Source: Coprobacillaceae bacterium UN01-12pH3A (GTDB taxonomy: Bacteria > Bacillota_I > Bacilli_A > Erysipelotrichales > Coprobacillaceae). From it: DNA of 64,000 nucleotides. A model generated the notes under the pieces. It worked only from the letters and a program-made list of their open reading frames with translations. It was not told where the DNA came from and did no database searches. Below, in pieces: positions 1 to 64,000 of the stretch. How positions within the stretch are numbered: the first letter of the stretch is position 1; each line of letters starts with the position of its first letter. Location: NCBI GenBank assembly GCA_027676805.1, contig JAQENU010000002.1, positions 186,001 through 250,000 on the forward strand. The letters run 5' to 3'. The translations under genes were made by a program, and so were the position numbers.

Positions 1-244
1 AAACAAAACCTATGTCACAGCTGTTCATCTTTTCCATCGGTTCATTCGCAAAAGAAATCTCACCGACTCTCTCCCCAACGGGCTGTAGCTCCGGCTTTAA
101 GCAGCGCAAAAGAGTAGATTTCCCACTGCCGCTTGTCCCTATCACAAGTAAAAATTCTCCTTCTTTTATTTCAAAATGGAGGTCGGATAAGATAGGCAAT
201 GTTTCTTCCGGGTATTTAAATTGTAAATTTTCAACCTTTAACAT
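1..244 (-). CDS. ABC transporter ATP-binding protein, ECF type (3' end outside window)
   Basis: The first 81 codons of an ATPase that runs off the left edge. The N-terminus has the usual cassette start (MLKVENLQFKYP) and a clear Walker A motif, GTSGSGKST, at about residues 36-44. The Q-loop and signature are outside the window. The ATG at 244 overlaps the stop of the upstream membrane gene, so the two are translationally coupled. With a CbiQ/EcfT-like partner it is best read as the energy-coupling ATPase of a vitamin or metal importer. The substrate is not visible here. Confidence 0.85.
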   Translation of the reverse strand, partial: MLKVENLQFKYPEETLPILSDLHFEIKEGEFLLVIGTSGSGKSTLLRCLKPELQPVGERVGEISFANEPMEKMNSCDIGFV

Positions 245-245
245 T

Positions 246-1088
246 CTATCCCTCCTTCTTAAAACGAACAGGCAGAAGCATTAATAAAAGCATCATCGAA
301 TAACTCAGCAAACTCCACCAATCAAAAGCAATTGGTTTTATTTTGGGATAAAAATAATAATCAGAAAAATCCTTAAAATAGTACAGCAGCATCCAAAGAT
401 CAATCATAAAAATCAGAATGCTGAGTTTAAAATCATGTGAATTAAATTTAAATAGATGAAAGTGGGTTCGCTTACTTTGATAACCTCGGGCATTCATCGA
501 ATCCACCATCGTCAATGAGCTTTCAAATGCCCAGGTAATGCTGATAAGCAAAGCATCTAAGCCCTTCTTTAAAGGAGTTGCTTTAGAATATTTCTTTTGG
601 TAAAGAATGATGTCTTGTATCTGCTTTTTAAATTTAGGGATCAAACGAAAAACGATAGAGATCATTAAAGCCAATACTTTAAACGGCTTTGAGAATAAAT
701 ACACGATATGATCGCTCGTTAAAAAGGAATGAAATATAAAACTCCACCATAAAAGGCTCATGACCATGTTGGCAAAGACGATGCCATACATTAACGCTTC
801 CCAAGTATAAGGCGCACCAAAGAAATAAAATAAAACCGTCGCTCCTTTGGTCACAAATATGGGATTCATTAGAATAATCAATATATATAGAATAAAGGAA
901 TAGGCAAAAGAATGCCATTTCCACTGTTTAGATAAAATCAATAAGAATCCTGATACCACCAAAGAAAGAAACGTAATGATCGGATGAGGAATCAAGACTA
1001 ATAAAACAATCAGAGAAACAAAACATAAAAAGATGGGGAACGGATGATAGTAACGACGAAAATCAGCTAAATGAAAGGTCGCGTCCAT
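246..1088 (-). CDS. Energy-coupling factor transmembrane protein (EcfT/CbiQ family)
   Basis: A 280-residue multi-spanning protein with hydrophobic helices around residues 15-60, 75-125 and the C-terminus. A cytoplasmic stretch contains the family-type coupling segment SMNARGYQSKRTHF, matching the Ala-Arg-Gly signature of EcfT proteins. It would link the ATPase to a substrate-capture S component. The start at 1088 (MDATFHLADF) was chosen over a GTG/ATG 12 codons upstream because family members begin this way. It lies inside the 3' end of the DUF4430 gene, so expression is probably coupled. No S component is seen in the window; it may lie to the left. Confidence 0.8.
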   Translation of the reverse strand: MDATFHLADFRRYYHPFPIFLCFVSLIVLLVLIPHPIITFLSLVVSGFLLILSKQWKWHSFAYSFILYILIILMNPIFVTKGATVLFYFFGAPYTWEALMYGIVFANMVMSLLWWSFIFHSFLTSDHIVYLFSKPFKVLALMISIVFRLIPKFKKQIQDIILYQKKYSKATPLKKGLDALLISITWAFESSLTMVDSMNARGYQSKRTHFHLFKFNSHDFKLSILIFMIDLWMLLYYFKDFSDYYFYPKIKPIAFDWWSLLSYSMMLLLMLLPVRFKKEG

Positions 1089-1752
1089 TATCGCAAGTAT
1101 ACATCCATCTGATTGAATCCCCATCTTGCAGTGTTTTCTGACTGGCAGACTGATTGATAAAAGCCCCGTTCACTGAATACATCCAGCCGCTTAAATTTCC
1201 ACAGATATACTCCCCAATATTACCGATTTCAGAAACATAACCATTTCTTGCAACCAGCTTGATTCCACTTAACTGACAGGCACGTTCTAAAACACTTAGA
1301 ACACTCTCCCCTTCCTGAATCTCAACTTGAATCACAGGCAGGATATAACCGCTTGCGGGAATATAATCCTGATATCCCGGTTTTAGTTTTGACATATTAT
1401 TAAGAATCGTTGTACATTCGATTGAAATCGTAACTGTAAATATTGGATCTTCCTGTTCCACCACCGGTGGCGGTGTTGACTGCGGGGTATCCACTGACGG
1501 CGCTTCATTGCTTGCCGGCGGTGTTTCTTCAGCCGGCTCATTAGGCGTTTCACCTACTGGCGTTTCGGGCTCCTGTTCTTCTTCAACCGGCGGAATTTCT
1601 TCAACGGGTTCTTCTTTATTTTGTATCTCTTCCTTATCCAAAGGAAGTTCAGTATTTTGCTGCTCATTAGGTGTTGTCTCCGGTGTAACTTGCGGTTTTT
1701 GACAAGCCGTCAAACAGCACAGACAAATCACACATAGCCAAATTTTCTTCAT
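1063..1752 (-). CDS. DUF4430 domain lipoprotein, transcobalamin-like C-terminus
   Basis: A 229-residue exported protein. Residues 1-17 form a lipoprotein signal ending in the lipobox LTAC, so it should be anchored by Cys17 outside the membrane. Residues 20-100 are a Pro/Glu/Thr-rich linker of the wall-spanning kind. Residues about 105-229 match the DUF4430 domain pattern (VLERACQLSGI, GNIGEYICG, GWMYSVNG, LQDGDSIRWMYT), a fold related to the C-terminal domain of transcobalamin and intrinsic factor. It heads an operon with EcfT and an ATPase, suggesting ligand capture for an ECF importer. Cobalamin is a plausible but unproven substrate. Confidence 0.8.
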   Translation of the reverse strand: MKKIWLCVICLCCLTACQKPQVTPETTPNEQQNTELPLDKEEIQNKEEPVEEIPPVEEEQEPETPVGETPNEPAEETPPASNEAPSVDTPQSTPPPVVEQEDPIFTVTISIECTTILNNMSKLKPGYQDYIPASGYILPVIQVEIQEGESVLSVLERACQLSGIKLVARNGYVSEIGNIGEYICGNLSGWMYSVNGAFINQSASQKTLQDGDSIRWMYTCDNGRDLSFS

Positions 1753-1912
1753 ACCGTTCCTCCTTTTAATCTTTTAAAATTTTAACATAAAACATTCTCT
1801 AATCCTAGCTATAATTCGATAAGAAAGAATAAAAGCGTGATGATTTCACACATTTTTTACAAAACCTTACTTAAAAGAATCGCTATTATAATCATCAGGA
1901 AAGGAAAATGAG

Positions 1913-2623
1913 ATGATTAAAAAAGGAATTCAATATGGATGTGTATGTTGTGTTTTAGTAATGATGAGCATCGGTTGTTTACAGATCATCAAAAATAAAA
2001 CAGTAATTAAAAGCGTGATCGATCAGACGGAAACGGCTTCATTAGACCCCGTAATCTATAAAACGGTAGTCTGTTTAGATGCCGGACATGGCGGTGATGA
2101 CGTCGGTGCGGAAAGTAATGGGCGCTATGAAAAAGATGATGATTTAGACATCACTTTAGCTGTCAAAAAAGAATTGGAAAGCTTAGGCATTGAGGTGATC
2201 TTGACTCGCTTAGACGATTCAAGTATAGATAATGCCCCTAGAGCTGAATATGCCAATCTTTATGAAGCGGCAGTTTTAGTTTCCATTCACCGAAATTATT
2301 ATGAAGGAGCTGAGGCAGTTGATGGTATTGAAGCATGGATCAACAGCCAGTTTTTACAAGTTGATGAAGCCTTAGCCACCGCTATTTTAGAAGAGATCGA
2401 AAAGGCAGTTCCGCAAAGTACAATTCGAGGAATAAAGGGCGGAACAATGGATGGCGAGGGAAATTATACGATCAACCGTGTTGCCCAAATGCCAAGCTGT
2501 ATATTAGAATTGGGATTCGTCAGCAGCAGCTATGATAATTATTTGCTGGATACTTATTTTAATGACTACACCAAAGCTATTGCCAAAGGGATCTATGCCT
2601 ATACTAAAACTTTGAATATATAA
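1913..2623 (+). CDS. N-acetylmuramoyl-L-alanine amidase (Amidase_3 family)
   Basis: A 236-residue peptidoglycan amidase with an N-terminal membrane anchor or uncleaved signal (residues 5-25). The catalytic domain starts at about residue 50: DAGHGG supplies the first zinc ligand, the Glu in NGRYEKDDD the second, SIHRN the third, and ILELGF holds the catalytic Glu. The usual SIHAN or SIHNN is SIHRN here. It has no cell-wall-binding repeats, so it is likely a membrane-tethered hydrolase used in wall remodelling or cell separation. It is a single gene, divergent from the DUF4430 operon, ended by the hairpin at 2622-2654. Confidence 0.9.
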   Translation: MIKKGIQYGCVCCVLVMMSIGCLQIIKNKTVIKSVIDQTETASLDPVIYKTVVCLDAGHGGDDVGAESNGRYEKDDDLDITLAVKKELESLGIEVILTRLDDSSIDNAPRAEYANLYEAAVLVSIHRNYYEGAEAVDGIEAWINSQFLQVDEALATAILEEIEKAVPQSTIRGIKGGTMDGEGNYTINRVAQMPSCILELGFVSSSYDNYLLDTYFNDYTKAIAKGIYAYTKTLNI

Positions 2624-2654
2624 AAAGGATTGAACAAAAATTCAATCCCTTTTT
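2622..2654. terminator. Bidirectional intrinsic terminator
   Basis: An inverted repeat, AAAGGATTGAA / TTCAATCC(C)TTT, with an A-rich 6-nt loop and A/T runs on both sides. It sits between the convergent amidase and superoxide reductase genes and can serve both. Confidence 0.85.
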
Positions 2655-2657
2655 AGA

Positions 2658-3029
2658 CTATAAATCTTTTTTCCATAAACCATGCAGATTGCAGTATTCA
2701 TAAACAGCTACCGGTTTAGCGCCATTTAAGCAAAAGCTTGCTTTTGGTTCATCATGATCTGTTAAGTAGTGGATGCTGTGTCCTTTATCTGTTTCTAAAA
2801 CAACCCATTCAATTAAATGTTCAGCTGTCATTGGATGTAATGTTGATCCTACCAATACATCTACACGATCTTCTTTAACTTCTACGATCGGTACATGTTT
2901 TTCTGTTGCCGCATCTGTTGTATTTGGGATTAATTCTTTCATCGGTTCACCACAGCAAAATACGGGAACCCCATGATCACTTACCTTAACGATAACATTT
3001 TTACAATGGTTACAAATATAAAATTTCAT
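2658..3029 (-). CDS. dfx: Desulfoferrodoxin / superoxide reductase
   Basis: A 123-residue two-domain iron protein that reduces superoxide to peroxide in anaerobes. The N-terminal desulforedoxin-like centre has its four cysteines (Cys6, Cys9, Cys25, Cys26). The C-terminal active-site iron has its ligands: His45 in EKHVP, His65 and His71 in LHPMTAEH, and Cys113 and His116 in YCNLHGLW. The start at 3029 was chosen because AAGGAGG lies just upstream; a longer frame upstream has no family support. It is the clearest sign that the host is an oxygen-sensitive anaerobe. Confidence 0.93.
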   Translation of the reverse strand: MKFYICNHCKNVIVKVSDHGVPVFCCGEPMKELIPNTTDAATEKHVPIVEVKEDRVDVLVGSTLHPMTAEHLIEWVVLETDKGHSIHYLTDHDEPKASFCLNGAKPVAVYEYCNLHGLWKKDL

Positions 3030-3096
3030 ATATGAATTCCTCCTTGATTTCATTATAGATGATTCATTCATTATTTACGAATGATTTGCTTAAAAT

Positions 3097-3135
3097 AAAA
3101 AGACCACTATTAGTATAGCTAACAGCGCTCTTTTT
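3097..3135 (-). terminator. Probable terminator downstream of the ABC-F gene or upstream of dfx
   Basis: An imperfect inverted repeat with AAAAAGA and TCTTTTT outer arms and a TATTAG/CTAACA inner part. Its position just 3' of the ABC-F stop and its flanking A/T runs suggest a terminator. The mismatched middle lowers confidence. Confidence 0.45.
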
Positions 3136-3139
3136 ATGA

Positions 3140-4735
3140 CTAAATATTTTTAACGTATTCTAAATATTCATCGAATGTTCCTAAGCGGTCAATCACACCG
3201 TCTGAGGTAATTTCAATAACACGATTCGCAATTGTTTGTGTGAACTGATGATCGTGAGAAACGAATAAAACATTTTCTTTAAAATTAATTAAACCTTCAT
3301 TGACTGCCTGAATAGATTCCAAATCTAAATGGTTCGTCGGTTCATCTAAGATTAATACATTGGCATTGCTCATCATCATTTTCGCTAGCATACAACGTAC
3401 CTTTTCCCCTCCGGATAAGACAGAAGCTTTTTTCAAGGCTTCCTCTCCGGAAAACAACATACGTCCCAGCCATCCGCGCAGATCCTGATCGTATTCATTT
3501 TTCTTTGAGAATTGACGAAGCCAGTCGATCAGCGTCAAATCACATCCATCGAAATATTCTGAATTATCTTTTGGAAAATAAGCCTGAGATGTCGTTACTC
3601 CCCATGTATAAGTTCCCGCGTCAGGCTCCATCTCACCCATAATAATTTTAAACAACGTTGTGTTGGCAAGCTCATCACTTCCGACAAAAGCGATCTTATC
3701 TTTAGGATTCACGGTAAAAGAAACATTATTCAAGACTTTTCTTTCTCCGATTGTTTTAGAAATGCCTTCAACACGCAGAACGATATTTCCTACTTCACGT
3801 TCAGGACTAAACCCAACAAACGGATAACGTCTCAATGACGGTTTAATATCCACTACCTCTAAATTATCCAGCAGTTTTTTACGTGATGTTGCCTGTTTTG
3901 CCTTTGAGGCATTAGCAGAGAAACGTGCGATAAATTCTTCTAATTCTTTTCTTTTTGCATCTGCCTTCTTATTGATTTCCTTTGCCTGTGCCAGCATCAT
4001 CTGTGAGTATTCATACCAGAAATCATAGTTTCCTACATAAAGCTGAACTTTATGATAATCAATATCGGCAATATGAGTACAAACCTTATTTAAGAAATAA
4101 CGGTCATGGGATACAACAATGACTGTATTTTCAAAGTTTAATAAAAAGTTTTCTAACCATGCCACCGATTTAATATCCAAGTGGTTGGTCGGTTCATCCA
4201 ATAATAGAATATCAGGATTTCCAAATAACGCCTGAGCCAGTAACACCTTTACTTTTTGGCTTCCGTCTAATTCCGCCATTTTTACATAGTGGAGTTCACT
4301 TGGCACCCCTAATCCGTTTAATAAGATTTCAGCATCACTTTCTGCATTCCATCCATCTAAATCCATGAAATCCGCTTCTAATTCTGCCAACTTTAATCCA
4401 TCTTCATCATTAAAGTCTTCTTTTGCATATAAAACTTCTTTTGCTTGTTTAATATCATATAACGCTTTATTTCCCATAATCACAGTGCTGACCGCATCAA
4501 AGTCATCATAGGCAAAGTGATCCTGTTTTAATACAGAAAGACGCTGTCCCGGAGTCATCGTCACATCCCCTTTATTAGGTTCGATTTCTCCTGATAAGAT
4601 CTTTAAGAACGTAGATTTCCCGGCACCATTGGCACCGATAATCCCATAACAGTTTCCTTCAGTAAATTTAACATTAACATTTTCAAATAAAACTCGACCG
4701 CCATAAGACAGCGAGACATTTTGTGCAGCTATCAT
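3140..4735 (-). CDS. ABC-F family ATP-binding protein (ribosome-associated type)
   Basis: A 531-residue soluble protein with two ATP-binding cassettes and no membrane domain. Cassette 1 has Walker A GANGAGKST and Walker B LLLDEPTNHLD. Cassette 2 has a degenerate Walker A region (VGSDELANTT), signature LSGGEKVR and Walker B LILDEPTNHLD. The charged linker at about 240-320 (KEINKKADAKRKELEEF) is the ABC-F P-site tRNA interaction motif region. It resembles the YbiT-like housekeeping branch more than known resistance factors. The ATG at 4735 follows AAGGAG at proper spacing; a GTG three codons upstream is less likely. The altered second Walker A is worth noting. Confidence 0.85.
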   Translation of the reverse strand: MIAAQNVSLSYGGRVLFENVNVKFTEGNCYGIIGANGAGKSTFLKILSGEIEPNKGDVTMTPGQRLSVLKQDHFAYDDFDAVSTVIMGNKALYDIKQAKEVLYAKEDFNDEDGLKLAELEADFMDLDGWNAESDAEILLNGLGVPSELHYVKMAELDGSQKVKVLLAQALFGNPDILLLDEPTNHLDIKSVAWLENFLLNFENTVIVVSHDRYFLNKVCTHIADIDYHKVQLYVGNYDFWYEYSQMMLAQAKEINKKADAKRKELEEFIARFSANASKAKQATSRKKLLDNLEVVDIKPSLRRYPFVGFSPEREVGNIVLRVEGISKTIGERKVLNNVSFTVNPKDKIAFVGSDELANTTLFKIIMGEMEPDAGTYTWGVTTSQAYFPKDNSEYFDGCDLTLIDWLRQFSKKNEYDQDLRGWLGRMLFSGEEALKKASVLSGGEKVRCMLAKMMMSNANVLILDEPTNHLDLESIQAVNEGLINFKENVLFVSHDHQFTQTIANRVIEITSDGVIDRLGTFDEYLEYVKNI

Positions 4736-4802
4736 TTTCTTCACTCCTTATTCACAAGTAGCTTTATTATGCCATTTTTTTGCGATGATTTCAACAAAAA
4801 TT

Positions 4803-4827
4803 AAAGAAGTGGTTATCCCACTCCTTT
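4803..4827 (-). terminator. Intrinsic terminator overlapping the stop of the P-type-ATPase-like gene
   Basis: A stem of AAAG-AGTGG / CCACT-CTTT type with a 4-nt loop, followed on the minus strand by a T-rich run. It includes the last codons of the gene at 4813. Confidence 0.55.
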
Positions 4828-6546
4828 ATCTAGCATATGTTTCATTACGACTAAGATCATAAAAGCTAAAAGCACATTGGCAATCAACGCTCCTACAAAA
4901 GAGAAGAAGTTGATATAAAATAGTAGGACGGTAATGATTTTAACCCCATAGCTAATGTACTTAAAATAAACCCATTGCTTATCAAAGTCTTTAATATAGC
5001 GAAAGAATCTAATTAATGATTCTTTATTGTGATAGATGATATCACATTCCTGACGTATTGTTTCATCTAAATAATTTCCACGATTAAACTTAATTCCACT
5101 GGCTTCTATGTCTAAAGATTCATTGATGGTTTCTGTCTTTTGTTTTCTCAGCCATTCCACCAGCTTACTCAAACTGTTTTCATCTTTTAATAAAACACGC
5201 TGTCCCATTGCTTCAATCATCGCATTATCATAAACATAGGGACTAAGCAAAGATAAAGCAAATGGATAACAAGTAGTGATCATGACTAATCCGGTAATGG
5301 ATAAATGCGTATTTTTCATAAAGAGTCCGGCAATCACCAGCACGGCTCCAATCGCTAACATAGAATATGTGAAATAAAGATAATTATTTTTCTCACGAGT
5401 TTCCAAATACCCCTTTTCTACCAAACGCTTTGGACTCCAGTCATAGATCTGATTAAACTGTGTTTCCGGATAGGTTTTGACAATCTTAATTGAGAGCTGA
5501 CCTTCGACCACCTGATCTCCGGCATCAATCTTATCCCCAGCTTTTAATTCAGCCAGTTCTGTTTCACCGTTCATTAATAAGCGATCGACCTTTGCTTCCC
5601 CATCCACAACAATTCCTTCAAAGTATGAAAGATTTCTTTCTTCTAAAATCAATATATCTTCATGCTCTACTTCTTCAACTTGTTTTTCCTCAATCTCATC
5701 ATCTACCTTTATTTTGACAATGCGAATTAGGTTATCCACATTGCTTACCAATAAATTAATGATTTGTCTTTCGAAACTATTGAATGCCATTTGCAAATAT
5801 TGGAATACAAACAATGCAATAGCGGCATCTAATGGACGATTAAACAACAGTAATAAGAATGCCCCTAATAAAATCAGATTGTTTGCATTTAAGTAATCTT
5901 TCGATTTTATCAATTCAACTGCATTGATTACTAATCGAACTGATAATAAACCACACATGACAATTCCACTGAATAAGGTAACAATTGTCGGCTCCTGACG
6001 TGTCACAATATATAAAGAAAAACTAAATAACAGCAGTGCCACATAAAGATAGCGATACATCAAACGATAATCAAAAGTCTGTTCCTTTATGTAGTTTTCT
6101 GTAATCTCAATGTTTTCTCCAAAAGCATCGATCACGTGTCTGAGTTTTGTATAAATAAACGGATCATTCGTCTCCAAAGTCAAAATCTTTTGATTATGGT
6201 CAAACTTAGCTTCTCTGATCTGCGGATCGTTGAGTAAATAAGAAGTCAAGAAAACTGCATTTTCTGAACTCTTTAAATCAGAAAATAAAAAGATGCGTTT
6301 TTCAAAAGGCTTCTCACTCTTATCATTGCTTTTCTTTCTTTCGATCGCTTTAATATTTAATCGCAATTCTTCAATGGCTTCGGCTAATAGACTCATGTAA
6401 TCTTTGCTGTCTGTTTCGATATGCAGATCATGAGTTGATTCTTTATATTCAATTTTACTGATATGCTCATTTGTTTCTAATTGTTGGATAAGATTGTCAA
6501 TAACTCCATTATTGATTTCTCCAACGAGATGGATTTTTTTCATCAT
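4813..6546 (-). CDS. P1B-type ATPase-like membrane protein lacking the phosphorylation and nucleotide domains
   Basis: A 577-residue protein laid out like a heavy-metal P-type ATPase but without its catalytic half. Residues 1-70 and 83-150 resemble two ferredoxin-like HMA modules without CxxC metal sites. Helices follow at about 163-258. Residues 293-358 match the actuator domain, with NGET at 326-329 where active pumps have TGES. CYPFA at 426-430 stands where the CPC metal site lies, and QRVLLKDENSLSKL corresponds to the linker before the phosphorylation loop. The DKTGT loop and all of the N and P domains (about 250 residues) are replaced by about 65 residues before two final helices. The frame is intact. 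Transport is unlikely; function unknown. The start is the ATG pair after GAGGTG. Confidence 0.7.
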   Translation of the reverse strand: MMKKIHLVGEINNGVIDNLIQQLETNEHISKIEYKESTHDLHIETDSKDYMSLLAEAIEELRLNIKAIERKKSNDKSEKPFEKRIFLFSDLKSSENAVFLTSYLLNDPQIREAKFDHNQKILTLETNDPFIYTKLRHVIDAFGENIEITENYIKEQTFDYRLMYRYLYVALLLFSFSLYIVTRQEPTIVTLFSGIVMCGLLSVRLVINAVELIKSKDYLNANNLILLGAFLLLLFNRPLDAAIALFVFQYLQMAFNSFERQIINLLVSNVDNLIRIVKIKVDDEIEEKQVEEVEHEDILILEERNLSYFEGIVVDGEAKVDRLLMNGETELAELKAGDKIDAGDQVVEGQLSIKIVKTYPETQFNQIYDWSPKRLVEKGYLETREKNNYLYFTYSMLAIGAVLVIAGLFMKNTHLSITGLVMITTCYPFALSLLSPYVYDNAMIEAMGQRVLLKDENSLSKLVEWLRKQKTETINESLDIEASGIKFNRGNYLDETIRQECDIIYHNKESLIRFFRYIKDFDKQWVYFKYISYGVKIITVLLFYINFFSFVGALIANVLLAFMILVVMKHMLDKGVG

Positions 6547-6690
6547 TTTTCTGATCACCTCTTCTTTAAAGTATATAAGAATTTTCATAATTCGCAACCT
6601 TTTTTCGTATTATACAAAAAAATGAATGCCTGTATACAGCATAAAAGCTGCGTTTTAATCGTGTTTTATTATGCTTATCATAAATATATT

Positions 6691-7299
6691 TTAGTATTTC
6701 AATGAAGCTGAGGCATATAAAAAATCAAAGCTATGTTCCGGAGCAGATAAGCCCTTTTCAATAAAATCCGCTAGAGCCTTCATTTTATTAAGCTGCTGTA
6801 ATAATGTCCAATGAAAAATACCGGGATCCAGCAAGTACGTAAAAACTGATAGGATAATCTCTGCATATTCCTGCGGATAACTACAGCTGAACAATCCTTC
6901 ATCTATCCCCTGTTCAATCAGACTGCTGACAATCGGTGATAATGCTTCTGTAATCTTGGCTAAAGACTTCTGATGAATTGCTGCATTTTGCGGTGCATGT
7001 AAACATTCATCTAAAGCACTTACCCTCGTAAGTGAACGATATTTTTCTATTAATAAAGCTAACCGCTTTAATGCATTTCCTGAATCTTCACGAATAAATG
7101 CTTCACATTCTCTAATAATGTTCTGGTATTGTCTTTCCACTAAAGCATCTAATACTTCTTCTTTTGAACGAAAGTAATAATACATGCCTCCTTTAGCGAT
7201 TCCTGCCTTTTTAGCGATTTCACTGACAGAAGCAGCTCCTCCTCTGCCTTCTTCAAACAGTGCCTGCAAAGCATCCAGTATCTTTTCTTTCTTATCCAT
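6691..7299 (-). CDS. TetR family transcriptional repressor
   Basis: A 202-residue regulator. The N-terminal HTH is canonical (ASVSEIAKKAGIAKGGMYYYFRSKEEVLDAL, about residues 22-52). The C-terminal ligand domain is helical and not assignable. It is divergent from the hydrolase gene, and the shared 114-bp gap holds two copies of a 15-bp palindrome that overlap the promoters of both genes. It very probably represses itself and the hydrolase and responds to a small molecule, perhaps a substrate of the hydrolase. Confidence 0.9.
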   Translation of the reverse strand: MDKKEKILDALQALFEEGRGGAASVSEIAKKAGIAKGGMYYYFRSKEEVLDALVERQYQNIIRECEAFIREDSGNALKRLALLIEKYRSLTRVSALDECLHAPQNAAIHQKSLAKITEALSPIVSSLIEQGIDEGLFSCSYPQEYAEIILSVFTYLLDPGIFHWTLLQQLNKMKALADFIEKGLSAPEHSFDFLYASASLKY

Positions 7300-7340
7300 G
7301 ATGATCCCTCCATAATTTTATTATAGCATATTTGTCAATG

Positions 7341-7391
7341 TTGACCAATGGTCAAAACCATGCTACAATTTGATTGTTGACCAATGGTCAA
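7341..7391. promoter_or_regulatory. Divergent promoter with two TetR operators
   Basis: Two identical copies of the perfect palindrome TTGACCAATGGTCAA lie at 7341-7355 and 7377-7391, 36 bp apart. The first begins with the -35 box TTGACC, followed 17 bp later by TACAAT at 7364-7369, a good sigma-A promoter for the hydrolase. The second covers the expected start site. On the other strand TTGGTC and TATAAT, also spaced 17 bp, can serve the TetR gene. Binding should shut off both directions. Confidence 0.85.
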
Positions 7392-7413
7392 AAATAGAAA
7401 GGAGAATTTGTCT

Positions 7414-8580
7414 ATGAGCTTTATAGTATTTATTATCTCTGTTTTAATCTGTATCGTTACCATCCTCTATCTATTATCACGCCTGATTTATGCTGGTATT
7501 AAAAAACGAAAGCCGCTAAGAATGAAAAAAGCGTTTATCCTTTGTATAGGTTCTTTATCGATAGGACTGGGCAGCATTATTACAAGTCAATGGATCGCTT
7601 CAACACCTAAAATTCGTGATGAAAACAATAAAATAATAGAAGGCAGCATCAGTGAATTATCTGAAATTAAGCTTAACGGCAGAAAAGAATGGATCAGCAT
7701 TCGCGGACAAAAAACTGATGCCCCCATTCTCTTATTTTTAGCGGGTGGTCCCGGCGGTTCACAAATGGCAGCAGTTCGGCATGATTTAGCCGAGCTGGAA
7801 AAGCACTTTATCGTTGTTAACTGGGATCAACCAGGTGCCGGTAAATCTTATTCTGCCACTCCTGCTTCAAAAGAAACTTATATTGAAGATGGCATTGCTT
7901 TAACTCATTATTTATGTGATCGTTTCAACCAAAGTAAGATTTATCTTGTCGGAGAATCTTGGGGAAGTGCTTTAGGCATCTTTATGATTGATCAGGCACC
8001 TGAGTTATACCATGCGTTTATCGGGACTGGACAAATGATAGACTTTGAAGCAACTGAAATAGCGGATTATCATAAAGCATTGGCATTAGCGAAAGAAAAG
8101 GAAGATTTTAATAAAATAAAAAAACTGGAGGCAAACGGCTTACCTCCATATTATGGAAATGATGTCACAATGAAAAGCGCAGAATACCTACAATATCTTT
8201 CCGATGAAATGCTTAAAAATCCAGAGATTCACAATAACGGCTATCATACTTTCCGAGATTTATTTTCCAGCGAATACGGAATTTTAGATAAAATAAACTA
8301 TCTAAGAGGAATTCTATATACATTTAATGCAATCTATCCTCAGCTCTATGACATCGATCTAAAAAAAGAGTATGCTGAGTTAAATGTCCCTGTCTACTTT
8401 TTCATCGGTCGTCATGATCTTAATGCCCCAACGGATTTAGTAGAAGAATACTATCAATTATTAAAGGCTCCAAGTAAACAGATCATTTGGTTTGATCACT
8501 CCGGTCACAGTCCTTGGATCAATGAATCGGAACGTTTTATCACAGAGCTAGTGGAAATTAAAAACAAGCTGACTCAATAA
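7414..8580 (+). CDS. Membrane-anchored alpha/beta hydrolase, proline iminopeptidase-like (S33)
   Basis: A 388-residue protein with two N-terminal hydrophobic segments (about 1-28 and 40-62), then an alpha/beta-hydrolase domain. Family marks are the oxyanion motif LAGGPGGS, the nucleophile elbow GESWGS, the acid Asp in GRHDLNAP and the catalytic His in DHSGHSPW. The closest match is the prolyl aminopeptidase group, but the substrate cannot be read. The start at 7414 follows GAAAGGAG; the in-frame ATG 10 codons upstream lies inside the operator. It is regulated by the divergent TetR gene. Confidence 0.85.
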   Translation: MSFIVFIISVLICIVTILYLLSRLIYAGIKKRKPLRMKKAFILCIGSLSIGLGSIITSQWIASTPKIRDENNKIIEGSISELSEIKLNGRKEWISIRGQKTDAPILLFLAGGPGGSQMAAVRHDLAELEKHFIVVNWDQPGAGKSYSATPASKETYIEDGIALTHYLCDRFNQSKIYLVGESWGSALGIFMIDQAPELYHAFIGTGQMIDFEATEIADYHKALALAKEKEDFNKIKKLEANGLPPYYGNDVTMKSAEYLQYLSDEMLKNPEIHNNGYHTFRDLFSSEYGILDKINYLRGILYTFNAIYPQLYDIDLKKEYAELNVPVYFFIGRHDLNAPTDLVEEYYQLLKAPSKQIIWFDHSGHSPWINESERFITELVEIKNKLTQ

Positions 8581-8804
8581 TAGCGGGAACGTTTCAACTG
8601 AAAATACTCATCAAACTTCTCTTTTGAACAGGATAAAGCATATTCTTTTCCGTAAATTTTATACTGATCTTTATGCAGGAAATGCTTTCTGATTGTACAG
8701 GGATAAATCTTACCACATTCAAATAAGCTTTGTTCCTCCTTTCCAATAGTCAGTGTTAAATTTCTTTTACAGATACATTCACAGCGTCTTCCTTCATTTG
8801 CCAT
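8574..8804 (-). CDS. Small Cys-containing protein of unknown function
   Basis: A 76-residue protein starting MANEGRRCEC after AAGGAG. It has a CECIC motif at 8-12, Cys42 and Cys48, and Cys62, and a basic C-terminus. The stop overlaps the convergent hydrolase stop by a few bases. It follows the MFS gene at 8816 closely and is probably co-transcribed with it. I do not recognise the family. The cysteine pattern could bind metal, but nothing proves it. Confidence 0.6.
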   Translation of the reverse strand: MANEGRRCECICKRNLTLTIGKEEQSLFECGKIYPCTIRKHFLHKDQYKIYGKEYALSCSKEKFDEYFQLKRSRYY

Positions 8805-8815
8805 AACTCTTCTCC

Positions 8816-9955
8816 TTAATTGGAACGATAAAAATATACTGCACTCAAGCATGCTGCTAAAAAGAAGCTGGCAGCTGCCATGAGTAAGGTTAATTGATCG
8901 CCAAACTGATATAAGTAGCCGGAAAAAGCAGGTCCAATCATCATCCCTAATGAACGGGCACTATTGAATAAGCCGGATTGGTCACTGCTCGACTTCTGCC
9001 GGTTTTGCCGCATCTGGTTCTGCTGTAAAGGCAGAAATAAAACACTAAACATATAATAAAGCAACGTCGAAATTAAAAATGGAACAAGCAGTGCGTTGAA
9101 GTAAGCCGCTGAGAGCATAATTCCGCATCCGCTTAACACAATAACCAATAAACGATTATAGCGGGACAAAAAGAAAATTAAAATGAGATTTGCCGCCAAA
9201 CTTACCGCTGCAATCGCTAATTTATAGTAGCCGATCGAATCCGAAGCAAACTGATAATGATGAATAAAATAATAATTCAGCCAATTATCATGCATGAAGT
9301 AGCCAAAGCAGGTAAAAAAGACGCTTAATAAAAAGATTTTAAGTGGCTTTGATGCACTTTTCAGCTGGACAAATAATAATTTAATCGGATTATATGTCAT
9401 TGGTTTTGGTTTGCTGGTGATATCAAAATGTTTATCCAGCAATAAAAAAGCGAGAATTGCAGCAACGAAACTACCGCCAATTTGAATATAGAAAGTCATT
9501 TGATAACCATATCTTCCAAAAAAACCACCGACGAAATAACCAACTGCTGATCCCACTGTCTGAATAAGGGCATAAATACTCAAATAAGTGACGTTATGTG
9601 AAATGCTTAAAATATAGCTGAGTGAAGCTACCATAAGCCCACCCATGAATATTCCGGCTAAGCTTCTTGCCAGCATCAGCATCCATAAATTGGTCGTTAT
9701 TAAAAATAAGAACTGAGCAACTCCGAATCCGACAAAAGAAAGAATCAGCATTTTGCTGGATCCGTATCTTTGTGTTAAATCTGCCCACAATAAGCTCGTG
9801 ATAAAATTAAAGAAAGCCATCAAGGCAAAAGAAAAGCCATAAATGGAGCTGCCAAATTGCAGTATATTAAAAAATTCCGGCGTAACGGGATGTGCCATAT
9901 TGACTAATACAGCAAAAAAACTATAAATAATATAAAAATATATAATCTTTTTCAT
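8816..9955 (-). CDS. Major facilitator superfamily transporter
   Basis: A 379-residue, roughly 12-helix membrane protein with MFS features, including the loop 2-3 motif DLTQRYGSSKMLI and a matching GLFNSARSLGMMIGP segment in the second half. It is probably a proton-coupled exporter; the substrate is unknown. The start is uncertain: MKKIIYF at 9955 places the first helix normally, but the Shine-Dalgarno site is weak. A longer frame to 10027 would run through the terminator of the gene upstream and is unlikely. Confidence 0.8.
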   Translation of the reverse strand: MKKIIYFYIIYSFFAVLVNMAHPVTPEFFNILQFGSSIYGFSFALMAFFNFITSLLWADLTQRYGSSKMLILSFVGFGVAQFLFLITTNLWMLMLARSLAGIFMGGLMVASLSYILSISHNVTYLSIYALIQTVGSAVGYFVGGFFGRYGYQMTFYIQIGGSFVAAILAFLLLDKHFDITSKPKPMTYNPIKLLFVQLKSASKPLKIFLLSVFFTCFGYFMHDNWLNYYFIHHYQFASDSIGYYKLAIAAVSLAANLILIFFLSRYNRLLVIVLSGCGIMLSAAYFNALLVPFLISTLLYYMFSVLFLPLQQNQMRQNRQKSSSDQSGLFNSARSLGMMIGPAFSGYLYQFGDQLTLLMAAASFFLAACLSAVYFYRSN

Positions 9956-9991
9956 ATATTTAGTATGAATAGATTTTACTTGTTCAAACAA

Positions 9992-10019
9992 AAAAATTGA
10001 TGGAATTCCATCAATTTTT
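9992..10019 (-). terminator. Intrinsic terminator of the aminopeptidase gene
   Basis: A perfect palindrome, AAAAATTGATGG / CCATCAATTTTT, with an AATT centre. It overlaps the stop codon at 10011 and ends in a T run on the minus strand. Confidence 0.75.
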
Positions 10020-11414
10020 AAATACATTAACCATTGAACGAATCATTTCTCCGGTAGCTCCCTGAGTATCGCGATGAGCAATTCCGGCGACATCTAAATG
10101 AATCCATTCCACCCCTTCATCAACAAAGGCTTCTAAGAAACATGCGGCAACGCTTGCTCCGCCACCCGGACGTCCGGCACTGTTTTTAAAATCTGCACTG
10201 TCGGATTTCAGCATATCAAAATACGCCGGATCCACTGGCAGACGCCAGCCCTTCTCATCACTCATTTTTAAGGATTGTTCAAATTTTTCATAGAAAGCTT
10301 CACTGTTAGTGAATACCCCTGTATAAACTCCGCCTAAAGCAGTCATGCAGGCTCCTGTCAAGGTCGCAATATCAATGATACGCTTTGCCCCTAAAGATTG
10401 TGCATAGGTTATCGCATCACATAAGATCAGACGTCCCTCTGCATCCGTACTGACAATCTCCACTGTTTTTCCTGACATGGTCGTGATGACATCCTGAGGT
10501 TTATAGGCAGATCCATTCACTAAATTTTCCGTAGCCGGAACAATGCAGTAAACATTGGCTTTCATTTTATTAGCGGCAATGATTTCCATAGCACCAATGA
10601 CATCGGCACCGCCGCACATATCATATTTCATACCATAGCTGTTGCCTTTAAGATTATATCCTCCGGAATCAAAAGTTAAACCTTTTCCGATTAAGGCTGT
10701 ATAAGGTTCATCCCCTGCCCCATTATATTTAAGCATAATCATATAAGGTTTAAGATCGCTCCCTTTATTGACTGCCAAAATAGCGCCGGCCTTCATCTCC
10801 TCTAAATCCTTCTTATCCAAGATCTTATATTCCAAATCATAACGTTCTGCCATTGCTTTGGCAATCTTAGCCATTTTCTTAGGTGTCATGATGTTTGCCG
10901 GACAATTCGCTAAATCACGGGCATGATTGATTCCTTCCGCATAATGACAGGCTTCATCAATTGCCGCTTGGACATCATGATCCGGTGCCATAATCGTAAC
11001 ATCGGCAATAATCTTTCCGGGACGTTCTACTTTTGTTTCACGATAAGAAGCAACCAAATAGGTTTCCACAAATAACCCAGTGATTTTTTCAATATCGATA
11101 GCTTCTGTCACCGCTCTTTTCGCATCAAAACTGCTTGGTGTTTCCACTTGATTAGCCAAGACGGCAAAGGCATCACGCAATTTTTTAGTTGTTATCTTTT
11201 TAGAATTTCCTAATCCAATAAAAGTGATCGATTTGAATGGATACTTGCCTAAAGTAAACACCTTAGTGATTTTATTTAAGCTTTTGTCAACAACCTCATT
11301 CACATCAAAGCCTAATGTCTCTACCACTTTTGGGCAAATAGCTTGATCTTCATAGATCGGATAAAGAATATCGCGATCACTCTCATAAATATACTGATAT
11401 GCTGCTTGTTTCAT
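10011..11414 (-). CDS. pepA: Leucyl aminopeptidase (M17, cytosol aminopeptidase)
   Basis: A 467-residue cytosolic metallo-aminopeptidase. The C-terminal M17 catalytic domain holds the metal and active-site motifs: GKGLTFDSGGYNLK (Lys and Asp ligands), MKYDMCGGADV, and the family signature STDAEGRLILCDA. The N-terminal domain (1-160) is less conserved, as usual. It would release N-terminal residues from peptides. The start follows AGGGGGAA at proper spacing. It is a single gene with its own terminator. Confidence 0.93.
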   Translation of the reverse strand: MKQAAYQYIYESDRDILYPIYEDQAICPKVVETLGFDVNEVVDKSLNKITKVFTLGKYPFKSITFIGLGNSKKITTKKLRDAFAVLANQVETPSSFDAKRAVTEAIDIEKITGLFVETYLVASYRETKVERPGKIIADVTIMAPDHDVQAAIDEACHYAEGINHARDLANCPANIMTPKKMAKIAKAMAERYDLEYKILDKKDLEEMKAGAILAVNKGSDLKPYMIMLKYNGAGDEPYTALIGKGLTFDSGGYNLKGNSYGMKYDMCGGADVIGAMEIIAANKMKANVYCIVPATENLVNGSAYKPQDVITTMSGKTVEIVSTDAEGRLILCDAITYAQSLGAKRIIDIATLTGACMTALGGVYTGVFTNSEAFYEKFEQSLKMSDEKGWRLPVDPAYFDMLKSDSADFKNSAGRPGGGASVAACFLEAFVDEGVEWIHLDVAGIAHRDTQGATGEMIRSMVNVFKN

Positions 11415-11496
11415 TCCGTTTCCCCCTTTTATGTGTTTAATAGTAACATATTTTCTAATATTTTTATATAAATTCTTATTATAAACAGCTATATTT

Positions 11497-11985
11497 CTAT
11501 ATTATCGAAGAAAGTTCCTCCTCATCTTTCAACATAATATAAAATTTTTGTTGAGATTTAGCGTGTGTCACTTCTTTTTGTATCTTAAACCCTAACTGCT
11601 TATATAAATGAATGGCACGCTCATTAAAACAAACCACCGTTAGGCGAAAACGTCTCGCTCCGAATAATATACCGGCAAACTTCAGACCCCTCATCATAAA
11701 ATCTCTTCCTTTGCCTTGATCGCACTCTGACGGCTGCATCCCAAGACCCATATCCAAAGCCTCTAATGCATAAGCATCCTCTTCAAGCGTTGGAATACGT
11801 GCTGAGCTTTGAAAACAGAAATACCCTAATAAAGATGAATCCTCATTTCTGCAGGAATAATAATCACCATTCATTAATTCTTGGATCGTTTCTTCATCTT
11901 GTATAAAGCTATACAAACTATAAATCCCTTCATACGTCCATCGGCTGATTAGGATTGCCTCTTCCTTGGTCATTTTATCAATCAT
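11497..11985 (-). CDS. GNAT family N-acetyltransferase
   Basis: A 162-residue acetyl-CoA-dependent acetyltransferase. The acetyl-CoA loop is QPSECDQGKGRDFMMRGL (about 79-96), and the C-terminal NERAIHLYKQLGFKIQKE is the usual GNAT beta6-alpha4 segment. The substrate cannot be predicted. The ATG at 11985 follows AAGGAG; MTKEEA four codons later is an alternative. Confidence 0.8.
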   Translation of the reverse strand: MIDKMTKEEAILISRWTYEGIYSLYSFIQDEETIQELMNGDYYSCRNEDSSLLGYFCFQSSARIPTLEEDAYALEALDMGLGMQPSECDQGKGRDFMMRGLKFAGILFGARRFRLTVVCFNERAIHLYKQLGFKIQKEVTHAKSQQKFYIMLKDEEELSSII

Positions 11986-12030
11986 CTGATTGTTCTCCTT
12001 ATTTCATCTTTTTATTATAGCACAAAAAAA

Positions 12031-12051
12031 TCGTGAGCATTATTCTCACGA
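12031..12051 (-). terminator. Intrinsic terminator of prfC
   Basis: The 7-bp stem TCGTGAG / CTCACGA is followed on the minus strand by seven T residues. Confidence 0.85.
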
Positions 12052-12056
12052 CTCTC

Positions 12057-13646
12057 TTATTTTCCAAATTCTTCCAAGATTAATTCCGGATTATTCTTTT
12101 CTGCCCAGCGAATTCCCCATTCATTTGTAAACAGTAATAGGAAATTGCCTTTTAAATCTTGTATTTTCTTTGTATCGGATGATAAATTCAATTTATTTAA
12201 ATCAATCTCTTTATTTCCAATCCAACGGATAAAACGATAAGATAGATTTGTTCTTTCAATATCCACATTATATTCTGATTTCAAACGATGTTCCAATACT
12301 TCAAACTGTAGCACACCGACAACACCGACAATAATTTCTTCCATTCCTGATAAAGGTGATTGGAAAATCTGAATTGCTCCTTCTTTAGCGATCTGTTCTA
12401 CCCCTTTGACAAATTGCTTACGTTTCATAGAGTCTTTGTTTCGAATACTGGCAAAGTGTTCGGGCGCAAAGGTAGGAATCCCGTCAAATTCAAATTTGTT
12501 GGAAGCCGTACATAATGTATCTCCGATCGAATAAATCCCTGGATCAAATATTCCGATTACATCTCCGGCATAAGCTTCTTCAACGGTTTCACGGTCTGAC
12601 GCCATCAATTGCTTAGACTGATTCAGCTTTACTTTCTTTTTGCCTTGAACATGATATACTTCCATGCCTTTTTCAAACTTACCGCTGCAAATACGCATGA
12701 AGGCCATACGGTCACGGTGTGCCTTATTCATATTCGCCTGAATTTTAAAGACAAAAGCAGAGAAATTAGGATCAAACGGATCAATCAGCTGTTCTCCTGC
12801 CATTCTTGGCAATGGAGAGGTTGTCATCGCTAAGAAATGTTCTAAAAATGGTTCCACTCCAAAATTGGTTAATGCTGACCCAAAGCAAACCGGTGACAAT
12901 AATCCGGCACGAACTGCATCTAAATCAAATTCTTCACTGGCTCCATCCAACAATTCAACATCTTCTCTTAATTTTTCACAGTGTTCAGTACCGATTATTT
13001 CCGCTAAAGTATCATCCTGCAGATCAATCTTGACTGTTTCTGCCATTTCCTTAGCCCCTCTTTTACCAAAAGAAAAACGGATGACCTCTTTTTTCTCACG
13101 TTCGTAAACACCCTGAAATTCTTTTCCGGACCCGATTGGCCAGTTAATAGCACAGGTCTTGATTCCTAATTCCTGTTCAATTTCTTCCATCAATTCATAA
13201 GGATCTTTTGCATCACGGTCCATTTTATTGATGAATGTAAAAATGGGAATATGACGCATTACACATACTTTAAATAATTTACGGGTCTGATCCTCGACCC
13301 CTTTGCTTCCGTCAATCACCATGACCGCAGAGTCTGCTGCCATCAGTGTACGATACGTATCTTCCGAGAAGTCCTGATGTCCCGGTGTATCCAAAATATT
13401 AATACAGTAGCCATTATAGTTAAACTGTAATACCGAAGAGGTTACGGAAATCCCTCTTTGTTTTTCTATTTCCATCCAATCGGAAACCGCATGACGACTG
13501 GATTGTTTTCCTTTTACCATTCCAGCTTCTTGAATCGCTCCACCATAAAGCAAAAACTTTTCTGTCAGAGTTGTCTTTCCGGCATCGGGATGGGAAATTA
13601 TCGCAAATGTACGACGGCGTTCTACTTCTTTTATAAAATCTGCCAT
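12057..13646 (-). CDS. prfC: Peptide chain release factor 3
   Basis: A 529-residue translational GTPase that recycles RF1/RF2 after termination. G1 is SHPDAGKTT at about 18-26, G3 is DTPGHQDFSEDTYRTL, typical of RF3, and G4 is NKMDRD. It has RF3's length and no ribosomal-protection C-terminal end, so it is not a second tetracycline gene. The start follows GGAGAGAGA. It is transcribed alone. Confidence 0.95.
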   Translation of the reverse strand: MADFIKEVERRRTFAIISHPDAGKTTLTEKFLLYGGAIQEAGMVKGKQSSRHAVSDWMEIEKQRGISVTSSVLQFNYNGYCINILDTPGHQDFSEDTYRTLMAADSAVMVIDGSKGVEDQTRKLFKVCVMRHIPIFTFINKMDRDAKDPYELMEEIEQELGIKTCAINWPIGSGKEFQGVYEREKKEVIRFSFGKRGAKEMAETVKIDLQDDTLAEIIGTEHCEKLREDVELLDGASEEFDLDAVRAGLLSPVCFGSALTNFGVEPFLEHFLAMTTSPLPRMAGEQLIDPFDPNFSAFVFKIQANMNKAHRDRMAFMRICSGKFEKGMEVYHVQGKKKVKLNQSKQLMASDRETVEEAYAGDVIGIFDPGIYSIGDTLCTASNKFEFDGIPTFAPEHFASIRNKDSMKRKQFVKGVEQIAKEGAIQIFQSPLSGMEEIIVGVVGVLQFEVLEHRLKSEYNVDIERTNLSYRFIRWIGNKEIDLNKLNLSSDTKKIQDLKGNFLLLFTNEWGIRWAEKNNPELILEEFGK

Positions 13647-13776
13647 TCTCTCTCTCCTTTACTATCATTCTTTTCTATATTTATCTATCTCACATGGGTG
13701 TTACTCCTTTTTTACCAATGTCTATCCTACTAAATTATGCCCAAGGTTGCAAGTCTCACTTTTAAAATATATGAAA

Positions 13777-13804
13777 AACAGCATAGTTTTTAGACTACAC
13801 TGTT
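13777..13804 (-). terminator. Intrinsic terminator of the HAD phosphatase gene
   Basis: The stem AACAGTGTAGT / ACTATGCTGTT (minus strand, one mismatch) is followed by a T run. It overlaps the stop codon at 13803. Confidence 0.75.
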
Positions 13805-14660
13805 ATGGAATCAGTTTATAAATGGCTTCCGCCACACCATCATCTCGATCACTCGCAACTCGATATTTTGCTTTTTCTTTGATTTCACCAATAGCATTCG
13901 CAACAGCGACACTATTTTCAAAAAGTTCAAACATACTTAAATCATTGGCACCATCGCCAATCACCATAACTTCCTTTGGCCGAATTCCCATTTTTTGAAT
14001 CGCCTGCATCAGGATTGTTCCTTTTTGGGCACCGCTGTTTGTCACTTCCATATTATTGAAGAAAGATGATAAATAAGCAACCCCCTCTATTTTGGCGATC
14101 ATGGGTCTTACTTCGTCAATTTTAGCTTTTGTTTCATCAAATCCTTCTACTTTATATATCTCGATAGGATCCTTCAAAAACTCTGGCAGGTTTTCAATAT
14201 AGCGCATAGTTTGAAAAGGCAGATAATTCATTTTAAAGTGATGTTCTGCTTCTTCATAAGTTCCACCCGCCTGTGCTACTTTTCTTTTAATGAACGCATC
14301 TTTGACACGATCAATCGCCATCGTTGTAAAAACCCCCTTCGATGTATACAGCATGAAATGAAGATTTTCTCTTTTAAAGATTTCACATACCTGAATACAG
14401 GCTTCTTTATCCAATAAGCAAGATGTGACCACCTGCCCAAATTCATCGTAATACTGTGCGCCGTTAACGGCAATCACTTGACATTTAATGCCTAATCCCT
14501 TATATACTGGCGTAATGTCCTCATAAGCTCTCCCCGATGCAATAGTAAAATGCACGCCTTTTTTGATGGCATAACGAATCGCTTCCAGATTCTTTGGTGA
14601 TATCTTATGATCCTTTCCGACTAAAGTTCCATCAATATCACTTGCGATTAATTTAATCAA
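13803..14660 (-). CDS. Cof-type HAD-IIB sugar phosphatase
   Basis: A 285-residue HAD hydrolase. Motif I is SDIDGTLVG (catalytic Asp pair), motif II the Ser/Thr in IASGRAYE, motif III Lys in SGAQKG, and motif IV GDGANDLSMFE. The cap is type C2B as in Cof/YidA proteins, which dephosphorylate sugar phosphates or cofactors. The start is a TTG at 14660 placed 8 nt after GAGAGG; GTG at 14669 is possible. A second member of the family lies at 29408. Confidence 0.88.
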   Translation of the reverse strand: MIKLIASDIDGTLVGKDHKISPKNLEAIRYAIKKGVHFTIASGRAYEDITPVYKGLGIKCQVIAVNGAQYYDEFGQVVTSCLLDKEACIQVCEIFKRENLHFMLYTSKGVFTTMAIDRVKDAFIKRKVAQAGGTYEEAEHHFKMNYLPFQTMRYIENLPEFLKDPIEIYKVEGFDETKAKIDEVRPMIAKIEGVAYLSSFFNNMEVTNSGAQKGTILMQAIQKMGIRPKEVMVIGDGANDLSMFELFENSVAVANAIGEIKEKAKYRVASDRDDGVAEAIYKLIP

Positions 14661-14733
14661 TTCCAACACCTCTCTCTTTTCTTATTACAATATCATAAAA
14701 TGAAAAGAAGAAAGGTGTTTTTCTAAAATTGAA

Positions 14734-15036
14734 TTAAATTGATTGATATCGTTTTTCCATTTCATCATCATTCAACCCGGCTTGGATATAACGATCCAGC
14801 TGTCCTGGTGTAAATTGATTCAGAAATCCCAATTTAATAAGATCTGTCTGATAGGTAGAAAACTGTTTCAAATCCAGCTTCCGCGTATCTAAATAATGCT
14901 GCATCGACAAAATTGCTTCTGCATATTCATCTAAATAATTCTCTATATTAAATACCCGGTTATAAAAATCAAAATATTCTTCAATAAAGTCGACCAGTTC
15001 CTGCCCATCCAATTGTCTTAGAATCTTGGCCATCAT
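14734..15036 (-). CDS. Conserved hypothetical acidic helical protein
   Basis: A 100-residue, all-helical, acidic protein rich in aromatic residues (FIEEYFDFYNRVF, YLDEYAEAILSM). It has no signal or membrane segment. It starts at one of two adjacent ATG codons after GAGGTG. I do not recognise the family. It lies between a HAD phosphatase and a YdcF gene on the same strand but is separated from both by more than 60 bp. Confidence 0.6.
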   Translation of the reverse strand: MMAKILRQLDGQELVDFIEEYFDFYNRVFNIENYLDEYAEAILSMQHYLDTRKLDLKQFSTYQTDLIKLGFLNQFTPGQLDRYIQAGLNDDEMEKRYQSI

Positions 15037-15148
15037 GTCTTCACCTCACTCCTAATGTCATTTATATAATACTATATTTCTCATCAATATTGAATAGAAG
15101 CCAGTCATATCTTAGTATGGGGCAGAGAAAAAGGATTAAACCAGGCTG

Positions 15149-16147
15149 TTAAAATAATCCCAATGAAATCCCAAGAAAAAGCAACCATATTCCAACCACA
15201 ACTAAAAAACTTAAACGATACTGATACACTATAGCAAGATATTCTCGAATAAACGCACTTGGCAGATAATACATTGCCGTTCGGCAGCCTACACCCTGTG
15301 CCTTTATTTTTAACTGTCGGGCATAGGTAGAGGTTCTAAAAACATGATAGTCATTAGTAACAAATATACACTTATAATTTTGACTTAAATGATCCATGAT
15401 CTTTTTACTGCAGAGTAAATTTTCATAAGTAGATGTCGATTGATCTTCCACAATGATAACCGATTCATCAATTTCTTTATCTAATAAATACTGCTTCATT
15501 GCCGCTGCTTCTGACAAGGCTTCATCTTTGCCTTGACCTCCGGAAACAATGATTTTCGCTTTTTTTCCGCCTTTTTCGTAGACCGAGATGCCTTTATCTA
15601 AGCGCAGTGCCAATAAACGGGAAACACGATGTCCGTCCAGCAAGCCTGCCCCATGAATGATGACATAGTCACAACGGCTGTTTTTAGGCAGAATACGATA
15701 AATCATAGAATATAAGAGAAAAGCAGTAAATATAAATGCCGCATACAGCATTATTAAAATACAAAAAATCAGAAAACTTAATACAAACATAGAAAGATCA
15801 TAACGGGTAATCGCTATAAAAACAATTCCCATGAAAGCAAAGATGCCAATTCCAAAATAGGCTGAAAGCAGATTCATCGGATGCAGTCCTTCTTTTTTTA
15901 CCATCACAATGCCATTGCCAATCAGTCCCAACGCTAAAATGAATAAACAAAGCGGTGAAGCAACAAAAACAAAAAGACGAATGAATAATAGGATCCATTC
16001 ATTATGCCGATAAGTAATCGCCAATCCTAAAAAGCAAAACATTAGGGTCAGCAATAAATAGATGCCATTACGAAATCGACGCCATTCTTTTGACATTGAC
16101 AACATAAAACAAATCGCAAAAAAGCCTCCCAGCAGCCACCATATCAT
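15149..16147 (-). CDS. YdcF/SanA family (DUF218) membrane protein
   Basis: A 332-residue protein with five or six N-terminal membrane helices (about 1-160), then a DUF218 domain: DYVIIHGAGLLDGHRVSRLLALRLD, IIVSGGQGKDEALSEA, EDQSTSTYENLLCS, FVTNDYHVFRTS. One last helix follows. Family members act in envelope or wall polymer processing, with unknown chemistry. The start at 16147 follows AAAGGAGGGGAGG. A longer frame to 16225 overlaps the divergent promoter region and is rejected. Confidence 0.85.
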   Translation of the reverse strand: MIWWLLGGFFAICFMLSMSKEWRRFRNGIYLLLTLMFCFLGLAITYRHNEWILLFIRLFVFVASPLCLFILALGLIGNGIVMVKKEGLHPMNLLSAYFGIGIFAFMGIVFIAITRYDLSMFVLSFLIFCILIMLYAAFIFTAFLLYSMIYRILPKNSRCDYVIIHGAGLLDGHRVSRLLALRLDKGISVYEKGGKKAKIIVSGGQGKDEALSEAAAMKQYLLDKEIDESVIIVEDQSTSTYENLLCSKKIMDHLSQNYKCIFVTNDYHVFRTSTYARQLKIKAQGVGCRTAMYYLPSAFIREYLAIVYQYRLSFLVVVGIWLLFLGISLGLF

Positions 16148-16249
16148 AGCCTCCCCTCCTTTGTTACAAGTATAACATAGGAATCTTTCAAATTGTGCAA
16201 AAATACGTGTCCCACTTCCATTCATGATATAGTCTAAAGGGGTGATAAA

Positions 16250-17212
16250 ATGAAAAAAGTAGAGTTAACCGCATATGATCCAAGCTGGATCAAGCAATTT
16301 GAATCTGAACGCATTGTTTTCTTTGAATTACTGAAAGAAGAATTAATCAATATCTTTCATATTGGCAGTACATCCATACCTAATATGTGGGCAAAGCCAA
16401 TTGTTGATTTATTAATTGAAGTCAAAGATATCACAAAGATTGACCATTATCAAAAACAATGTGAAGATTTAGGTTATACGTATCGCGGTGAATACGGAAT
16501 TCCTAACCGCCGCTATCTGGAAAAAGAAATCGATGGTCTTCCACAATATCATATTCATATTTTCCAATACGGCGACCCGGAAATTAAAAAGCACCTTGAT
16601 TTTAAGCGCTACGTGATGGAGCATAATGATGCCTTTATAGCTTATCGCGACATTAAAATAGCAGGAGCAAACAGCTTTAAGGATAATCGTGAAAAATATC
16701 AGGCGCATAAGTCAAACGTAATTCAGGAGATTGATGAAAAGGCTGCAGCGCTTTACCAAAACTCTTTAACACCGATGCGTAAAACTAAAAAATTATTAAC
16801 ATACCAGCAATGTGTGGAGATTCTATCTTCCAAAACACATTATGGAACCTTATCTTTTTATACAGATCTTCCTTATATGCTGCCGCTCAACCATCTGTAT
16901 GATGATCATACACTTTACTTTCATTCGGGAATGAGTGGCTATAAACAAAAAGGGCTTCATCAGCCTGTATGTTTTAATGTCGTTCATGATTTAGGGATTA
17001 ATGAAGCCGCAACGACGAATAACTCTGAAAGTGTCATGGTCTATGGCATTCTTGAAGAAGAAATTGAAAATAGGGAACTGATCTTAAATAAACTGATTGA
17101 TCGTTATACACCAAGCCGTCAGGACTATAAAGCCAGCATTCCATTAAACAAAGGATGCCGGGTTTTTAAAGTGAAAATTCAGTACATGGCAGGTAAAAAA
17201 CATTTTCATTAA
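16250..17212 (+). CDS. Fusion of GrpB (UPF0157) nucleotidyltransferase-like and pyridoxamine-phosphate-oxidase-like domains
   Basis: A 320-residue two-domain protein. Residues 1-165 match GrpB/UPF0157 with the nucleotidyltransferase-fold marks HIGSTSIP and KPIVDLLIEV and the family's YHIHIFQYG. Residues 178-315 match the flavin-binding split barrel of nitroimidazole-resistance or PNPOx-like proteins (YGTLSFYTDLPYMLPLNHLYDDHTLYFHSGMSG). No frameshift or internal start separates them, so one polypeptide is made. GrpB proteins have been linked to CoA or nucleotide metabolism only loosely; the joint role is unknown. The gene is followed directly by the tRNA promoter. Confidence 0.8.
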   Translation: MKKVELTAYDPSWIKQFESERIVFFELLKEELINIFHIGSTSIPNMWAKPIVDLLIEVKDITKIDHYQKQCEDLGYTYRGEYGIPNRRYLEKEIDGLPQYHIHIFQYGDPEIKKHLDFKRYVMEHNDAFIAYRDIKIAGANSFKDNREKYQAHKSNVIQEIDEKAAALYQNSLTPMRKTKKLLTYQQCVEILSSKTHYGTLSFYTDLPYMLPLNHLYDDHTLYFHSGMSGYKQKGLHQPVCFNVVHDLGINEAATTNNSESVMVYGILEEEIENRELILNKLIDRYTPSRQDYKASIPLNKGCRVFKVKIQYMAGKKHFH

Positions 17213-17220
17213 AAAAATTG

Positions 17221-17249
17221 TTGATTTTTACTTCGGACCATGATAATAT
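17221..17249 (+). promoter_or_regulatory. Promoter of the tRNA-Glu/tRNA-Trp pair
   Basis: TTGATT at 17221-17226 and TAATAT at 17244-17249 are spaced 17 bp and end 18 bp before the first tRNA. Confidence 0.6.
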
Positions 17250-17267
17250 AAGGTGGTCCGATAAAAT

Positions 17268-17343
17268 GGCCTGTTGGAGAAACGGTTAACTCACATGCCT
17301 TTCACGCATGCATTCACGGGTTCGAATCCCGTACAGGTCACCA
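17268..17343 (+). tRNA. tRNA-Glu (anticodon UUC), CCA encoded
   Basis: A full cloverleaf. The acceptor stem GGCCTGT pairs with ACAGGTC, the anticodon stem CATGC/GCATG has loop CTTTCAC giving UUC, and the T arm is ACGGG-TTCGAAT-CCCGT. Discriminator A and encoded CCA complete it at 17343. Confidence 0.96.
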
Positions 17344-17350
17344 TTTTTTT

Positions 17351-17424
17351 AGGGGCATAATATAATGGTAGTATCACAGTCTCCAAAACTGTTCGTTCGG
17401 GTTCAAATCCTGATGCCCCTGCCA
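17351..17424 (+). tRNA. tRNA-Trp (anticodon CCA), 3' CCA encoded
   Basis: A cloverleaf with acceptor AGGGGCA/TGCCCCT, anticodon stem ACAGT/ACTGT and loop CTCCAAA giving anticodon CCA, and a T loop with TTCAAAT. Discriminator G and encoded CCA end at 17424. It is 7 bp from tRNA-Glu and co-transcribed with it. Confidence 0.95.
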
Positions 17425-17437
17425 TTTAGAAATAATG

Positions 17438-17458
17438 AGAGCGAAAGCTCTTTTTTTT
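17438..17458 (+). terminator. Intrinsic terminator of the tRNA operon
   Basis: AGAGC-GAAA-GCTCT, a GNRA tetraloop hairpin followed by eight T residues. Confidence 0.88.
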
Positions 17459-17540
17459 GTTTTACAGCCACGTTTTCTTCTATTCATTACTATTAAAATG
17501 ATATAATGATCCTATAAAGGTTAACTCAAGGAGGAATAAT

Positions 17541-17975
17541 ATGTCAGATTTTATAAATTACTGGTTCAAAGGTTTTGAAAAGGGATTGGAAGCCTTATCC
17601 GAACCACAGCAATGCCAATTACTTAGTGAATGCGGTCGCGCCTGCTCCCAATCTTATTCATTGGCTATTTACCAAAAGATTAGAAACAAATCGCATGATC
17701 TTCCTGAATTTTTTGAATATTTATCTTCAGAAATAAAAGAAATCCGTGTATTTGAAATTATAAAAAATAAAAATTATGAGGTTCATTATCATAATTGTCT
17801 TTGTGAATTATATACAAAAGGGTTAATCACAACTAAAAAGCTATGTATTTGTTCACAAAAAAGTTTATTATTTAATTTAGAAAGTGTATTTCCGGAATAT
17901 CATTTTCACGTCGATTTATTGGCAAGTATATTAAACGGCGATCATGAATGTATCTTAAACATTACAATAGACTAA
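17541..17975 (+). CDS. Conserved hypothetical cysteine-rich cytosolic protein
   Basis: A 144-residue protein after AAGGAGGA. Cysteines cluster in the N-terminus (CQLLSECGRAC), the middle (YHNCLCELY, LCICSQKS) and near the end (HECILNI). The C-terminal half (HNCLCELY..., ESVFPEYHFHVDLLASILNGDHEC) recalls the L-2-amino-thiazoline-4-carboxylate-hydrolase-like fold or its DUF relatives. That is a weak pattern match, not an assignment. It stands alone between the tRNA operon and an acetyltransferase. Confidence 0.6.
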   Translation: MSDFINYWFKGFEKGLEALSEPQQCQLLSECGRACSQSYSLAIYQKIRNKSHDLPEFFEYLSSEIKEIRVFEIIKNKNYEVHYHNCLCELYTKGLITTKKLCICSQKSLLFNLESVFPEYHFHVDLLASILNGDHECILNITID

Positions 17976-18063
17976 AAAAACTGTTCCCTAGTAAGATAAT
18001 ACCTTTTATTAATAGATAATCAAGGCAGAAAGCTATGAACAGACATCGAAAGAAGAGGTTGAA

Positions 18064-18525
18064 ATGGAAATAAAGCAAGTATTTGATGAGGATAAAAAAC
18101 AAAAAATAGTACGCAATATATTGGAAAATCTACCAGATTGGTTTGGAATTTTAGAAGCCAGAGAGGAATACATTCTTGACAGTATCAAAAAAACCTGTTT
18201 TGTTGCCTATTATGGAAATAATCCGATAGGTTTTTTATATCTCAAAGAAACCGGAAAAGAGACGGTAGAAATCGCCGTGATGGGAATTCTTACAGAATAT
18301 CATAGAAAAGGAATTGGCAAAGCATTAGTGAATGGTGCAAAAAAAGAGGCATGCGAACAGGGGTATTCTTTCATGCAAGTAAAAACCGTGCAGATGGGAA
18401 AATATAAGGAATATGATCAAACCAACTTATTTTATCAATCACTTGGATTTAAAGAATTTGAGGTTTTTCCGACACTATGGGATGATAAAAATCCTTGTCA
18501 AATATATGTGATGACACTAAAATAA
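18064..18525 (+). CDS. GNAT family N-acetyltransferase
   Basis: A 153-residue acetyltransferase with the acetyl-CoA loop YHRKGIGKALVNGAKKEA and the C-terminal LFYQSLGFKEFEV. The preceding strand, VEIAVMGILTEY, is also typical. It starts after GAAGAGGTTGAA. The substrate is unknown. Confidence 0.82.
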   Translation: MEIKQVFDEDKKQKIVRNILENLPDWFGILEAREEYILDSIKKTCFVAYYGNNPIGFLYLKETGKETVEIAVMGILTEYHRKGIGKALVNGAKKEACEQGYSFMQVKTVQMGKYKEYDQTNLFYQSLGFKEFEVFPTLWDDKNPCQIYVMTLK

Positions 18526-18648
18526 GTTTCTGTCTGTTTTGTTATTTTAATAATTTATTTTACCTGTAACTATTTGTCTACTTAATAAACGATTATATAA
18601 TGTAAAATTTGCTAATCTTTACATTAAAATTAAATATGGGATATGCAT

Positions 18649-18682
18649 AAACAGCTGTGTGAAATTATCATACAGCTGTTTT
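18649..18682. terminator. Bidirectional terminator between the GNAT and EAL genes
   Basis: A stem of AAACAGCTGT / ACAGCTGTTTT with a short loop, A-rich on one side and T-rich on the other, between convergent genes. Confidence 0.6.
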
Positions 18683-18715
18683 AATTAGTACTTATTCAGT
18701 TAACACAGATAATTG

Positions 18716-19522
18716 TTATATAAACGATCTATTACGACTCACTCGAACAAACGTCTGCAATTCCATAGGTTTAGATAGATAATAACCCTGCCCCTGATCA
18801 CAGTGATAGCTTTTGAGTAGGTTTAAAGTTTTAAGACTCTCAATTCCTTCAGCTACAATAATGGTGTTTAAATAAGTTTTCCCCATTGAGATAATCGTTT
18901 TCACAATTTGCCTGGCTTTTTCATTATAATCCATTTCTCGAACAATACTTTTATCAATTTTTATTTCATCAAATTCAATATTAGCCAATAAGGCAACATT
19001 GGAATATCCGCTTCCATAATCATCTAAAGATAATAAAAAACCATGGCTTCTAATCTTTTGGGTTAGTATTTGTAATTCATCTATATCCATTAAATCAGAT
19101 GTTTCTGTCATTTCAATACAGATACGTTTTGGTGAAATACCATTTTTTGCACATATGTCCAGCATACGTTCTATAATATTCTCTTTTTTTAATGTTACAC
19201 GAGAAAAATTAACTGATATTTTATTAAGATAATTTCCTGCTTTTTCTTCAGTATGGATCAAGGAAGCAATTCTATTTAACACATATAAATCTACATAGTG
19301 AATAGCTTCTGTTTCTTCAAGATAAGGGATGAATTTATCAGGCCTGATCACCTTTTTATCCTTGCCAAGATAACGTACTAACGCCTCTGCTCCAGTAAAT
19401 TGGTTATTAGACAAATCAAATTTAGGTTGTAAATATATTTGGTAATCTCCTTGCTGCAATCCCATGTTTATATGTTCACTCAATAATTCTCTATTTATTT
19501 CTTTCTCATGTGTCCTATTCAT
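18716..19522 (-). CDS. EAL-domain cyclic-di-GMP phosphodiesterase
   Basis: A 268-residue stand-alone EAL domain with no sensor or membrane part. Catalytic marks are present: AEALVRY (EAL), Asn in SVNFSR, MTETS, LDDYGSGYSN (the DD pair), KIDKSIV and AEGIES. It should hydrolyse c-di-GMP to pGpG and therefore affect the surface or motility state. The start follows GAGGTGGAG. It lies just downstream of the surface operon on the same strand but 130 bp away, with no sign of linked transcription. Confidence 0.9.
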   Translation of the reverse strand: MNRTHEKEINRELLSEHINMGLQQGDYQIYLQPKFDLSNNQFTGAEALVRYLGKDKKVIRPDKFIPYLEETEAIHYVDLYVLNRIASLIHTEEKAGNYLNKISVNFSRVTLKKENIIERMLDICAKNGISPKRICIEMTETSDLMDIDELQILTQKIRSHGFLLSLDDYGSGYSNVALLANIEFDEIKIDKSIVREMDYNEKARQIVKTIISMGKTYLNTIIVAEGIESLKTLNLLKSYHCDQGQGYYLSKPMELQTFVRVSRNRSFI

Positions 19523-19657
19523 AACTCCACCTCTGTTTCTCATCTGTCTTTCCACACAATCCATGCTTTAAGACTGTAAAATAGTGTTATTTAAATTCAG
19601 CAATCTAAGTTCTAATAGTTTTAAACCTTGATTTCTTGATAAAAATGACATACTAAT

Positions 19658-20383
19658 TTAAAAAGTATCATTTTCTATTCCTATTAGTTGAATATTTACT
19701 TCACCGCCATTCATTTTTTCTTTATAATTATCAAGCTTATAAGATTCAATCTGTATAACTGCCTTTGTTATTCCCTGTGGGATAACTCGATTCAGCTTGA
19801 CCGCAGTCACTGCCTCCCCAGGAGGAACTAATTTACTTTCGTAAATAACTTCTCTATTTTCTTCCAATACAATTGTATATTTAAAATAGCATGGATTTTG
19901 ATCTGGATTCCACAGTGCTAAATAGACCATATCTGTATTTGCTATCATTTTAACGTCTCCGTAGCCTGGAATGATAATCTTATCCGGATCCATTAATTCA
20001 CTGATTTCAATATTTGGCGTATATTTTTCTGATCCCGGATCAATATTGGGAACATTGTTTTTATAGTAGAAAACAATAGCTACGATACTCATTGTTAATA
20101 ACGCAATAACAATCCATTCCCAAATGCGATGTACTAAGACTGCTAGATAAGTATCTTTTTCTATTTCTAAATAAGCTTTAATCTTATATTTTAAATAGCC
20201 TTTTGGCAAAGGATAATAATCCTGTATCTCTTCTCCTATTCTTAGCGTTCCCTTCTTTTTTCCTGTGATTCTTCCAATGGCACCTTCTACCCGGTAACCC
20301 CCGCTTCCATTAGGATATCGTTTTTCCCATTCTTTTTTTGACAAGTACTGTATCGCTTCTATTGATATGTCTTGTTCATCCAT
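19658..20383 (-). CDS. Membrane-anchored surface-operon protein, paralogue B
   Basis: A 241-residue protein with a cytoplasmic N-terminal domain (1-90, including GGYRVEGAIGRITGKKKG), one helix (about 92-112), then an outside C-terminal beta-rich domain. It is clearly paralogous to the next gene: both share the N-terminal GGY.V.G.IG pattern, IPGYG, YLALWNP..NPCYFKYTIV and the SKL.PPGEAVT segment. It is the last gene of the switch-linked operon. I do not recognise a named family. The outside domain looks like an adhesin-associated or pilus-like beta module. Confidence 0.7.
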   Translation of the reverse strand: MDEQDISIEAIQYLSKKEWEKRYPNGSGGYRVEGAIGRITGKKKGTLRIGEEIQDYYPLPKGYLKYKIKAYLEIEKDTYLAVLVHRIWEWIVIALLTMSIVAIVFYYKNNVPNIDPGSEKYTPNIEISELMDPDKIIIPGYGDVKMIANTDMVYLALWNPDQNPCYFKYTIVLEENREVIYESKLVPPGEAVTAVKLNRVIPQGITKAVIQIESYKLDNYKEKMNGGEVNIQLIGIENDTF

Positions 20384-20469
20384 ATATTTCTCTCCTTTCT
20401 CTTTTCCTTACCTAAACAAAACATTAATAGATGATTTACTTAGGGAAGGAAAATGAAAACTTCATTTCC

Positions 20470-21243
20470 CTAATTATCTGATTTTACAGCTATCAGTTCA
20501 GCTTTTGAAACTCCCCCATTTAAAGAAACTTCTTTATCATCTAAAGAAAAGGTATCTATTTTAATTTCTATTGGATATTTTCCTTCTGCTATCGTTTGAT
20601 TAAATTTAATTTCAGTTACTGCCTTTCCAGGCATAATCAGTTTGCTTTGATAAAGGACTTTTTCATTTTCAAGGTTAACAATCGTAAATTTAAAATAGCA
20701 TGGATTATTGGGCGGATTCCACAGCGCCACATAAGCTGTATCCGTCCCAGCATTCATTAAAATTTCTTTATATCCCGGTATTGCGATATGATTTGGATCT
20801 GTCACAATATTAAGCTGTTCAGGTGGAGTATAATCCATTGCCCCAGTTTCTATATCGCTTTCTTTTACCAAATGCATTGTGCCCGCTACCAGTAATGCAG
20901 CAATGGAAATAGCCACGAAGACTATTAGCAAATTTCGGCATCGTCTTTTTCCAATAACTGCGAGATATTGATTTTCACCTACAGCTATATACCCCTCAAT
21001 ACCATATTGGTATTTCGAATAATGCAAGGCATAGAAATCGAGCTTCGTTTCTCCTAAATCAACTTGACCTTGTTTGTTTATGAGTCCGCTGCCAATTCCT
21101 CCTACCACAATGTATCCTCCACGTGGATACATCTTTTTAATCTTTTTCTTACTGTAATAACGCAGACTGGAAGACTTGTTCAGATTTAGCTTTTTATCAT
21201 ATTCTTCTTCCTTTATGTAGTGGTAATTTTGTTCTATGCTCAT
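20470..21243 (-). CDS. Membrane-anchored surface-operon protein, paralogue A
   Basis: A 257-residue paralogue of the downstream gene, with the same order: cytoplasmic domain (1-105, GGYIVVGGIGSG), one helix (about 106-126), outside domain (IPGYKEILMNAGTD, VALWNPPNNPCYFKFTIV, SKLIMPGKAVTEIKFN). It starts after AAGGAGGACAG. The pair shows a tandem duplication that has since diverged. It may be a membrane anchor or assembly factor for the small secreted protein encoded 30 bp upstream, but this is inferred from gene order only. Confidence 0.7.
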   Translation of the reverse strand: MSIEQNYHYIKEEEYDKKLNLNKSSSLRYYSKKKIKKMYPRGGYIVVGGIGSGLINKQGQVDLGETKLDFYALHYSKYQYGIEGYIAVGENQYLAVIGKRRCRNLLIVFVAISIAALLVAGTMHLVKESDIETGAMDYTPPEQLNIVTDPNHIAIPGYKEILMNAGTDTAYVALWNPPNNPCYFKFTIVNLENEKVLYQSKLIMPGKAVTEIKFNQTIAEGKYPIEIKIDTFSLDDKEVSLNGGVSKAELIAVKSDN

Positions 21244-21273
21244 CTATTACTGTCCTCCTTGTCTGCCTTTTAA

Positions 21274-21777
21274 TTAGTTCGTAATTGTGTAAGTTAATGT
21301 ATCTGTATGTGAACCCGTTTGAGTGGCTGTCCCTGTTAAGGTTGCAGTTCCGGAAATAGTGGTAGTAGCACTTGATACTGTCCCAACTGATACCATAGCC
21401 GTTGACATGATATTTGACCCATATTGAACGACATAAGATACCGGATCAGCTCCTCCTACTTCTAATTTATACCCATTTGCTGAAGTCACTTCTACAGTGA
21501 TAGGTGAAGTTGGCAATGTTCCACCATTAACCGAAACCAGTTCAACATCTACATTGATAACTGGATTACTATCTGTAAATACGACACTGCTTGGAATTGT
21601 TACTGCCCAAGATGGGTTATCTGGATGATCCGGATCAGGTATTCCATGTGTATTGTCATACTGTACATTTGTTGTTCCGGTTTCTGATGATCCTGCCGCA
21701 AAGGCTGATACTGTCAGCATAGGTAGCATTAAAGCTAAAGATAGTGTTGCTGCAAAAATTTTGTTTGTTTTTTTCAT
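21274..21777 (-). CDS. Small secreted beta-rich surface protein
   Basis: A 167-residue protein with a textbook signal peptide (cleavage after SAFA at about 27) and a mature Ser/Thr/Gly-rich, beta-strand-rich body with no cysteine: WAVTIPSSVVFTDSNPV, VSVNGGTLPTSPITVEV, then a Thr-rich tail ending DTLTYTITN. The W.VTIPSSV segment is common to small secreted Firmicute proteins near BspA-like or pilin-like loci. There is no LPxTG or membrane tail, so it is secreted or held by partners. It could be the major subunit of a surface layer or fibre. The start follows AGGAGGAA. Confidence 0.75.
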   Translation of the reverse strand: MKKTNKIFAATLSLALMLPMLTVSAFAAGSSETGTTNVQYDNTHGIPDPDHPDNPSWAVTIPSSVVFTDSNPVINVDVELVSVNGGTLPTSPITVEVTSANGYKLEVGGADPVSYVVQYGSNIMSTAMVSVGTVSSATTTISGTATLTGTATQTGSHTDTLTYTITN

Positions 21778-21842
21778 TTCTAAATTCCTCCTAATTTTTA
21801 TTGATGTTTAAACAGTTCTCACTGCCATATATGAAAGGCACA

Positions 21843-22556
21843 CTACTTCCTTTTATATGCATTCTTTGAATGACTTCTTTTAAAACTCATACTCCAATAT
21901 ATAATAAACGCACTTGAAATAATCAAACCATAATCGTACCACTTGTTGAGTGAATTTCCCGTTGATACATGTTCCGATTCGGTAATGTTCTGTTCTGGCG
22001 AAGAAGGTGGCTTTGCATTATCTCCGCCATTTATATTTTGATCTGGTATTTTATCATCTGGCTTACTACTCCCCGAATTATTTCCTCCAGATGTATTTCC
22101 CTCGGGGTTATCCTCCTCGGGTATATCATCATCCGTATGAGGTGGGATGATTTCAAACTCAATATATAAATGGGCAGTTCCCTCACCTATATGAATTGTC
22201 ATTGTCTGATTGATCACCTGTTCAATCCAATTTTCTGTTTCGATACTAGCGGCGCTTTCATAACCAACGCTCTTTAAGCGATAGCCATTATCCGCTCTTA
22301 TGACAAAATACTTCTGAGCAGGTGAGAGAAAATCGTATTGGACGATTCCATTTCGTATACTTTGACTGCCATCTATAACGACCCCATTTCCGCTGACATG
22401 AACAGATAAAGAACATTTCAAATCCGGTATATAAGAAACTGTGACATGTCTGTCTTCATCATGTCGGACCTTTATTTGGGCAAAGACAAATGGATTTATT
22501 TGAAAAAGCATAATAAACATTACAATTGGGAAAAGCATTAAACGATGGCGTTTCAT
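21843..22556 (-). CDS. Exported protein with Pro/Asn/Gly-rich stalk and C-terminal membrane anchor
   Basis: A 237-residue surface protein: signal peptide (1-27), a globular part (about 30-140, including SGNGVVIDGS and a bacterial-repeat-like DNGYRLKSVGY), a low-complexity stalk (about 145-195), then VSTGN, a hydrophobic helix and the basic tail KRSHSKNAYKRK. The end has the layout of a sortase signal, but VSTGN is not LPxTG, so the anchoring mode is open. It overlaps the LRR gene by 4 bp (ATGA), so it is translated with it. Confidence 0.72.
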   Translation of the reverse strand: MKRHRLMLFPIVMFIMLFQINPFVFAQIKVRHDEDRHVTVSYIPDLKCSLSVHVSGNGVVIDGSQSIRNGIVQYDFLSPAQKYFVIRADNGYRLKSVGYESAASIETENWIEQVINQTMTIHIGEGTAHLYIEFEIIPPHTDDDIPEEDNPEGNTSGGNNSGSSKPDDKIPDQNINGGDNAKPPSSPEQNITESEHVSTGNSLNKWYDYGLIISSAFIIYWSMSFKRSHSKNAYKRK

Positions 22557-25500
22557 GAATCTCCACCTTCTTCATAACGAATATAAAAATCCATTGTGCC
22601 ACGATATAGCCCCGGTCCATTCGTTGATTCTCCAAAAGCTTTTAATTGGAAAACGCTTGAAGTAACATCTTCGCCTAATGTTGCTAGATCATTTAAACTG
22701 TTTTCGTATCGGTTCCCGTCTTGATCAAACACATATACTGTATAAAAGTCTTCTGAATCCTGACTTTCAATTTTAAAACTGGTTTCAGCCTGAATATGGA
22801 AATATCCTGAAAATAGGCTTGTATCCGTTGTTGGTTTTATTTTTATTGTTTCGTTTGTAGCAGCAGCCTGTTCACTAAAATCTTCTGTTCTTTTCAGCTC
22901 AATTGACATAGGAATTTCTACCAATGCCATCGGTGAATCATTAAGAATCTCTATCTGTACCTGTTTCTTTCCTAGTCCGCCATCATAAATTAAGGTAACT
23001 GTATAGGTTTTTTCTCGCTCTCCATTATGAATTCTTGCCATATCTGCATCTGAGATCATTAGCTTAGATAAATCCGGTTCACTTCCATCTGATATTGTAA
23101 CAATGGCATTCATTTTATGAATGAGATTCATCATTGTAATGTCAGCTGACTGAACAGGATATAATTTTACGTTATCAGCTTCAATTGTACAGTTGGTTGA
23201 TCTAAGAGTCACATCTTTATATGCACTCATCAAACTCCCAGATCGCATTGAATTCGCATTCACACGTATCGTTACTGTTTCATTTTCAGCCATTGCATTG
23301 ACTTTCGCTATATCGGTTATACTGATGCTTAGCTCACTCAAAGGCAGATCCCCTGCTTCATCAAAGGCACGAGCCCCTACTAATGCTAACAATGAAGCTT
23401 CTGTAGCAGTGGCCGTTTCTGCCGATTTAATGGTTCCTCCAAATGCCTCAAGCGTAATGATCCCAATATCATTGATATCCACCGGATATTCGAGTACATA
23501 GCCGCTGATTCTATCTTCCGCTTTAAACACATAAGTCCCGTTGCTTGTTATATTGTATGTATAATAGCCGCTTTCTGGCCAAAGTGTACTGTCTAAATCA
23601 TTCAGTTTAGTCCCATCTGGCAGGGATACCCACCAAATCAGACTGGATACAGGTGCGGTTGCCTTGATCCGAATATCACGACGATATGCATTAGGATTGT
23701 TTACCACGCTATGTTCAAACTTAACAAATTCACCTTTATAGTAGACTTTCACTGTATTTGAAGCACCCCAAGGCTGATAGTTACTGATTAGCGGTCTTTC
23801 ATATCTTTCAAATCCTACAAGGATTGATTCCAAAGCATTTGTATCACTAAAAACATTACTTCCCAAACTAGTTACTCCATTGCCGATCTTTATAGTCGTT
23901 AAATGATTGCAGGAATCGAAAGCATAGTTTCCTATTCTTTTCACGTTGTCTGGAATCACTATTGACGTCAAACTATAATTACTGCTAAAAGCGTACTCTC
24001 CGATGTCCGTTACTCCGGTCCCAATCGTTATATTTTCTAAATTACTGCACCTAGAAAAAGCAGAACGTCCGATACTTGTGACATTACCTGGAATTACCAC
24101 CGACAATAGATTCTGACATCCAGAAAAGATAGAATCGCTTAACACTGTTATGCCACTTCCAATTACTGCCGAGGTTAAATTATTACAGTTATAAAAGGCA
24201 TACCTCCCTATAGTTTGTACACTATCTGGAATTACAACAGATACTAAGCTGATACAGTTAGAAAAAGCATATTCACCTATACTTTCCATATTTTCCGGAA
24301 GAATCACTAACGTTAAATTATCACAATCAGCAAAAACGGAATTTCCGATTTTTGTCACGCTATCAGGAATAACAATTGAGGTTACATTTATATTTGTTTG
24401 AAAAGCATTATCACCAATTTCTAAGACTGGCAGCGACACACCATTCACTATAAAATTATCTGGTATGGCAATATCACTATTCACTCCTAGATACTTAACA
24501 ACACTTTGAGATTCAGTATCGATAATAAAATCACCAATAATTTCAAAATTTTTCCATTTTATTACAGTACTGCTGGGAGCCCCCCACGGGTTCCCCGATA
24601 TAGATCCTTTCTCTTTCCCGGAGATATCAATCAATAACAATCCCACACAGTTAGAAAAAGCCATTGAGCCAATGCTTGTAACACTGTTGGGAATAACGAT
24701 TGTTGTCAGGGTTTCACAATTCAAAAAGACATAAGATCCTATACTGGTAACAGTATCAGGAATTGTGACAGATGGTAAAATACTACATCCTGAAAAAGCA
24801 TAATCCCCTATGCTAGTTATACTATTTGACATAACAATTGTTGTCAGCGACACACAATTTAAAAAAGCATAACCTTCAATTTTTGTCACACTGTTAGAAA
24901 TCACTACAGAGGTCAGAGCGCTGCAGTAAGAAAAAAGATATCTCCCTATGCTCGTAATATTGTTGGGAATAACAATCGATACCAGAGAAGTACAATTACT
25001 AAAGGCTGAACGTCCTAAACTGGTTACACTATCAGGAATGATGAAAGAAGTAAATCCACAGCTTGCAAATGCCGAATCTGCTATACTTGTCACTCCGCTT
25101 CCTATGGTTATCGATGTCAAATTACGACACTTGTCAAAAGTACTAGCCTTAATGGTTGTTACATCATCCGGAATGACAATAGAGCCCAGTTTAGAACATT
25201 CGCTAAAAGCAGAATTCCCAATATTAGCGACACTATTTCCCATTGTTATTGTCTGCAACTGATAACACATTGCAAAGGCATATTTTCCGATACTTGTGAC
25301 ACTATTACCAATTGTTGCTGATGTCATCGTGGTACAGACAGAAAAAGCGGAATCACCGATACTTGTGACACTGTCTGGTATCGTGATAGAAGTTAAATAC
25401 TGACATCTGTAAAACGCATAATTTCCGATGCTGGTGACATTGTTTCCAATTGTTACAGACGTCATACGATCGCAAGAAGCAAAGGCATAAGCACCAATGG

Positions 25501-27301
25501 TTCGTACACTATCGGGAATAACAACTGAGGTTAAGTTTACTACATTTTGAAAAGCTCCAGTTTCAATTCCTTTGACGGAATAGCTTATTCCATCGATAAC
25601 AAAACTTTCTGGTATTGTCACCTCTCCACCAGCGCCTACATATTTCGCAATACTTTTTGTTACCGTATCAAATATAAAATCACCTATTGTTTCAAAACCA
25701 CTCCACTTTACAAACGTTGTGACAGGCGCTGACCATGGTTCTCCGGATATAGACCCCTTCTCTTTTCCAGGAATATCAATAAGTACTAGATTATTGCAAT
25801 TAGTAAAAGCTGAAATCGCTATATCAGTGACACCACTTCCAATTGTTATTGTTGTTAAATTGCTGCAGTTAGCAAAGACATAATCTGAAATATTAATTAC
25901 ACTGTCAGGTATTATGACAGAGGTTAAAGTAGTATTATTTTGAAAGGCTCTTTTACTAATATTTGTTGTTGGATAACTCATCCCATCTATAATAAAGCTG
26001 TCAGGAATCGTCACTGCCCCACCGACACCTATATATTTCGCTACACTTTTTGTAACGGTATCAAATATAAAATCACCTACTGTTTCAAAGCCTTTCCATT
26101 TTACAAATGTTGTATTAGGTGCTGACCATGGCTCACCGGGAATTAAACCATTTTCTTTTCCAGGAATATCAATTATCAATAAATCCTTAAGACCAGAAAA
26201 AACTAAATTCCCTATACTCGTTACACTACTTCCAATCGTCACCTGTGTGATATTCTTACAATCGTAAAAAGTGCCATTCCCTATAGTTGTTATTCCATTT
26301 CCAAATGTCACTATTGATAGTGCCGTGCAATTTCTAAAAAACATTTCGCCTATACTTATTACATTATCAGGAATAACAATTGAGGTTAAACTGGTGCAGT
26401 AGCCAAAAGCAGAATTTCCTATACTCGTTACACCATTTCCCAAGATAATTGAAGTTAAATTCACACACCCATAAAAAACATTTTCTTTTATATCTAATAC
26501 ATTATCAGGAATAACGATAGAATCAAGTCTACTGCAATTATAAAAGGCTGAAGCATTTATCGTTGTGACATTATTTCCGATGATAATTGATGTTAAACGG
26601 GAACAATTAGAAAAAGTACTGTTGTTTATGCTCGTGATGCCATTTCCTAACGTTACCGAATTCAAACTGCTGCACTTATAAAAGGCTGAATCTCCCAGCT
26701 CTGTAACACTGTCTGGAAGGACAATATCCCCCATCATACTAGGATTATTTTGAAACGCTCTCTTTCCTATTCCTTTTAGCTTTGTTGTATTAAAACTAAT
26801 ATATGTTAACTGTTGTCCAGAAAAGGCCTCGTCCTGAATATAATACACATCTATTCCGTTGATCTGCTCTGGAATAATAATGTTTTTAGGTGCATTAGGA
26901 TTAGTGCTGTATCCCGTTATTGTATTTGTTTCTTCATCAAAAACAAACCAACTTTCTTCTGCTACTTTCCCCTGTCCGCTCAAGTCGTTTTCATTTTCAT
27001 TAGTCATTTCATTGTCATCGACTGCTTGAGGACTCCCCTTCATAACACTTGTTTCTTGTTCTTCGAATTCAATTTCCTTTGAACAATCTATTTTCGGCAT
27101 GGTCTCAACATTATCCTTTATATCATTATCCACCAATAGTTGTTCTTCTTTAGCATCTACTAATGTCGGTATTTCTTCAATTACTTGTGTTTCGAGTTCT
27201 TCTCCAGCTGCAAAAATCAATGGATGAAAAGACGGGATATAAAGATAACTTAAGATTATTACCATGATCAGCAAAATTTTAAATATTACTTTTTTATGCA
27301 T
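22553..27301 (-). CDS. Giant BspA-type leucine-rich-repeat surface protein
   Basis: A 1582-residue exported protein. After a signal/anchor (about 6-32) and an acidic segment come over thirty BspA/LRR_5 repeats of about 23 residues (consensus ..IG..AF.NC..LTSI.IPDSVT.), about residues 125-1180. The array is broken by three related modules near residues 390, 525 and 910 (IDIPGKEKGSISGEPW, FVKW, GDFIFDTVTKS) and ends in a fourth, diverged PWGASNTVKVYYKG. The C-terminal 400 residues are non-repeat beta domains with no sorting signal. BspA-like proteins bind host matrix or other microbes. It overlaps the Rrf2 stop by 8 bp; GGAAGGAGAGG lies upstream. Confidence 0.9.
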   Translation of the reverse strand: MHKKVIFKILLIMVIILSYLYIPSFHPLIFAAGEELETQVIEEIPTLVDAKEEQLLVDNDIKDNVETMPKIDCSKEIEFEEQETSVMKGSPQAVDDNEMTNENENDLSGQGKVAEESWFVFDEETNTITGYSTNPNAPKNIIIPEQINGIDVYYIQDEAFSGQQLTYISFNTTKLKGIGKRAFQNNPSMMGDIVLPDSVTELGDSAFYKCSSLNSVTLGNGITSINNSTFSNCSRLTSIIIGNNVTTINASAFYNCSRLDSIVIPDNVLDIKENVFYGCVNLTSIILGNGVTSIGNSAFGYCTSLTSIVIPDNVISIGEMFFRNCTALSIVTFGNGITTIGNGTFYDCKNITQVTIGSSVTSIGNLVFSGLKDLLIIDIPGKENGLIPGEPWSAPNTTFVKWKGFETVGDFIFDTVTKSVAKYIGVGGAVTIPDSFIIDGMSYPTTNISKRAFQNNTTLTSVIIPDSVINISDYVFANCSNLTTITIGSGVTDIAISAFTNCNNLVLIDIPGKEKGSISGEPWSAPVTTFVKWSGFETIGDFIFDTVTKSIAKYVGAGGEVTIPESFVIDGISYSVKGIETGAFQNVVNLTSVVIPDSVRTIGAYAFASCDRMTSVTIGNNVTSIGNYAFYRCQYLTSITIPDSVTSIGDSAFSVCTTMTSATIGNSVTSIGKYAFAMCYQLQTITMGNSVANIGNSAFSECSKLGSIVIPDDVTTIKASTFDKCRNLTSITIGSGVTSIADSAFASCGFTSFIIPDSVTSLGRSAFSNCTSLVSIVIPNNITSIGRYLFSYCSALTSVVISNSVTKIEGYAFLNCVSLTTIVMSNSITSIGDYAFSGCSILPSVTIPDTVTSIGSYVFLNCETLTTIVIPNSVTSIGSMAFSNCVGLLLIDISGKEKGSISGNPWGAPSSTVIKWKNFEIIGDFIIDTESQSVVKYLGVNSDIAIPDNFIVNGVSLPVLEIGDNAFQTNINVTSIVIPDSVTKIGNSVFADCDNLTLVILPENMESIGEYAFSNCISLVSVVIPDSVQTIGRYAFYNCNNLTSAVIGSGITVLSDSIFSGCQNLLSVVIPGNVTSIGRSAFSRCSNLENITIGTGVTDIGEYAFSSNYSLTSIVIPDNVKRIGNYAFDSCNHLTTIKIGNGVTSLGSNVFSDTNALESILVGFERYERPLISNYQPWGASNTVKVYYKGEFVKFEHSVVNNPNAYRRDIRIKATAPVSSLIWWVSLPDGTKLNDLDSTLWPESGYYTYNITSNGTYVFKAEDRISGYVLEYPVDINDIGIITLEAFGGTIKSAETATATEASLLALVGARAFDEAGDLPLSELSISITDIAKVNAMAENETVTIRVNANSMRSGSLMSAYKDVTLRSTNCTIEADNVKLYPVQSADITMMNLIHKMNAIVTISDGSEPDLSKLMISDADMARIHNGEREKTYTVTLIYDGGLGKKQVQIEILNDSPMALVEIPMSIELKRTEDFSEQAAATNETIKIKPTTDTSLFSGYFHIQAETSFKIESQDSEDFYTVYVFDQDGNRYENSLNDLATLGEDVTSSVFQLKAFGESTNGPGLYRGTMDFYIRYEEGGDS

Positions 27302-27746
27302 TGTGCTGCCTCTCCTTCCCTTGAATGATTTTTACCTTTCCTAATTCTCCACCTAATATTTTTTCTACATTAATATTCTTTAATAATTTTTCTATTTCTT
27401 CCTGTAATCCTTCATAGAAAACATGAATCTTACAAGCATTTGTAAGCTGTTTACTGCAATAATGATCATCTTCTAAACAGCGATTGATCTTTGTTGTAGT
27501 CTCCATCAAAGATACAATATCCCATAAAGTAATATCCCTTATACCAATTGGCAAACTATAACCACCATCAATACCACGGTGGCATTTCACTAAACCACCT
27601 TTTTCCAACTGCTTCATGATCTTGATTGTATAATTGACAGTCATGCCTGTTTTTTCTGCAACCTTTGCTGATGATATGATTTTGTTTTCACTGGCTAGAC
27701 ATACAATCGCTCGAATTGCATAATCTGTACTTATCCTTAACTGCAT
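27294..27746 (-). CDS. Rrf2 family regulator heading the surface operon
   Basis: A 150-residue regulator with the Rrf2 winged helix (MQLRISTDYAIRAIVCLA, VAEKTGMTVNYTIKIMKQLEKGGLV, GGYSLP). Cys90, Cys97, Cys105 and His108 are spaced close to the Fe-S ligands of IscR/NsrR, so an Fe-S or redox sensor is possible. The start at 27746 follows GAAGGAG. It is the first gene of a six-gene operon, and the palindrome ATTACTT-TTC-AAGTAAT at 27812-27828 lies in its leader, which suits autoregulation. It would add environmental control to the recombination switch upstream. Confidence 0.88.
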   Translation of the reverse strand: MQLRISTDYAIRAIVCLASENKIISSAKVAEKTGMTVNYTIKIMKQLEKGGLVKCHRGIDGGYSLPIGIRDITLWDIVSLMETTTKINRCLEDDHYCSKQLTNACKIHVFYEGLQEEIEKLLKNINVEKILGGELGKVKIIQGKERQHNA

Positions 27747-27811
27747 TCTCTTCGCTCCTTCAATCATACTGAACTATCCAAGTATACTTTTATGACATTT
27801 TCCCCTATATC

Positions 27812-27828
27812 ATTACTTTTCAAGTAAT
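27812..27828. promoter_or_regulatory. Candidate Rrf2 operator in the surface-operon leader
   Basis: A perfect palindrome with 7-bp arms ATTACTT/AAGTAAT around TTC, 66 bp upstream of the Rrf2 start codon. The size and place suit a dimeric repressor site; binding is inferred. Confidence 0.45.
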
Positions 27829-27877
27829 ATATTCAAGATTAATTCATGTAAAGTCACCCATGTATTTTATGATTTCA

Positions 27878-27899
27878 CTACATAATGGATATTATGTTG
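27878..27899 (+). repeat. Left inverted repeat (IRL) of the switch
   Basis: A 22-bp recombination-site candidate: left arm CTACATAA, centre TGGATA, right arm TTATGTTG. Confidence 0.8.
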
Positions 27900-27912
27900 T
27901 TGTATAAACAAA

Positions 27913-27934
27913 AAAAGTGCCTTTCAGCACTTTT
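27913..27934 (-). terminator. Intrinsic terminator inside the invertible segment
   Basis: The stem AAAAGTGC / GCACTTTT with a 6-nt loop gives a run of seven T residues on the minus strand. In this orientation it would stop transcripts coming from the recombinase side before they reach the surface operon. Confidence 0.8.
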
Positions 27935-28041
27935 GTTAAGTTTTTTCATTTATCTGCAGGGCAAATTATTCCATATTATATATTCCTTATGACGAATTAT
28001 AAATAATTTTGTCATTTTTCTCTTGCCTAACTCCTACTAGT

Positions 28042-28069
28042 TTGGTAAGATGTAATTAGAAATTATAGT
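28042..28069 (+). promoter_or_regulatory. Promoter-like sequence inside the invertible segment (pointing away from the operon)
   Basis: TTGGTA at 28042-28047 and TATAGT at 28064-28069, spaced 16 bp. An overlapping pair, TTGCCT (28023) and TAAGAT (28046) with 17 bp, is an alternative. Both read rightward, away from the surface operon. After inversion between the repeats the -10 box would lie near 27927-27932 on the minus strand, giving a leader of about 175 nt before the Rrf2 start. Confidence 0.45.
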
Positions 28070-28096
28070 GACTTACAAATTTATTTTTATATTTTA

Positions 28097-28118
28097 CTAC
28101 ATAATATCCATTATGTAG
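28097..28118 (-). repeat. Right inverted repeat (IRR) of the switch
   Basis: The inverted copy of IRL with both arms perfect (CTACATAA and TTATGTAG) around the centre read in the opposite direction, 12 bp beyond the recombinase stop codon. Confidence 0.8.
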
Positions 28119-28130
28119 TTTTTTTATTTA

Positions 28131-28976
28131 TTAACTGCTGATCAGATCTAATCTTGATAGTTGTCGTTCGTATTCTATTCCTGTTGTCATCGTATAAATT
28201 CTTGTTGTTTCAATAGAGGAATGTCCTAATATGTCTGCCAATCTTACTAAATCCTTTTCTAATCGGTAATATGTAAAGGCAAACAAATGTCTGAGATTAT
28301 GTGGGAATACTTTGGTTCTTTCTACTTTTGCGTCAACACATAAATCTTTCATCATTGTCCAGATGTTGCTTCTATCCAATGCTTTTCCACTTCTTGTGAT
28401 AAAAATTGGACCTGTGGTTATATGTTCTTCTTTACAATAGCTGCTAAGCATTTTTCTCAGCTTTTTTTGTATAAAGATAATACGAATTTTTCCTTTATTA
28501 TTTATATAAGCTCTTCCTTCTTTCAAGGATTCTACAGTTAGGTAGCGATGTTCACTTACACGGATCCCGGTACTGCAAATCGTTTGCAGTAAAACATATA
28601 AACGTTTATTTTTCTTCTCTTTTGCACTTTGCAAGAGGCGATTATATTCTGCTTTTGTTAACTCTTTTGCTTCATCACAGATAATTCTTCTCTGCATTTT
28701 TAAAAGTTTTACTTTCAGTTCATGAAAGCTTAAAAAATCCCAAAAGCCATTTAATGCAACTAAAATACTATTAGTACTCGCCGGTTTATAATTTTTTGTA
28801 AGCATCTCTTTAAATTCCAAAACCTTTGTTTTAGTAATCAAAATGTCACCATTCATAAAGTCATAAAATTTATGGATATCACGGAGATATTTTTCTATTG
28901 TTTTAGTGCTCCTTTCCTCACTTAATAAATAAGTCTGGTAATCCTTAACAAAAGATTCGTAAATCAAAAATTCCAT
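28131..28976 (-). CDS. XerD-like tyrosine recombinase, probable invertase of the surface switch
   Basis: A 281-residue tyrosine recombinase with a SAM-like core-binding domain (about 1-95) and a complete catalytic domain: Arg139 (TGIRVSE), Lys in NNKGKIR, His226-x2-Arg229 (HNLRH), His252 (LGHSS) and nucleophile Tyr261 (TRIYT). Length and domains fit small phase-variation invertases as well as Xer. The ATG at 28976 follows AAAGGAG; a TTG two codons upstream is less likely. It stops 13 bp before the right inverted repeat, and no phage or transposon genes are near. It most likely flips the 27878-28118 segment. Confidence 0.88.
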   Translation of the reverse strand: MEFLIYESFVKDYQTYLLSEERSTKTIEKYLRDIHKFYDFMNGDILITKTKVLEFKEMLTKNYKPASTNSILVALNGFWDFLSFHELKVKLLKMQRRIICDEAKELTKAEYNRLLQSAKEKKNKRLYVLLQTICSTGIRVSEHRYLTVESLKEGRAYINNKGKIRIIFIQKKLRKMLSSYCKEEHITTGPIFITRSGKALDRSNIWTMMKDLCVDAKVERTKVFPHNLRHLFAFTYYRLEKDLVRLADILGHSSIETTRIYTMTTGIEYERQLSRLDLISS

Positions 28977-29407
28977 ATTCAACTCTCCTTTTTCATTATT
29001 ATGCCCTTATATTTATCATTTTATAATGTGTGTATTACTAAGTAAAAGAAAATCCTTTATTCGAGATTTTTTTATGATAGAAACACTTTTCTTTATAAAT
29101 TCTAAAACTAATTATCGCATTCCTACCAAAAAAAACAAGGTTATGGATTAGATACCTTAACCTATAAGAAGTGATTTTATAAATAATTATCCGCCATATG
29201 CTTCGTTATTATTTTAGTGTAGACTGAGATAATGAACAGCCAATTTCAAAAAGTGGAGTATCTGTTTTATATGTTTTAGTATACATATGCAGATCTTTTG
29301 TTATCAACATCAGAATTACTTCTTGTCCCCTTTACACTTCGTTTTTTAATTGTTATGGTAGTATTAACAACTATATTATTGAATTAATAAAAAAAGGGAG
29401 AGTAACT
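28977..29407. other. AT-rich intergenic region between recombinase and HAD gene
   Basis: There are 431 bp between divergent genes. It holds the recombinase promoter area, a weak AGGTTA/TAACCT inverted repeat at about 29129-29155 and, at its right end, a HAD promoter candidate, TTGTTA (29350-29355) with TATATT (29372-29377) spaced 16 bp. No open reading frame with a ribosome site, RNA gene or repeat was recognised. Confidence 0.6.
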
Positions 29408-30223
29408 ATGTATAAAATTATTGCGTGTGACTTAGATGAAACATTACTGAGTGATGATCGTTCTATTTCCAAAGAAAATATCGAAGCAATTCATAAAGCA
29501 AAGGCTTTAGGCGTTAAATTTGTTCCTGCCACAGGCAGAGGTTTCAATACAGTAGACAGCACATTGAAAGAATTGGGGCTGTTTGATCAAGAAAATGAAT
29601 ATGTGATTTCTTATAATGGAGGCGCTATTACAGAGAACAAAGGAAGCCGACTTCTGCATTTTGAAGGCATCTCTTTTGAATTGGCGAGCAAATTATATAA
29701 AAGAGGTTTAGAATATAATGTCTGTATTCACATTTATACAAAAGAAATGGTTTATGTTTACGGCTACACCAAAGAGGAAAAAGAATATCTGGCAAGCAGA
29801 ATGGAAGTCACTGAAATCTTTGATGACAATATTGATTTTCTAAAGGAACAAGAAATAGTAAAAGCCTTATATATGAATACCGACTACACCTATTTACAAC
29901 AGATTGAAGAAGATTTGAAGGATCTTACTCAGAACGTTGATGTGAGTTATTCTTCTAACCGCTATATTGAATTTAATCACAAAGGTGTTAATAAAGGTAA
30001 CGGTCTTCTTTCGTTAGCTGAACTTTTGGGAGTTAAACAAGAAGAAATGATCGCCATAGGGGATAACTACAATGATCTCTCAATGATCAAGGCGGCTGGA
30101 TTAGGAGTAGGCGTTAGAAATGTTGTAGATGGAATGAAAAAAGATTGTGACTATATTACAAAAGCAGATAATAATGAAAGTGCTGTTGCTGAGGTCATTC
30201 GTAAATTTATTTTAAAACTATAA
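29408..30223 (+). CDS. Cof-type HAD-IIB sugar phosphatase
   Basis: A 271-residue HAD hydrolase with motif I CDLDETLLSDD, Thr in PATGRGF, Lys in HKGVNKGNG, and motif IV GDNYNDLSMIK. It has a C2B cap. It is related in family to 13803-14660 but not a recent duplicate. The start follows AAAGGGAGAG. It is the last chromosomal gene before the mobile element. Confidence 0.9.
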   Translation: MYKIIACDLDETLLSDDRSISKENIEAIHKAKALGVKFVPATGRGFNTVDSTLKELGLFDQENEYVISYNGGAITENKGSRLLHFEGISFELASKLYKRGLEYNVCIHIYTKEMVYVYGYTKEEKEYLASRMEVTEIFDDNIDFLKEQEIVKALYMNTDYTYLQQIEEDLKDLTQNVDVSYSSNRYIEFNHKGVNKGNGLLSLAELLGVKQEEMIAIGDNYNDLSMIKAAGLGVGVRNVVDGMKKDCDYITKADNNESAVAEVIRKFILKL

Positions 30224-30262
30224 TCAATAAAATAACTTCATCATTACAGGCAGATAGTAAAA

Positions 30263-30306
30263 AGCTGTGTAATTATAAGCAGATGGCTTAATATACACAG
30301 TTTTTT
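30263..30306 (+). terminator. Intrinsic terminator of the HAD gene
   Basis: A long stem with outer arms AGCTGTGTA/TACACAG and inner TAAGC/GCTTA, followed by six T residues. The mobile element's left boundary must lie to the right of it. Confidence 0.7.
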
Positions 30307-30427
30307 CAATATTTAAATTCTATAAAGAAGATTACAAGAAAAAGTAAATCGCCTCTCTTATTTAATGCCAGCTTACTTTGCTGATGTGTGATAAAGAAGT
30401 AGTAGAAGTGTAAAAAATTTTGCCGTT

Positions 30428-30460
30428 CCTATCCGGCGTTTGCGCATTGCGCCGGATAGG
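30428..30460 (-). terminator. Intrinsic terminator of the element's recombinase operon
   Basis: The perfect 11-bp stem CCTATCCGGCG / CGCCGGATAGG has an inner GCGCA/TGCGC dyad, with a T run a few bases further on the minus strand. It may also form part of the element end. Confidence 0.65.
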
Positions 30461-30468
30461 TCGGGCGG

Positions 30469-32079
30469 TCATTCGGGCAGGTCTACCTTGCCAACGAAAG
30501 AGTAATAAATATCAATGTCCTGTCTGCGTGTGCCGTTCTCGTCATAGCTGCACTCATGCACAACGATTTTCTCCACAAACTCACGCAAAAGGGTAGGGGT
30601 AAGTTCTTCAAAGCTGGTGTACTTGCGGACAACATTCATAAACTTTTCTGCGTTTACCGTGGCTTCCTGCGCTTTGGAAAGCTCTGCCCGGATAGCGGCG
30701 GCTCTCTCTTTCAGTTCTTTCTGCTCGGCTTCATAGTCTGCCGACAGCTCCGTGAAACGCTCGTCTGAAATGCGCCCGGTCACGCTGTCCTCATACAGCC
30801 GCTTGAAGATAGCGGATAACTCGCTGATACGCTTCTCGGCGGCTTCCAGCTCCTTTTTCCTTGCGGCGTTCCTGCGCTTGCCCCCGTCCTCGTTCTGCTC
30901 GATCAGCAGCTTCATAAACCGGGCTTCGTGCTTCGCTGCATAGCTGGTGACTTTCCGCAGATTGTCGGTCACTCCGGCGGTCAACAGGTCGGTGCGGATA
31001 AAGTGCGCCGTACAGTCACGGGTACGCTTCTTGTAGCTCCCGCAGATATAACAATCCTGCTTGCGGGTGGCGTTCTGGTAACGCTGCTGGTAAAGGACGC
31101 TGCCGCAGTCGGCACAAAAGAGTATGCCGGAGAATAAGCCCACTTCATCATAGCGGTTCGGGCGTTTGCGCTGCTTGCGTAACTCCTGCACACGCTCCCA
31201 CATCTGGGTGTCAATGATAGGCTCATGGTGGTTCTCGAAAATCGCCTGTTTCTCAATGGGGTTCTCTACGCTGTGCTTGGTCTTGTAGGACGGCTTCTCC
31301 GTCTTGAAGTTTACCAGACAGCCCGTGTACTCCCTGTTTTCAAGGATATGTACCACGGTATTGGTCGCCCACTTGCACTCATAGCCGGGGTGGTAGCGGC
31401 GGGTGCTTCCCGTCCGACGGTATTCCAGCGTTCCCGGCGTGGGGATCTCCTGCTCTGTGAGCATACGGGCTATCTTGGTCGGCCCGTTCCCGGCAAGGCA
31501 CAAGCTGTAAATCTGCCGCACAACAGGGGCGGCTTCCCCGTCAATGATAAAATTTTCGTCCTCGTCCATAAAGTAGCCGTATACGGGTTTGCTCGTGACG
31601 GGCTTCCCGCTCATACCCTTAGACCGTTTTACTGCTTTGATTTTCTTGCTCGTATCTCTCACCAGCCATTCGTTAAAAATGTTCCGCAGAGGGGCAAAAT
31701 CATTGTCGCCCTGTGCGCTGTCCACTCCGTCATTGATAGCGATAAAGCGGACGCCTTTCTGTGGGAAAATCATTTCCGTATACATTCCCACTTGCAGATA
31801 GTTTCGCCCTAACCGTGACATATCCTTGACGATAACGGTGCCGACTTTTCCGGCTTCAATGTCCGCAAGCATGGCTTGAAAACCGGGTCTTTGGAAGTTC
31901 GCCCCAGAATAACCGTCATCTGTGTACCATTGCAGATTGGAAAAGCCGTTCTGCTTCGCATAGGTTTCAAGAATACGCTTCTGGTTTGAAATAGAATTGC
32001 TCTCACCTTGCAGCTCGTCCTCGTGGGATAATCTCGGATAAAGGGCGGTAATAAGGTTTCGGGTGGTCTGTCTTAACAT
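30469..32079 (-). CDS. Large serine recombinase of the mobile element (TnpX/TndX-like)
   Basis: A 536-residue recombinase. The resolvase domain carries the catalytic Ser in YPRLSHEDE, the Arg pair in SRLGRNYLQ, and GYSGANFQRPGF. The recombinase domain follows, then a zinc-ribbon-like part (CADCGSVLYQQ...CYICGSYKKRTRDC), and a coiled coil (about 395-470) typical of this class. It would excise and insert the element. The start was set at the ATG at 32079, 7 nt after GGAGG; the upstream in-frame ATG overlaps that ribosome site. It lies at the left end with TnpW next to it, as in Tn4451-type elements. Confidence 0.9.
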   Translation of the reverse strand: MLRQTTRNLITALYPRLSHEDELQGESNSISNQKRILETYAKQNGFSNLQWYTDDGYSGANFQRPGFQAMLADIEAGKVGTVIVKDMSRLGRNYLQVGMYTEMIFPQKGVRFIAINDGVDSAQGDNDFAPLRNIFNEWLVRDTSKKIKAVKRSKGMSGKPVTSKPVYGYFMDEDENFIIDGEAAPVVRQIYSLCLAGNGPTKIARMLTEQEIPTPGTLEYRRTGSTRRYHPGYECKWATNTVVHILENREYTGCLVNFKTEKPSYKTKHSVENPIEKQAIFENHHEPIIDTQMWERVQELRKQRKRPNRYDEVGLFSGILFCADCGSVLYQQRYQNATRKQDCYICGSYKKRTRDCTAHFIRTDLLTAGVTDNLRKVTSYAAKHEARFMKLLIEQNEDGGKRRNAARKKELEAAEKRISELSAIFKRLYEDSVTGRISDERFTELSADYEAEQKELKERAAAIRAELSKAQEATVNAEKFMNVVRKYTSFEELTPTLLREFVEKIVVHECSYDENGTRRQDIDIYYSFVGKVDLPE

Positions 32080-32179
32080 AGTGTCCTCCATTTCCGACAG
32101 CCAGCCCCACTATTCCGTATGACTATCATACCACACGCCGGGGCTGGCTGTACAGTCCTTTCTGCTTCTTTACGTCCCG

Positions 32180-32362
32180 TCAAATTGCCGATTTTTGTGT
32201 AGCAGCTTCCGCTTCCAGCACTTTCAGCATTTTATCGGCGGCGGTGGCGGTGGTGTCCTGCTTGAAATAGCCGGAAACGACAAGGACAGAATTACCTATG
32301 CGGATTTCCGTCACGCAATCCGGGCGGCGGGTGCTGCGGTCATTCTTTGGGGTGTTGGTCAT
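32180..32362 (-). CDS. tnpW: TnpW family transposon-encoded protein
   Basis: A 60-residue protein (MTNTPKNDRS..., core EIRIGNSVLVVSGYFKQDTTATAADKMLKVLEAE) matching the small TnpW proteins carried next to TnpX-type recombinases. The function is unknown, though it resembles a DNA-modulating accessory factor in size and place. It starts at 32362 after GAAAGGAG and overlaps the upstream ATPase gene by 4 bp. Confidence 0.8.
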   Translation of the reverse strand: MTNTPKNDRSTRRPDCVTEIRIGNSVLVVSGYFKQDTTATAADKMLKVLEAEAATQKSAI

Positions 32363-33216
32363 AGGCGGCTCTCCTTTCTGTTCATCAGCTTTTTCAGTTG
32401 TCCCATTTTCTCCTGCGCCGTGGCTTTTCGGAAGTTGCTCCCGGTAAAGCGGACAGGAGAACACATTTCAATCAGACGGTCATAAATGCGGGCGTGGGCG
32501 GTGTCCTCCGGGTGCTGCAAGTCCTCCAGCGTGAGATTAGTCGTGACGATCAGCGGCCTGCCGCTGCGGTAACGGCTGTCAATCACGTTGTAGACCTGCT
32601 CTAAGCCGTATTCCGTTCCCCGTTCCATTCCAAAATCGTCAAGGATAAGCAGCGGGAAGCTGCAAAGTCGGGAGATATATTCATTCCTGCCCTCAAAGCT
32701 GGCGGCAAGGTCACCCAATATCAATGCAAAGTTTGTCATGCACACGGGGATTTCACGCTCCATAAGGGCATTTGCGATACAGCCCGCAAAATAGCTCTTG
32801 CCTGTGCCAACGCCGCCCCATAGCAGATAGCCAATGTTGCGCTCTTTCATGGTTTCCCAGTTCTCCACATAGAAATGGGCGTGTTCCATTTGCGGGCACT
32901 TGCCGTTGTCGTTCTCAAACGTCCAGCCCTGCATAGCCGGGTCTGTAAAGCCCCGCCGCTTCAACCGCTCGACAGTTTCAAGGTGACTGCGCTGTTTCTC
33001 TGCGGCTTCCCGTTCCTCACGCTCTGCCCGCTGGCAGTCACATTCTGCCGGGTGGCGGTCACGCCCCAGCCATGCGGCGGTTTCTTTGGGGAAATAGCCC
33101 TCTTTGGGCTTGTGGCACTTCCCGCAGTATAAAAGCCCGTCCTCGCCGGTGTAGTCCTCCGGCTCCGGCGTGGTGTCGGTCATATTCAAAATCATTTCAT
33201 CAAATCCATTCGTCAT
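32359..33216 (-). CDS. DnaC-like ATP-binding protein (helicase loader)
   Basis: A 285-residue AAA+ protein with an N-terminal zinc-like segment (CGKCHKPKEGYF...PAECDCQ), Walker A GGVGTGKSYFAG, Walker B LLILDDFGMERG and sensor I VTTNLTLEDL. DnaC/DnaI-like loaders place the replicative helicase. Together with the overlapping replisome organiser it suggests the element replicates while mobile. The start overlaps the upstream stop by 4 bp (ATGA). Confidence 0.87.
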   Translation of the reverse strand: MTNGFDEMILNMTDTTPEPEDYTGEDGLLYCGKCHKPKEGYFPKETAAWLGRDRHPAECDCQRAEREEREAAEKQRSHLETVERLKRRGFTDPAMQGWTFENDNGKCPQMEHAHFYVENWETMKERNIGYLLWGGVGTGKSYFAGCIANALMEREIPVCMTNFALILGDLAASFEGRNEYISRLCSFPLLILDDFGMERGTEYGLEQVYNVIDSRYRSGRPLIVTTNLTLEDLQHPEDTAHARIYDRLIEMCSPVRFTGSNFRKATAQEKMGQLKKLMNRKESRL

Positions 33217-33971
33217 AAGCTCTCGCCCTCCTTACAGGTATAATCGGGTATGCCCTTTTTCGGGGCTTTCTTGGCTGCGTCCTCCTGCGCCCACTTGAAA
33301 ATCGTGGCTGCATGGCTCTTGTATTTCCTCCCGCTGGAAGCGATATGGCAGGATAGGCGGTCAATGTAATACTCCCACTTGCCGGGAAGCTCTGTTTTCA
33401 GCCCGTCAAGCTCCGTATCGGAAAGAATGACATTGTGGTATCTGCCATAGGCGGCGGGGGCGGGGTGTCCCGTTTCTAACTCTCTCTCTTTTTCTATTTC
33501 TATATCTATCTCTTTCTCTATCTCTATCTCTGGTGGACAAATGTCCGCTCGATATGGTGGACATTTGTCCGCCCCTGTCTGCGGCAGGGCTTTTTGTTCC
33601 TGCAAAGCCAGCCGCGCCCTGCGCTTGCGCTCCCCCTCGGTAGAGGACTGGCCGATTAAAAGCTCAATGTTGCTCATGTAGAGTGCGCCGCTTGGCAAAG
33701 GCTCCACAAGCCCCAGCTTCATAAAGATTTTCAAAGCTCTCTCTACGGTACCTACCTGCTGGCGGGTAATGGTCGCAATCATCTGGGCGGTGTAGGGGAT
33801 ATTCTCGTCAAGCTGCAATTTCCCGCCGTTTTTCAGCGATTTCAAGTACAGCTTCAAGAGAATGTTGGAATAGATAACGCCGTCCTGCATACTTTCCAGC
33901 AGAACGATTGCATCATCGTCAAAATAGCTCTCTTTCAGCTTGAGGTAGTAATATTTGCGGTTATCTGCCAT
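33213..33971 (-). CDS. Phage-type replisome organiser protein
   Basis: A 252-residue protein whose N-terminal winged-helix domain (KYYYLKLKESYFDDDAIVLLESMQDG, YSNILLKLYLKSLKNGGKL) matches the phage replisome organiser N-terminal family, which binds the origin and recruits the loader. A low-complexity Glu/Ile linker at about 160-180 is encoded by a pyrimidine-repeat tract. The C-terminal helical part ends with KWAQEDAAKKAPKKG. The start at 33971 follows AAAGGAGG. It acts with the DnaC-like gene it overlaps. Confidence 0.82.
   Translation of the reverse strand: MADNRKYYYLKLKESYFDDDAIVLLESMQDGVIYSNILLKLYLKSLKNGGKLQLDENIPYTAQMIATITRQQVGTVERALKIFMKLGLVEPLPSGALYMSNIELLIGQSSTEGERKRRARLALQEQKALPQTGADKCPPYRADICPPEIEIEKEIDIEIEKERELETGHPAPAAYGRYHNVILSDTELDGLKTELPGKWEYYIDRLSCHIASSGRKYKSHAATIFKWAQEDAAKKAPKKGIPDYTCKEGESL
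33480..33540. repeat. Low-complexity pyrimidine/purine tract within the replisome organiser gene
   Basis: About 60 bp of irregular TCTCTTTC / TATCTC repeats encoding an alternating Glu-Ile/Lys linker. Such tracts are prone to slippage and would change linker length or frame. Confidence 0.7.
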
Positions 33972-34152
33972 AGGCTGCGTCCTCCTTTTTCCAGCGTTTG
34001 GAATAATAGCGAGGGCATAGTATGATAACCGCCCGGAAGCTCTGTTTGCAGTCACGGGTGCAGCCCCGGCATAGGTCGTTGTAAGTGATACGGTTGCGGT
34101 GGTTGAGGAAGAAAGACCATTCCAGCCGCCGCTTCTTGCTCATTCTCGGCAA
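33961..34152 (-). CDS. Small basic cysteine-containing element protein
   Basis: A 63-residue basic protein with Cys-x2-Cys-x3-Cys (LCRGCTRDCKQ) and one later Cys, possibly a metal knuckle. The likely start is TTG at 34152, 7 nt after AGGAG; an ATG three codons in is spaced too far from the ribosome site. It overlaps the start of the replisome organiser by 11 bp. The function is unknown. Its operon place suggests a DNA-binding accessory to replication or mobilisation. Confidence 0.65.
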   Translation of the reverse strand: MPRMSKKRRLEWSFFLNHRNRITYNDLCRGCTRDCKQSFRAVIILCPRYYSKRWKKEDAAYGR

Positions 34153-34338
34153 TGGTAAGCTCCTTTCTGCCGTTCCTATCGGTGTAGCGGGATAGGGGGC
34201 ATTTTCTGTATGTTCTCGGTATCATTTTCGGGCTTTTTCTGCCCTGTAAGCCCCGTTTGGAAGTCGGGGAGTATTGCGGTAAGGGTTCATATCATACCTG
34301 TATTTTTGTAGGGTTTCGGTATCATTTCGGGGCGGTCT

Positions 34339-35970
34339 TTAACGCTCCTGTTCACGCTTTTTCTGCTGGCTCGGTGCGCCCCTTAAAATCTGGTCGATAT
34401 TGCGTCTGACTGTCTGAAGCTCCTGCGCCCGCTGGCGTTTCTCCCGGTAGTCGTTATATCCGGCGTTCTTCTGGACGGTAAGCTGCTCAATCTCCCTTTG
34501 CAGGGCTTTGCTGGCTGGCAGCTTGGTTATTCCATGCTCCCGGAAATAACGGGCGGCTGTGTCCGCTATGATAAAATCGCTTTCGTGCTGTTCCCGGTAG
34601 GCTCTCCGGGCTTTCTCCGATTTCTGCGCTTTCAGACCGTCACGGGCGGGCTTCGTGCCGATATAGCCCAAAAGGTTGCGCTGCAATTCCTTTTTCTCCC
34701 GGATAGCGGCTTCCAGCCCTTTCAGTCCGGCAAGGCTCTCCTGCGTGGCGGTGTTGGCTGCGGAAATGGCAGCGTCCAGCTCGTCCGGGGAAGAAAAGCC
34801 ATACTGCTGGTAGAGCATGAGGGTAGCCGACATCTGTTTGAGGTTGTGCATGGTCGCCCACTTCTCATAGCCCCGTCCTTTCCCCTCGGCTCGCTTGGCG
34901 GCTATGTCTACCATGCGCTGTACAGCGTCATTGTTCGGGGCGTTTTTCGCTTCTTTTTTCGTCCGTAAGCGGTCTTTGATACTGCCGGGGTATTCCGCTA
35001 TGGCTGCGGGTTTTTCGGCGGCTCTGGCGGCGTTCTGCTCCAAAACGGAGAGGACAGCAGCCCGGTCAAAATCGTCCCCCAGCTTCCGGGCGGTAATTGG
35101 CTTCGTCCTGTCCGGCGTGAGGTAACTTAGCCGCCCCCGGCTCTCCTTGACGGTCACACCATGCCGGAGAAGCAGGGCGGCAAACTCATCAAAGCCGGAA
35201 GCAGCGGCAAGGGCTTCCCGGATAGTCCGGCGCAGCTTCGCCTTATCCGTTTCAAACTTGGTCTGCCGGGGCGCGATACCGTCCGCAGCAATAGGGGCGT
35301 TGGCTCTGTCAAGGGCAGCCTGTCCTTTCTTCTGCGCCCAATACTCACGCTCGGTAATGCGTTCTTTGCTGCCGTTCAAAAGGTCTATCTGGTAAAGCCC
35401 CTCGCTGTGGCACATCTCCATGACTTCGGCTTTCAGATAGTTCATAGCTGCGTCCGTACAGCGGTGCTTGCAGCCTGCTTTCCTGTCCGCTGGCCTGTCC
35501 ATGTGGGGCAGCATGGGAACCTCCGCAATCCGCAGACTGTTAATGACGATATGCACATGGATATTTTCGGTGTGGCTGTGTCCGTCCGGGTGGGTGCAGA
35601 CAAGGGCCTGGTGTCCGGGGAAATGCTCGGCGCAGAACTTCTCGCCCAGCTCCTGCGCCCGATCAACGGTCAAGCCGTTGTCCGGGCCGTCCCGTGGGTC
35701 AAAGCTGATGATGTAGTGGTGGCTCTTTACGTCCTCCCGTTTCTGGTTCTTGCCGTAGCGGAGATTGGAGCGCATACAGGCAACGGCAAAATCCTCCCCG
35801 CCACAATTCAGAGAGGATATGCGGTAGTCTACCCTCGGTATGAGCCGCCCGTCTGCGTCAAGGGTGGGCTTCATGGTAAACTCGTCATGCTCGAATGTGA
35901 GGTATTTTTCAGCGTCCCCGTAGTTGGCATTTTTAGAGCTGATATGTTTGAGTATCGCCAACGGCTTCAC
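34339..35970 (-). CDS. Relaxase/mobilisation nuclease (MobP/TnpZ-like)
   Basis: A 543-residue relaxase. The N-terminal domain has the conserved HHYIISFDP and the metal-binding triad HTENIHVHIVINS (HxHxH type), typical of the MobA/VirD2-like MOBP group. The active-site Tyr is probably in the NANYGDAEKYLTF segment. The C-terminal half (about 330-540) is helical and charged. It would nick at oriT and lead transfer. The start is GTG at 35970 or TTG at 35961, both near AGGTG. It overlaps mobC by 38 bp. Confidence 0.9.
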   Translation of the reverse strand: MKPLAILKHISSKNANYGDAEKYLTFEHDEFTMKPTLDADGRLIPRVDYRISSLNCGGEDFAVACMRSNLRYGKNQKREDVKSHHYIISFDPRDGPDNGLTVDRAQELGEKFCAEHFPGHQALVCTHPDGHSHTENIHVHIVINSLRIAEVPMLPHMDRPADRKAGCKHRCTDAAMNYLKAEVMEMCHSEGLYQIDLLNGSKERITEREYWAQKKGQAALDRANAPIAADGIAPRQTKFETDKAKLRRTIREALAAASGFDEFAALLLRHGVTVKESRGRLSYLTPDRTKPITARKLGDDFDRAAVLSVLEQNAARAAEKPAAIAEYPGSIKDRLRTKKEAKNAPNNDAVQRMVDIAAKRAEGKGRGYEKWATMHNLKQMSATLMLYQQYGFSSPDELDAAISAANTATQESLAGLKGLEAAIREKKELQRNLLGYIGTKPARDGLKAQKSEKARRAYREQHESDFIIADTAARYFREHGITKLPASKALQREIEQLTVQKNAGYNDYREKRQRAQELQTVRRNIDQILRGAPSQQKKREQER

Positions 35971-36331
35971 CTACTTTCTGCAAGACTTCAAACTTCAAGG
36001 CGGCAAGGTCGGCGGCGGCTCCCCGCACTTCCTTTTCCAGCCCCCGGTAGGGGCTTCCGTATTCGTTCAGGCTCCGGGCAATCTGGTTTAAGTTGCCGCC
36101 GATTTTCCCGTACTCTGCCGTGAGCTTGGAGAGGGCGGCAAGCAGCCCGTCATTGACCGGGGAAACGGTGACAATGGGGCGTATGGTCGCTTTCCGTATG
36201 GCTTGCCGGATAAACTCGGACTGGCTGATTTCATAAGCCGCCAGCCGCCCGGTGAAGTCGGCGTATTCTTCATCGGTCATGCGGGTCTTTACCACATGAC
36301 GGCGGTGGGGCGTATTGTATTTCTTTCGCAT
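35933..36331 (-). CDS. mobC: MobC-like relaxosome accessory protein
   Basis: A 132-residue protein with an N-terminal ribbon-helix-helix-like part (VVKTRMTDEEYADFTGRLAAYEISQSEFIRQAIR) and a C-terminal MobC domain (YGKIGGNLNQIARSLNEYGSPYRGLEKEV). MobC proteins open oriT DNA for the relaxase. The start at 36331 follows GAAAGGAGGTC; a longer reading frame upstream crosses the oriT candidate and is not coding. Confidence 0.88.
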   Translation of the reverse strand: MRKKYNTPHRRHVVKTRMTDEEYADFTGRLAAYEISQSEFIRQAIRKATIRPIVTVSPVNDGLLAALSKLTAEYGKIGGNLNQIARSLNEYGSPYRGLEKEVRGAAADLAALKFEVLQKVGEAVGDTQTYQL

Positions 36332-36375
36332 GGTCTGTGACCTCCTTTCTCGCCCGACAGGGCGCATAGCAGGGT

Positions 36376-36395
36376 TTGGGGAAGGCACTCCCCAA
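36376..36395. other. Candidate oriT hairpin
   Basis: The perfect 7-bp inverted repeat TTGGGGA / TCCCCAA with a 6-nt loop AGGCAC lies 45 bp upstream of the mobC start, the usual place of the nick-site hairpin in MOBP systems. The nick site itself cannot be set from sequence alone. Confidence 0.45.
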
Positions 36396-36568
36396 CAAGA
36401 TTCCCGCAGGGGCAAAAATAAGCGGAGAGCGAATTTTGGCACCTCGGTAGAATCTTGCTCTGAAAAACTCCGGCGTTCCCCGGCTCCCGTCCTTTCCGCT
36501 AACAAAACGTTTCAAAAGGGCTTTGCTACCCGCTATTCCGGCTTATCTTGAAAATTTTCCTTTCACTA

Positions 36569-36642
36569 CCTACAACACCACGCAAAGCAAAATGGACGGA
36601 GATTTTTAGAATTTCCCCTCTATTCCCTACAACACCACGCAA
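36569..36642. repeat. Two 17-bp direct repeats, 57 bp apart
   Basis: CCTACAACACCACGCAA occurs at 36569-36585 and 36626-36642. The copies are identical and lie between the HTH gene terminator and mobC. They could be protein-binding iterons of the relaxosome or the replication protein. Confidence 0.75.
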
Positions 36643-36784
36643 GCCGGAATAGGCGGACAATGGCAGTATTTTTTTCTTTGATACCCTCTACGGATAAGTA
36701 AGGGATTTTGCCAACTGCGGCGGCTATTTTCCCTTTTGTTTTTTCATACTGGGGATTTTCAAAAATGCCAAACAGGAACGAAAA

Positions 36785-36819
36785 AAAGCAGCAAATCTGT
36801 TGAATAGATTTACTGCTTT
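36785..36819 (-). terminator. Intrinsic terminator after the HTH gene
   Basis: A 14-bp stem with one mismatch (AAAGCAG...AAATCT / AGATTT...CTGCTTT) is followed by seven T residues on the minus strand. Confidence 0.82.
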
Positions 36820-36864
36820 CTGGTTGCCGGCGAAGCGGCGGTTATTCAGTTGTAGGCGGTAGGG

Positions 36865-37068
36865 CTATCTCCCAAAGCGGAACTTGAAAATAGCTGTGAG
36901 AAGCGTCTGGGTGATGTAGTCCTCTGTATCTTGGTCTACCCGTCCATTCACACGGGCGGCACATTGTATGCGGCGGCGGTAATACTGCAATACAGTTCCC
37001 ACCGCTTCCGGCTCCCCGCTGGCGGCTTGGACGATTGTTTCATAGGGGAGAAGCCTATTATTTCTCAT
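36865..37068 (-). CDS. Conjugative-transposon helix-turn-helix protein
   Basis: A 67-residue protein, MRNNRLLPYETIVQAASGEPEAVGTVLQYYRRRIQ..., matching the short HTH proteins found beside sigma-like factors in Tn916-type and related elements (HTH_16-like). It starts after GGAGGG, 11 bp inside the end of the sigma-like gene, so the two are coupled. It is probably a partner or regulator of the sigma-like factor. Confidence 0.82.
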   Translation of the reverse strand: MRNNRLLPYETIVQAASGEPEAVGTVLQYYRRRIQCAARVNGRVDQDTEDYITQTLLTAIFKFRFGR

Positions 37069-37504
37069 ATGCCATTCCCTCCATTTCCGCTTGGAGCTGC
37101 CGTAGGGCTTTTCGGATATGGTAGCCCGCTGTGCTGCGGCTGCGCCCGTACTGTCTGCCAATTTCGTGCTGTGGAATACGCTTGAAAAAGGACAGGTAAA
37201 TCATTTCCCGCTCCCGTTCGTCCAGCCGTGACAGGGCTTCCGCAAGTAAACCGCTGCTGAAAATGACCGTATCGCCGCAAAGGGTAAGTATGTATTCCTC
37301 GTCCGGCTCCGGGGCTTGGAAATATTCATCTGTCGTGCCTAAAGGGTAGTGCTTTTCGTCTGTGAGGTATTCAAGGGATATTTCTCTTTTGTGCTTCCTG
37401 CTCCGTGTCCTCGCTGCGTTGATCGTTGCATTTCGGATAACGACTTTGCAAAAGGCATGGAAAGTGTACTCGATATGTTCCCGATATTCTTCTGTACAGG
37501 TCAT
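37058..37504 (-). CDS. Sigma-70-like regulatory protein of the element
   Basis: A 148-residue protein with a region-4-type HTH (LSRLDEREREMIYLSFFKRIPQHEIGRQYGRSRSTAGYHIRKALRQLQ, about 88-137) and an N-terminal part like region 2 (FHAFCKVVIRNATINAARTRSRKHKREISLEYLTDE). Such factors control conjugative-element modules. It starts after GGGGGA. A fragment of a second copy of this gene survives at 38517-38618. Confidence 0.85.
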   Translation of the reverse strand: MTCTEEYREHIEYTFHAFCKVVIRNATINAARTRSRKHKREISLEYLTDEKHYPLGTTDEYFQAPEPDEEYILTLCGDTVIFSSGLLAEALSRLDEREREMIYLSFFKRIPQHEIGRQYGRSRSTAGYHIRKALRQLQAEMEGMAYEK

Positions 37505-37611
37505 GGAAAATCCCCCTTTCCTCCCAAAAGGGCTGTGGCTGGTTAGTAGTTGCTTTTTATGATAGTAAGGGGCGGCAGCACTTTAGGCTGTCGCTCCTTG
37601 ACTGCCTAACT

Positions 37612-37686
37612 GCAAAACCGGGCGGGGCTGTCAACGGCGGGCGAAGCCCGTTCATCTTGACCGTTGACTGGCTCGGCCGGGTTTGC
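37612..37686. repeat. Large nested palindrome between backbone and cargo
   Basis: Three nested dyads on a common centre: outer GCAAAACCGGGC / GCCGGGTTTGC, middle GTCAACGG (37630-37637) / CCGTTGAC (37661-37668), inner CGGGC-GAA-GCCCG. It lies exactly where the GC-rich backbone changes to AT-rich cargo. It could fold into a stable RNA or a DNA cruciform. Confidence 0.75.
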
Positions 37687-37708
37687 TATTTATCCGGCAA
37701 ACTTGAAT

Positions 37709-38476
37709 TTATTTTAAGCTATCACGTTTTACCTTTTTAAGCCTTACTATCATTACCATAGGAATTTCTTTATTGTTTTTGAAACATTCTTCATAAAATC
37801 CATCAATGACAAATCCAGCTCTGAAACAAAGGTTAAAAATATCTTGTATGGAACGATGATAATAAATCTGCTCCTCCGGCTGCCCTTCGATCGCTATATC
37901 ATAGTAACTGTGCGGTGTCATATATTTTTCAGTCAATGTGATAAAACAAGGGTGCTGCGTTGCAAAGACAAAAATCCCGTTTTCCTCCAATAGTTCATAA
38001 ACAGCCATAAAAAGCGGTTCAATATCCGTAATATCCATAATTGCCATATTAGAAACTGCTTTCGTAAAGGCTCGATTTCTTTTTAATCCTAATAAGCTTT
38101 CTCTATTGGTCGCATCCGCTACGCAAAACTCAATTTGTTTTGCATATTGTGATCGCCGTCTTTTAGCCAATTCTATCATTTTTTTGCTGTAATCAAAAGC
38201 GACGACCGAAGCGCCTCTCTGTGCAAGATACGAAGAATAATTTCCATTGCCGCACGCAATATCCAAAATGTAATCCGAAGGATCAGGAGAGAGAAGTTCC
38301 GTTACTTTGGGACGTACTACCTCTCTGTGAAATTCATTGGATTCGTCACCCATTGCATCATCCCAAAATTGTGCGTTTTTCTCCCAGATCTTTTTGCTTT
38401 CCTCTGTTCCCATGTTCTCTCCCACTCCCAAAATTTGCCTTTTTGCTTCCATTAAATCTTCCTTACTATATTCCAT
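37709..38476 (-). CDS. Class I SAM-dependent methyltransferase
   Basis: A 255-residue methyltransferase: motif I DYILDIACGNGNYSSYLAQRG, acidic loop FDYSKKMIELAKRR, motif II-like FCVADATNRESL, motif III region NMAIMDITDIEPLF and the late FATQHPCFITLTEKY. The substrate cannot be read; it is not an Erm-type rRNA methylase. The base composition is much more AT-rich than the backbone, so it is cargo of separate origin. The start follows GGAGGG. Confidence 0.85.
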   Translation of the reverse strand: MEYSKEDLMEAKRQILGVGENMGTEESKKIWEKNAQFWDDAMGDESNEFHREVVRPKVTELLSPDPSDYILDIACGNGNYSSYLAQRGASVVAFDYSKKMIELAKRRRSQYAKQIEFCVADATNRESLLGLKRNRAFTKAVSNMAIMDITDIEPLFMAVYELLEENGIFVFATQHPCFITLTEKYMTPHSYYDIAIEGQPEEQIYYHRSIQDIFNLCFRAGFVIDGFYEECFKNNKEIPMVMIVRLKKVKRDSLK

Positions 38477-38516
38477 TGTTACCCTCCATAACTTCTGATT
38501 GTTGCCGTCTTGACTA

Positions 38517-38618
38517 TTATGTATCTTTTCTTTCCAAAATGGTATAGGCTTTTATTTTTATAATGCTGCAAAACTTTTCTTCTGTAAGGTATTCAAAGGA
38601 TATTTCCCTTTGCCGCCG
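38517..38618 (-). pseudogene. Remnant of a second sigma-like gene
   Basis: A minus-strand frame reads RRQREISFEYLTEEKF, close to RKHKREISLEYLTDEKH in the intact factor (37058-37504), and then drifts into unrelated residues before a stop. There is no start or HTH part. It marks a recombination scar next to the cargo. Confidence 0.65.
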
Positions 38619-38689
38619 CTATTGGAAAGCCAAAAGCAGCGGCTTTTTTACGCGATATGACCGAAAAGACTAGAAAGCAGGATATGTCA

Positions 38690-39144
38690 TCATTTGTCAT
38701 TTCTTCTCAATGTAATAACTGCATGGCATATCAAGCCAAATACAAGAGAAAAACAGCCACCGCCAAATAGTGATGCTCCCCACCCTGCACCCGACATTGT
38801 CATAAAACCGCCAACAAAGAAAATACCAATGCCAAGAAATATCCCGACACCATAAAAAAGTCCAATTGCCATATCATACTTATTAAATTGTCGTTTCTCT
38901 TTTTTTCACATGTTTCCATTTTTGTTATTACCTCCTTCGCAAAATCGTCCATGTGGACTCCAAAAAGAAAACAAATTTTTTTCAACGTATTTAAATCGGG
39001 TTCATTAACATCTCTCTCCCAATTCGATAGCGCCTGCCGGGTAACATTCAATTTCCCAGCCAGTTCTTCCTGTGTCATTCCCGATTGTGTTCGCAGATGA
39101 CGTATTTGCTTTCCTGTTGTAATATCCGTCTGTTTCTGGTTCAA
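38690..39144 (-). pseudogene. XRE-family regulator with membrane tail, frameshifted
   Basis: The first part (MNQKQTDITTGKQIRHLRTQSGMTQEELAGKLNVTRQALSNWERDVNEPD) is a normal XRE helix-turn-helix. The frame breaks at a run of seven A residues (minus strand, 38900-38906). Adding one A joins it to a second frame with two hydrophobic segments (MAIGLFYGVGIFLGIGIFF...GCFSLVFGLICHAVITLRR), giving one protein of about 150 residues. It is either a real frameshift or a homopolymer sequencing error. It is adjacent to and on the same strand as tet. Confidence 0.78.
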
Positions 39145-39225
39145 AATGGTTCCTCCTCTCTGATGCTGATTTTATCAATGATATTTCGCAATAGCCAGCA
39201 ATGAACGTTTGCATTGCGCAAGATG

Positions 39226-41145
39226 TTACATTATCTTCTGAAACATATGCCGGATCTTGTCTAAACGGCTGTTCGGGCGGCGTGGCTGAAACACAGGCTC
39301 GCCGGAAGTTTCCTGATACCCTTTTAATTCTGTAATGCAGACACTTCTTCCATTTGTATAAAAATTCAAATCATTTCTATATTCACCAATACAACGGGCA
39401 GGGATTTCCCCCTTAAAAATAACTTCATCTTTTTCAAGTCTGGTTGATTCAATGATTGCGCAATACTTTGGTGCGTCATTATAAGCCCGTGAAAGATATT
39501 CCTGCGGTGCAAAAAGGGTAAAGGAAAGGTATGGTTCCAACAGTTGTGTTCCTGCTTTTTTCAATGCCTGCTCCAACACGACAGGCGCAAGAAAACGAAA
39601 ATCAGCGGGGGTGCTGACCGGGCTGTAATAAACTCCATAATCAAAACAAATTTGGCAGTCTGTCACTCCCCAGCCATATAAGCCCTGCTCCATTCCATAA
39701 CGCACACCCTCCATGACGGCATTTTGAAAACTTTGGTTTAAATAGCCGAGAGATACCTCGCTTTTATATTGTGTTCCGCTTCCAACAGGAAGCGGTGTTA
39801 CAGTCAAACCAATAGATGCCCAAAACGGATTCGGCGGCACTTCAATATGAATCGTGTAGCTCGCTTTTTTTTGCGGTCTTTCCAGATAAATAACCGAAGG
39901 CTCTTTCATAGCCACGCCCACATGATATTTTTCTTCTAATAGCGAACAAATAACTTCTAACTGTACTTTTCCCAAAAAAGATAATATAATCTCATGTGTA
40001 ACAGTATCAATGTCAAAATGCAAAAGAGGGTCTGTATCAGCAATCTCTGTGAGGGCATTTAACAGGGCTTCCCTTTGCTCCGGCTTTTGCGGCTCTACCG
40101 TTGTCCGAAGTAATGGCATGGGATTATCAATCCGTGTTTTGTGAGGCAGGAGTTTTTCATTTCCCAGAATGTCGTTCAGTTTCAAAGTATCATCAGCTAA
40201 AATAACAATTTCTCCCGGACAGGCATGGTCAACCGGGACGATTTCACCATTTGACGGAATACACATTTCTGTAATCTTTATTTTTTCCTTTTTTGACAGC
40301 AGCAGGGTATCCCGTAAATGGAGCGTCCCATGATACAGGCGTAAATAAGAAAGCCGTTTTTTCCGCTCTGTATACTCAACCTTAAAAACATATCCACATA
40401 ATTCAGACTGAATATCGTCTGTTTCTGTAATGAAAGTTTCTGTAATCGCTTCAATCAGTTTTTCTGTTCCTAAATTGTCTTTTGCACTCCCATGATAAAC
40501 AGGAAACAAAGAGCAGCATCTGGTTCTTTTGCACTTTTCATATTGTAATTCCTGTATATCCAAAGAATCCTCTGCAACATATCGTTCTAATAGTTCATCG
40601 CTTCCGGAAATAATCATATCCCATTTGTCCAAATCAGAAATATCGGTCATGGTTATCTTTGGCGACAGGGAAACCTCCTGCATGACAATCATATCACTGG
40701 TAAGTTTATCTTTAATGCTTTGGTAAACACGCCGCAGGTCGATCCCATTTTGGTCTATCTTATTTATAAAGATAATTGTCGGAATGTCCATTTTCTGAAG
40801 CGCATGGAATAATATACGGGTTTGTGCCTGTACGCCGTCTTTTGCCGAAATGACTAAAACAGCTCCGTCAAGGACAGATAAAGAGCGGTATGCTTCGGTT
40901 AAAAAATCCATATGACCGGGAGTGTCCACGATATTGATTTTATAATCATTCCAGCAAAAAGAAGTAACCGCTGTCTGAATGGTAATTCCGCGCTGCCGTT
41001 CCAAAATCATAGTGTCTGTTCTTGTAGTTCCTTTATCCACGTTTCCTTGTTCCGCAATCGCTCCACTGGTGTACAGCAGGCTTTCCGTCAATGTTGTTTT
41101 TCCTGCGTCTACATGGGCGAGAATTCCAATATTGATTATTTTCAT
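39226..41145 (-). CDS. tet(32): Ribosomal protection tetracycline resistance protein, Tet(32)/Tet(O)/Tet(W) group
   Basis: A 639-residue translational GTPase related to EF-G that frees the ribosome from tetracycline. G1 is [10 protein letters not shown]2 RGIT, G3 DTPGHMDF and G4 NKID. The C-terminus shows the family signatures [29 protein letters not shown] and [16 protein letters not shown]. From memory the sequence fits Tet(32) better than Tet(W) or Tet(O), but mosaics are common, so treat the allele name as provisional. The ATG at 41145 follows AAGGAGGAC. Expression is controlled by the leader and attenuator just upstream. Confidence 0.92.
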
Positions 41146-41183
41146 GTGATTGTCCTCCTTTTACAGCCCCAAAAGGGCATAAA

Positions 41184-41220
41184 AATCCCCAGCAGTAAAA
41201 TACTTTTACCACTGGGGATT
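41184..41220 (-). terminator. tet attenuator: terminator hairpin overlapping the leader peptide
   Basis: Minus strand: CCCCAG...CTGGGG closed by GGTAAAA/TTTTACT around a 3-nt loop, about 14 paired bases, then an ATTTTTA run. It covers the 3' end of the 14-codon leader, so a ribosome there will decide whether it forms. The layout matches the known tet(M) attenuator. Confidence 0.85.
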
Positions 41221-41250
41221 ATAATTTGCGGACATACACATATACAGCAT
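41206..41250 (-). CDS. tet leader peptide (14 codons)
   Basis: Reads MLYMCMSANYNPQW and stops inside the attenuator stem. It is nearly the same as the leader peptide ahead of tet(M) in Tn916. Its translation is thought to couple aminoacyl-tRNA supply to read-through into tet. Confidence 0.8.
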   Translation of the reverse strand: MLYMCMSANYNPQW

Positions 41251-41386
41251 ACACCTGTTTGTGATTGCTGTTTTTCGGATATGTCAAAATTGATAAGGCA
41301 AAAGTATTCTTAAATTGGGTACAAAAAACCAAGCCCCCACAAAAGGGACTATCATAATCCTTTGTTCCCACTATTTGATTATAGTT

Positions 41387-41410
41387 TTATTTAAGAATAC
41401 CTTGCCGCAT
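41387..41410 (-). CDS. First short tet leader ORF (7 codons)
   Basis: ATG to TAA reading MRQGILK with AAAGGAG just upstream. The same small frame stands before tet(M) in Tn916-type leaders. It lies in an inverted repeat with 41302-41315 (AAGTATTCTTAAAT / ATTTAAGAATACCT). Confidence 0.55.
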   Translation of the reverse strand: MRQGILK

Positions 41411-41439
41411 ATTTTTTACTCCTTTTTTGGAATGATGCT

Positions 41440-41445
41440 ATTATA
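41440..41445 (-). promoter_or_regulatory. tet promoter -10 box
   Basis: TATAAT with an upstream TG (extended -10 type), about 300 bp before the tet start. The -35 region is weak. The position and flanks match the tet(M) promoter region. Confidence 0.6.
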
Positions 41446-41507
41446 TCACATTAGTTTTAGGAAAGAAAGTACCTAAAAGAAATTTTTCTTCCCCTTATAT
41501 GTAACAA

Positions 41508-41750
41508 TCATACCGACTTTCTGGCGTTCAGAATGGTTTCTGCTGTCTGCTGTGGTGTTTGGTTGGAATTGTCCAGCCAAAAGCCGATCCGTGGTGTTGT
41601 CTGCATAAATGTATCGTATAAGGTTTCAACCGTAAAGCCGGAATAGCCTGTTTTCTCCCTGTATCGTTCCCTTCCTTTTATTGTTTCCACATCTGGACAA
41701 AGAACGACAACCTCAACAGGGTATTTATGCGGCACAAAAAATATGTACAT
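41508..41750 (-). pseudogene. 3' fragment of a P-loop kinase-like ATPase
   Basis: Eighty codons without the nucleotide-binding N-terminus: VEVVVLCPDVETIKGRERYREKTGYSGF...TPRIGFWLDNSNQTPQQTAETIL is the C-terminal part of shikimate-kinase-like or AAA phosphotransferases. A stop lies just upstream of the first ATG, and there is no ribosome site. It is a truncation at or near the cargo edge. Confidence 0.65.
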
Positions 41751-42023
41751 GTAACTAATTCAACACATTTATAATTTGAATAGGGACATTATAGCATTTA
41801 CTAAATACAAATTCAATGTATACGGAAATAAAGATATAAGGAGTGGGAAGGATTCCGCCGTAGTCGGCATTGTAGGAAAATCCAAAAGTTTAGATTTTCC
41901 CACAATGCTTATCTTTTGGTCTTTGGTTCGGAATAGTGTAGTGCTGGCGGTCTATCTCTTGTTTTCGGTTGCTTGCTTCCTTACCGTACATGAGCATTAG
42001 CATAGGGAATGCCACCATCTTTG
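41751..42023. other. Right flank of the cargo, probable element boundary zone
   Basis: It holds an imperfect inverted repeat, GCATTGT-AGGAAAATC at about 41869 and GATTTTCCC-ACAATGC at about 41896. A 74-codon plus-strand frame (41776-42000) spans it but has no homology I recognise. The change from cargo to chromosome falls here. Confidence 0.45.
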
Positions 42024-42054
42024 TTATCTAAAAACACAACCGCTGAATGGCTGT
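42024..42054 (-). terminator. Terminator of the toxin-antitoxin operon
   Basis: Minus strand AAAACAGCC-ATTCA-GCGGTTGTGTTTTT, a short stem with a G-U pair and a T run right after the toxin stop. Confidence 0.6.
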
Positions 42055-42055
42055 T

Positions 42056-42349
42056 TTAAACATGTATTTTCAAGATTGCTTTTTTTCTTTTAAATCTCGC
42101 TCTTAAAATATAGACGGCAGACTCTTCCTTTTTAAAAGTATAAAGAAATATGACATTCTTAATAACGAAGCTACGCAGTAATTCACTTTTTTCCGCCTTT
42201 TTATACATATTAGGAAACATAGAAAGAGTTTTACCAACATCCAGTAATCTTTTCATAAGTTGATTAATATGTTCCTCATCATAATATCCTGATAAATCCC
42301 GAATAAATTCTTTGACTTCAACAGTTATAATAACTTTATATTCTATAAT
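42056..42349 (-). CDS. RelE/ParE-type toxin with no standard start codon
   Basis: The open frame encodes EYKVIITVEVKEFIRDL, then YYDEEHINQLMKRL...FPNMYKK...LRSFVIKNVIFLYTF...VYILRARFKRK, a full RelE/ParE fold of about 96 residues. Upstream of EYKV the codons are ATT ATA after a TGA stop, and the first ATG is 30 codons in. Homologues of this type usually begin MEYKV, so ATA looks like a mutated ATG. ATT or ATA initiation is possible but should be weak. The frame overlaps the antitoxin stop by 7 bp. The toxin may be silenced or poorly expressed. Confidence 0.65.
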   Translation of the reverse strand: MIEYKVIITVEVKEFIRDLSGYYDEEHINQLMKRLLDVGKTLSMFPNMYKKAEKSELLRSFVIKNVIFLYTFKKEESAVYILRARFKRKKAILKIHV

Positions 42350-42561
42350 TTCATTTCAGCTTTCAATCTTTCAATTGCTTCTTCTATTGGATAGCATTTC
42401 ATACTTCCATCGAGAACTTTTTCATAAGTTTTCATGGCTTCTTCACAAAATTCTTCCATTTCAATTTGTTCCATCAAATCTTCATAGTCTTCAAGAGACA
42501 TTTCCATTTTATTATTCTCATTCACATACATTTTTTCTTCAAGTACTTTTCTAATTTCCAT
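42343..42561 (-). CDS. Antitoxin-like small acidic protein
   Basis: A 72-residue acidic protein (MEMSLEDYEDLMEQIEMEEFCEEAMKTYEKVLDG...EEAIERLKAEMKL) directly upstream of and overlapping a RelE/ParE-like frame. Acidity, size and order fit an antitoxin. The DNA-binding part is not obvious. The start at 42561 follows GTGAGG. Confidence 0.6.
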   Translation of the reverse strand: MEIRKVLEEKMYVNENNKMEMSLEDYEDLMEQIEMEEFCEEAMKTYEKVLDGSMKCYPIEEAIERLKAEMKL

Positions 42562-42890
42562 AGTTCTCGCCTCACTTTCATTTATATCCTATCATTTATA
42601 ACTGAGGAAATCAATTTCTAGGCAAAAATCACTTCTTTCTATTCACCTTGTTAAGCAAAAGCTTTCCTTTCTTTTAAAATAAATCGCAGATCATCCGGCA
42701 TACAACACTATTATCCTCCCCCTTTGCTTTAATAGTCCCTTCATCTTCTTATACTGTTCTTTTCCCGTTATTTCTCACCTTATCCTTTTATTACATAGGA
42801 TGAAAAAGACTGCAATCTTTACATTTTTAAAAGTTCGCTGTATCATAAACATACATTATTTATTTGAAACTATAAGCAGAGGAGAAAATC
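42562..42890. other. AT-rich intergenic region with promoter of the UDG-like gene
   Basis: There are 329 bp between divergent genes. TTTACA (42818-42823) and TATCAT (42841-42846), spaced 17 bp, probably drive the gene at 42891. The rest is pyrimidine-rich and holds no frame with a ribosome site. Confidence 0.55.
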
Positions 42891-43634
42891 ATGCTTGAAA
42901 AATATGCAGAAGCTCTGATCCGTTTACCTCAAAAAGATAAATATGAAAAAGCGGATTTACTTATCCCAACTTTTAAATTAGATTCTGAAAAATCACTCGA
43001 CATTTATTACGCTCCCCATAATGAAATCGTCAATTTAGAGGCAAAAGTATTTATTGTTGGTATTACTCCCGGATGGAATCAGATGAATCGTGCCTATCAG
43101 ACCGCAAGAACCGGATTGATTGAGCATTGGGATTATGAAATGATTAAAAGGGAATGCAAAAAAGCGGCCCGATTTGCCGGCAGTATGCGCAGTAATCTGA
43201 TTGATATGCTGGATCAGCTACAGCTGCAAAAAGTATTAGCCATCCCTTCGTGTGCGCAGCTTTTTAGTGATTGTGATCATTTGCTTCATACAACCTCATT
43301 GGTACCCTACCCTATATTTAATAAAGGAAAAAATTATACAGGAACCCACCCCGCTATTTTGGATTCCGCATTGCTCACTTGGTATGTACAAAACTATTTT
43401 TATAAAGAGGTGCAGCTCTTTTCAGATATTCTGATTATTCCTTTAGGCAAAGCAGTAGAAGAGGTACTGCTGAAAATGATTCAGGAAGGCTATTTAACCT
43501 CGCAGCAATGCCTGCTGGGGTTCCCTCACCCTTCCGGAGCAAACGGACATCGGCAAAAGCAGTTTCTTCAAGAAAAGGAACAGCTGGAGGCTAAAATTAA
43601 ATCTTTCTTCAATACCTCCCTTGATACTTTTTAG
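42891..43634 (+). CDS. Uracil-DNA-glycosylase-superfamily-like protein
   Basis: A 247-residue protein. VFIVGITPGWNQMN (about 55-68) matches the GxxPG motif A of the UDG superfamily, and GFPHPSGANGHR (about 209-220) matches the C-terminal HPS motif. The catalytic residue cannot be confirmed, so substrate and even activity are open. It starts after GAGGAG and stands alone. Confidence 0.6.
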   Translation: MLEKYAEALIRLPQKDKYEKADLLIPTFKLDSEKSLDIYYAPHNEIVNLEAKVFIVGITPGWNQMNRAYQTARTGLIEHWDYEMIKRECKKAARFAGSMRSNLIDMLDQLQLQKVLAIPSCAQLFSDCDHLLHTTSLVPYPIFNKGKNYTGTHPAILDSALLTWYVQNYFYKEVQLFSDILIIPLGKAVEEVLLKMIQEGYLTSQQCLLGFPHPSGANGHRQKQFLQEKEQLEAKIKSFFNTSLDTF

Positions 43635-43667
43635 TATCATTTTTTATTGGCTAAAACAGGGTAAATT

Positions 43668-43723
43668 GAACTTTATGTTCATAATAAAAAGTGGACAAAA
43701 TAAAAAATATGAACTTTATGTAC
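43668..43723. promoter_or_regulatory. Two GAAC-N5-GTTC-like operator candidates upstream of the PTS gene
   Basis: GAACTTTATGTTC (43668-43680) and GAACTTTATGTAC (43711-43723), 43 bp or about four helical turns apart. They lie before the PTS IIC gene, and a related dyad, GTTCAGAATTTAGAAC, lies before the dehydrogenase gene at 46183. Both genes flank an RpiR regulator. Confidence 0.45.
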
Positions 43724-43842
43724 AAGATTCCTGATTTTTAAGACAACTGATTTTGCTTATTATAGACTGAAACTGCTTTCACCACTCGCGCGTAAAAGTT
43801 AATAAGTGTCGATAAGTAATAAGTAAAAAAGGAGAGGAAAAA

Positions 43843-45180
43843 ATGAAGTTTTTGGAGGAGAAGTTTATTCCCTTAGCATCTAAGATCGGATCACAGCGCC
43901 ATTTAGTAGCGATCAGAGATGCTTTTGTGGTGATTATGCCGCTGACCATTGTTGGGGCAGTGGCAGTATTAATCAACAACATTCATGGTATCTTTGCAGA
44001 TAACGGGCTGAATATTCCAGCCATACAGCAGGGGTATGCAAATTTTATTACGTCTACGGGCATTAAAGATGTCATGACAGCAGTGAATAAAGGTTCTATC
44101 AATATGATGGCAGTCTTACTCGTTGTTACCTTAGGATTTAATATGGCAAAGGGTCTTGAAGGAGACGGCATTGCCACTTCTGTCGTCGCTTTAACCTGTT
44201 ACTTAGGATTAGCACCGGCAGTTCAAACATTAGCGAATCCTTATACTTGGGCAGATAAAGCGACCGATGTAGACATACTGACTGCTGACATTGCCGGCGG
44301 AGGGATTGCCGCTAACAAGCTGGATTCAAACGGAATGTTTGTGGGGATGATTTTAATGATTATCGTCGCAGAAATCTTTGTAAGACTTTCAAGAAATGAT
44401 AAATTAAAGATTACACTGCCCGATGGTGTACCACCGGCAGTCGCAGGATCCTTTACTGTCTTGATTCCCGCTATTTTGAGTGTTATTTTTGTTGTTGCCG
44501 CAGGAACATATCTTGAAAAAATAAGCGGTATGAATTTATGGGTCATTATTCAAAAGTTTGTCTCTTCACCATTAAATAGTGTGGCAGATACGGTTGGAAC
44601 AGCCGTACTCGTATATTTCCTGACAACTTTTTTATGGACTTTCGGCTTGCATGGATCAAATATTGTCGGTGCTGTGACAAAGCCGATTTTTACGCCTATG
44701 CTGTTGGAAAATACATCCGCCTATGAAGCAGGAGATAAAATTCCCCACATCATTCCCGGACTGTATCCCTTCGTTGCGATTGGCGGATCAGGATCAACCT
44801 TAGGACTGATCATCGCCATCCTGTTATTTTCTAAAGTACAGGCAGAAAAGACCGTCGTGGGAATATCGGTTGCACCGGGGATCTTTGGGATCAATGAACC
44901 CCTGACTTTTGGGATTCCGATCGTCATGAATCCGATTTATATGATTCCATTTATTGTCGGACCAGTTATTTTATCTATCGCGACCTATCTATTAATGCAG
45001 TTTAATATTATTGATCGTACCTGTCTGAATGTTCCTTGGGTTACTCCGCCATTGCTTTATGCCTTTTTAGCGACAGGAGGTTCCTTTAAATCACTGATTT
45101 GGAATGCGATCGAAATAGTATTTCTTTCTATTTTATGGATGCCGTTTGTGCAAATTTCCAATAAACAAAACACCTATTAA
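43843..45180 (+). CDS. PTS system EIIC component, cellobiose/lactose family
   Basis: A 445-residue permease with about ten helices. The N-terminus (FLEEKFIPLASKIGSQRHLVAIRDAFVVIMPLTIVGA) is typical of CelB-type EIIC, as is FLTTFLWTFGLHGSN, and GIFGINEPLTFGIPIVMNP contains the conserved NEP. It imports and phosphorylates a beta-glucoside, chitobiose or similar disaccharide. No EIIA or EIIB is nearby, so it must share them with another locus. The start follows AGGAGAGGA. Confidence 0.9.
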   Translation: MKFLEEKFIPLASKIGSQRHLVAIRDAFVVIMPLTIVGAVAVLINNIHGIFADNGLNIPAIQQGYANFITSTGIKDVMTAVNKGSINMMAVLLVVTLGFNMAKGLEGDGIATSVVALTCYLGLAPAVQTLANPYTWADKATDVDILTADIAGGGIAANKLDSNGMFVGMILMIIVAEIFVRLSRNDKLKITLPDGVPPAVAGSFTVLIPAILSVIFVVAAGTYLEKISGMNLWVIIQKFVSSPLNSVADTVGTAVLVYFLTTFLWTFGLHGSNIVGAVTKPIFTPMLLENTSAYEAGDKIPHIIPGLYPFVAIGGSGSTLGLIIAILLFSKVQAEKTVVGISVAPGIFGINEPLTFGIPIVMNPIYMIPFIVGPVILSIATYLLMQFNIIDRTCLNVPWVTPPLLYAFLATGGSFKSLIWNAIEIVFLSILWMPFVQISNKQNTY

Positions 45181-45188
45181 TGATGAAC

Positions 45189-45215
45189 GACATTTGGTCA
45201 ATCCAAATGTCTTTT
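45189..45215 (+). terminator. Intrinsic terminator of the PTS gene
   Basis: The perfect 9-bp stem GACATTTGG / CCAAATGTC with a 5-nt loop, then TTTT. Confidence 0.85.
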
Positions 45216-45262
45216 CTGCTTTAATCATGATATAATAAAAATCATATGAGGAGGTAAAAAAG

Positions 45263-46051
45263 ATGCTGCTTGAACAACTTAAAAATACCACTCTGTTTAC
45301 TCCTGTTGAACAGTCTGTCTGCGATTATATTTTATCCCATCTAGATCAGATCAGTGATTTAAGCATCTCTGAATTATCTCAGCTTTCCTACTCTTCCAAT
45401 GCGACCATCATTCGCTTATGCCGGAAATTAGGATTAAAGGGCTACAGTGATTTTAAAATTAATCTTGTGAAAGAATTGGAAAGAGTGCGAAAAGAAAAAA
45501 GTGATGTCAACATGGACTTTCCCTTTATAAAAAAGGAAAGCACACAGGAAATCATCAACCGTATTGCTGTATTATCCAATGAAACGATTCATACTTGTTA
45601 CGAATCAATCTCCAGCATTCAATTAGAAAAAGCGGCTCAGCTGATTTTGAAAGCTAACCACCTTTTTGTCTATGCCGCCGGAGATTCTCTGATCAGTGCC
45701 ACCAGTTTTGTCAATCGTCTAGTTAAATTGAAGAAGCATGCCTTTATTGCCAACCAGTACGGCGAAATCTCTGCCATGAGTGAAACCGTCACAGCTCAGG
45801 ATCTTGTTTTGTTCGTTTCCTATTCGGGGGCTACACTGCCCAATAAAAAGATCATGCATCAGCTTAAAAGGAGCGGCTGCAAAACACTCTTTATTACTTC
45901 TAATGATGCGGTCTATGATTTTGATGTCACCATTCAGTTTCCTAAACGGGAAGATTTCGATCATAAGATTGCCACTTTTTATTCACAAATCTCTATCAAC
46001 TATATCTTTCATTGTTTATATGCTATTGTTTATTCTATAGGGTATCAGTAG
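45263..46051 (+). CDS. MurR/RpiR family transcriptional regulator
   Basis: A 262-residue regulator with an N-terminal HTH_6 domain (DLSISELSQLSYSSNATIIRLCRKLGLKGYSDFK, about 32-65) and a SIS sugar-phosphate domain (AAGDSLISATSFVNRL, VLFVSYSGATLPN). SIS domains bind phosphosugars, so it likely senses the product of the upstream PTS permease. It starts after GAGGAGG. Confidence 0.9.
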   Translation: MLLEQLKNTTLFTPVEQSVCDYILSHLDQISDLSISELSQLSYSSNATIIRLCRKLGLKGYSDFKINLVKELERVRKEKSDVNMDFPFIKKESTQEIINRIAVLSNETIHTCYESISSIQLEKAAQLILKANHLFVYAAGDSLISATSFVNRLVKLKKHAFIANQYGEISAMSETVTAQDLVLFVSYSGATLPNKKIMHQLKRSGCKTLFITSNDAVYDFDVTIQFPKREDFDHKIATFYSQISINYIFHCLYAIVYSIGYQ

Positions 46052-46182
46052 TTTTGCACTAAAAGTTCAGAATTTAGAACAAGATAAAAAAAGAAATTGA
46101 ACCAAAGTTTCTAAATATATTAAAAACCATTTTAGTGAACTAAGACATGGTAAAATCACGCTTGTAAAGGAGAGGATTAACT

Positions 46183-47151
46183 ATGAAATTAGGAATTGTG
46201 GGTGCCGGAACGATCGTTCAGCCTTTTCTAAGCGCTGCTTTAGAAATAAACGAGATTCAATTAAGTGCAATATGTGGCTTGGAAAAAGACAAAGAAAGAA
46301 TGGAACAGTTATCTGGCGAATTTTCTATTCTAAATATTTATTATGATTATGCTCAGCTTTTAGACAGTGAACTCGACGCCATTTATATTGCGGTTCCCAA
46401 TCATCTGCATTACAGCTTTGCGAAAAAGGCATTAAAGGCAAAGAAACATGTGATATTGGAAAAACCGTTTGCGTCTTCTTATCAGGAAGCCAGTGAATTA
46501 ATAGCGTTATCCCAAAAGAATGAGGTTGTTATTTTTGAAGCGATTACCAATCAGTACCTTCCCAATTATATAAAGACTAAAGATTTGCTGACACAGCTTG
46601 GGGATATTAAAATAGTTCAGCTGAATTATTCACAATATTCAAGACGTTATGATCAGTTTAAGCAAAATATCATCTTGCCGGTGTTTGATCCTAAACAGTC
46701 CGGTGGTGCTTTGATGGATATAAATGTCTATAACGTTCACTTCATTGTCGGCTTATTCGGGCGTCCACGACAGATTCACTATCTTGCCAACATCGAAAAA
46801 GGGGTCGACACTTCCGGTATACTCACTCTTGATTATCCTACATTTAAATGTGTCGCTATTGGAGCAAAGGATTGTCAATCCCCTGTAGCTATCAATATTC
46901 AAGGAGATCTCGGTTATATCCACAGCGATATGCCCTCAAATGTATACGGACGCTTTGAGTTTGGACTAAATCACGAAGAAACACAATTATATAATGAACA
47001 AACACAGTCCCGTTTAACTTATGAAATTGAAGTGTTTGTTCGTATTGTGACTCAGCAGGATCAGGATTTTATAAAAAAAGCAAATGAACAGACACTGCTT
47101 GTTATGGAAATTTTAGATGAAGCAAGAAAACAAGTCGGAATTAAATTTTAG
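46183..47151 (+). CDS. Gfo/Idh/MocA family oxidoreductase
   Basis: A 322-residue NAD(P)-dependent dehydrogenase: Rossmann motif GIVGAGTIVQPFL, and ILEKPFASSYQEA with the conserved EKP. ALMDINVYNVHFI is the family's active-site segment, where the His is the likely catalytic base. It acts on a sugar or sugar derivative. It is the first of three tightly packed genes. Confidence 0.87.
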   Translation: MKLGIVGAGTIVQPFLSAALEINEIQLSAICGLEKDKERMEQLSGEFSILNIYYDYAQLLDSELDAIYIAVPNHLHYSFAKKALKAKKHVILEKPFASSYQEASELIALSQKNEVVIFEAITNQYLPNYIKTKDLLTQLGDIKIVQLNYSQYSRRYDQFKQNIILPVFDPKQSGGALMDINVYNVHFIVGLFGRPRQIHYLANIEKGVDTSGILTLDYPTFKCVAIGAKDCQSPVAINIQGDLGYIHSDMPSNVYGRFEFGLNHEETQLYNEQTQSRLTYEIEVFVRIVTQQDQDFIKKANEQTLLVMEILDEARKQVGIKF

Positions 47152-47163
47152 GAGGAATAAATA

Positions 47164-48183
47164 ATGCTTACAATCGGATATATAGGAAACGGTAAAAGTG
47201 CAAATCGCTATCACTTGCCGTTTGTACTTCAAAGAAAAGATAAAATAAAAGTAAAGACCATTTTTGACATTAAGGTCACTCATGATGTATGGAAACAAAT
47301 TCCGGATATTAATTATACGGAAGATCTGCATGAATTACTGGATGACCCGGAAATTGATTTAATTGTCGTGTGTACAGGTCATCATTTACATTATCAGTAT
47401 GCCAAAATCGTTTTAGAGAACAACAAACACTGCATGGTAGAAAAACCTTTCATGGAAACAAGCGAACAGGCAAAAGAAATCTTTGCATTAGCCAAGGAAA
47501 AGGGACTTATTGTTCAGGCATATCAGAATCGTCGATTTGACAGCGACTTCCTCACTGTCCAGAAAGTGATAGAAAGCGGAAAATTAGGTGATCTTTTGGA
47601 AATGGAAATGCACTTTGATTACTATCGTCCTATGGTTCCTGAAAATGTTCACCAATTTACCCCTGCTCATTCTTATCTCTATGGACATGGCTGTCATACA
47701 TTGGATCAGGTGATTTCTTATTTTGGAAAGCCGGATACGATTCATTATGATGTCAGACAGCTGTTAGGCAAAGGCAGAATGAATGATTATTTTGATTTAG
47801 ATCTCTATTATGATCAATTAAAAGTATCCGTAAAATCGAGCTACTTTAGAATTAAAAGCAGACCAAGCTTTGTCGTGTACGGAAAGAAAGGGATGTTCGT
47901 TAAAGAGAAGAAGGACCGCATGGAAGAACACTTAAAGCTGTTTTATATGCCCGATCAGGAGGGCTTTGGCGTTGATCTGCCTGAACATTACGGAACGTTA
48001 ACGTATTACGATGAAAAAGGTAGTTACCATGAAGAAAAGGTAGTCAGTGAGGTTGGGGATTACGGCAGAGTTTATGATGATTTATATGCTGCCATCATGA
48101 ATAAAGCTGCGCCAACGATTACAGCTGAACAAACTATCTTACAGATGGAAATCTTAGAAACCGGAGTGAAAGGATTAGAATAA
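47164..48183 (+). CDS. Gfo/Idh/MocA family oxidoreductase
   Basis: A 339-residue dehydrogenase of the same superfamily but not a recent copy of its neighbour: GYIGNGKSANRYH (Rossmann), VEKPFMETSEQAK (EKP), and LYGHGCHTLDQVISYFG as the active-site region. It starts 12 bp after the first gene, following GGAGGAA. Two linked dehydrogenases hint at a two-step or epimerising sugar conversion. Confidence 0.88.
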   Translation: MLTIGYIGNGKSANRYHLPFVLQRKDKIKVKTIFDIKVTHDVWKQIPDINYTEDLHELLDDPEIDLIVVCTGHHLHYQYAKIVLENNKHCMVEKPFMETSEQAKEIFALAKEKGLIVQAYQNRRFDSDFLTVQKVIESGKLGDLLEMEMHFDYYRPMVPENVHQFTPAHSYLYGHGCHTLDQVISYFGKPDTIHYDVRQLLGKGRMNDYFDLDLYYDQLKVSVKSSYFRIKSRPSFVVYGKKGMFVKEKKDRMEEHLKLFYMPDQEGFGVDLPEHYGTLTYYDEKGSYHEEKVVSEVGDYGRVYDDLYAAIMNKAAPTITAEQTILQMEILETGVKGLE

Positions 48184-48623
48184 TGAATTTAGAAGAAGTA
48201 AAAGCACAGGAACAGCGTTATCAATTTACTGAATTTAAGCATAGTGATGGATTAAAAATCGCTTTAAAGATCATGGAAAACGCAAAAGCAACCGAACCAA
48301 AGCCTGTCGGTATTCGCATTGTCTATGATGGCAATTTAATTTTCCATTATCTGATGGACGGAAGAAAACCGGCTCCATGGCTTAACCGTAAAGAAAAAAC
48401 AGTATTAGAAAGCAGGCATAGTTCCCTTTATGTTTTCTATAACAAAGAAGATTATCCTAATTGGCTCGAAGATGATACGTATGCCATCTGCGGGGGTGGT
48501 TTCCCTATCCTTATTCATAATGAAGTAAAAGGGGCTATCTGCGTTTCCGGTTTAGAGCATACAAAAGACCATGCCTTGATTATTCAGGCTTTAGAAGCCT
48601 ATCTTTATCCAAAACAAGATTAA
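48183..48623 (+). CDS. UPF0303/HbpS-GlcG-like protein
   Basis: A 146-residue protein of the HbpS/GlcG-like fold (UPF0303): GLKIALKIMENAKATEPKPVGIRIVYDGNLIFHYLMDGRKPA..., GGGFPILIHNEVKGAICVSGL. Its job in sugar operons is unknown. The start overlaps the previous stop by one base (TAATG). Confidence 0.78.
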   Translation: MNLEEVKAQEQRYQFTEFKHSDGLKIALKIMENAKATEPKPVGIRIVYDGNLIFHYLMDGRKPAPWLNRKEKTVLESRHSSLYVFYNKEDYPNWLEDDTYAICGGGFPILIHNEVKGAICVSGLEHTKDHALIIQALEAYLYPKQD

Positions 48624-48649
48624 CCTGGTAGTCACCCTATCAGGTTTTT
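48623..48649 (+). terminator. Intrinsic terminator of the dehydrogenase operon
   Basis: ACCTGGTAG / CTATCAGGT stem with one mismatch, then TTTTT. Confidence 0.8.
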
Positions 48650-48679
48650 GCTATAATGAAAAAGAAGGGAGGAAAGAAG

Positions 48680-49159
48680 ATGACAAGAATTTATATCGTA
48701 GGGACCGTCGGCAGTGGGAAATCCACCTTTGCCCATCGATTGTCTATGCAGTATTCTATTCCTCATTTTGAATTAGATAAGGTTGTCTATGACGGAAACC
48801 GCAAGCGAACAGAGAACGAAAGAGACCAGCTTTTTAACGAGCTACTTTTACAAAAAGACTGGGTGATTGAAGATGTCGGCAGACCTTGCTTTCAAACAGG
48901 ATTAAAGCAGGCAGATAAAGTCATTTATCTCAATATTTCACCCCGCACTTTAAAACAAAGAATCATTAAACGCTGGCTAAAGCAGAAATGCGGTTTAGAA
49001 AAAGCCGACTACGCCCCTACTTTAGCGATGCTGAAACAGATGCTTGAATGGTGTCAAAAAGATATTGATAAACGAGAAATGTTTATCGAACAGCTTAAAT
49101 CCCATTCTGACCAGTTTATCCGTTTAAATGAACAGGAATTAAAAAACTTTACTTTATAG
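48680..49159 (+). CDS. P-loop kinase-like protein (adenylate-kinase/topology-modulation type)
   Basis: A 159-residue P-loop NTPase: Walker A GTVGSGKSTFAHRL, FELDKVVYDG as the acceptor-site region, and ISPRTLKQRIIKRWLKQK as the lid with basic residues. It resembles small AAA/adenylate-kinase-like proteins annotated as DNA topology modulators. The substrate is unknown. The start at 48680 follows GGGAGG; an in-frame ATG eight codons upstream overlaps that site. Confidence 0.75.
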   Translation: MTRIYIVGTVGSGKSTFAHRLSMQYSIPHFELDKVVYDGNRKRTENERDQLFNELLLQKDWVIEDVGRPCFQTGLKQADKVIYLNISPRTLKQRIIKRWLKQKCGLEKADYAPTLAMLKQMLEWCQKDIDKREMFIEQLKSHSDQFIRLNEQELKNFTL

Positions 49160-49167
49160 GAGGTTAA

Positions 49168-49218
49168 ATGATGTGTATCAATAAGAAAAGAAAAAACGAA
49201 ACTGTACTCCATGCATAG
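49168..49218 (+). CDS. 16-codon ORF with strong ribosome site (possible leader peptide)
   Basis: Reads MMCINKKRKNETVLHA and stops inside the left arm of a perfect hairpin. TAGGAGG lies just upstream. It comes right after the kinase-like gene and before the CD3324 gene. The arrangement looks like a translational leader, but the hairpin is not followed by a T run. Confidence 0.35.
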   Translation: MMCINKKRKNETVLHA

Positions 49219-49248
49219 CCAGTAATATTTGCACACATGCATGGAGTA
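49205..49248 (+). promoter_or_regulatory. Perfect 12-bp hairpin in the leader of the CD3324-Nudix genes
   Basis: TACTCCATGCAT / ATGCATGGAGTA with a 20-nt loop. The left arm holds the end and stop of the 16-codon ORF. No T run follows, so it is not a simple terminator. Confidence 0.65.
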
Positions 49249-49304
49249 ATCATGTGCAGCCTCTGGCTTTGCAACTTGCAAGATTAAAACAAGGAGTGAG
49301 CCAT

Positions 49305-49583
49305 ATGCTATATAAAAATGCAGATAAAATATTTCCTAAACATTTAGTTGAGGAATTGCAAACCTATTTTGACGGAGGATATATCTATATTCCCGCAAAA
49401 AAAGAAAAACATCGCCGCTGGGGAGAATGCTCCGGCTACCGTCAGGAAATCGATGAACGCAATCAACGCATAAAAGAAGCGTTTATGAATGGAAAGTCTA
49501 TTTATCAGTTAGCTGATCAATATGCCTTATCGATCTCTGCGATTCAAAAGGTTATTTACAAAAAGGAGAAAAAAGATGAGTAA
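49305..49583 (+). CDS. CD3324 family protein
   Basis: A 92-residue protein, MLYKNADKIFPKHLVEELQTYFDGGYIYIPAKKEKHRRWGE..., ending in a helix-turn-helix-like part (IYQLADQYALSISAIQKVIYK). It matches the conserved CD3324 family common in clostridia and relatives. The HTH-like end suggests DNA binding; no function is known. The start follows AAGGAG. It overlaps the Nudix gene by 8 bp. Confidence 0.8.
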   Translation: MLYKNADKIFPKHLVEELQTYFDGGYIYIPAKKEKHRRWGECSGYRQEIDERNQRIKEAFMNGKSIYQLADQYALSISAIQKVIYKKEKKDE

Positions 49584-50046
49584 CTATATTCAGTTTTTAA
49601 GGCAGTATGTCGGTCATCAGCCACTATTGCAGTGTGCCGCCAGCATCATTGTGGAAAATGCTGCGGGACAGATCCTTTTACAGCAGCGTACTGACAATCA
49701 CTGCTGGGGCTATGCCGGCGGTGCCATCGAACTTAAAGAATCGGCAGAAGAAGCCGCCAAAAGAGAATTATACGAAGAAACGGGAATTATTGCCGATGAG
49801 CTGGAATTGTTTTCTGTTTTTTCCGGTCAGGATTTCTATTATAAATATCCCAATCAAGACGAAGTTTACAATATCGATATAGTCTTTATATGCAAGAAAT
49901 ATCATGGGGAACTCAAAGCAGATCCAAGTGAAGTGGAAGCACTATCTTTTTTTGATTTAAAGACTTTGCCTGAACCTATTTCCCCGCCTGTCGTGATTCC
50001 TCTGCAAAAATACATTGCTTATAAAACACAGTTGTCAAACCTTTAA
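49576..50046 (+). CDS. Nudix hydrolase
   Basis: A 156-residue Nudix protein with a full Nudix box, GGAIELKESAEEAAKRELYEETGI (about 54-77). It cleaves a nucleoside diphosphate linked to another group; the substrate cannot be read. It starts within the end of the CD3324 gene after AAAGGAG. Confidence 0.9.
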   Translation: MSNYIQFLRQYVGHQPLLQCAASIIVENAAGQILLQQRTDNHCWGYAGGAIELKESAEEAAKRELYEETGIIADELELFSVFSGQDFYYKYPNQDEVYNIDIVFICKKYHGELKADPSEVEALSFFDLKTLPEPISPPVVIPLQKYIAYKTQLSNL

Positions 50047-50061
50047 AGGTTTGACTTTTTT
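50034..50061 (+). terminator. Intrinsic terminator of the Nudix gene
   Basis: A perfect 22-bp palindrome of GTCAAACC and GGTTTGAC with a TTTAAA centre, followed by TTTTTT. It overlaps the stop codon. Confidence 0.85.
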
Positions 50062-50154
50062 ATACAGAATATTTCGGTTAGTTTGTTTCCGTTGCTGATG
50101 CGAGACTGATCCATTAATATAAATGTATAAAGAAAGGAAAAGCATAGTTCTGCT

Positions 50155-51390
50155 ATGTCGGATATAAAAATGAATCATGTTATATTAGGATTTTCAAAAA
50201 TGGATATTACTCCAAAAACAAGCGTTGAAATGGTCGGGTTTTATCGTCAGGATAATAAATCAAGAGGGATTTTAGATCCCCTGTATGCAGAGATTTCCCT
50301 TTGGACAATCAATCAGGAAAAATATTGCTTTATTACTTTGGATCACATTGGCTACATGCTGGAAGATGCCAACAGGCTGCGTGATCAGATTGCACAATAC
50401 CTTGCAATTCTTCAAGATCATGTGATGCTTTGCTTTAGTCATACGCACAGTTCTGTCAATATCAGTATGGAGCCAAAATATTTTGATTGGGTTTGCAGAC
50501 AGGTCTTAAAAGGTGTTCAGGAAGCAGAAAAAAACGGTCAGCCGATTATTGCCGCAGCGAAAAATATTCATGCAGAAATTGGAATCAATCGCCGTGATTC
50601 TCAGGGCGCATTAGATGATCGCATCGGCATCATTAAAATAACCAATGCCATTACAAATGCACTGCAATTGATCCTTTTAAGAGTAACTGCTCATGCCAAT
50701 ATATTATATGATGATAATTATTTGATCTCAGCAGACTATTTTGGAATGACCAGAAAATATTTAGAGGATAAATATCATTGTCATGTCATGATCACTCAAG
50801 GAGCATCCGGAAATGTGGAAGCTATCATTCAGGAGTCTTCTGTCGATTCATTAAAAGCAATGGCACATAGAATAATGGAGGCGATCGCCCAGCCGCTTGA
50901 TGAAATGATCCCTCAGCCGATCAATCAGTTGAAAATGTATTCTAAGTCTGTTCGCTTTGCTGCCGATGTCCCCTCTCTTTTACGTGCACAGCAAATCGCT
51001 AATGAAGCATTGGAAGTAAATCACATCGATGGTACCCAATGGCTGACAGAAGTAGAACGAGTACATTCTCATCATATTACACAGCAGTATCAGACAATTG
51101 AAATTCAGTATTTCTATATCAATGACTATGCTTTATGCGGGGTTCCTAATGAGGTGATGTGTGAATTAGCTTTAGAAATAGCTAAAGTCTGCCCGCAAAT
51201 TTATTTTGGCGGTTACACAAACGGTTGTACCGGTTATCTTCCGACTGCCAAAGAATATGATAAGGGCGGTTATGAGGTTTTGCATTCCTATCTCATCTAC
51301 TACATCTATCATAAAACCCTGATGCCGCTAAATCGAGATAGCGCTGATCGCTTGGTCAACGCTGTACTTGCTTATCGCCTATATAAATAG
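50155..51390 (+). CDS. Neutral/alkaline ceramidase-like protein
   Basis: A 411-residue protein resembling the N-terminal domain of neutral ceramidases: MDITPKTSVEMVGF at the start, CFSHTHSSVNIS with the paired histidines of the zinc site, SADYFGMTRKYLE, ITQGASGNVEAII, and FGGYTNGCTGYLPTAKEYDKGGYE with the conserved Tyr-Thr-Asn region. There is no signal peptide, so it would act in the cytosol, unlike secreted ceramidases. The substrate may be another N-acyl compound. The start at 50155 has only a weak ribosome site. Confidence 0.72.
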   Translation: MSDIKMNHVILGFSKMDITPKTSVEMVGFYRQDNKSRGILDPLYAEISLWTINQEKYCFITLDHIGYMLEDANRLRDQIAQYLAILQDHVMLCFSHTHSSVNISMEPKYFDWVCRQVLKGVQEAEKNGQPIIAAAKNIHAEIGINRRDSQGALDDRIGIIKITNAITNALQLILLRVTAHANILYDDNYLISADYFGMTRKYLEDKYHCHVMITQGASGNVEAIIQESSVDSLKAMAHRIMEAIAQPLDEMIPQPINQLKMYSKSVRFAADVPSLLRAQQIANEALEVNHIDGTQWLTEVERVHSHHITQQYQTIEIQYFYINDYALCGVPNEVMCELALEIAKVCPQIYFGGYTNGCTGYLPTAKEYDKGGYEVLHSYLIYYIYHKTLMPLNRDSADRLVNAVLAYRLYK

Positions 51391-51467
51391 CGCTCTTATT
51401 TTAGGCATGCCCCTTCATAGAATACATTCTTAAAAAGACTTGACCCCTCATTATAGTTAGAATTAAA

Positions 51468-51493
51468 AAAGGATAGGCACATACCTATTCTTT
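51468..51493 (-). terminator. Terminator of the DUF3795 gene
   Basis: AAAGGATAGG / CCTATTCTTT stem with a 6-nt loop and a T run on the minus strand, overlapping the stop at 51485. Confidence 0.6.
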
Positions 51494-51862
51494 CCCATCG
51501 AGGACCAGCCTCCTTATTTCATTTTCATCTGTTAGATCATAATCACCGATTTCACGGTCAGGATAATGATACTGTATACCTAACCGTTCATTACGTTCTA
51601 AACAATCCAAAATATGTTCTTCCCCATAATCTTTTACTAAAAGATTGAAGACACGTATCCGTTTTTTTATTAAAATGCTGTCCATGCAGGGAAACCGATC
51701 ACATTCATGGCAAAAAGAAAAACCTTTCTCCTGACAGCATTTAAAGCATTTACAGGTGTCTTTTCCTTTGCATGTTCCACTTTTACAGCCTAAACAGTTT
51801 TTATTACCGGAACATAATGCACAAATCAGACCACAATAGCCTATTCCTAATTCTCTTTTCAT
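51485..51862 (-). CDS. DUF3795 family cysteine-rich protein
   Basis: A 125-residue protein with many cysteines in the first 60 residues (GYCGLICALCSGNKNCLGCKSGTCKGKDTCKCFKCC...FCHECDRFPC), the pattern of DUF3795 proteins that probably bind zinc or Fe-S. The C-terminus is a helix pair. No role is known. Confidence 0.82.
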   Translation of the reverse strand: MKRELGIGYCGLICALCSGNKNCLGCKSGTCKGKDTCKCFKCCQEKGFSFCHECDRFPCMDSILIKKRIRVFNLLVKDYGEEHILDCLERNERLGIQYHYPDREIGDYDLTDENEIRRLVLDGKE

Positions 51863-51914
51863 AGCCTTCCTCCTACCCCCATCATAACAAATAAATAAGG
51901 ACAGCTGTCTGTCC

Positions 51915-52826
51915 CTATTGATGATGATTGATAAAACTTTGACTAAGATCTATTAACTCCTTTTTTAATTCCAAGGGTTTTAAGATCTGAACTTGTTTTC
52001 CTAATAAAATAAGTGCCCCTTTCCACATCATTTCATCTTTAGGCAAATGCAAAGAGAAAAGATAATCGCCGTTAGGATAGACGGTTTCTTTTACCCCATT
52101 CAAACAATCCATCTGCTCAAGATTGGTTTCTGCTTTGCATAATAATAAAATATCATAATAAACACGATCATCTTTATCTAAGTAAGCAGAAAGGATAGTA
52201 TCTAATGTGGGGTGTTGATTGATAAATCCATTTTCTGATTTTAGTGCTTTCAAGCGTGTGAGCTTATAGTAACGATAGTTTTTCTTATAGCGGTCATAAC
52301 CAATTAGATACCATGCATACCACTTGTAAACTAACCCTATTGGATCTACCGTCTTCCTCGTTTCAATCTGTTTAGCGTTCCTATAAGAAAATGAAATGAC
52401 CGTCTCCTTTGCGATAGCATCATCTAAAAAACGATAACGCTCCATAATCTTCTCATTTTCTTTCAGCACATTAAAATCAAGAACCAAATGCGCAGTGTCA
52501 GCATTCTGCAGCGACTGTATTTTTGTCAGAGTATCCTTAGACAATGGTTCCGGCAAAGCTGAATTTAGTGCTTTTAAAGCCGTACTGATCGATTGATAAT
52601 CCTTAAAATCAGCTATCTGATTCTTCATCTTGAAGTCTGCCTTGATCGCATAGCCGCCACGAGCACCTAAATAAGTTTCAATAGGAATACCGACAGCAAT
52701 CAACAATTCTATATCACGTTGAATCGTTTTGGCAGAAACCTCAAAATACTCAGCTAGTGCAGATTTAGTGACCAATTCATGATCTAACAGATATAAAAGC
52801 AAAGCAAACATTCTTTCAATTTTCAT
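51915..52826 (-). CDS. WYL-domain transcriptional regulator (YafY/DeoR-type HTH)
   Basis: A 303-residue regulator: HTH_11 domain at the N-terminus (TKSALAEYFEVSAKTIQRDIELL), then a WYL domain (VYKWYAWYLIGYDRYKKNYRYYKLTRL, with the W-Y-L core) and a C-terminal WCX part. WYL domains bind nucleic-acid-type or other ligands. It begins one base after the stop of the DUF1284 gene and is co-transcribed with it. Confidence 0.88.
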   Translation of the reverse strand: MKIERMFALLLYLLDHELVTKSALAEYFEVSAKTIQRDIELLIAVGIPIETYLGARGGYAIKADFKMKNQIADFKDYQSISTALKALNSALPEPLSKDTLTKIQSLQNADTAHLVLDFNVLKENEKIMERYRFLDDAIAKETVISFSYRNAKQIETRKTVDPIGLVYKWYAWYLIGYDRYKKNYRYYKLTRLKALKSENGFINQHPTLDTILSAYLDKDDRVYYDILLLCKAETNLEQMDCLNGVKETVYPNGDYLFSLHLPKDEMMWKGALILLGKQVQILKPLELKKELIDLSQSFINHHQ

Positions 52827-52827
52827 A

Positions 52828-53277
52828 TCATAATCCTAAATATCTTTTTGCGCCGATACAAAACAGGTCATAGCGTTTTTGTACCGCATCCGCTGCTTCT
52901 TCCTGCCATACTAAAAATATTTTTTCCGCATTCTGATACAAAATTGCACACAATACTTTTGCAGAATACGTCTTCATTTCATCTAATGCAAATACTTCAA
53001 GCATTCGCTGATCCAATGTTTTATTATAGCTATCCTTTTGAAAAAAGCCGGGATATTTTGTTAGTGGATCTACACAGACTCCCTTTTCCAGCTTAATACA
53101 AGGCTGACAAATATCGTCAGCCTCTTTTGTTAAGCAAAGCTCTGCTTCCGGGTGAGCAATAATTTCGTTTGCCACCTTATAAAAATCATGGTTCATTTGT
53201 TGGTCCGGAACAAAAACATCAATTCCGGCTCCGTAAAGTTTAATAATATCTAAAAAATGATGTGGTTTGATAATCAT
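52828..53277 (-). CDS. DUF1284 domain protein
   Basis: A 149-residue protein of the DUF1284 type: IIKPHHFLDIIKLYG at the start and a cysteine set, ICQPCIKLEKGVCVDPLTKY, that may hold an Fe-S cluster. The start at 53277 follows TAGGAG. It lies between a small membrane protein and the WYL regulator on one strand. Confidence 0.75.
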   Translation of the reverse strand: MIIKPHHFLDIIKLYGAGIDVFVPDQQMNHDFYKVANEIIAHPEAELCLTKEADDICQPCIKLEKGVCVDPLTKYPGFFQKDSYNKTLDQRMLEVFALDEMKTYSAKVLCAILYQNAEKIFLVWQEEAADAVQKRYDLFCIGAKRYLGL

Positions 53278-53288
53278 AATGGTATCTC

Positions 53289-53675
53289 CTAAAATCTCAT
53301 TGGTACCCACAGGTCCATTTTTCCAACCACTTTGAAATCATCGTCTGTCAGATTCAAAGTCTCTTTTATTCTCCTATGAACTTCTTCACGCTTACAATTC
53401 GTTTCCAACTTAAATGTCTCATGTTTAAAAATGGTCCATTTCCCCATATCTTGAAAACGCTCATCCTGACTTAAGTCAACATAGCTTCCTTTCTTAAAAT
53501 AGATATAGTATGGGGTATTAATGGATGAACCACTTGACGGGGTCGTTTGCGTGGTTTCTGTTTGTGAATGATTTGACACACTGTTTTGAGTCGTTTCTTT
53601 ATCCTTCGTCAGCATTCCACTCGCAAAAACGTAAGCTCCTCCACCAAACAACAACAATAAAATAATAATACCCAT
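53289..53675 (-). CDS. Small membrane-anchored protein of unknown function
   Basis: A 128-residue protein with one N-terminal helix (2-20), a Ser/Thr/Gln-rich linker (about 25-55) and a small outside domain (YYIYFKKGSYVDLSQDERFQDMGKWTIFKHETFKLETNCKREEVHRR...). The start at 53675 follows AAGGGAGAGG. I do not recognise the domain. It ends 11 bp before the DUF1284 gene. Confidence 0.6.
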   Translation of the reverse strand: MGIIILLLLFGGGAYVFASGMLTKDKETTQNSVSNHSQTETTQTTPSSGSSINTPYYIYFKKGSYVDLSQDERFQDMGKWTIFKHETFKLETNCKREEVHRRIKETLNLTDDDFKVVGKMDLWVPMRF

Positions 53676-53833
53676 ATTAACCTCTCCCTTCCTTATATTT
53701 AAACGATTTACCACATTCATTATTAGCTGCAAATCTTCTTCTTAATTTTATTATATCATATTCTTTATTATACTTCTTTCATATTTCCTAAATTTATATG
53801 AATAGTTAACCGATTTACGAATATTTAATAAAA

Positions 53834-53867
53834 AAAGCAATCCTCCCCATAATAGAAGGCTTGCTTT
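53834..53867 (-). terminator. Intrinsic terminator of the Cys-motif gene at 53874
   Basis: AAAGCAA...CCT / AGG...TTGCTTT stem with seven T residues after it on the minus strand. Confidence 0.75.
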
Positions 53868-53873
53868 AAGCGT

Positions 53874-54371
53874 TTATATCGTTTTTCTTTTTTGCGGATA
53901 GAATTCTTTAAATAGAGCGATATAGTCTGGGATATATTCTGATTTAGGTTCAAAAAACTCAAAGGTCGTGCCATTGCATTTTTCATAGCTGACCCCATCA
54001 ATTTCATAATCTTTGCGAAACTTACAATGATCTCCCTTGCAGTGTTTGCAGGTTCCATAATCACTGATAAAAGCTTGTTTGATTCTATCTGGGGCATTGT
54101 GTATATAGTGACTATGCTTTGTCACATTGTTGAAAAACAGTCTTAATACAATAGTATCTTCTTTTATGTAGATACGGGCAACCACATTTTTTGATTTAAC
54201 CTTTGCTTTTCGATAGATCAGCATATATTTTCCCCAGCAAAAGCCGCTGCCAATCTCATCTCCATATGTATAGCCTAAGGTATTCAAAGCCTGAGTAAAA
54301 TCAATAATAAACTGTTTGTTGCTTTCACTGATAAAATCAAAGCGAGCTTCTTTCATTGCTTGTTCAATCAT
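53874..54371 (-). CDS. Conserved protein with a C-terminal cysteine motif (DUF3788-like)
   Basis: A 165-residue protein. The body (FIIDFTQALNTLGYTYGDEIGSGFCWGKYMLIYRKAKVKSKNVVARIYIKEDTIVLRLFFNN) fits small ligand-binding proteins. The end has a strict Cys motif, TCKHCKGDHCKFRKDYEIDGVSYEKCNGTTFEF (C-x2-C-x4-C...C). It lies 3 bp after the MerR-GyrI gene, so the two are one operon and likely work together. Confidence 0.65.
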   Translation of the reverse strand: MIEQAMKEARFDFISESNKQFIIDFTQALNTLGYTYGDEIGSGFCWGKYMLIYRKAKVKSKNVVARIYIKEDTIVLRLFFNNVTKHSHYIHNAPDRIKQAFISDYGTCKHCKGDHCKFRKDYEIDGVSYEKCNGTTFEFFEPKSEYIPDYIALFKEFYPQKRKTI

Positions 54372-54374
54372 GTT

Positions 54375-55370
54375 TTATACTCCTCTCTCTTTTCGTCTGA
54401 CTGGCATCAATAGATCCAGTTGAATATCTTTTTCTTCACTGTTTTGAGATTCAATAAAAGAATAATAGTTCAGATGTTCTTCTAAAAGACCGCACATATG
54501 CTCCTGATCTTGCAGATTTCCGGCAAATTCATATTGTTCATTGTTTCCAATCCATGTCAAGAATGCATCCCATTCATCGAAATTCCCAAAGGTTATCATA
54601 TGAGCAGCATATGTTCCTCCCAAAAACTGCTTTTTTATTAGTGGAGCCGGGACAGTCATATCCTCAGGAATTGTCACCCAAGCTTCGTAGCCATGAAAGT
54701 TCGTTTCATCAATCGGATTAGGGTGATTAAATCCATAGCGGCGTAAATCCGGTTTTATCTTAGTGAGTTGATTTTCCTTTACAAACGCCTCAATAAGAGC
54801 ATTGACATGCGCTTCCGGCTCATCTCCGATGTAATGAGCGGCAGCAATGGTCACCGGTGGCAAATAAAGAATACGGACATCTTTAACTTTTGACAATTCC
54901 TTCTCTGCCTGATTCAGCTTATCCAACGTCTGTTCTTCTTTAAAATTGATGTTGACAATATCAAGTGATTCTATACTGTTATAAAGTGACTCATTTTTTA
55001 AAAGCAGATGTTCGAGCGGCAAATCTGTTGCCTTTACTAATTCTTTTATAAAACTGGATAATACGACTTTAATGGTGGATAAAGCTGTCATTTCTTCATG
55101 CAGTTCATTAAGGTTCTGGCGAAAAATATTAATAGCTGTAACGGCATTTTTATTTTCTAAGATCACTTGAATCTGACGTACCGGAATTCGTAATTTTCTT
55201 AGCAGTAAAATCTGTTCCATTTTTAAAACAGCATCCTCATCATAAATACGATAAGCATAGCCTTCTATTCGATTGCTTTTAATCAAACCCAGTTTTTCAT
55301 AATAGCGAATCATTCTCGTCGATACACCTAGATTTTTAGATACTTGGCTGATTGTTAATGTATGCATCAT
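54375..55370 (-). CDS. MerR family regulator with GyrI-like effector-binding domain
   Basis: A 331-residue regulator: MerR HTH (TISQVSKNLGVSTRMIRYYEKLGLIKSNR), coiled-coil dimer helix (about 75-120), then a GyrI/SOUL-like ligand domain (about 155-320, including GYEAWVTIPEDMTVPAPLIKKQFLGGTYAAHMITFGNFDEWDAFLTWI). This is the BmrR-like plan for a drug or small-molecule sensor. Its own promoter has the 19-bp spacer of MerR activators. Confidence 0.88.
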   Translation of the reverse strand: MMHTLTISQVSKNLGVSTRMIRYYEKLGLIKSNRIEGYAYRIYDEDAVLKMEQILLLRKLRIPVRQIQVILENKNAVTAINIFRQNLNELHEEMTALSTIKVVLSSFIKELVKATDLPLEHLLLKNESLYNSIESLDIVNINFKEEQTLDKLNQAEKELSKVKDVRILYLPPVTIAAAHYIGDEPEAHVNALIEAFVKENQLTKIKPDLRRYGFNHPNPIDETNFHGYEAWVTIPEDMTVPAPLIKKQFLGGTYAAHMITFGNFDEWDAFLTWIGNNEQYEFAGNLQDQEHMCGLLEEHLNYYSFIESQNSEEKDIQLDLLMPVRRKERGV

Positions 55371-55390
55371 ATAGTCCTCCCTATGCTCTT

Positions 55391-55421
55391 AGTATAGACT
55401 GCGACACGGTGTCAAAGTCAA
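55391..55421 (-). promoter_or_regulatory. MerR-type promoter with 19-bp spacer
   Basis: Minus strand TTGACT (55416-55421) and TATACT (55391-55396) are separated by 19 bp, and the palindrome GACAC-C-GTGTC is centred in the spacer (55403-55413). A long spacer with a central dyad is the mark of MerR-activated promoters. Confidence 0.8.
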
Positions 55422-55618
55422 GCCCTCCTATTATCTTCTTTGACATTATCCTAGATTTCCTTGTAAAAAGACAGTAAATCAATCCTTCACCTGCAAATAT
55501 TTTTCATTATTAAAGCTATGCCAGCTTTTGCGGCAGATTATTGTATTTTAGTTTTTGGAAAATGAAAGCCGAGGAAATATAAAATTGAGTATAATAGAGC
55601 TAAGAAAGAAGGGATAAA

Positions 55619-56383
55619 ATGAAGTTAATAACTAATGGAGATGATTTTGGCATTACCCGTGCCGCTAACTTTGGTATTATTGACTGCTACAAGGATGGGA
55701 TATTAAAATCATGCAGTATGATGGTCAATATGCCCGGTGCTGAACATGCAGCCCAGCTGATGAAAGAATATCCTGATTTTAGTGTGGGAATTCATTTAAA
55801 TTTAACGGTTGGAAAACCATTATTAAAAACACATAAGACCTTGCTTAAAGAAGACGGTACCTTTAATAAAGGAATGCTGAAGGATAGTGAGCATGTTGAT
55901 GTTGAAGAAATTCGAGCAGAGCTGTATGCGCAGGTCGAAAAATATATTGCGTTAACTAGAAAAGTGCCGGATCATTTAAACAGTCATCATGGAATTGAAA
56001 TGATTAAGGGAGCAGAAGCCATCGTATGTGAGTTATCAAAGAAATACGATTTGCCTGTTCGCCGTTTCTTTACTTTGCCTAAAGGCGATCATCCGGATGT
56101 GGATTATAAAATCCCACTGATGAAATTTGGCGGTGGATCATTAAGTGAATTATCGACACCAAAATCATTGACCGAGCTCTATACAAAAGAAGAGATCGAA
56201 AGTGAAGATATCTTTGAATTTGCTTTGCATCCGGGTTATGTCGATTATGAGATTTTTCAGATTTCCAGCTTAACGGTTGGCAGAGCACATGATGCTCATG
56301 TCTTCTTATGTGAGGAAGCAAAACAATGGGTAGAAGATAATCACATTGAACTGATTGATTATCGTGATATTCCTAAGAAGTAA
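55619..56383 (+). CDS. chbG: ChbG/HpnK family (YdjC) carbohydrate deacetylase
   Basis: A 254-residue polysaccharide-deacetylase-like enzyme. Metal and catalytic marks are NGDDFGITRAAN (Asp pair), VGIHLNLTVGKPL, and DHLNSHHG. ALHPGYVD follows near the end. ChbG removes an acetyl group from acetylated chitobiose or its phosphate. The start follows AAGGGAT. Confidence 0.88.
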   Translation: MKLITNGDDFGITRAANFGIIDCYKDGILKSCSMMVNMPGAEHAAQLMKEYPDFSVGIHLNLTVGKPLLKTHKTLLKEDGTFNKGMLKDSEHVDVEEIRAELYAQVEKYIALTRKVPDHLNSHHGIEMIKGAEAIVCELSKKYDLPVRRFFTLPKGDHPDVDYKIPLMKFGGGSLSELSTPKSLTELYTKEEIESEDIFEFALHPGYVDYEIFQISSLTVGRAHDAHVFLCEEAKQWVEDNHIELIDYRDIPKK

Positions 56384-56388
56384 CGAAG

Positions 56389-56409
56389 GAACGCCTCGGC
56401 GTTCTTTTT
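56389..56409 (+). terminator. Intrinsic terminator of chbG
   Basis: GAACGCC-TC-GGCGTTC followed by five T residues. Confidence 0.87.
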
Positions 56410-56491
56410 CTATTAAAGTAGCCGGAATTGTAAAGGACAGTTGCTTTTTTAATGGCTGACCATCTGCTAAAATGTAAGCGAGGTGAAAATT

Positions 56492-57157
56492 ATGACAATG
56501 AATGAGAAAATAAAAAAGTATCGTGAACAAGCAGGCTACTCACAAGAAACACTGGCACAGAAAATGAATGTATCCAGACAAACCATTACCAAATGGGAAG
56601 CAGGCACGATTCCTCAAATAGATTATTTGATTCAGCTCAGTGATTTATTTGGCATTACATTAGATCGTCTGGTCAGAGAGGATAACTGCATCAAGCAAGA
56701 AAAACAGCCATTAATCAATAAAAATGACTGGATAGATTTTTTAATCAAAGCCAAACAGCATACCTATGCCGCAAATATGGGAAAGACAGCTTCCTCACGC
56801 ATTGCGTCTCAGGATTATCAGTTTAATGAAGGCGATTATATGTACCTAGACAGCTTTCTAGGGTCAGAAAAGTTTTCCGGAACAGAAGCGATTTGGTTTC
56901 AGGAGCAGCCACTTTGGTCAATGAATTACTACGGATATGTGCTTGGTGCAGGCTTTTCCGGAGATTTTCTTAAAGAAAGCTTAATGCTGGTTCCCTACGA
57001 TCAGCCTTTTCGCGGACCTCAACTATATCAACTGGGCGATTATACCTATCATTGCCATAGTGATGGAGATACGCATTGCTTTTGTGGAAAAGAAGAGATT
57101 TTCTTTAAAGATAAATTAGTTTATGAGCTTTATTTCCATGGCGGAGATCTTTATTAA
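56492..57157 (+). CDS. XRE family regulator with a DUF5680-like C-terminal domain
   Basis: A 221-residue protein with an N-terminal XRE HTH (KIKKYREQAGYSQETLAQKMNVSRQTITKWEAG, about 5-38) and a C-terminal domain (WIDFLIKAKQHTYAANMGKTASSRIASQDYQFNEGDYMYLDSFLGSEKFSGTEAIW...) that resembles DUF5680. That domain is thought to be a small ligand-binding module. The start at 56492 follows GAGGTG. It is a single gene; its targets are unknown. Confidence 0.8.
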   Translation: MTMNEKIKKYREQAGYSQETLAQKMNVSRQTITKWEAGTIPQIDYLIQLSDLFGITLDRLVREDNCIKQEKQPLINKNDWIDFLIKAKQHTYAANMGKTASSRIASQDYQFNEGDYMYLDSFLGSEKFSGTEAIWFQEQPLWSMNYYGYVLGAGFSGDFLKESLMLVPYDQPFRGPQLYQLGDYTYHCHSDGDTHCFCGKEEIFFKDKLVYELYFHGGDLY

Positions 57158-57189
57158 AAAGGGATTTTTTCCTTTTTTTATTTTCCTGC

Positions 57190-57228
57190 TTGACAAATCA
57201 AATAAGATGTAACTATAATGGTTACATC
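57190..57228 (+). promoter_or_regulatory. Promoter and palindromic operator of the amino-acid ABC operon
   Basis: TTGACA (57190-57195) and TATAAT (57214-57219) with an 18-bp spacer form a near-consensus promoter. The perfect palindrome GATGTAAC-N7-GTTACATC (57206-57228) covers the -10 box. The last gene of the operon encodes an Rrf2 regulator, which probably binds here as a repressor. Confidence 0.82.
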
Positions 57229-57245
57229 AATAAAGGAGGGAAATC

Positions 57246-58850
57246 ATGAAAAAACGACATCGCATATTTTTAGTGATTGGTGTTATTGCGCTGCTACTTG
57301 GCGGCTGCTCTGCTCAAAAAAATAACGAAGTCACTAAAGTATTAGTAGGAACTGATGGAGATACCCGTCCCTACACCTATTATGACGAAAACAAACAGCT
57401 CACCGGCTATGATATTGCCGTAGTAAAGGCATTAGATGACTTATTGCCGCAATATCAATTTGAATTTGAAGTCACTGAATTTTCCAGCATTTTTGCCGGA
57501 ATTGATTCCGGACGTTATCAAATGGGAGCCAACAACATCTCTAAAAATGAAGAACGTGAACGTAAATATTTATATGGGGATCAGTATTATCTATACAATA
57601 ACGCTGTGATTGTTACCAATAAAAATCGTACAGACATTCATTCATTGCAAGACTTAGCAGGAAAGACAACGCCGGTTAAGCCGTCAGGATCTTTCATGCA
57701 GGCATTCATGGAAACTTACAATGAAGCCCATCCGGATGGACAAATCGCTTACTTTTATTCTGATCAGGATAACTTGAAAACTTATCAGGATATCATGAAT
57801 GGAACGGTTGATTTCCTGCTTAGTGAGGAAATTATTATTGATACCATGATGGATGAATACAACTTAGACTTGCAGATCATTCCACTAGAACACGAAGAAA
57901 CGATTCAGGTCATGAAACCGGAAGGCTACTTTATCTTTCCTAAAACAAGTGAAGGAGAAAAATTAAAGAGTGAAGTAGACCAAGCTATTTTAACGCTGAT
58001 TGATAATGGTACCTTATCCGAACTCTCAAAAGAATATTTAGGCAGAGACTATGTTGCCAATATTGATACAACTGCCATAGAACAAACCCCCAACAACGGC
58101 ATGGCAAATCTCTTTGATTTAAAATTAGTCTTTACACAGATTCCAAAGATTTTAGCCTATCTGCCTACTACACTGCTGATTACCGTTGTATCAGCTGCCA
58201 TCAGTTTTATTTTAGGATTTATCATTGCTATCGTGAAGCATAAAAAGATTCCGGTCTTAACACAGTTCTTCAACTTCTATGTATCGTTTATGCGTGGTAC
58301 CCCGATCTTAGTTCAGCTGTATCTGACCTTCTATGGCATTCCGATCCTGCTTCAATATATTAACTATTATCAAGGAACAACGTATTCTACAACCTCTATA
58401 CCTCCGGTTCTATTTGTTATTATTGCTTTTGCTTTCAATGAAGCTGCCTATAGCTCTGAAAGCATTCGTGCCGGATTGGAAGCTGTCGATAAAGGCGAAC
58501 AGGAAGCTGCTTTATCGATGGGAATGAGTCCAATGCAGACTTTCTTTAGGATTACTCTGCCGGAGGCTTTGGTTATCGCTCTGCCAGCTTTAGGCAATTC
58601 CTTAGTCGGTCTGATTAAAGGCACCTCACTCGCCTTTACATGTGCCGTCGTGGATATTACGGCTGCTGGCAAGATCATGGCGTCACGAAATTATCGTTAT
58701 TTTGAAGGCTATATTTCTGTTGCCTTAATTTATTGGGCAATGACGATTATTATTTCATGGCTGTTAAAGAAATTAGAAAAGAAATTAAAAGCAGATGAAC
58801 AGGAGGTCAAAGAAGATGCTGAAAGTATGTCACTTGAAAAAGAACTATAA
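57246..58850 (+). CDS. Amino-acid ABC transporter, fused substrate-binding protein and permease
   Basis: A 534-residue fusion: lipoprotein signal (lipobox LLGGC, Cys21), an SBP type 3 domain (about 35-275, VGTDGDTRPYTYYDENKQLTGYDIAVVKAL), and a HisM/GlnP-type permease (about 295-510) with the EAA loop EAALSMGMSPMQTFFRITLPEALVIALPALGN. GlnP-type proteins of Firmicutes share this plan. Substrates are amino acids such as glutamine or cystine; Rrf2 control of the operon slightly favours a sulfur compound. The start follows AAGGAGGG. Confidence 0.92.
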   Translation: MKKRHRIFLVIGVIALLLGGCSAQKNNEVTKVLVGTDGDTRPYTYYDENKQLTGYDIAVVKALDDLLPQYQFEFEVTEFSSIFAGIDSGRYQMGANNISKNEERERKYLYGDQYYLYNNAVIVTNKNRTDIHSLQDLAGKTTPVKPSGSFMQAFMETYNEAHPDGQIAYFYSDQDNLKTYQDIMNGTVDFLLSEEIIIDTMMDEYNLDLQIIPLEHEETIQVMKPEGYFIFPKTSEGEKLKSEVDQAILTLIDNGTLSELSKEYLGRDYVANIDTTAIEQTPNNGMANLFDLKLVFTQIPKILAYLPTTLLITVVSAAISFILGFIIAIVKHKKIPVLTQFFNFYVSFMRGTPILVQLYLTFYGIPILLQYINYYQGTTYSTTSIPPVLFVIIAFAFNEAAYSSESIRAGLEAVDKGEQEAALSMGMSPMQTFFRITLPEALVIALPALGNSLVGLIKGTSLAFTCAVVDITAAGKIMASRNYRYFEGYISVALIYWAMTIIISWLLKKLEKKLKADEQEVKEDAESMSLEKEL

Positions 58851-59568
58851 TCAGGCTGAGGTTTTAAAAGATATTAATTTTGAGATCAACAAAGGACAGG
58901 TCATTGCCATCATCGGTCCTAGCGGAAGCGGAAAATCTACCCTCCTGCGCTGCCTCAATTTCTTAGAAACACCTAATGACGGAGCTTTAGAGTTCATGGA
59001 TCGTAAAATAGATGTAAAGAGCGCAAAAAAAGAAGACATTGCTTTTATTCGTCAGCACAGTGCAATGGTCTTCCAGCAGTTTAATCTCTTTCGCTATAAG
59101 ACAGTATTAGAAAATGTAATGGAAGGCTTAACCGTTGTTCAAAAAAAGAAAAAAGCGGAAGCAAAAGAAATTGCTGCGCTTTATCTTGAAAAGGTCGGTA
59201 TGCAAAATAAGCATCACTTTTATCCCCGCCAACTCTCCGGCGGACAAAAGCAGCGTGTCGGAATCGCCCGCGCTTTAGCCTTACAGCCTGAAATCATTTT
59301 ATTAGATGAACCCACCAGTGCCTTAGATCCGGAAATGGTCGGGGAAGTATTAGACGTCATTCGTAAAGCCAGAGAAAATGGCTATACGATGATCATTGTC
59401 TCTCATGAGATGAATTTTGTTTATGAGATCGCAGATCAGGTTTTATTTTTAGACAGCGGCTATATCCTCGAACAAGGAACACCGCAGGAAATCTTTTTAT
59501 CCCCAAAAGAAGAAAGAACACGCCAGTTCTTATCCCGTGTTACTATTCAAAAGGAGGCAATCGAATGA
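58816..59568 (+). CDS. Amino-acid ABC transporter ATP-binding protein (GlnQ type)
   Basis: A 250-residue ATPase with Walker A GPSGSGKST, signature LSGGQKQR, Walker B IILLDEPTSALDP and the H-loop His in VSHEM. It pairs with the fused permease, whose 3' end it overlaps by 35 bp. The start at 58816 follows AGGAGG; an earlier ATG seven codons upstream lacks a ribosome site. Confidence 0.94.
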   Translation: MLKVCHLKKNYNQAEVLKDINFEINKGQVIAIIGPSGSGKSTLLRCLNFLETPNDGALEFMDRKIDVKSAKKEDIAFIRQHSAMVFQQFNLFRYKTVLENVMEGLTVVQKKKKAEAKEIAALYLEKVGMQNKHHFYPRQLSGGQKQRVGIARALALQPEIILLDEPTSALDPEMVGEVLDVIRKARENGYTMIIVSHEMNFVYEIADQVLFLDSGYILEQGTPQEIFLSPKEERTRQFLSRVTIQKEAIE

Positions 59569-60017
59569 AAATCTCATCACGCTTTACCGTTGCCACCCAT
59601 ATGCTGATCTGTGTAGAATATTTTTCTGAACAGTATAAAATCACCAGTGATTTCTTATCTAAGAGTGTACGTACAAATCCGGTGGTCATTCGTAAAATCA
59701 TGGGGATGCTTAAAAATCATGGCTTAATTGATGTTGCCAGCGGAACCGGCGGGATTCATTTAAAAATTCCATCAGACGAGCTTACTTTGCTGGATATTTA
59801 TCAAGCCGTTGCTTTACCGGAGGATCAGCTTCTCTTTTCAATGCATGAGAATACCGAACCAAGATGTCCGGTCGGAAGAAATATTTCTGCGGTATTATCG
59901 CCGGCTTTGCAAAAAGCACAGCATACGATGGAAGAAAGCTTACAGCGTACGACTTTATCAGAACTCATTTATGACTTAAAAGAACGTGTAGAACAAGAAA
60001 CAGCGCCTAACGAGTAA
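59565..60017 (+). CDS. Rrf2 family regulator of the amino-acid ABC operon
   Basis: A 150-residue regulator: SSRFTVATHMLICVEYF, SDFLSKSVRTNPVVIRKIMGMLKNHGLI and GTGGIHLKIP make the Rrf2 winged helix. It has one cysteine near residue 105 (PRCPVGRNI), so no Fe-S site; it is more like YwnA-type or CymR-type members. It overlaps the ATPase gene by 4 bp and is likely the repressor acting on the 57206-57228 palindrome. Confidence 0.85.
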   Translation: MKISSRFTVATHMLICVEYFSEQYKITSDFLSKSVRTNPVVIRKIMGMLKNHGLIDVASGTGGIHLKIPSDELTLLDIYQAVALPEDQLLFSMHENTEPRCPVGRNISAVLSPALQKAQHTMEESLQRTTLSELIYDLKERVEQETAPNE

Positions 60018-60849
60018 GGAGCTGTTTTTGTTTTAATGCCATCGCTTTATACACACATTTGTCACAAGGCGATTTCATTTTTAATAAACCGGTAAATTTA
60101 CTGCGGGTAATATTCTTTTCTAAAACACCTAATTCAACCAATTTGCTCACATAGAGTTTATAAGTTGAATCCTCACACCAAGGACCGATCGTAATCCTTA
60201 ACGCTTGAATTAAAGAACCTTCAAAGTGGCTGAACAATTTAGTGTCACTTCCATAATGCTCTGTTATTTCAATCAGCAGCCGCACTTCATTTTCGGCAAT
60301 CCAGGCACCATCTTTGATATGTCCGGTCATTTCCGGAAGCTGAGTGATTTTTTTTATTGGCATATCTAATTTTAATTTATCATAATTGCCGCGGCTTAAA
60401 TAGCGGTGTCGTTCATCGGTGTAAAGAATATCTGTTAATAGGATCGATTTTATTTTATTAGGTGCAAGCTTTTTTGTCTTCTGTCCTAATAAGCCATAGT
60501 GAATATCTGAATTTAAGTTTAATGTTTCAATCCAGCTGTTCATTACTTTATTTGGCAAAGAGATACGCACTGCACTTTCACGTGGAAAACAGTAAAGTCC
60601 CCACATCGCAATATTCTCATTACCATATGAAAAACTTGTGAAATAAAGATTTTCCCAGCTTGATTTCATTCCGCTGCTTAATTCCAGCTGATCGTTCATA
60701 TTAAACCCGGTTGACGCTAAAAAAGAACGAGATTCAATGATCTTAATCAGACTTTCCATATCGGTATAATGATGATAAGCCTGATGATGCATTGCTTTCT
60801 CATTTGTATATTGTAAAATTTCAGAAATATTCTGCATTGTTTTTTCCAT
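60007..60849 (-). CDS. DUF2971 family protein
   Basis: A 280-residue cytosolic protein with the DUF2971 pattern: YHHYTDMESLIKIIESRSFLAST, MNDQLEL, FTSFSYGNENIAMWGLYCF near the start, and KDGAWIAENEVRLL later. These proteins occur in many bacteria, sometimes near defence loci; none is near here. The end overlaps the Rrf2 gene stop by 11 bp in convergent order. The ATG at 60849 follows GGAGGTGG. The function is unknown. Confidence 0.8.
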   Translation of the reverse strand: MEKTMQNISEILQYTNEKAMHHQAYHHYTDMESLIKIIESRSFLASTGFNMNDQLELSSGMKSSWENLYFTSFSYGNENIAMWGLYCFPRESAVRISLPNKVMNSWIETLNLNSDIHYGLLGQKTKKLAPNKIKSILLTDILYTDERHRYLSRGNYDKLKLDMPIKKITQLPEMTGHIKDGAWIAENEVRLLIEITEHYGSDTKLFSHFEGSLIQALRITIGPWCEDSTYKLYVSKLVELGVLEKNITRSKFTGLLKMKSPCDKCVYKAMALKQKQLLTR

Positions 60850-60937
60850 TAGGACCACCTCCTTTTCATTGTAACATAAAAGATCCTAGTATGAATCTAT
60901 GAAATCGTAAGAATACTAAGATAAAGGAGGCAAAAGC

Positions 60938-61075
60938 ATGGATCGTAAAAATGATATACCAAAAAAGAATAATGAAGAAGCTAAGAAAACAGCCTACAAT
61001 AATCAATGGGTCAGCACTTCATTAGATAATTATCCGGATGACCGTGAACGCCGTGACGGACCCGGCGGGAACTAA
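60938..61075 (+). CDS. Small protein ending in a DGPGGN motif
   Basis: A 45-residue very polar protein (MDRKNDIPKKNNEEAK...) whose end, NYPDDRERRDGPGGN, is like small conserved proteins of Firmicutes with a terminal RxDGPGG. AAAGGAGG lies 8 nt before the ATG, and a strong terminator follows. It is probably a real but undescribed small protein, likely unstructured. Confidence 0.65.
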   Translation: MDRKNDIPKKNNEEAKKTAYNNQWVSTSLDNYPDDRERRDGPGGN

Positions 61076-61097
61076 GCGAAAGAGATTTCGCTTTTTT
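61074..61097 (+). terminator. Intrinsic terminator of the 45-residue ORF
   Basis: AAGCGAAA-GAGA-TTTCGCTT followed by T residues. Confidence 0.87.
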
Positions 61098-61149
61098 ATT
61101 TAACCTCTTTTAAAAAAAGGATTATAATAGAGGTAGAGGTGAATTGTAT

Positions 61150-61617
61150 ATGAATGAAATTAATCAATTATATCAAAAACATGTCGAACATGAATTGACA
61201 TTATCACAGACAAAGGAAAACGCACTGCTTCATAAAGATAAAGTAGAGATCAAGATTTTAGCGTTCCTATCTGATTTAGGAAATGTTGCCGATCAGTCTC
61301 AATGCTTCAGTTTTTGGGATAAATATGCTAAGGTTGATTCAAACGAATTAAAAGAAGCATATATCAATGGTTTGCAGATGCTGCTTTCGATTGGCTTTGA
61401 ACTGCATGTCGATGCCTTAAAAAATCAGGTGGAGCTTGAAAATAATTTATCTTTGCCTAAACAGTTCCTTAAGGTTTACGAAAGTGTGCTGAAGATTAAA
61501 ACAACCTTTAATTTTGAAGATTATCAAAACAGTATCGAAGATTATTTTTCTTTAGGCGCTAAATTAGGTTTTAGTTTCGAAGATATTTTAGCCCAATATC
61601 AACATACATTTAGGTAA
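61150..61617 (+). CDS. Helical protein of unknown function (DUF6809-like)
   Basis: A 155-residue all-helical protein (MNEINQLYQKHVEHELTLSQTKENALLHK..., FWDKYAKVDSNELKEAYINGLQMLLSIGFEL, YFSLGAKLGFSFEDI). The repeated pattern of an acidic helix then a Gly-x-x-x-Gly-like segment recalls DUF6809, but the match is from memory. The start at 61150 follows AGAGGTG. Its role is unknown. Confidence 0.55.
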   Translation: MNEINQLYQKHVEHELTLSQTKENALLHKDKVEIKILAFLSDLGNVADQSQCFSFWDKYAKVDSNELKEAYINGLQMLLSIGFELHVDALKNQVELENNLSLPKQFLKVYESVLKIKTTFNFEDYQNSIEDYFSLGAKLGFSFEDILAQYQHTFR

Positions 61618-61639
61618 TAGCTGAGCTATTATCTTTTTT
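61615..61639 (+). terminator. Intrinsic terminator
   Basis: TAATAGC-TGA-GCTATTA with a T run, overlapping the stop of the gene at 61150. Confidence 0.8.
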
Positions 61640-61686
61640 TATGGGATAACTCCTCCTAATTTGTCATATAATGTAATGGTGATAAT

Positions 61687-62145
61687 ATGAAAATTAAGTT
61701 ATTGATCTTTAATATCGCATTAAGCTTAGGCGGAGGTGCCTTAGTGGGCTTACTTATCCCTAATGCCGCTGCTACTTATGCTGCTTTGAATTTACCGGTT
61801 TTTGCACCTGCCGGCTACATCTTCCCCATTGTTTGGACAATCCTTTATCTTTTGATCGGGGTTTCAGGATATCTGATCATGGTTAGCGATCATCCGAATA
61901 AAAGCAAAGCGATCAAGCTGTATCTTGTTCAGCTATTGGTGAATTTCCTATGGCCATTTTTCTTTTTTACGATGCAGGCTTATCTTTTTTCATTCTTTTG
62001 GATCATCTTATTATGGCTGCTCGTTTTCTATCTTATTTTTCTTTTTTATGATATTGATGAAACGGCTTCTTATCTGCTTGTTCCCTATCTGCTTTGGATT
62101 ACCTTTGCCAGCATTTTAAATATTTGTATCTACTACATGAATTAA
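61687..62145 (+). CDS. tspO: TspO/MBR family protein
   Basis: A 152-residue, five-helix membrane protein: LPVFAPAGYIFPIVWTILYLLIGVSGYL, VNFLWPFFFF and VPYLLWITFASILN are the TspO marks, with the Trp and Asn residues of the porphyrin pocket. TspO proteins bind or break down porphyrins and respond to stress. The start has only a weak ribosome site (GGTGATA). Confidence 0.9.
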   Translation: MKIKLLIFNIALSLGGGALVGLLIPNAAATYAALNLPVFAPAGYIFPIVWTILYLLIGVSGYLIMVSDHPNKSKAIKLYLVQLLVNFLWPFFFFTMQAYLFSFFWIILLWLLVFYLIFLFYDIDETASYLLVPYLLWITFASILNICIYYMN

Positions 62146-62186
62146 TATGCTATACTGATAATAATTTAAAGCAAAGGAGAGACGTC

Positions 62187-62651
62187 ATGATCGAGACCAG
62201 ACACGTAAAACAAACAGAAATTTCACTTCTTTATACTTTAATTAAGGAATTAGGAGATTATTTAGGGGATGAGATTGAAATGGATGAAGCAGCTTTAGAA
62301 AAAGCGATATTCGTTGATCACAGCTGTCATTCATTCCTTGTTTTTCACGATCAAAAACCTTGCGGCTATGCCTTATATTATTATACTTTTTCTACAATGA
62401 CCGGTAAAAAAGGAATTTATCTGTTAGATTTGTATGTAAGAGAAAGTGCCCGTGGATTAGGATTGGGAAAAAAATTATTCATTGCTTTAGCGTCATTAGC
62501 TAAGCAAGAGGATTGCTGCCGCATCGACTGGGATTGTCTAAAATGGAATCAGGGAAGCATGGAAATGTATCGTGCAATCGGCGCTTCGATACGTGATGAC
62601 CATGAGTTCCTCCGTTTAGAACTGCCGCAGATTGAAGCTTTATTAAAGTAA
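62187..62651 (+). CDS. GNAT family N-acetyltransferase
   Basis: A 154-residue acetyltransferase with strand 4 and the acetyl-CoA loop IYLLDLYVRESARGLGLGKKLFIALASLA and the late SMEMYRAIGASIRDDHEFLRL. It is close to the diamine/polyamine N-acetyltransferase-like (SSAT-type) group. The start at 62187 follows AAAGGAGAG. Confidence 0.85.
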   Translation: MIETRHVKQTEISLLYTLIKELGDYLGDEIEMDEAALEKAIFVDHSCHSFLVFHDQKPCGYALYYYTFSTMTGKKGIYLLDLYVRESARGLGLGKKLFIALASLAKQEDCCRIDWDCLKWNQGSMEMYRAIGASIRDDHEFLRLELPQIEALLK

Positions 62652-62684
62652 AAGAGATTATCGATAGGCCTCGATAATCTCTTT
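62651..62684. terminator. Bidirectional intrinsic terminator
   Basis: AAAGAGATTATCGA / TCGATAATCTCTTT, a perfect 14-bp stem with a 6-nt loop and T/A runs on both sides. Confidence 0.88.
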
Positions 62685-62786
62685 TTGCACTTCTTTAATG
62701 ATCGCTAAAGTGAGTGCTTCTTCCTTCTCCTTTTGATAACGCTGACAAAATGTCTCCACATACTCATTGAATTCGCTCTGACTCAT
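62658..62786 (-). CDS. Small helical protein (42 residues)
   Basis: MSQSEFNEYVETFCQRYQKE... through EEALTLAIIKEVQKEIIEAYR, one amphipathic helix pair, with GAGGTG just upstream. Its last codons form part of the terminator hairpin. It lies between the acetyltransferase and the peptidase gene. It is likely expressed; the function is unknown. Confidence 0.5.
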   Translation of the reverse strand: MSQSEFNEYVETFCQRYQKEKEEALTLAIIKEVQKEIIEAYR

Positions 62787-62827
62787 TCTCTTCACCTCAT
62801 TGCTATTCTAGCAGACTTGTAAAAAAA

Positions 62828-64000
62828 TTACGGAGTCGAGGCCTCTGTCAATGTATTTTCATCAAAATAATCTTTAAATATTTCCAGACTTTCTTCTCCT
62901 AAGCCACGGATCAACATTTCTAAAAGATCTTTGGTTTTTGTCTCTGAATAGGCATAAGCTAAAAGATAGTCTTGAAGAATCGTCATCAATTTATCTTTGC
63001 CAAAACGATTGGCTAAACGGGTATACATCGATCCACCGCAAAAATACATAGCCTGTACATAACTGTTTTCATTAGGATATTCCCCATAGCTTTGATCGAT
63101 TCTTCCAATTTGTTCACTTAAACCATTCTCTGCCAGATACGTGGCGATGCTTTCGTCCAGCCAGGCTTCCTGATAACCATTATTTCCTACTATATTATAA
63201 AACCACTGATGAACTAATTCATGGCGGATCGTACTTTCATTTCCGTGCATGCTTTGCGAGATCATAATCAGCTGCGGATATTCCATTCCCTGCATTTCCA
63301 TATAAGTTTCCACAGTGTTCAAAGTTTGATAAGGATATCTGCCAAGCTGTATATTTAGATCCTTCGTTTCATTGATTAAAGTAATCAATGAACTGATTCC
63401 AATATTCTGATTAGCTGAATGGTAATAACTATTATATAGGATCCCGTCCTCAATTTGACTTACACATTGATAATCATTACCGATAACTAAGGCATAGTCG
63501 CGCACCGATGAAGCTTCATAGGTAACCGTTTTTTGACTTTCGCTTCTTGAAGTGTTTAATTTATCCCCGGTTCCGATAATGGTAAAATCATCAGGTGCAG
63601 TGATCGCTGCCGAATAATCTGCCACTTCGCTGTAAAAACATTCTCCATCACTAAAATAAGGTTCACTCACCCACTGCCCCTCTTCATAAACAGCTAGAAT
63701 CGGCAGACTGTTGCCTAAATAAAAATCGATGACCCCAGCTTTATTTTCCACATAACCATAGCGGGCATTCAGATGAGGAACATAAGCCTGATATTCCATT
63801 GAAAAAGTAAAGATTTCATTAGGAGCTAACGGTGTATTTAGGATAACCTCAACTGCGGTCGGATCGTCAAGACGTCTATAGTCAAGGGGTTCACCGGTAC
63901 TGGTTCTCACATTTTGAATGAGACTCATGCCGCCATCTTTTTCATCTTTGAACTGGCTGGGATAATCTCTAAACACGATTTCGTTCCATATATCCTGAGA
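62828..64000 (-). CDS. M1 family zinc metallopeptidase (5' end outside window)
   Basis: At least 390 C-terminal residues; the frame is open to the right edge. Zinc site HELVHQWFYN and the downstream Glu in WLDESIATY give HExxH-x18-E, and QGMEYPQ stands in the place of the GxMEN exopeptidase motif. The part before is the M1 N-terminal beta domain. It is an aminopeptidase-like enzyme, probably exported or membrane-bound, but the signal part is not visible. The first in-frame GTG at 63976 is not a real start. Confidence 0.9.
   Translation of the reverse strand, partial: SQDIWNEIVFRDYPSQFKDEKDGGMSLIQNVRTSTGEPLDYRRLDDPTAVEVILNTPLAPNEIFTFSMEYQAYVPHLNARYGYVENKAGVIDFYLGNSLPILAVYEEGQWVSEPYFSDGECFYSEVADYSAAITAPDDFTIIGTGDKLNTSRSESQKTVTYEASSVRDYALVIGNDYQCVSQIEDGILYNSYYHSANQNIGISSLITLINETKDLNIQLGRYPYQTLNTVETYMEMQGMEYPQLIMISQSMHGNESTIRHELVHQWFYNIVGNNGYQEAWLDESIATYLAENGLSEQIGRIDQSYGEYPNENSYVQAMYFCGGSMYTRLANRFGKDKLMTILQDYLLAYAYSETKTKDLLEMLIRGLGEESLEIFKDYFDENTLTEASTP

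Follow-up and report, generated by a model that had tools for sequence, protein, structure and literature searches.

A probable invertible promoter cassette beside an Xer-like tyrosine recombinase, and its relatives among gut Firmicutes

Invertible promoters operated by tyrosine recombinases are well known. In the fim switch of E. coli, the invertible promoter segment lies beside its recombinase, whose transcript is affected by the switch. The locus described here, found in a stretch of 64 kb that was analyzed as a whole (the window), is similar in that an invertible promoter segment adjoins the recombinase, a likeness drawn without comparison of the sites. In fim, a terminator present in one phase affects the fimE mRNA (PMC2784873), whereas here it is the fixed site itself that is terminator-like, against antisense transcription. 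As in the RecV switches of C. difficile (cwpV and flagellar), the recombinase is a tyrosine recombinase of the XerC/D type (PMC2784873, PMC5903667), and the target, as in cwpV, is at the cell surface, the described ON/OFF phase variation being that of cwpV (PMC2784873). However, RecV acts on several genomic sites, while here recombinase and switch form one unit (PMC2784873, PMC5903667), and cwpV has its promoter outside the invertible segment (PMC2784873), while here it is probably inside. The locus also shares with the XerC/XerD-dif system of chromosome dimer resolution (PMC5357621) the conserved residues, structural relatives, arm sequence, and 6-nt central region between dyad arms, but in that system there is one chromosomal site, whereas here we find an inverted palindromic pair beside a promoter and a recombinase below the equivalog cut-offs.

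Judged by dimensions and gene arrangement, the family to which the locus belongs is probably of the kind of inverton group 139 of Clostridia, here in an Erysipelotrichales-like host. Group 139 (invertase group 35, gut Clostridia) comprises 33 invertons, 32 of them from Clostridia; both orientations appear in read counts, with shifts on passage for two cited members and on surface growth for one (PMC11892184). There, as in the window, a tyrosine-type recombinase gene adjoins short inverted repeats, and the repeat starts of two members, 231 and 241 nt apart, fall inside the range of the present family (219 nt in the window), although the hosts differ (PMC11892184). Along similar lines, 14 of 15 inversion-positive Firmicutes were Clostridia (PMC5903667), and the median number of invertons per genome in Bacillus-like Firmicutes was 0 (PMC11892184). 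The main text of PMC11892184 makes no mention of palindrom-, Xer or antisense.

The first-pass annotation had pointed to two inverted 22-bp sites, 21/22 identical and 197 bp apart, and these were re-found in the window together with a recombinase gene:

27878-27899, minus-strand copy CAACATAATATCCATTATGTAG: IR2, the recombination site on the operon side, differing from IR1 at one position
28097-28118, plus-strand copy CTACATAATATCCATTATGTAG: IR1, the recombination site on the recombinase side; perfect dyad CTACATAA-TATCCA-TTATGTAG; same place and arms in relatives
28131-28982, minus strand: Xer-like tyrosine recombinase of 283 aa with a listed TTG start (ATG at 28976); Phage_integrase and N-terminal SAM-like domain

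The interior of the pair spans 27900-28096, so that, as in invertons, inverted repeats flank a short intergenic segment. With up to three mismatches allowed, IR1 and IR2 were the sole two matches in the 64 kb, compared to a mean of 0.01 in 100 shuffles (largest 1, none with 2); chance repeats are thereby ruled out. Both sites had been described as dyads around an asymmetric 6-bp centre. This holds for IR1, but the dyad of IR2 is broken at one base, and, since the bounding T and A are symmetric, the strictly asymmetric centre is 4 nt long (ATCC). The 18-nt core of IR1 begins 14 nt past the recombinase stop. The window 18-mer had two IMG/VR matches, with no partner site beside either of them in the part searched, and no plasmid matched window positions 27000-29400. 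A single orientation was observed at this locus.

The recombinase had been reported as complete and carrying its catalytic residues, and so it proved. The open reading frame is intact, Pfam Phage_integrase was matched at 1.5e-25 along with the SAM-like N-domain, and R141, K165, H228, R231, H254, and Y263, which we take to be the catalytic residues, were invariant in an alignment of 21 sequences. The scores stayed below the NCBIfam equivalog cut-offs for XerD (123.6 of 329.6 bits), XerC (111.6 of 335.15), XerA (137.4 of 220), and XerS (60 of 267). Its best structural relatives were solved XerC-like, XerA, and XerD chains, and among its relatives at ca. 60% identity are proteins that bear the names [Clostridium] innocuum, Beduini, and Amedibacillus.

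Beyond IR2, the six-gene surface operon of the first-pass annotation was also present (Rrf2, BspA/LRR_5, and four small ORFs down to 19658), with all genes on the minus strand and overlaps or gaps of <90 nt:

27766-27785, minus strand: ATACTTGGATAGTTCAGTAT in the leader of the operon, possibly an operator of the Rrf2 type, read by eye
27294-27767, minus strand: Rrf2-family regulator, first operon gene; likely start ATG 27746, family match from residue 8
22553-27301, minus strand: BspA-type leucine-rich-repeat protein, 1582 aa; LRR_5 1.8e-230, signal-like N-terminus by eye
21843-22556, minus strand: operon gene 3, 237 aa; by eye, signal-like N-terminus and C-terminal membrane stretch; no Pfam family above cut-off
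21274-21777, minus strand: operon gene 4, 167 aa; by eye, signal-like N-terminus; no Pfam family
20470-21243, minus strand: operon gene 5, 257 aa; by eye, membrane stretch; no Pfam family above cut-off
19658-20383, minus strand: operon gene 6, 241 aa; by eye, resembles gene 5; no Pfam family
18716-19564, minus strand: EAL-domain (c-di-GMP phosphodiesterase-like) gene, 93 nt past gene 6; possible seventh gene

The listed rrf2 start (27767) is probably seven codons too early. The operator-like ATACTTGGATAGTTCAGTAT, whose likeness to IscR/Rrf2 sites is our assumption, suggests that Rrf2 could gate the operon even in the ON state. No terminator match was found between gene 6 and the EAL gene, and the reach of the switch may extend through the latter to c-di-GMP turnover. 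Over positions 18500-28150, terminator-like matches numbered 7 against a shuffle mean of 4.1, which is less unusual than the hairpin within the segment (see below); on the operon strand they occur inside rrf2 (27583), inside bspA (26699), and at 22280. Promoter-like matches over the same range were at chance level (35, shuffle mean 41.7), including those on the operon strand inside the operon, and no sigma70-like match was found between IR2 and rrf2 in the promoter scan, which extended up to 28200. The operon would presumably lack any other promoter.

We searched a profile of the 21-sequence alignment against 391 genomes from the class of a Lachnospiraceae genome (G347) at E<=1e-75. The recombinase was present in 60 of them, with up to six copies each, at 90 places. 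The working set of 102 loci contains 88 of these 90 places, 4 plasmid loci, 9 of 10 from the viral collection, and the window; 2 partial places, L047 (a duplicate of L046), the more general Xer relatives L001-L030, and the weak relatives L031 and L032/L041 were left out, the scan detecting no sites at L032 and L041. Because the loci are mutually related, their counts are not independent events. Sites were scanned as ACATAAT-N4-ATTATGT with up to two mismatches, from -40 to +520 of the recombinase stop, and at least two dif-like sites were found in 83 of the 102 loci. The first-site 18-nt core started a median of 11 nt past the recombinase stop, and paired sites were a median of 262 nt apart.

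The centres of the sites behaved very differently within and between loci. Comparing the 4-nt centres of the first and last site, 81 of the 83 loci had inverted-identical and 2 direct-identical centres, with none falling in neither class, while random expectation was 2.8 matches. When only the 12 arm letters were used (ACATAA-N6-TTATGT, up to one mismatch; 74 of 75 loci usable), the 6-nt centre was identical within 72 of 74 pairs and was palindromic in none of the 74. The two exceptions were L082 (a stray third site) and L098 (two direct sites at a contig end). Between loci, the inner four columns were almost free (1.65 to 1.99 bits), T and A predominated at the outer positions of the centre (0.10 and 0.60 bits), and flanks more than 3 nt outside the sites fell to about composition level. 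Strand exchange by tyrosine recombinases is expected to need an identical centre, and centres that are identical in pairs and variable among loci match the pattern that would be expected under such a requirement.

Of the 19 loci without two motif sites, 6 end within 300 nt past the stop, 6 carry pairs with divergent arms (L035, L048, L049, L051, L159, L161), and 7 had no site pair despite sequence past the stop (L110, L125, L136, L142, L155, L156, L169). In a search across the phylum, 4 of 249 genomes had the recombinase, giving six loci outside the main set (L172-L177), three of them with inverted-identical pairs and three (L175-L177) without. Perfect sites occurred in 7 of 8 recombinase-bearing genomes, with 4 to 8 in each; G663, the remaining one, has different arms and therefore no perfect site. 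Of these 45 sites, 41 lie within the switch loci studied and 4 outside them (G706:C32, G706:C61:73294, G390:C53, and G390:C6:1-18). Repeats without the recombinase, the observation that the first-pass annotation had named as speaking against a switch, were not seen: none of 16 genomes lacking the recombinase at E<=1e-75 had a perfect site, and a reversed control pattern appeared in 1 of 24 genomes. Pairs of switches sharing a centre made up 4 of 44 within genomes versus 98 of 3,359 between genomes; centres within a genome are thus not kept apart beyond chance, which gives no support to the idea that distinct addresses evolved as a set.

Three or four sites were present in 16 of the 83 loci, the additional ones mostly as two tandem same-centre copies at one end; such copies are 32 to 34 nt apart in L090, L092, L105, L107, L108, L111, L121, and L126. 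In another six cases (L089, L097, L098, L138, L144, L154) the contig ends within or beside the switch. Such ends would be expected where an assembly is interrupted by reads that support both orientations.

Comparison of related loci points to inversion of the segment itself. Between L115 and L127, 1,235 bp up to and including the first site align collinearly (89%), after which the 254 bp that separate the sites can be aligned in inverted orientation only (80%). Likewise, L084 and L086 match collinearly both on the side of the recombinase (83%, 1,230 bp) and in the downstream gene (66%, 239 bp), while the segment between the sites is inverted (82%). The two differences are inversions exactly between the sites. 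The segments of L034 and L132 are 99.6% identical, and the window segment had no homologue among the family segments.

Of the 83 two-site loci, 82 had an inverted pair at least 80 nt apart, and 81 remained for promoter counts after L100 was dropped (Ns). We scored promoters with a simple sigma-A matrix, taking the best match on either strand. With inner site pairs, 73 of the 81 loci had a best match whose -10 end was separated by 40 to 70 nt from the outer end of the faced site; with the outermost pairs, 61 of 81 fell in a 42- to 68-nt slot, compared to a mean of 9.2 and a largest value of 15 in 20 shuffles. The best match was exactly TTGACA-17-TATAAT in 13 of 68. The slot promoter faced the downstream gene (ON) in 25 loci and the recombinase (OFF) in 47, with 9 undecided. 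Among 45 homologous segment pairs, both states were called in 37 (8 undecided); facing was opposite in all 13 inverted pairs and equal in 22 of the 24 pairs in the same orientation, with 2 of 24 disagreeing. The best internal stem-loop stood behind the promoter in 58 of 61 segments, although most of the space lies there anyway, and only 28 of the 61 had a T-rich tail. One genome contained a short-segment subtype (L147, L148, L150) with 131 nt between the sites and the -10 end 22 nt from the outer end of the site.

In the 74 loci with 600 nt past the second site, the nearest long ORF beyond that site faced the switch in 69, its start being a median of 70 nt away. Pfam searches on 61 mechanically chosen first ORFs gave, within the 25 commonest of 57 families, TetR 9, SPFH 5, dockerin 4, LRR_5 3, SLH 3, and Flg_new 3. 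Given this spread, surface proteins are only part of the targets, and the 9 of 61 first ORFs with TetR indicate that some switches flip a regulator and not a surface gene directly. Loci with TetR first, as seen by eye, include L084, L085, L086, L108, and L118. In a crude test, first genes were not richer than later ORFs in signal- or membrane-like stretches (26 of 69 vs 58 of 96).

Within the window segment, the elements that bear on its state are the following:

27913-27934, scored on both strands: terminator-like hairpin AAAAGTGCTGAAAGGCACTTTT, at the operon end of the segment in its present orientation
27975-28003, minus strand: another promoter-like match, TTTATA-17-TATAAT, directed at the operon but preceded on that side by the terminator
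28042-28069, plus strand: slot promoter TTGGTA-16-TATAGT, a weak match that faces away from the operon (OFF) and would face it after inversion
28119-28125, plus strand: run of seven T (T7) directly outside IR1, terminator-like with the IR1 hairpin and antisense to the recombinase

The intrinsic terminator facing the operon, already noted in the first pass, was recovered on both strands, and shuffles of 27700-28200 yielded a mean of 0.0 such matches (sd 0.2). The promoter-like boxes said to face away from the operon do exist, but matches in the same interval were no commoner than in shuffles (2, mean 3.7), and the best score was reached in 12% of 60 shuffles; the point that a promoter faces away therefore rests on comparative evidence. 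The slot promoter scored 10.7 compared to a family median of 15.8 for best slot scores (19 of 81 were lower), and it was outscored by the operon-facing match (13.3), so that a plain best-score rule calls the window ON, although the operon-facing match runs into the terminator. Position tells otherwise. Because the slot promoter faces the recombinase and its -10 end is 47 nt away from where the 18-nt IR1 core ends on the outside, a distance inside the family range, the window is judged to be OFF by promoter position, weak though this promoter is. The ON/OFF phase switch proposed earlier, with the window in its OFF state, is thus supported by the shared centres of its relatives, their outward promoter slot, and their inverted segments with a collinear recombinase side.

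The recombinase-side site showed a further regularity. As the sites are palindromic, their RNA folds into a hairpin, which for IR1 of the window has 10 pairs with its flanks (-9.0 kcal/mol). Across the 80 loci with both flanks, at least five T within 14 nt, reading outward into the recombinase, were found in 35, compared to 2 outside the second site and 2 and 2 on the inner sides; for at least four T, the numbers were 48, 13, 7, and 6. After other stop codons of the same loci, an antisense run of five T was found in 40 of 501 cases. The recombinase-side site with its outward T-run is probably a terminator that would end the OFF transcript before it becomes antisense to the recombinase, although the run of five T is missing in over half of the loci. 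Neither a recombination site doubling as a terminator nor a private-centre rule for this family was found in the open-access literature searched.

Taken together, 27878-28118 is in all likelihood an invertible promoter cassette worked by the adjacent Xer-like tyrosine recombinase, and we consider it a real switch of a known kind, very probably functional and in its OFF form. In the mechanism that we infer, in which inversion in this organism, promoter activity, and the roles of hairpin and Rrf2 are all predicted, the recombinase would bind the two palindromic dif-like sites (ACATAA-N6-TTATGT), exchange strands in the 6-nt centre, and flip the segment between them. In the OFF state, the cassette promoter at 28042-28069 would be directed away from the operon, its transcript stopping at the IR1 hairpin and T7 just short of the recombinase 3' end, while the internal terminator at 27913-27934 would block transcripts bound for the operon. 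Once the segment is inverted, transcription from the cassette promoter would cross IR2 and enter rrf2-bspA and the four further genes, with the terminator now sitting behind this promoter as insulation, and the Rrf2 protein may further gate the ON state. At the level of the family, three rules may apply jointly in a large, self-contained group of Xer-derived switches in gut Firmicutes: dif-like arms, shared by nearly all members, with a private, never palindromic centre; a set promoter distance; and a recombinase-side site that is also a terminator. We give this three-rule reading an even chance. Under it, a locus-specific centre would let only matching sites recombine, and the site-terminator would shield the recombinase from antisense transcription in OFF, keeping the switch reversible.

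Other explanations were considered. The locus could be a locked relic, that is, a former switch fixed in OFF, or one whose operon is driven from elsewhere while the promoter decayed; TTGGTA-16-TATAGT is weaker than the promoters of most relatives, and the other orientation was not seen at the window locus. Yet the recombinase is intact with all six conserved residues, the sites keep 21/22 identity, an identical centre, and consensus arms, and the IR1 T-run is still in place, which together make a relic unlikely. The weak promoter, along with the terminator in the segment, would also suit a switch of the cwpV kind, in which the promoter is outside (in the recombinase gene or upstream) and only an internal terminator is flipped. 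The dimensions are nearly equal to those of cwpV in C. difficile, where 21-bp repeats lie 195 bp apart, the promoter is outside, and the OFF transcript has been proposed to contain an intrinsic terminator (PMC2784873). However, such a switch is hard to reconcile with the family, in which 73 of 81 loci have their best promoter match at a fixed position within the segment, and in the present orientation it would also require an upstream promoter reading through the recombinase. Moreover, a flip would not remove the terminator, because the window hairpin scores on both strands. Given this hairpin and the promoter slot of the family, we rejected the terminator-only switch as distinctly improbable.

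A third explanation dispenses with switching altogether and takes the sites to serve dimer resolution or integration (dif/att), be it for the chromosome or for a mobile element. The arms do resemble Xer/dif half-sites, going by what we take to be the letters of dif, and a mobilizable element lies ca. 1.5 kb away (30469 onward). Nevertheless, dif is a 28-bp site that occurs once per genome (PMC3025954), whereas in the family inverted pairs enclose a promoter, the adjacent gene faces the pair in 69 of 74 loci, and the recombinase falls below the XerC, XerD, and XerS cut-offs. With inverted pairs, unmatched Xer cut-offs, and a family that contradicts it, this explanation was rejected as having hardly any probability.

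If the locus is, as we prefer, an invertible promoter cassette, a large BspA-type surface protein, an Rrf2 regulator, and perhaps a c-di-GMP phosphodiesterase are predicted to vary between cells of the host. What had been a guess from a single sequence has become a family whose rules can be tested. Its simple patterns (recombinase stop, ACATAA-N6-TTATGT, and promoter slot) can serve to look for such switches in assemblies without reads, and the variable centres could supply differently addressed recombination sites for one enzyme family.

With regard to the host, the leucyl aminopeptidase at 10011-11414 was 99% identical to one cluster, and its relatives in the list at 60 to 61% were Erysipelotrichaceae MAGs, Candidatus Stoquefichus, and Coprobacillus, from which we describe the host as Erysipelotrichales-like. 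No kin by this protein was found among 299 genomes of the class (E<=1e-120) or 249 of the phylum (E<=1e-100), an empty answer that is uninformative by itself. The mobilizable element near the switch (30469-41145, ca. 1.5 kb from the recombinase) carries the following genes:

30469-32091: large serine recombinase
34339-35970: relaxase-like protein
39226-41145: Tet(M/W/O/S)-family ribosomal protection gene

In a comparison of shared words, the genome nearest to the window had 24% in common with it, probably through the mobile element only.
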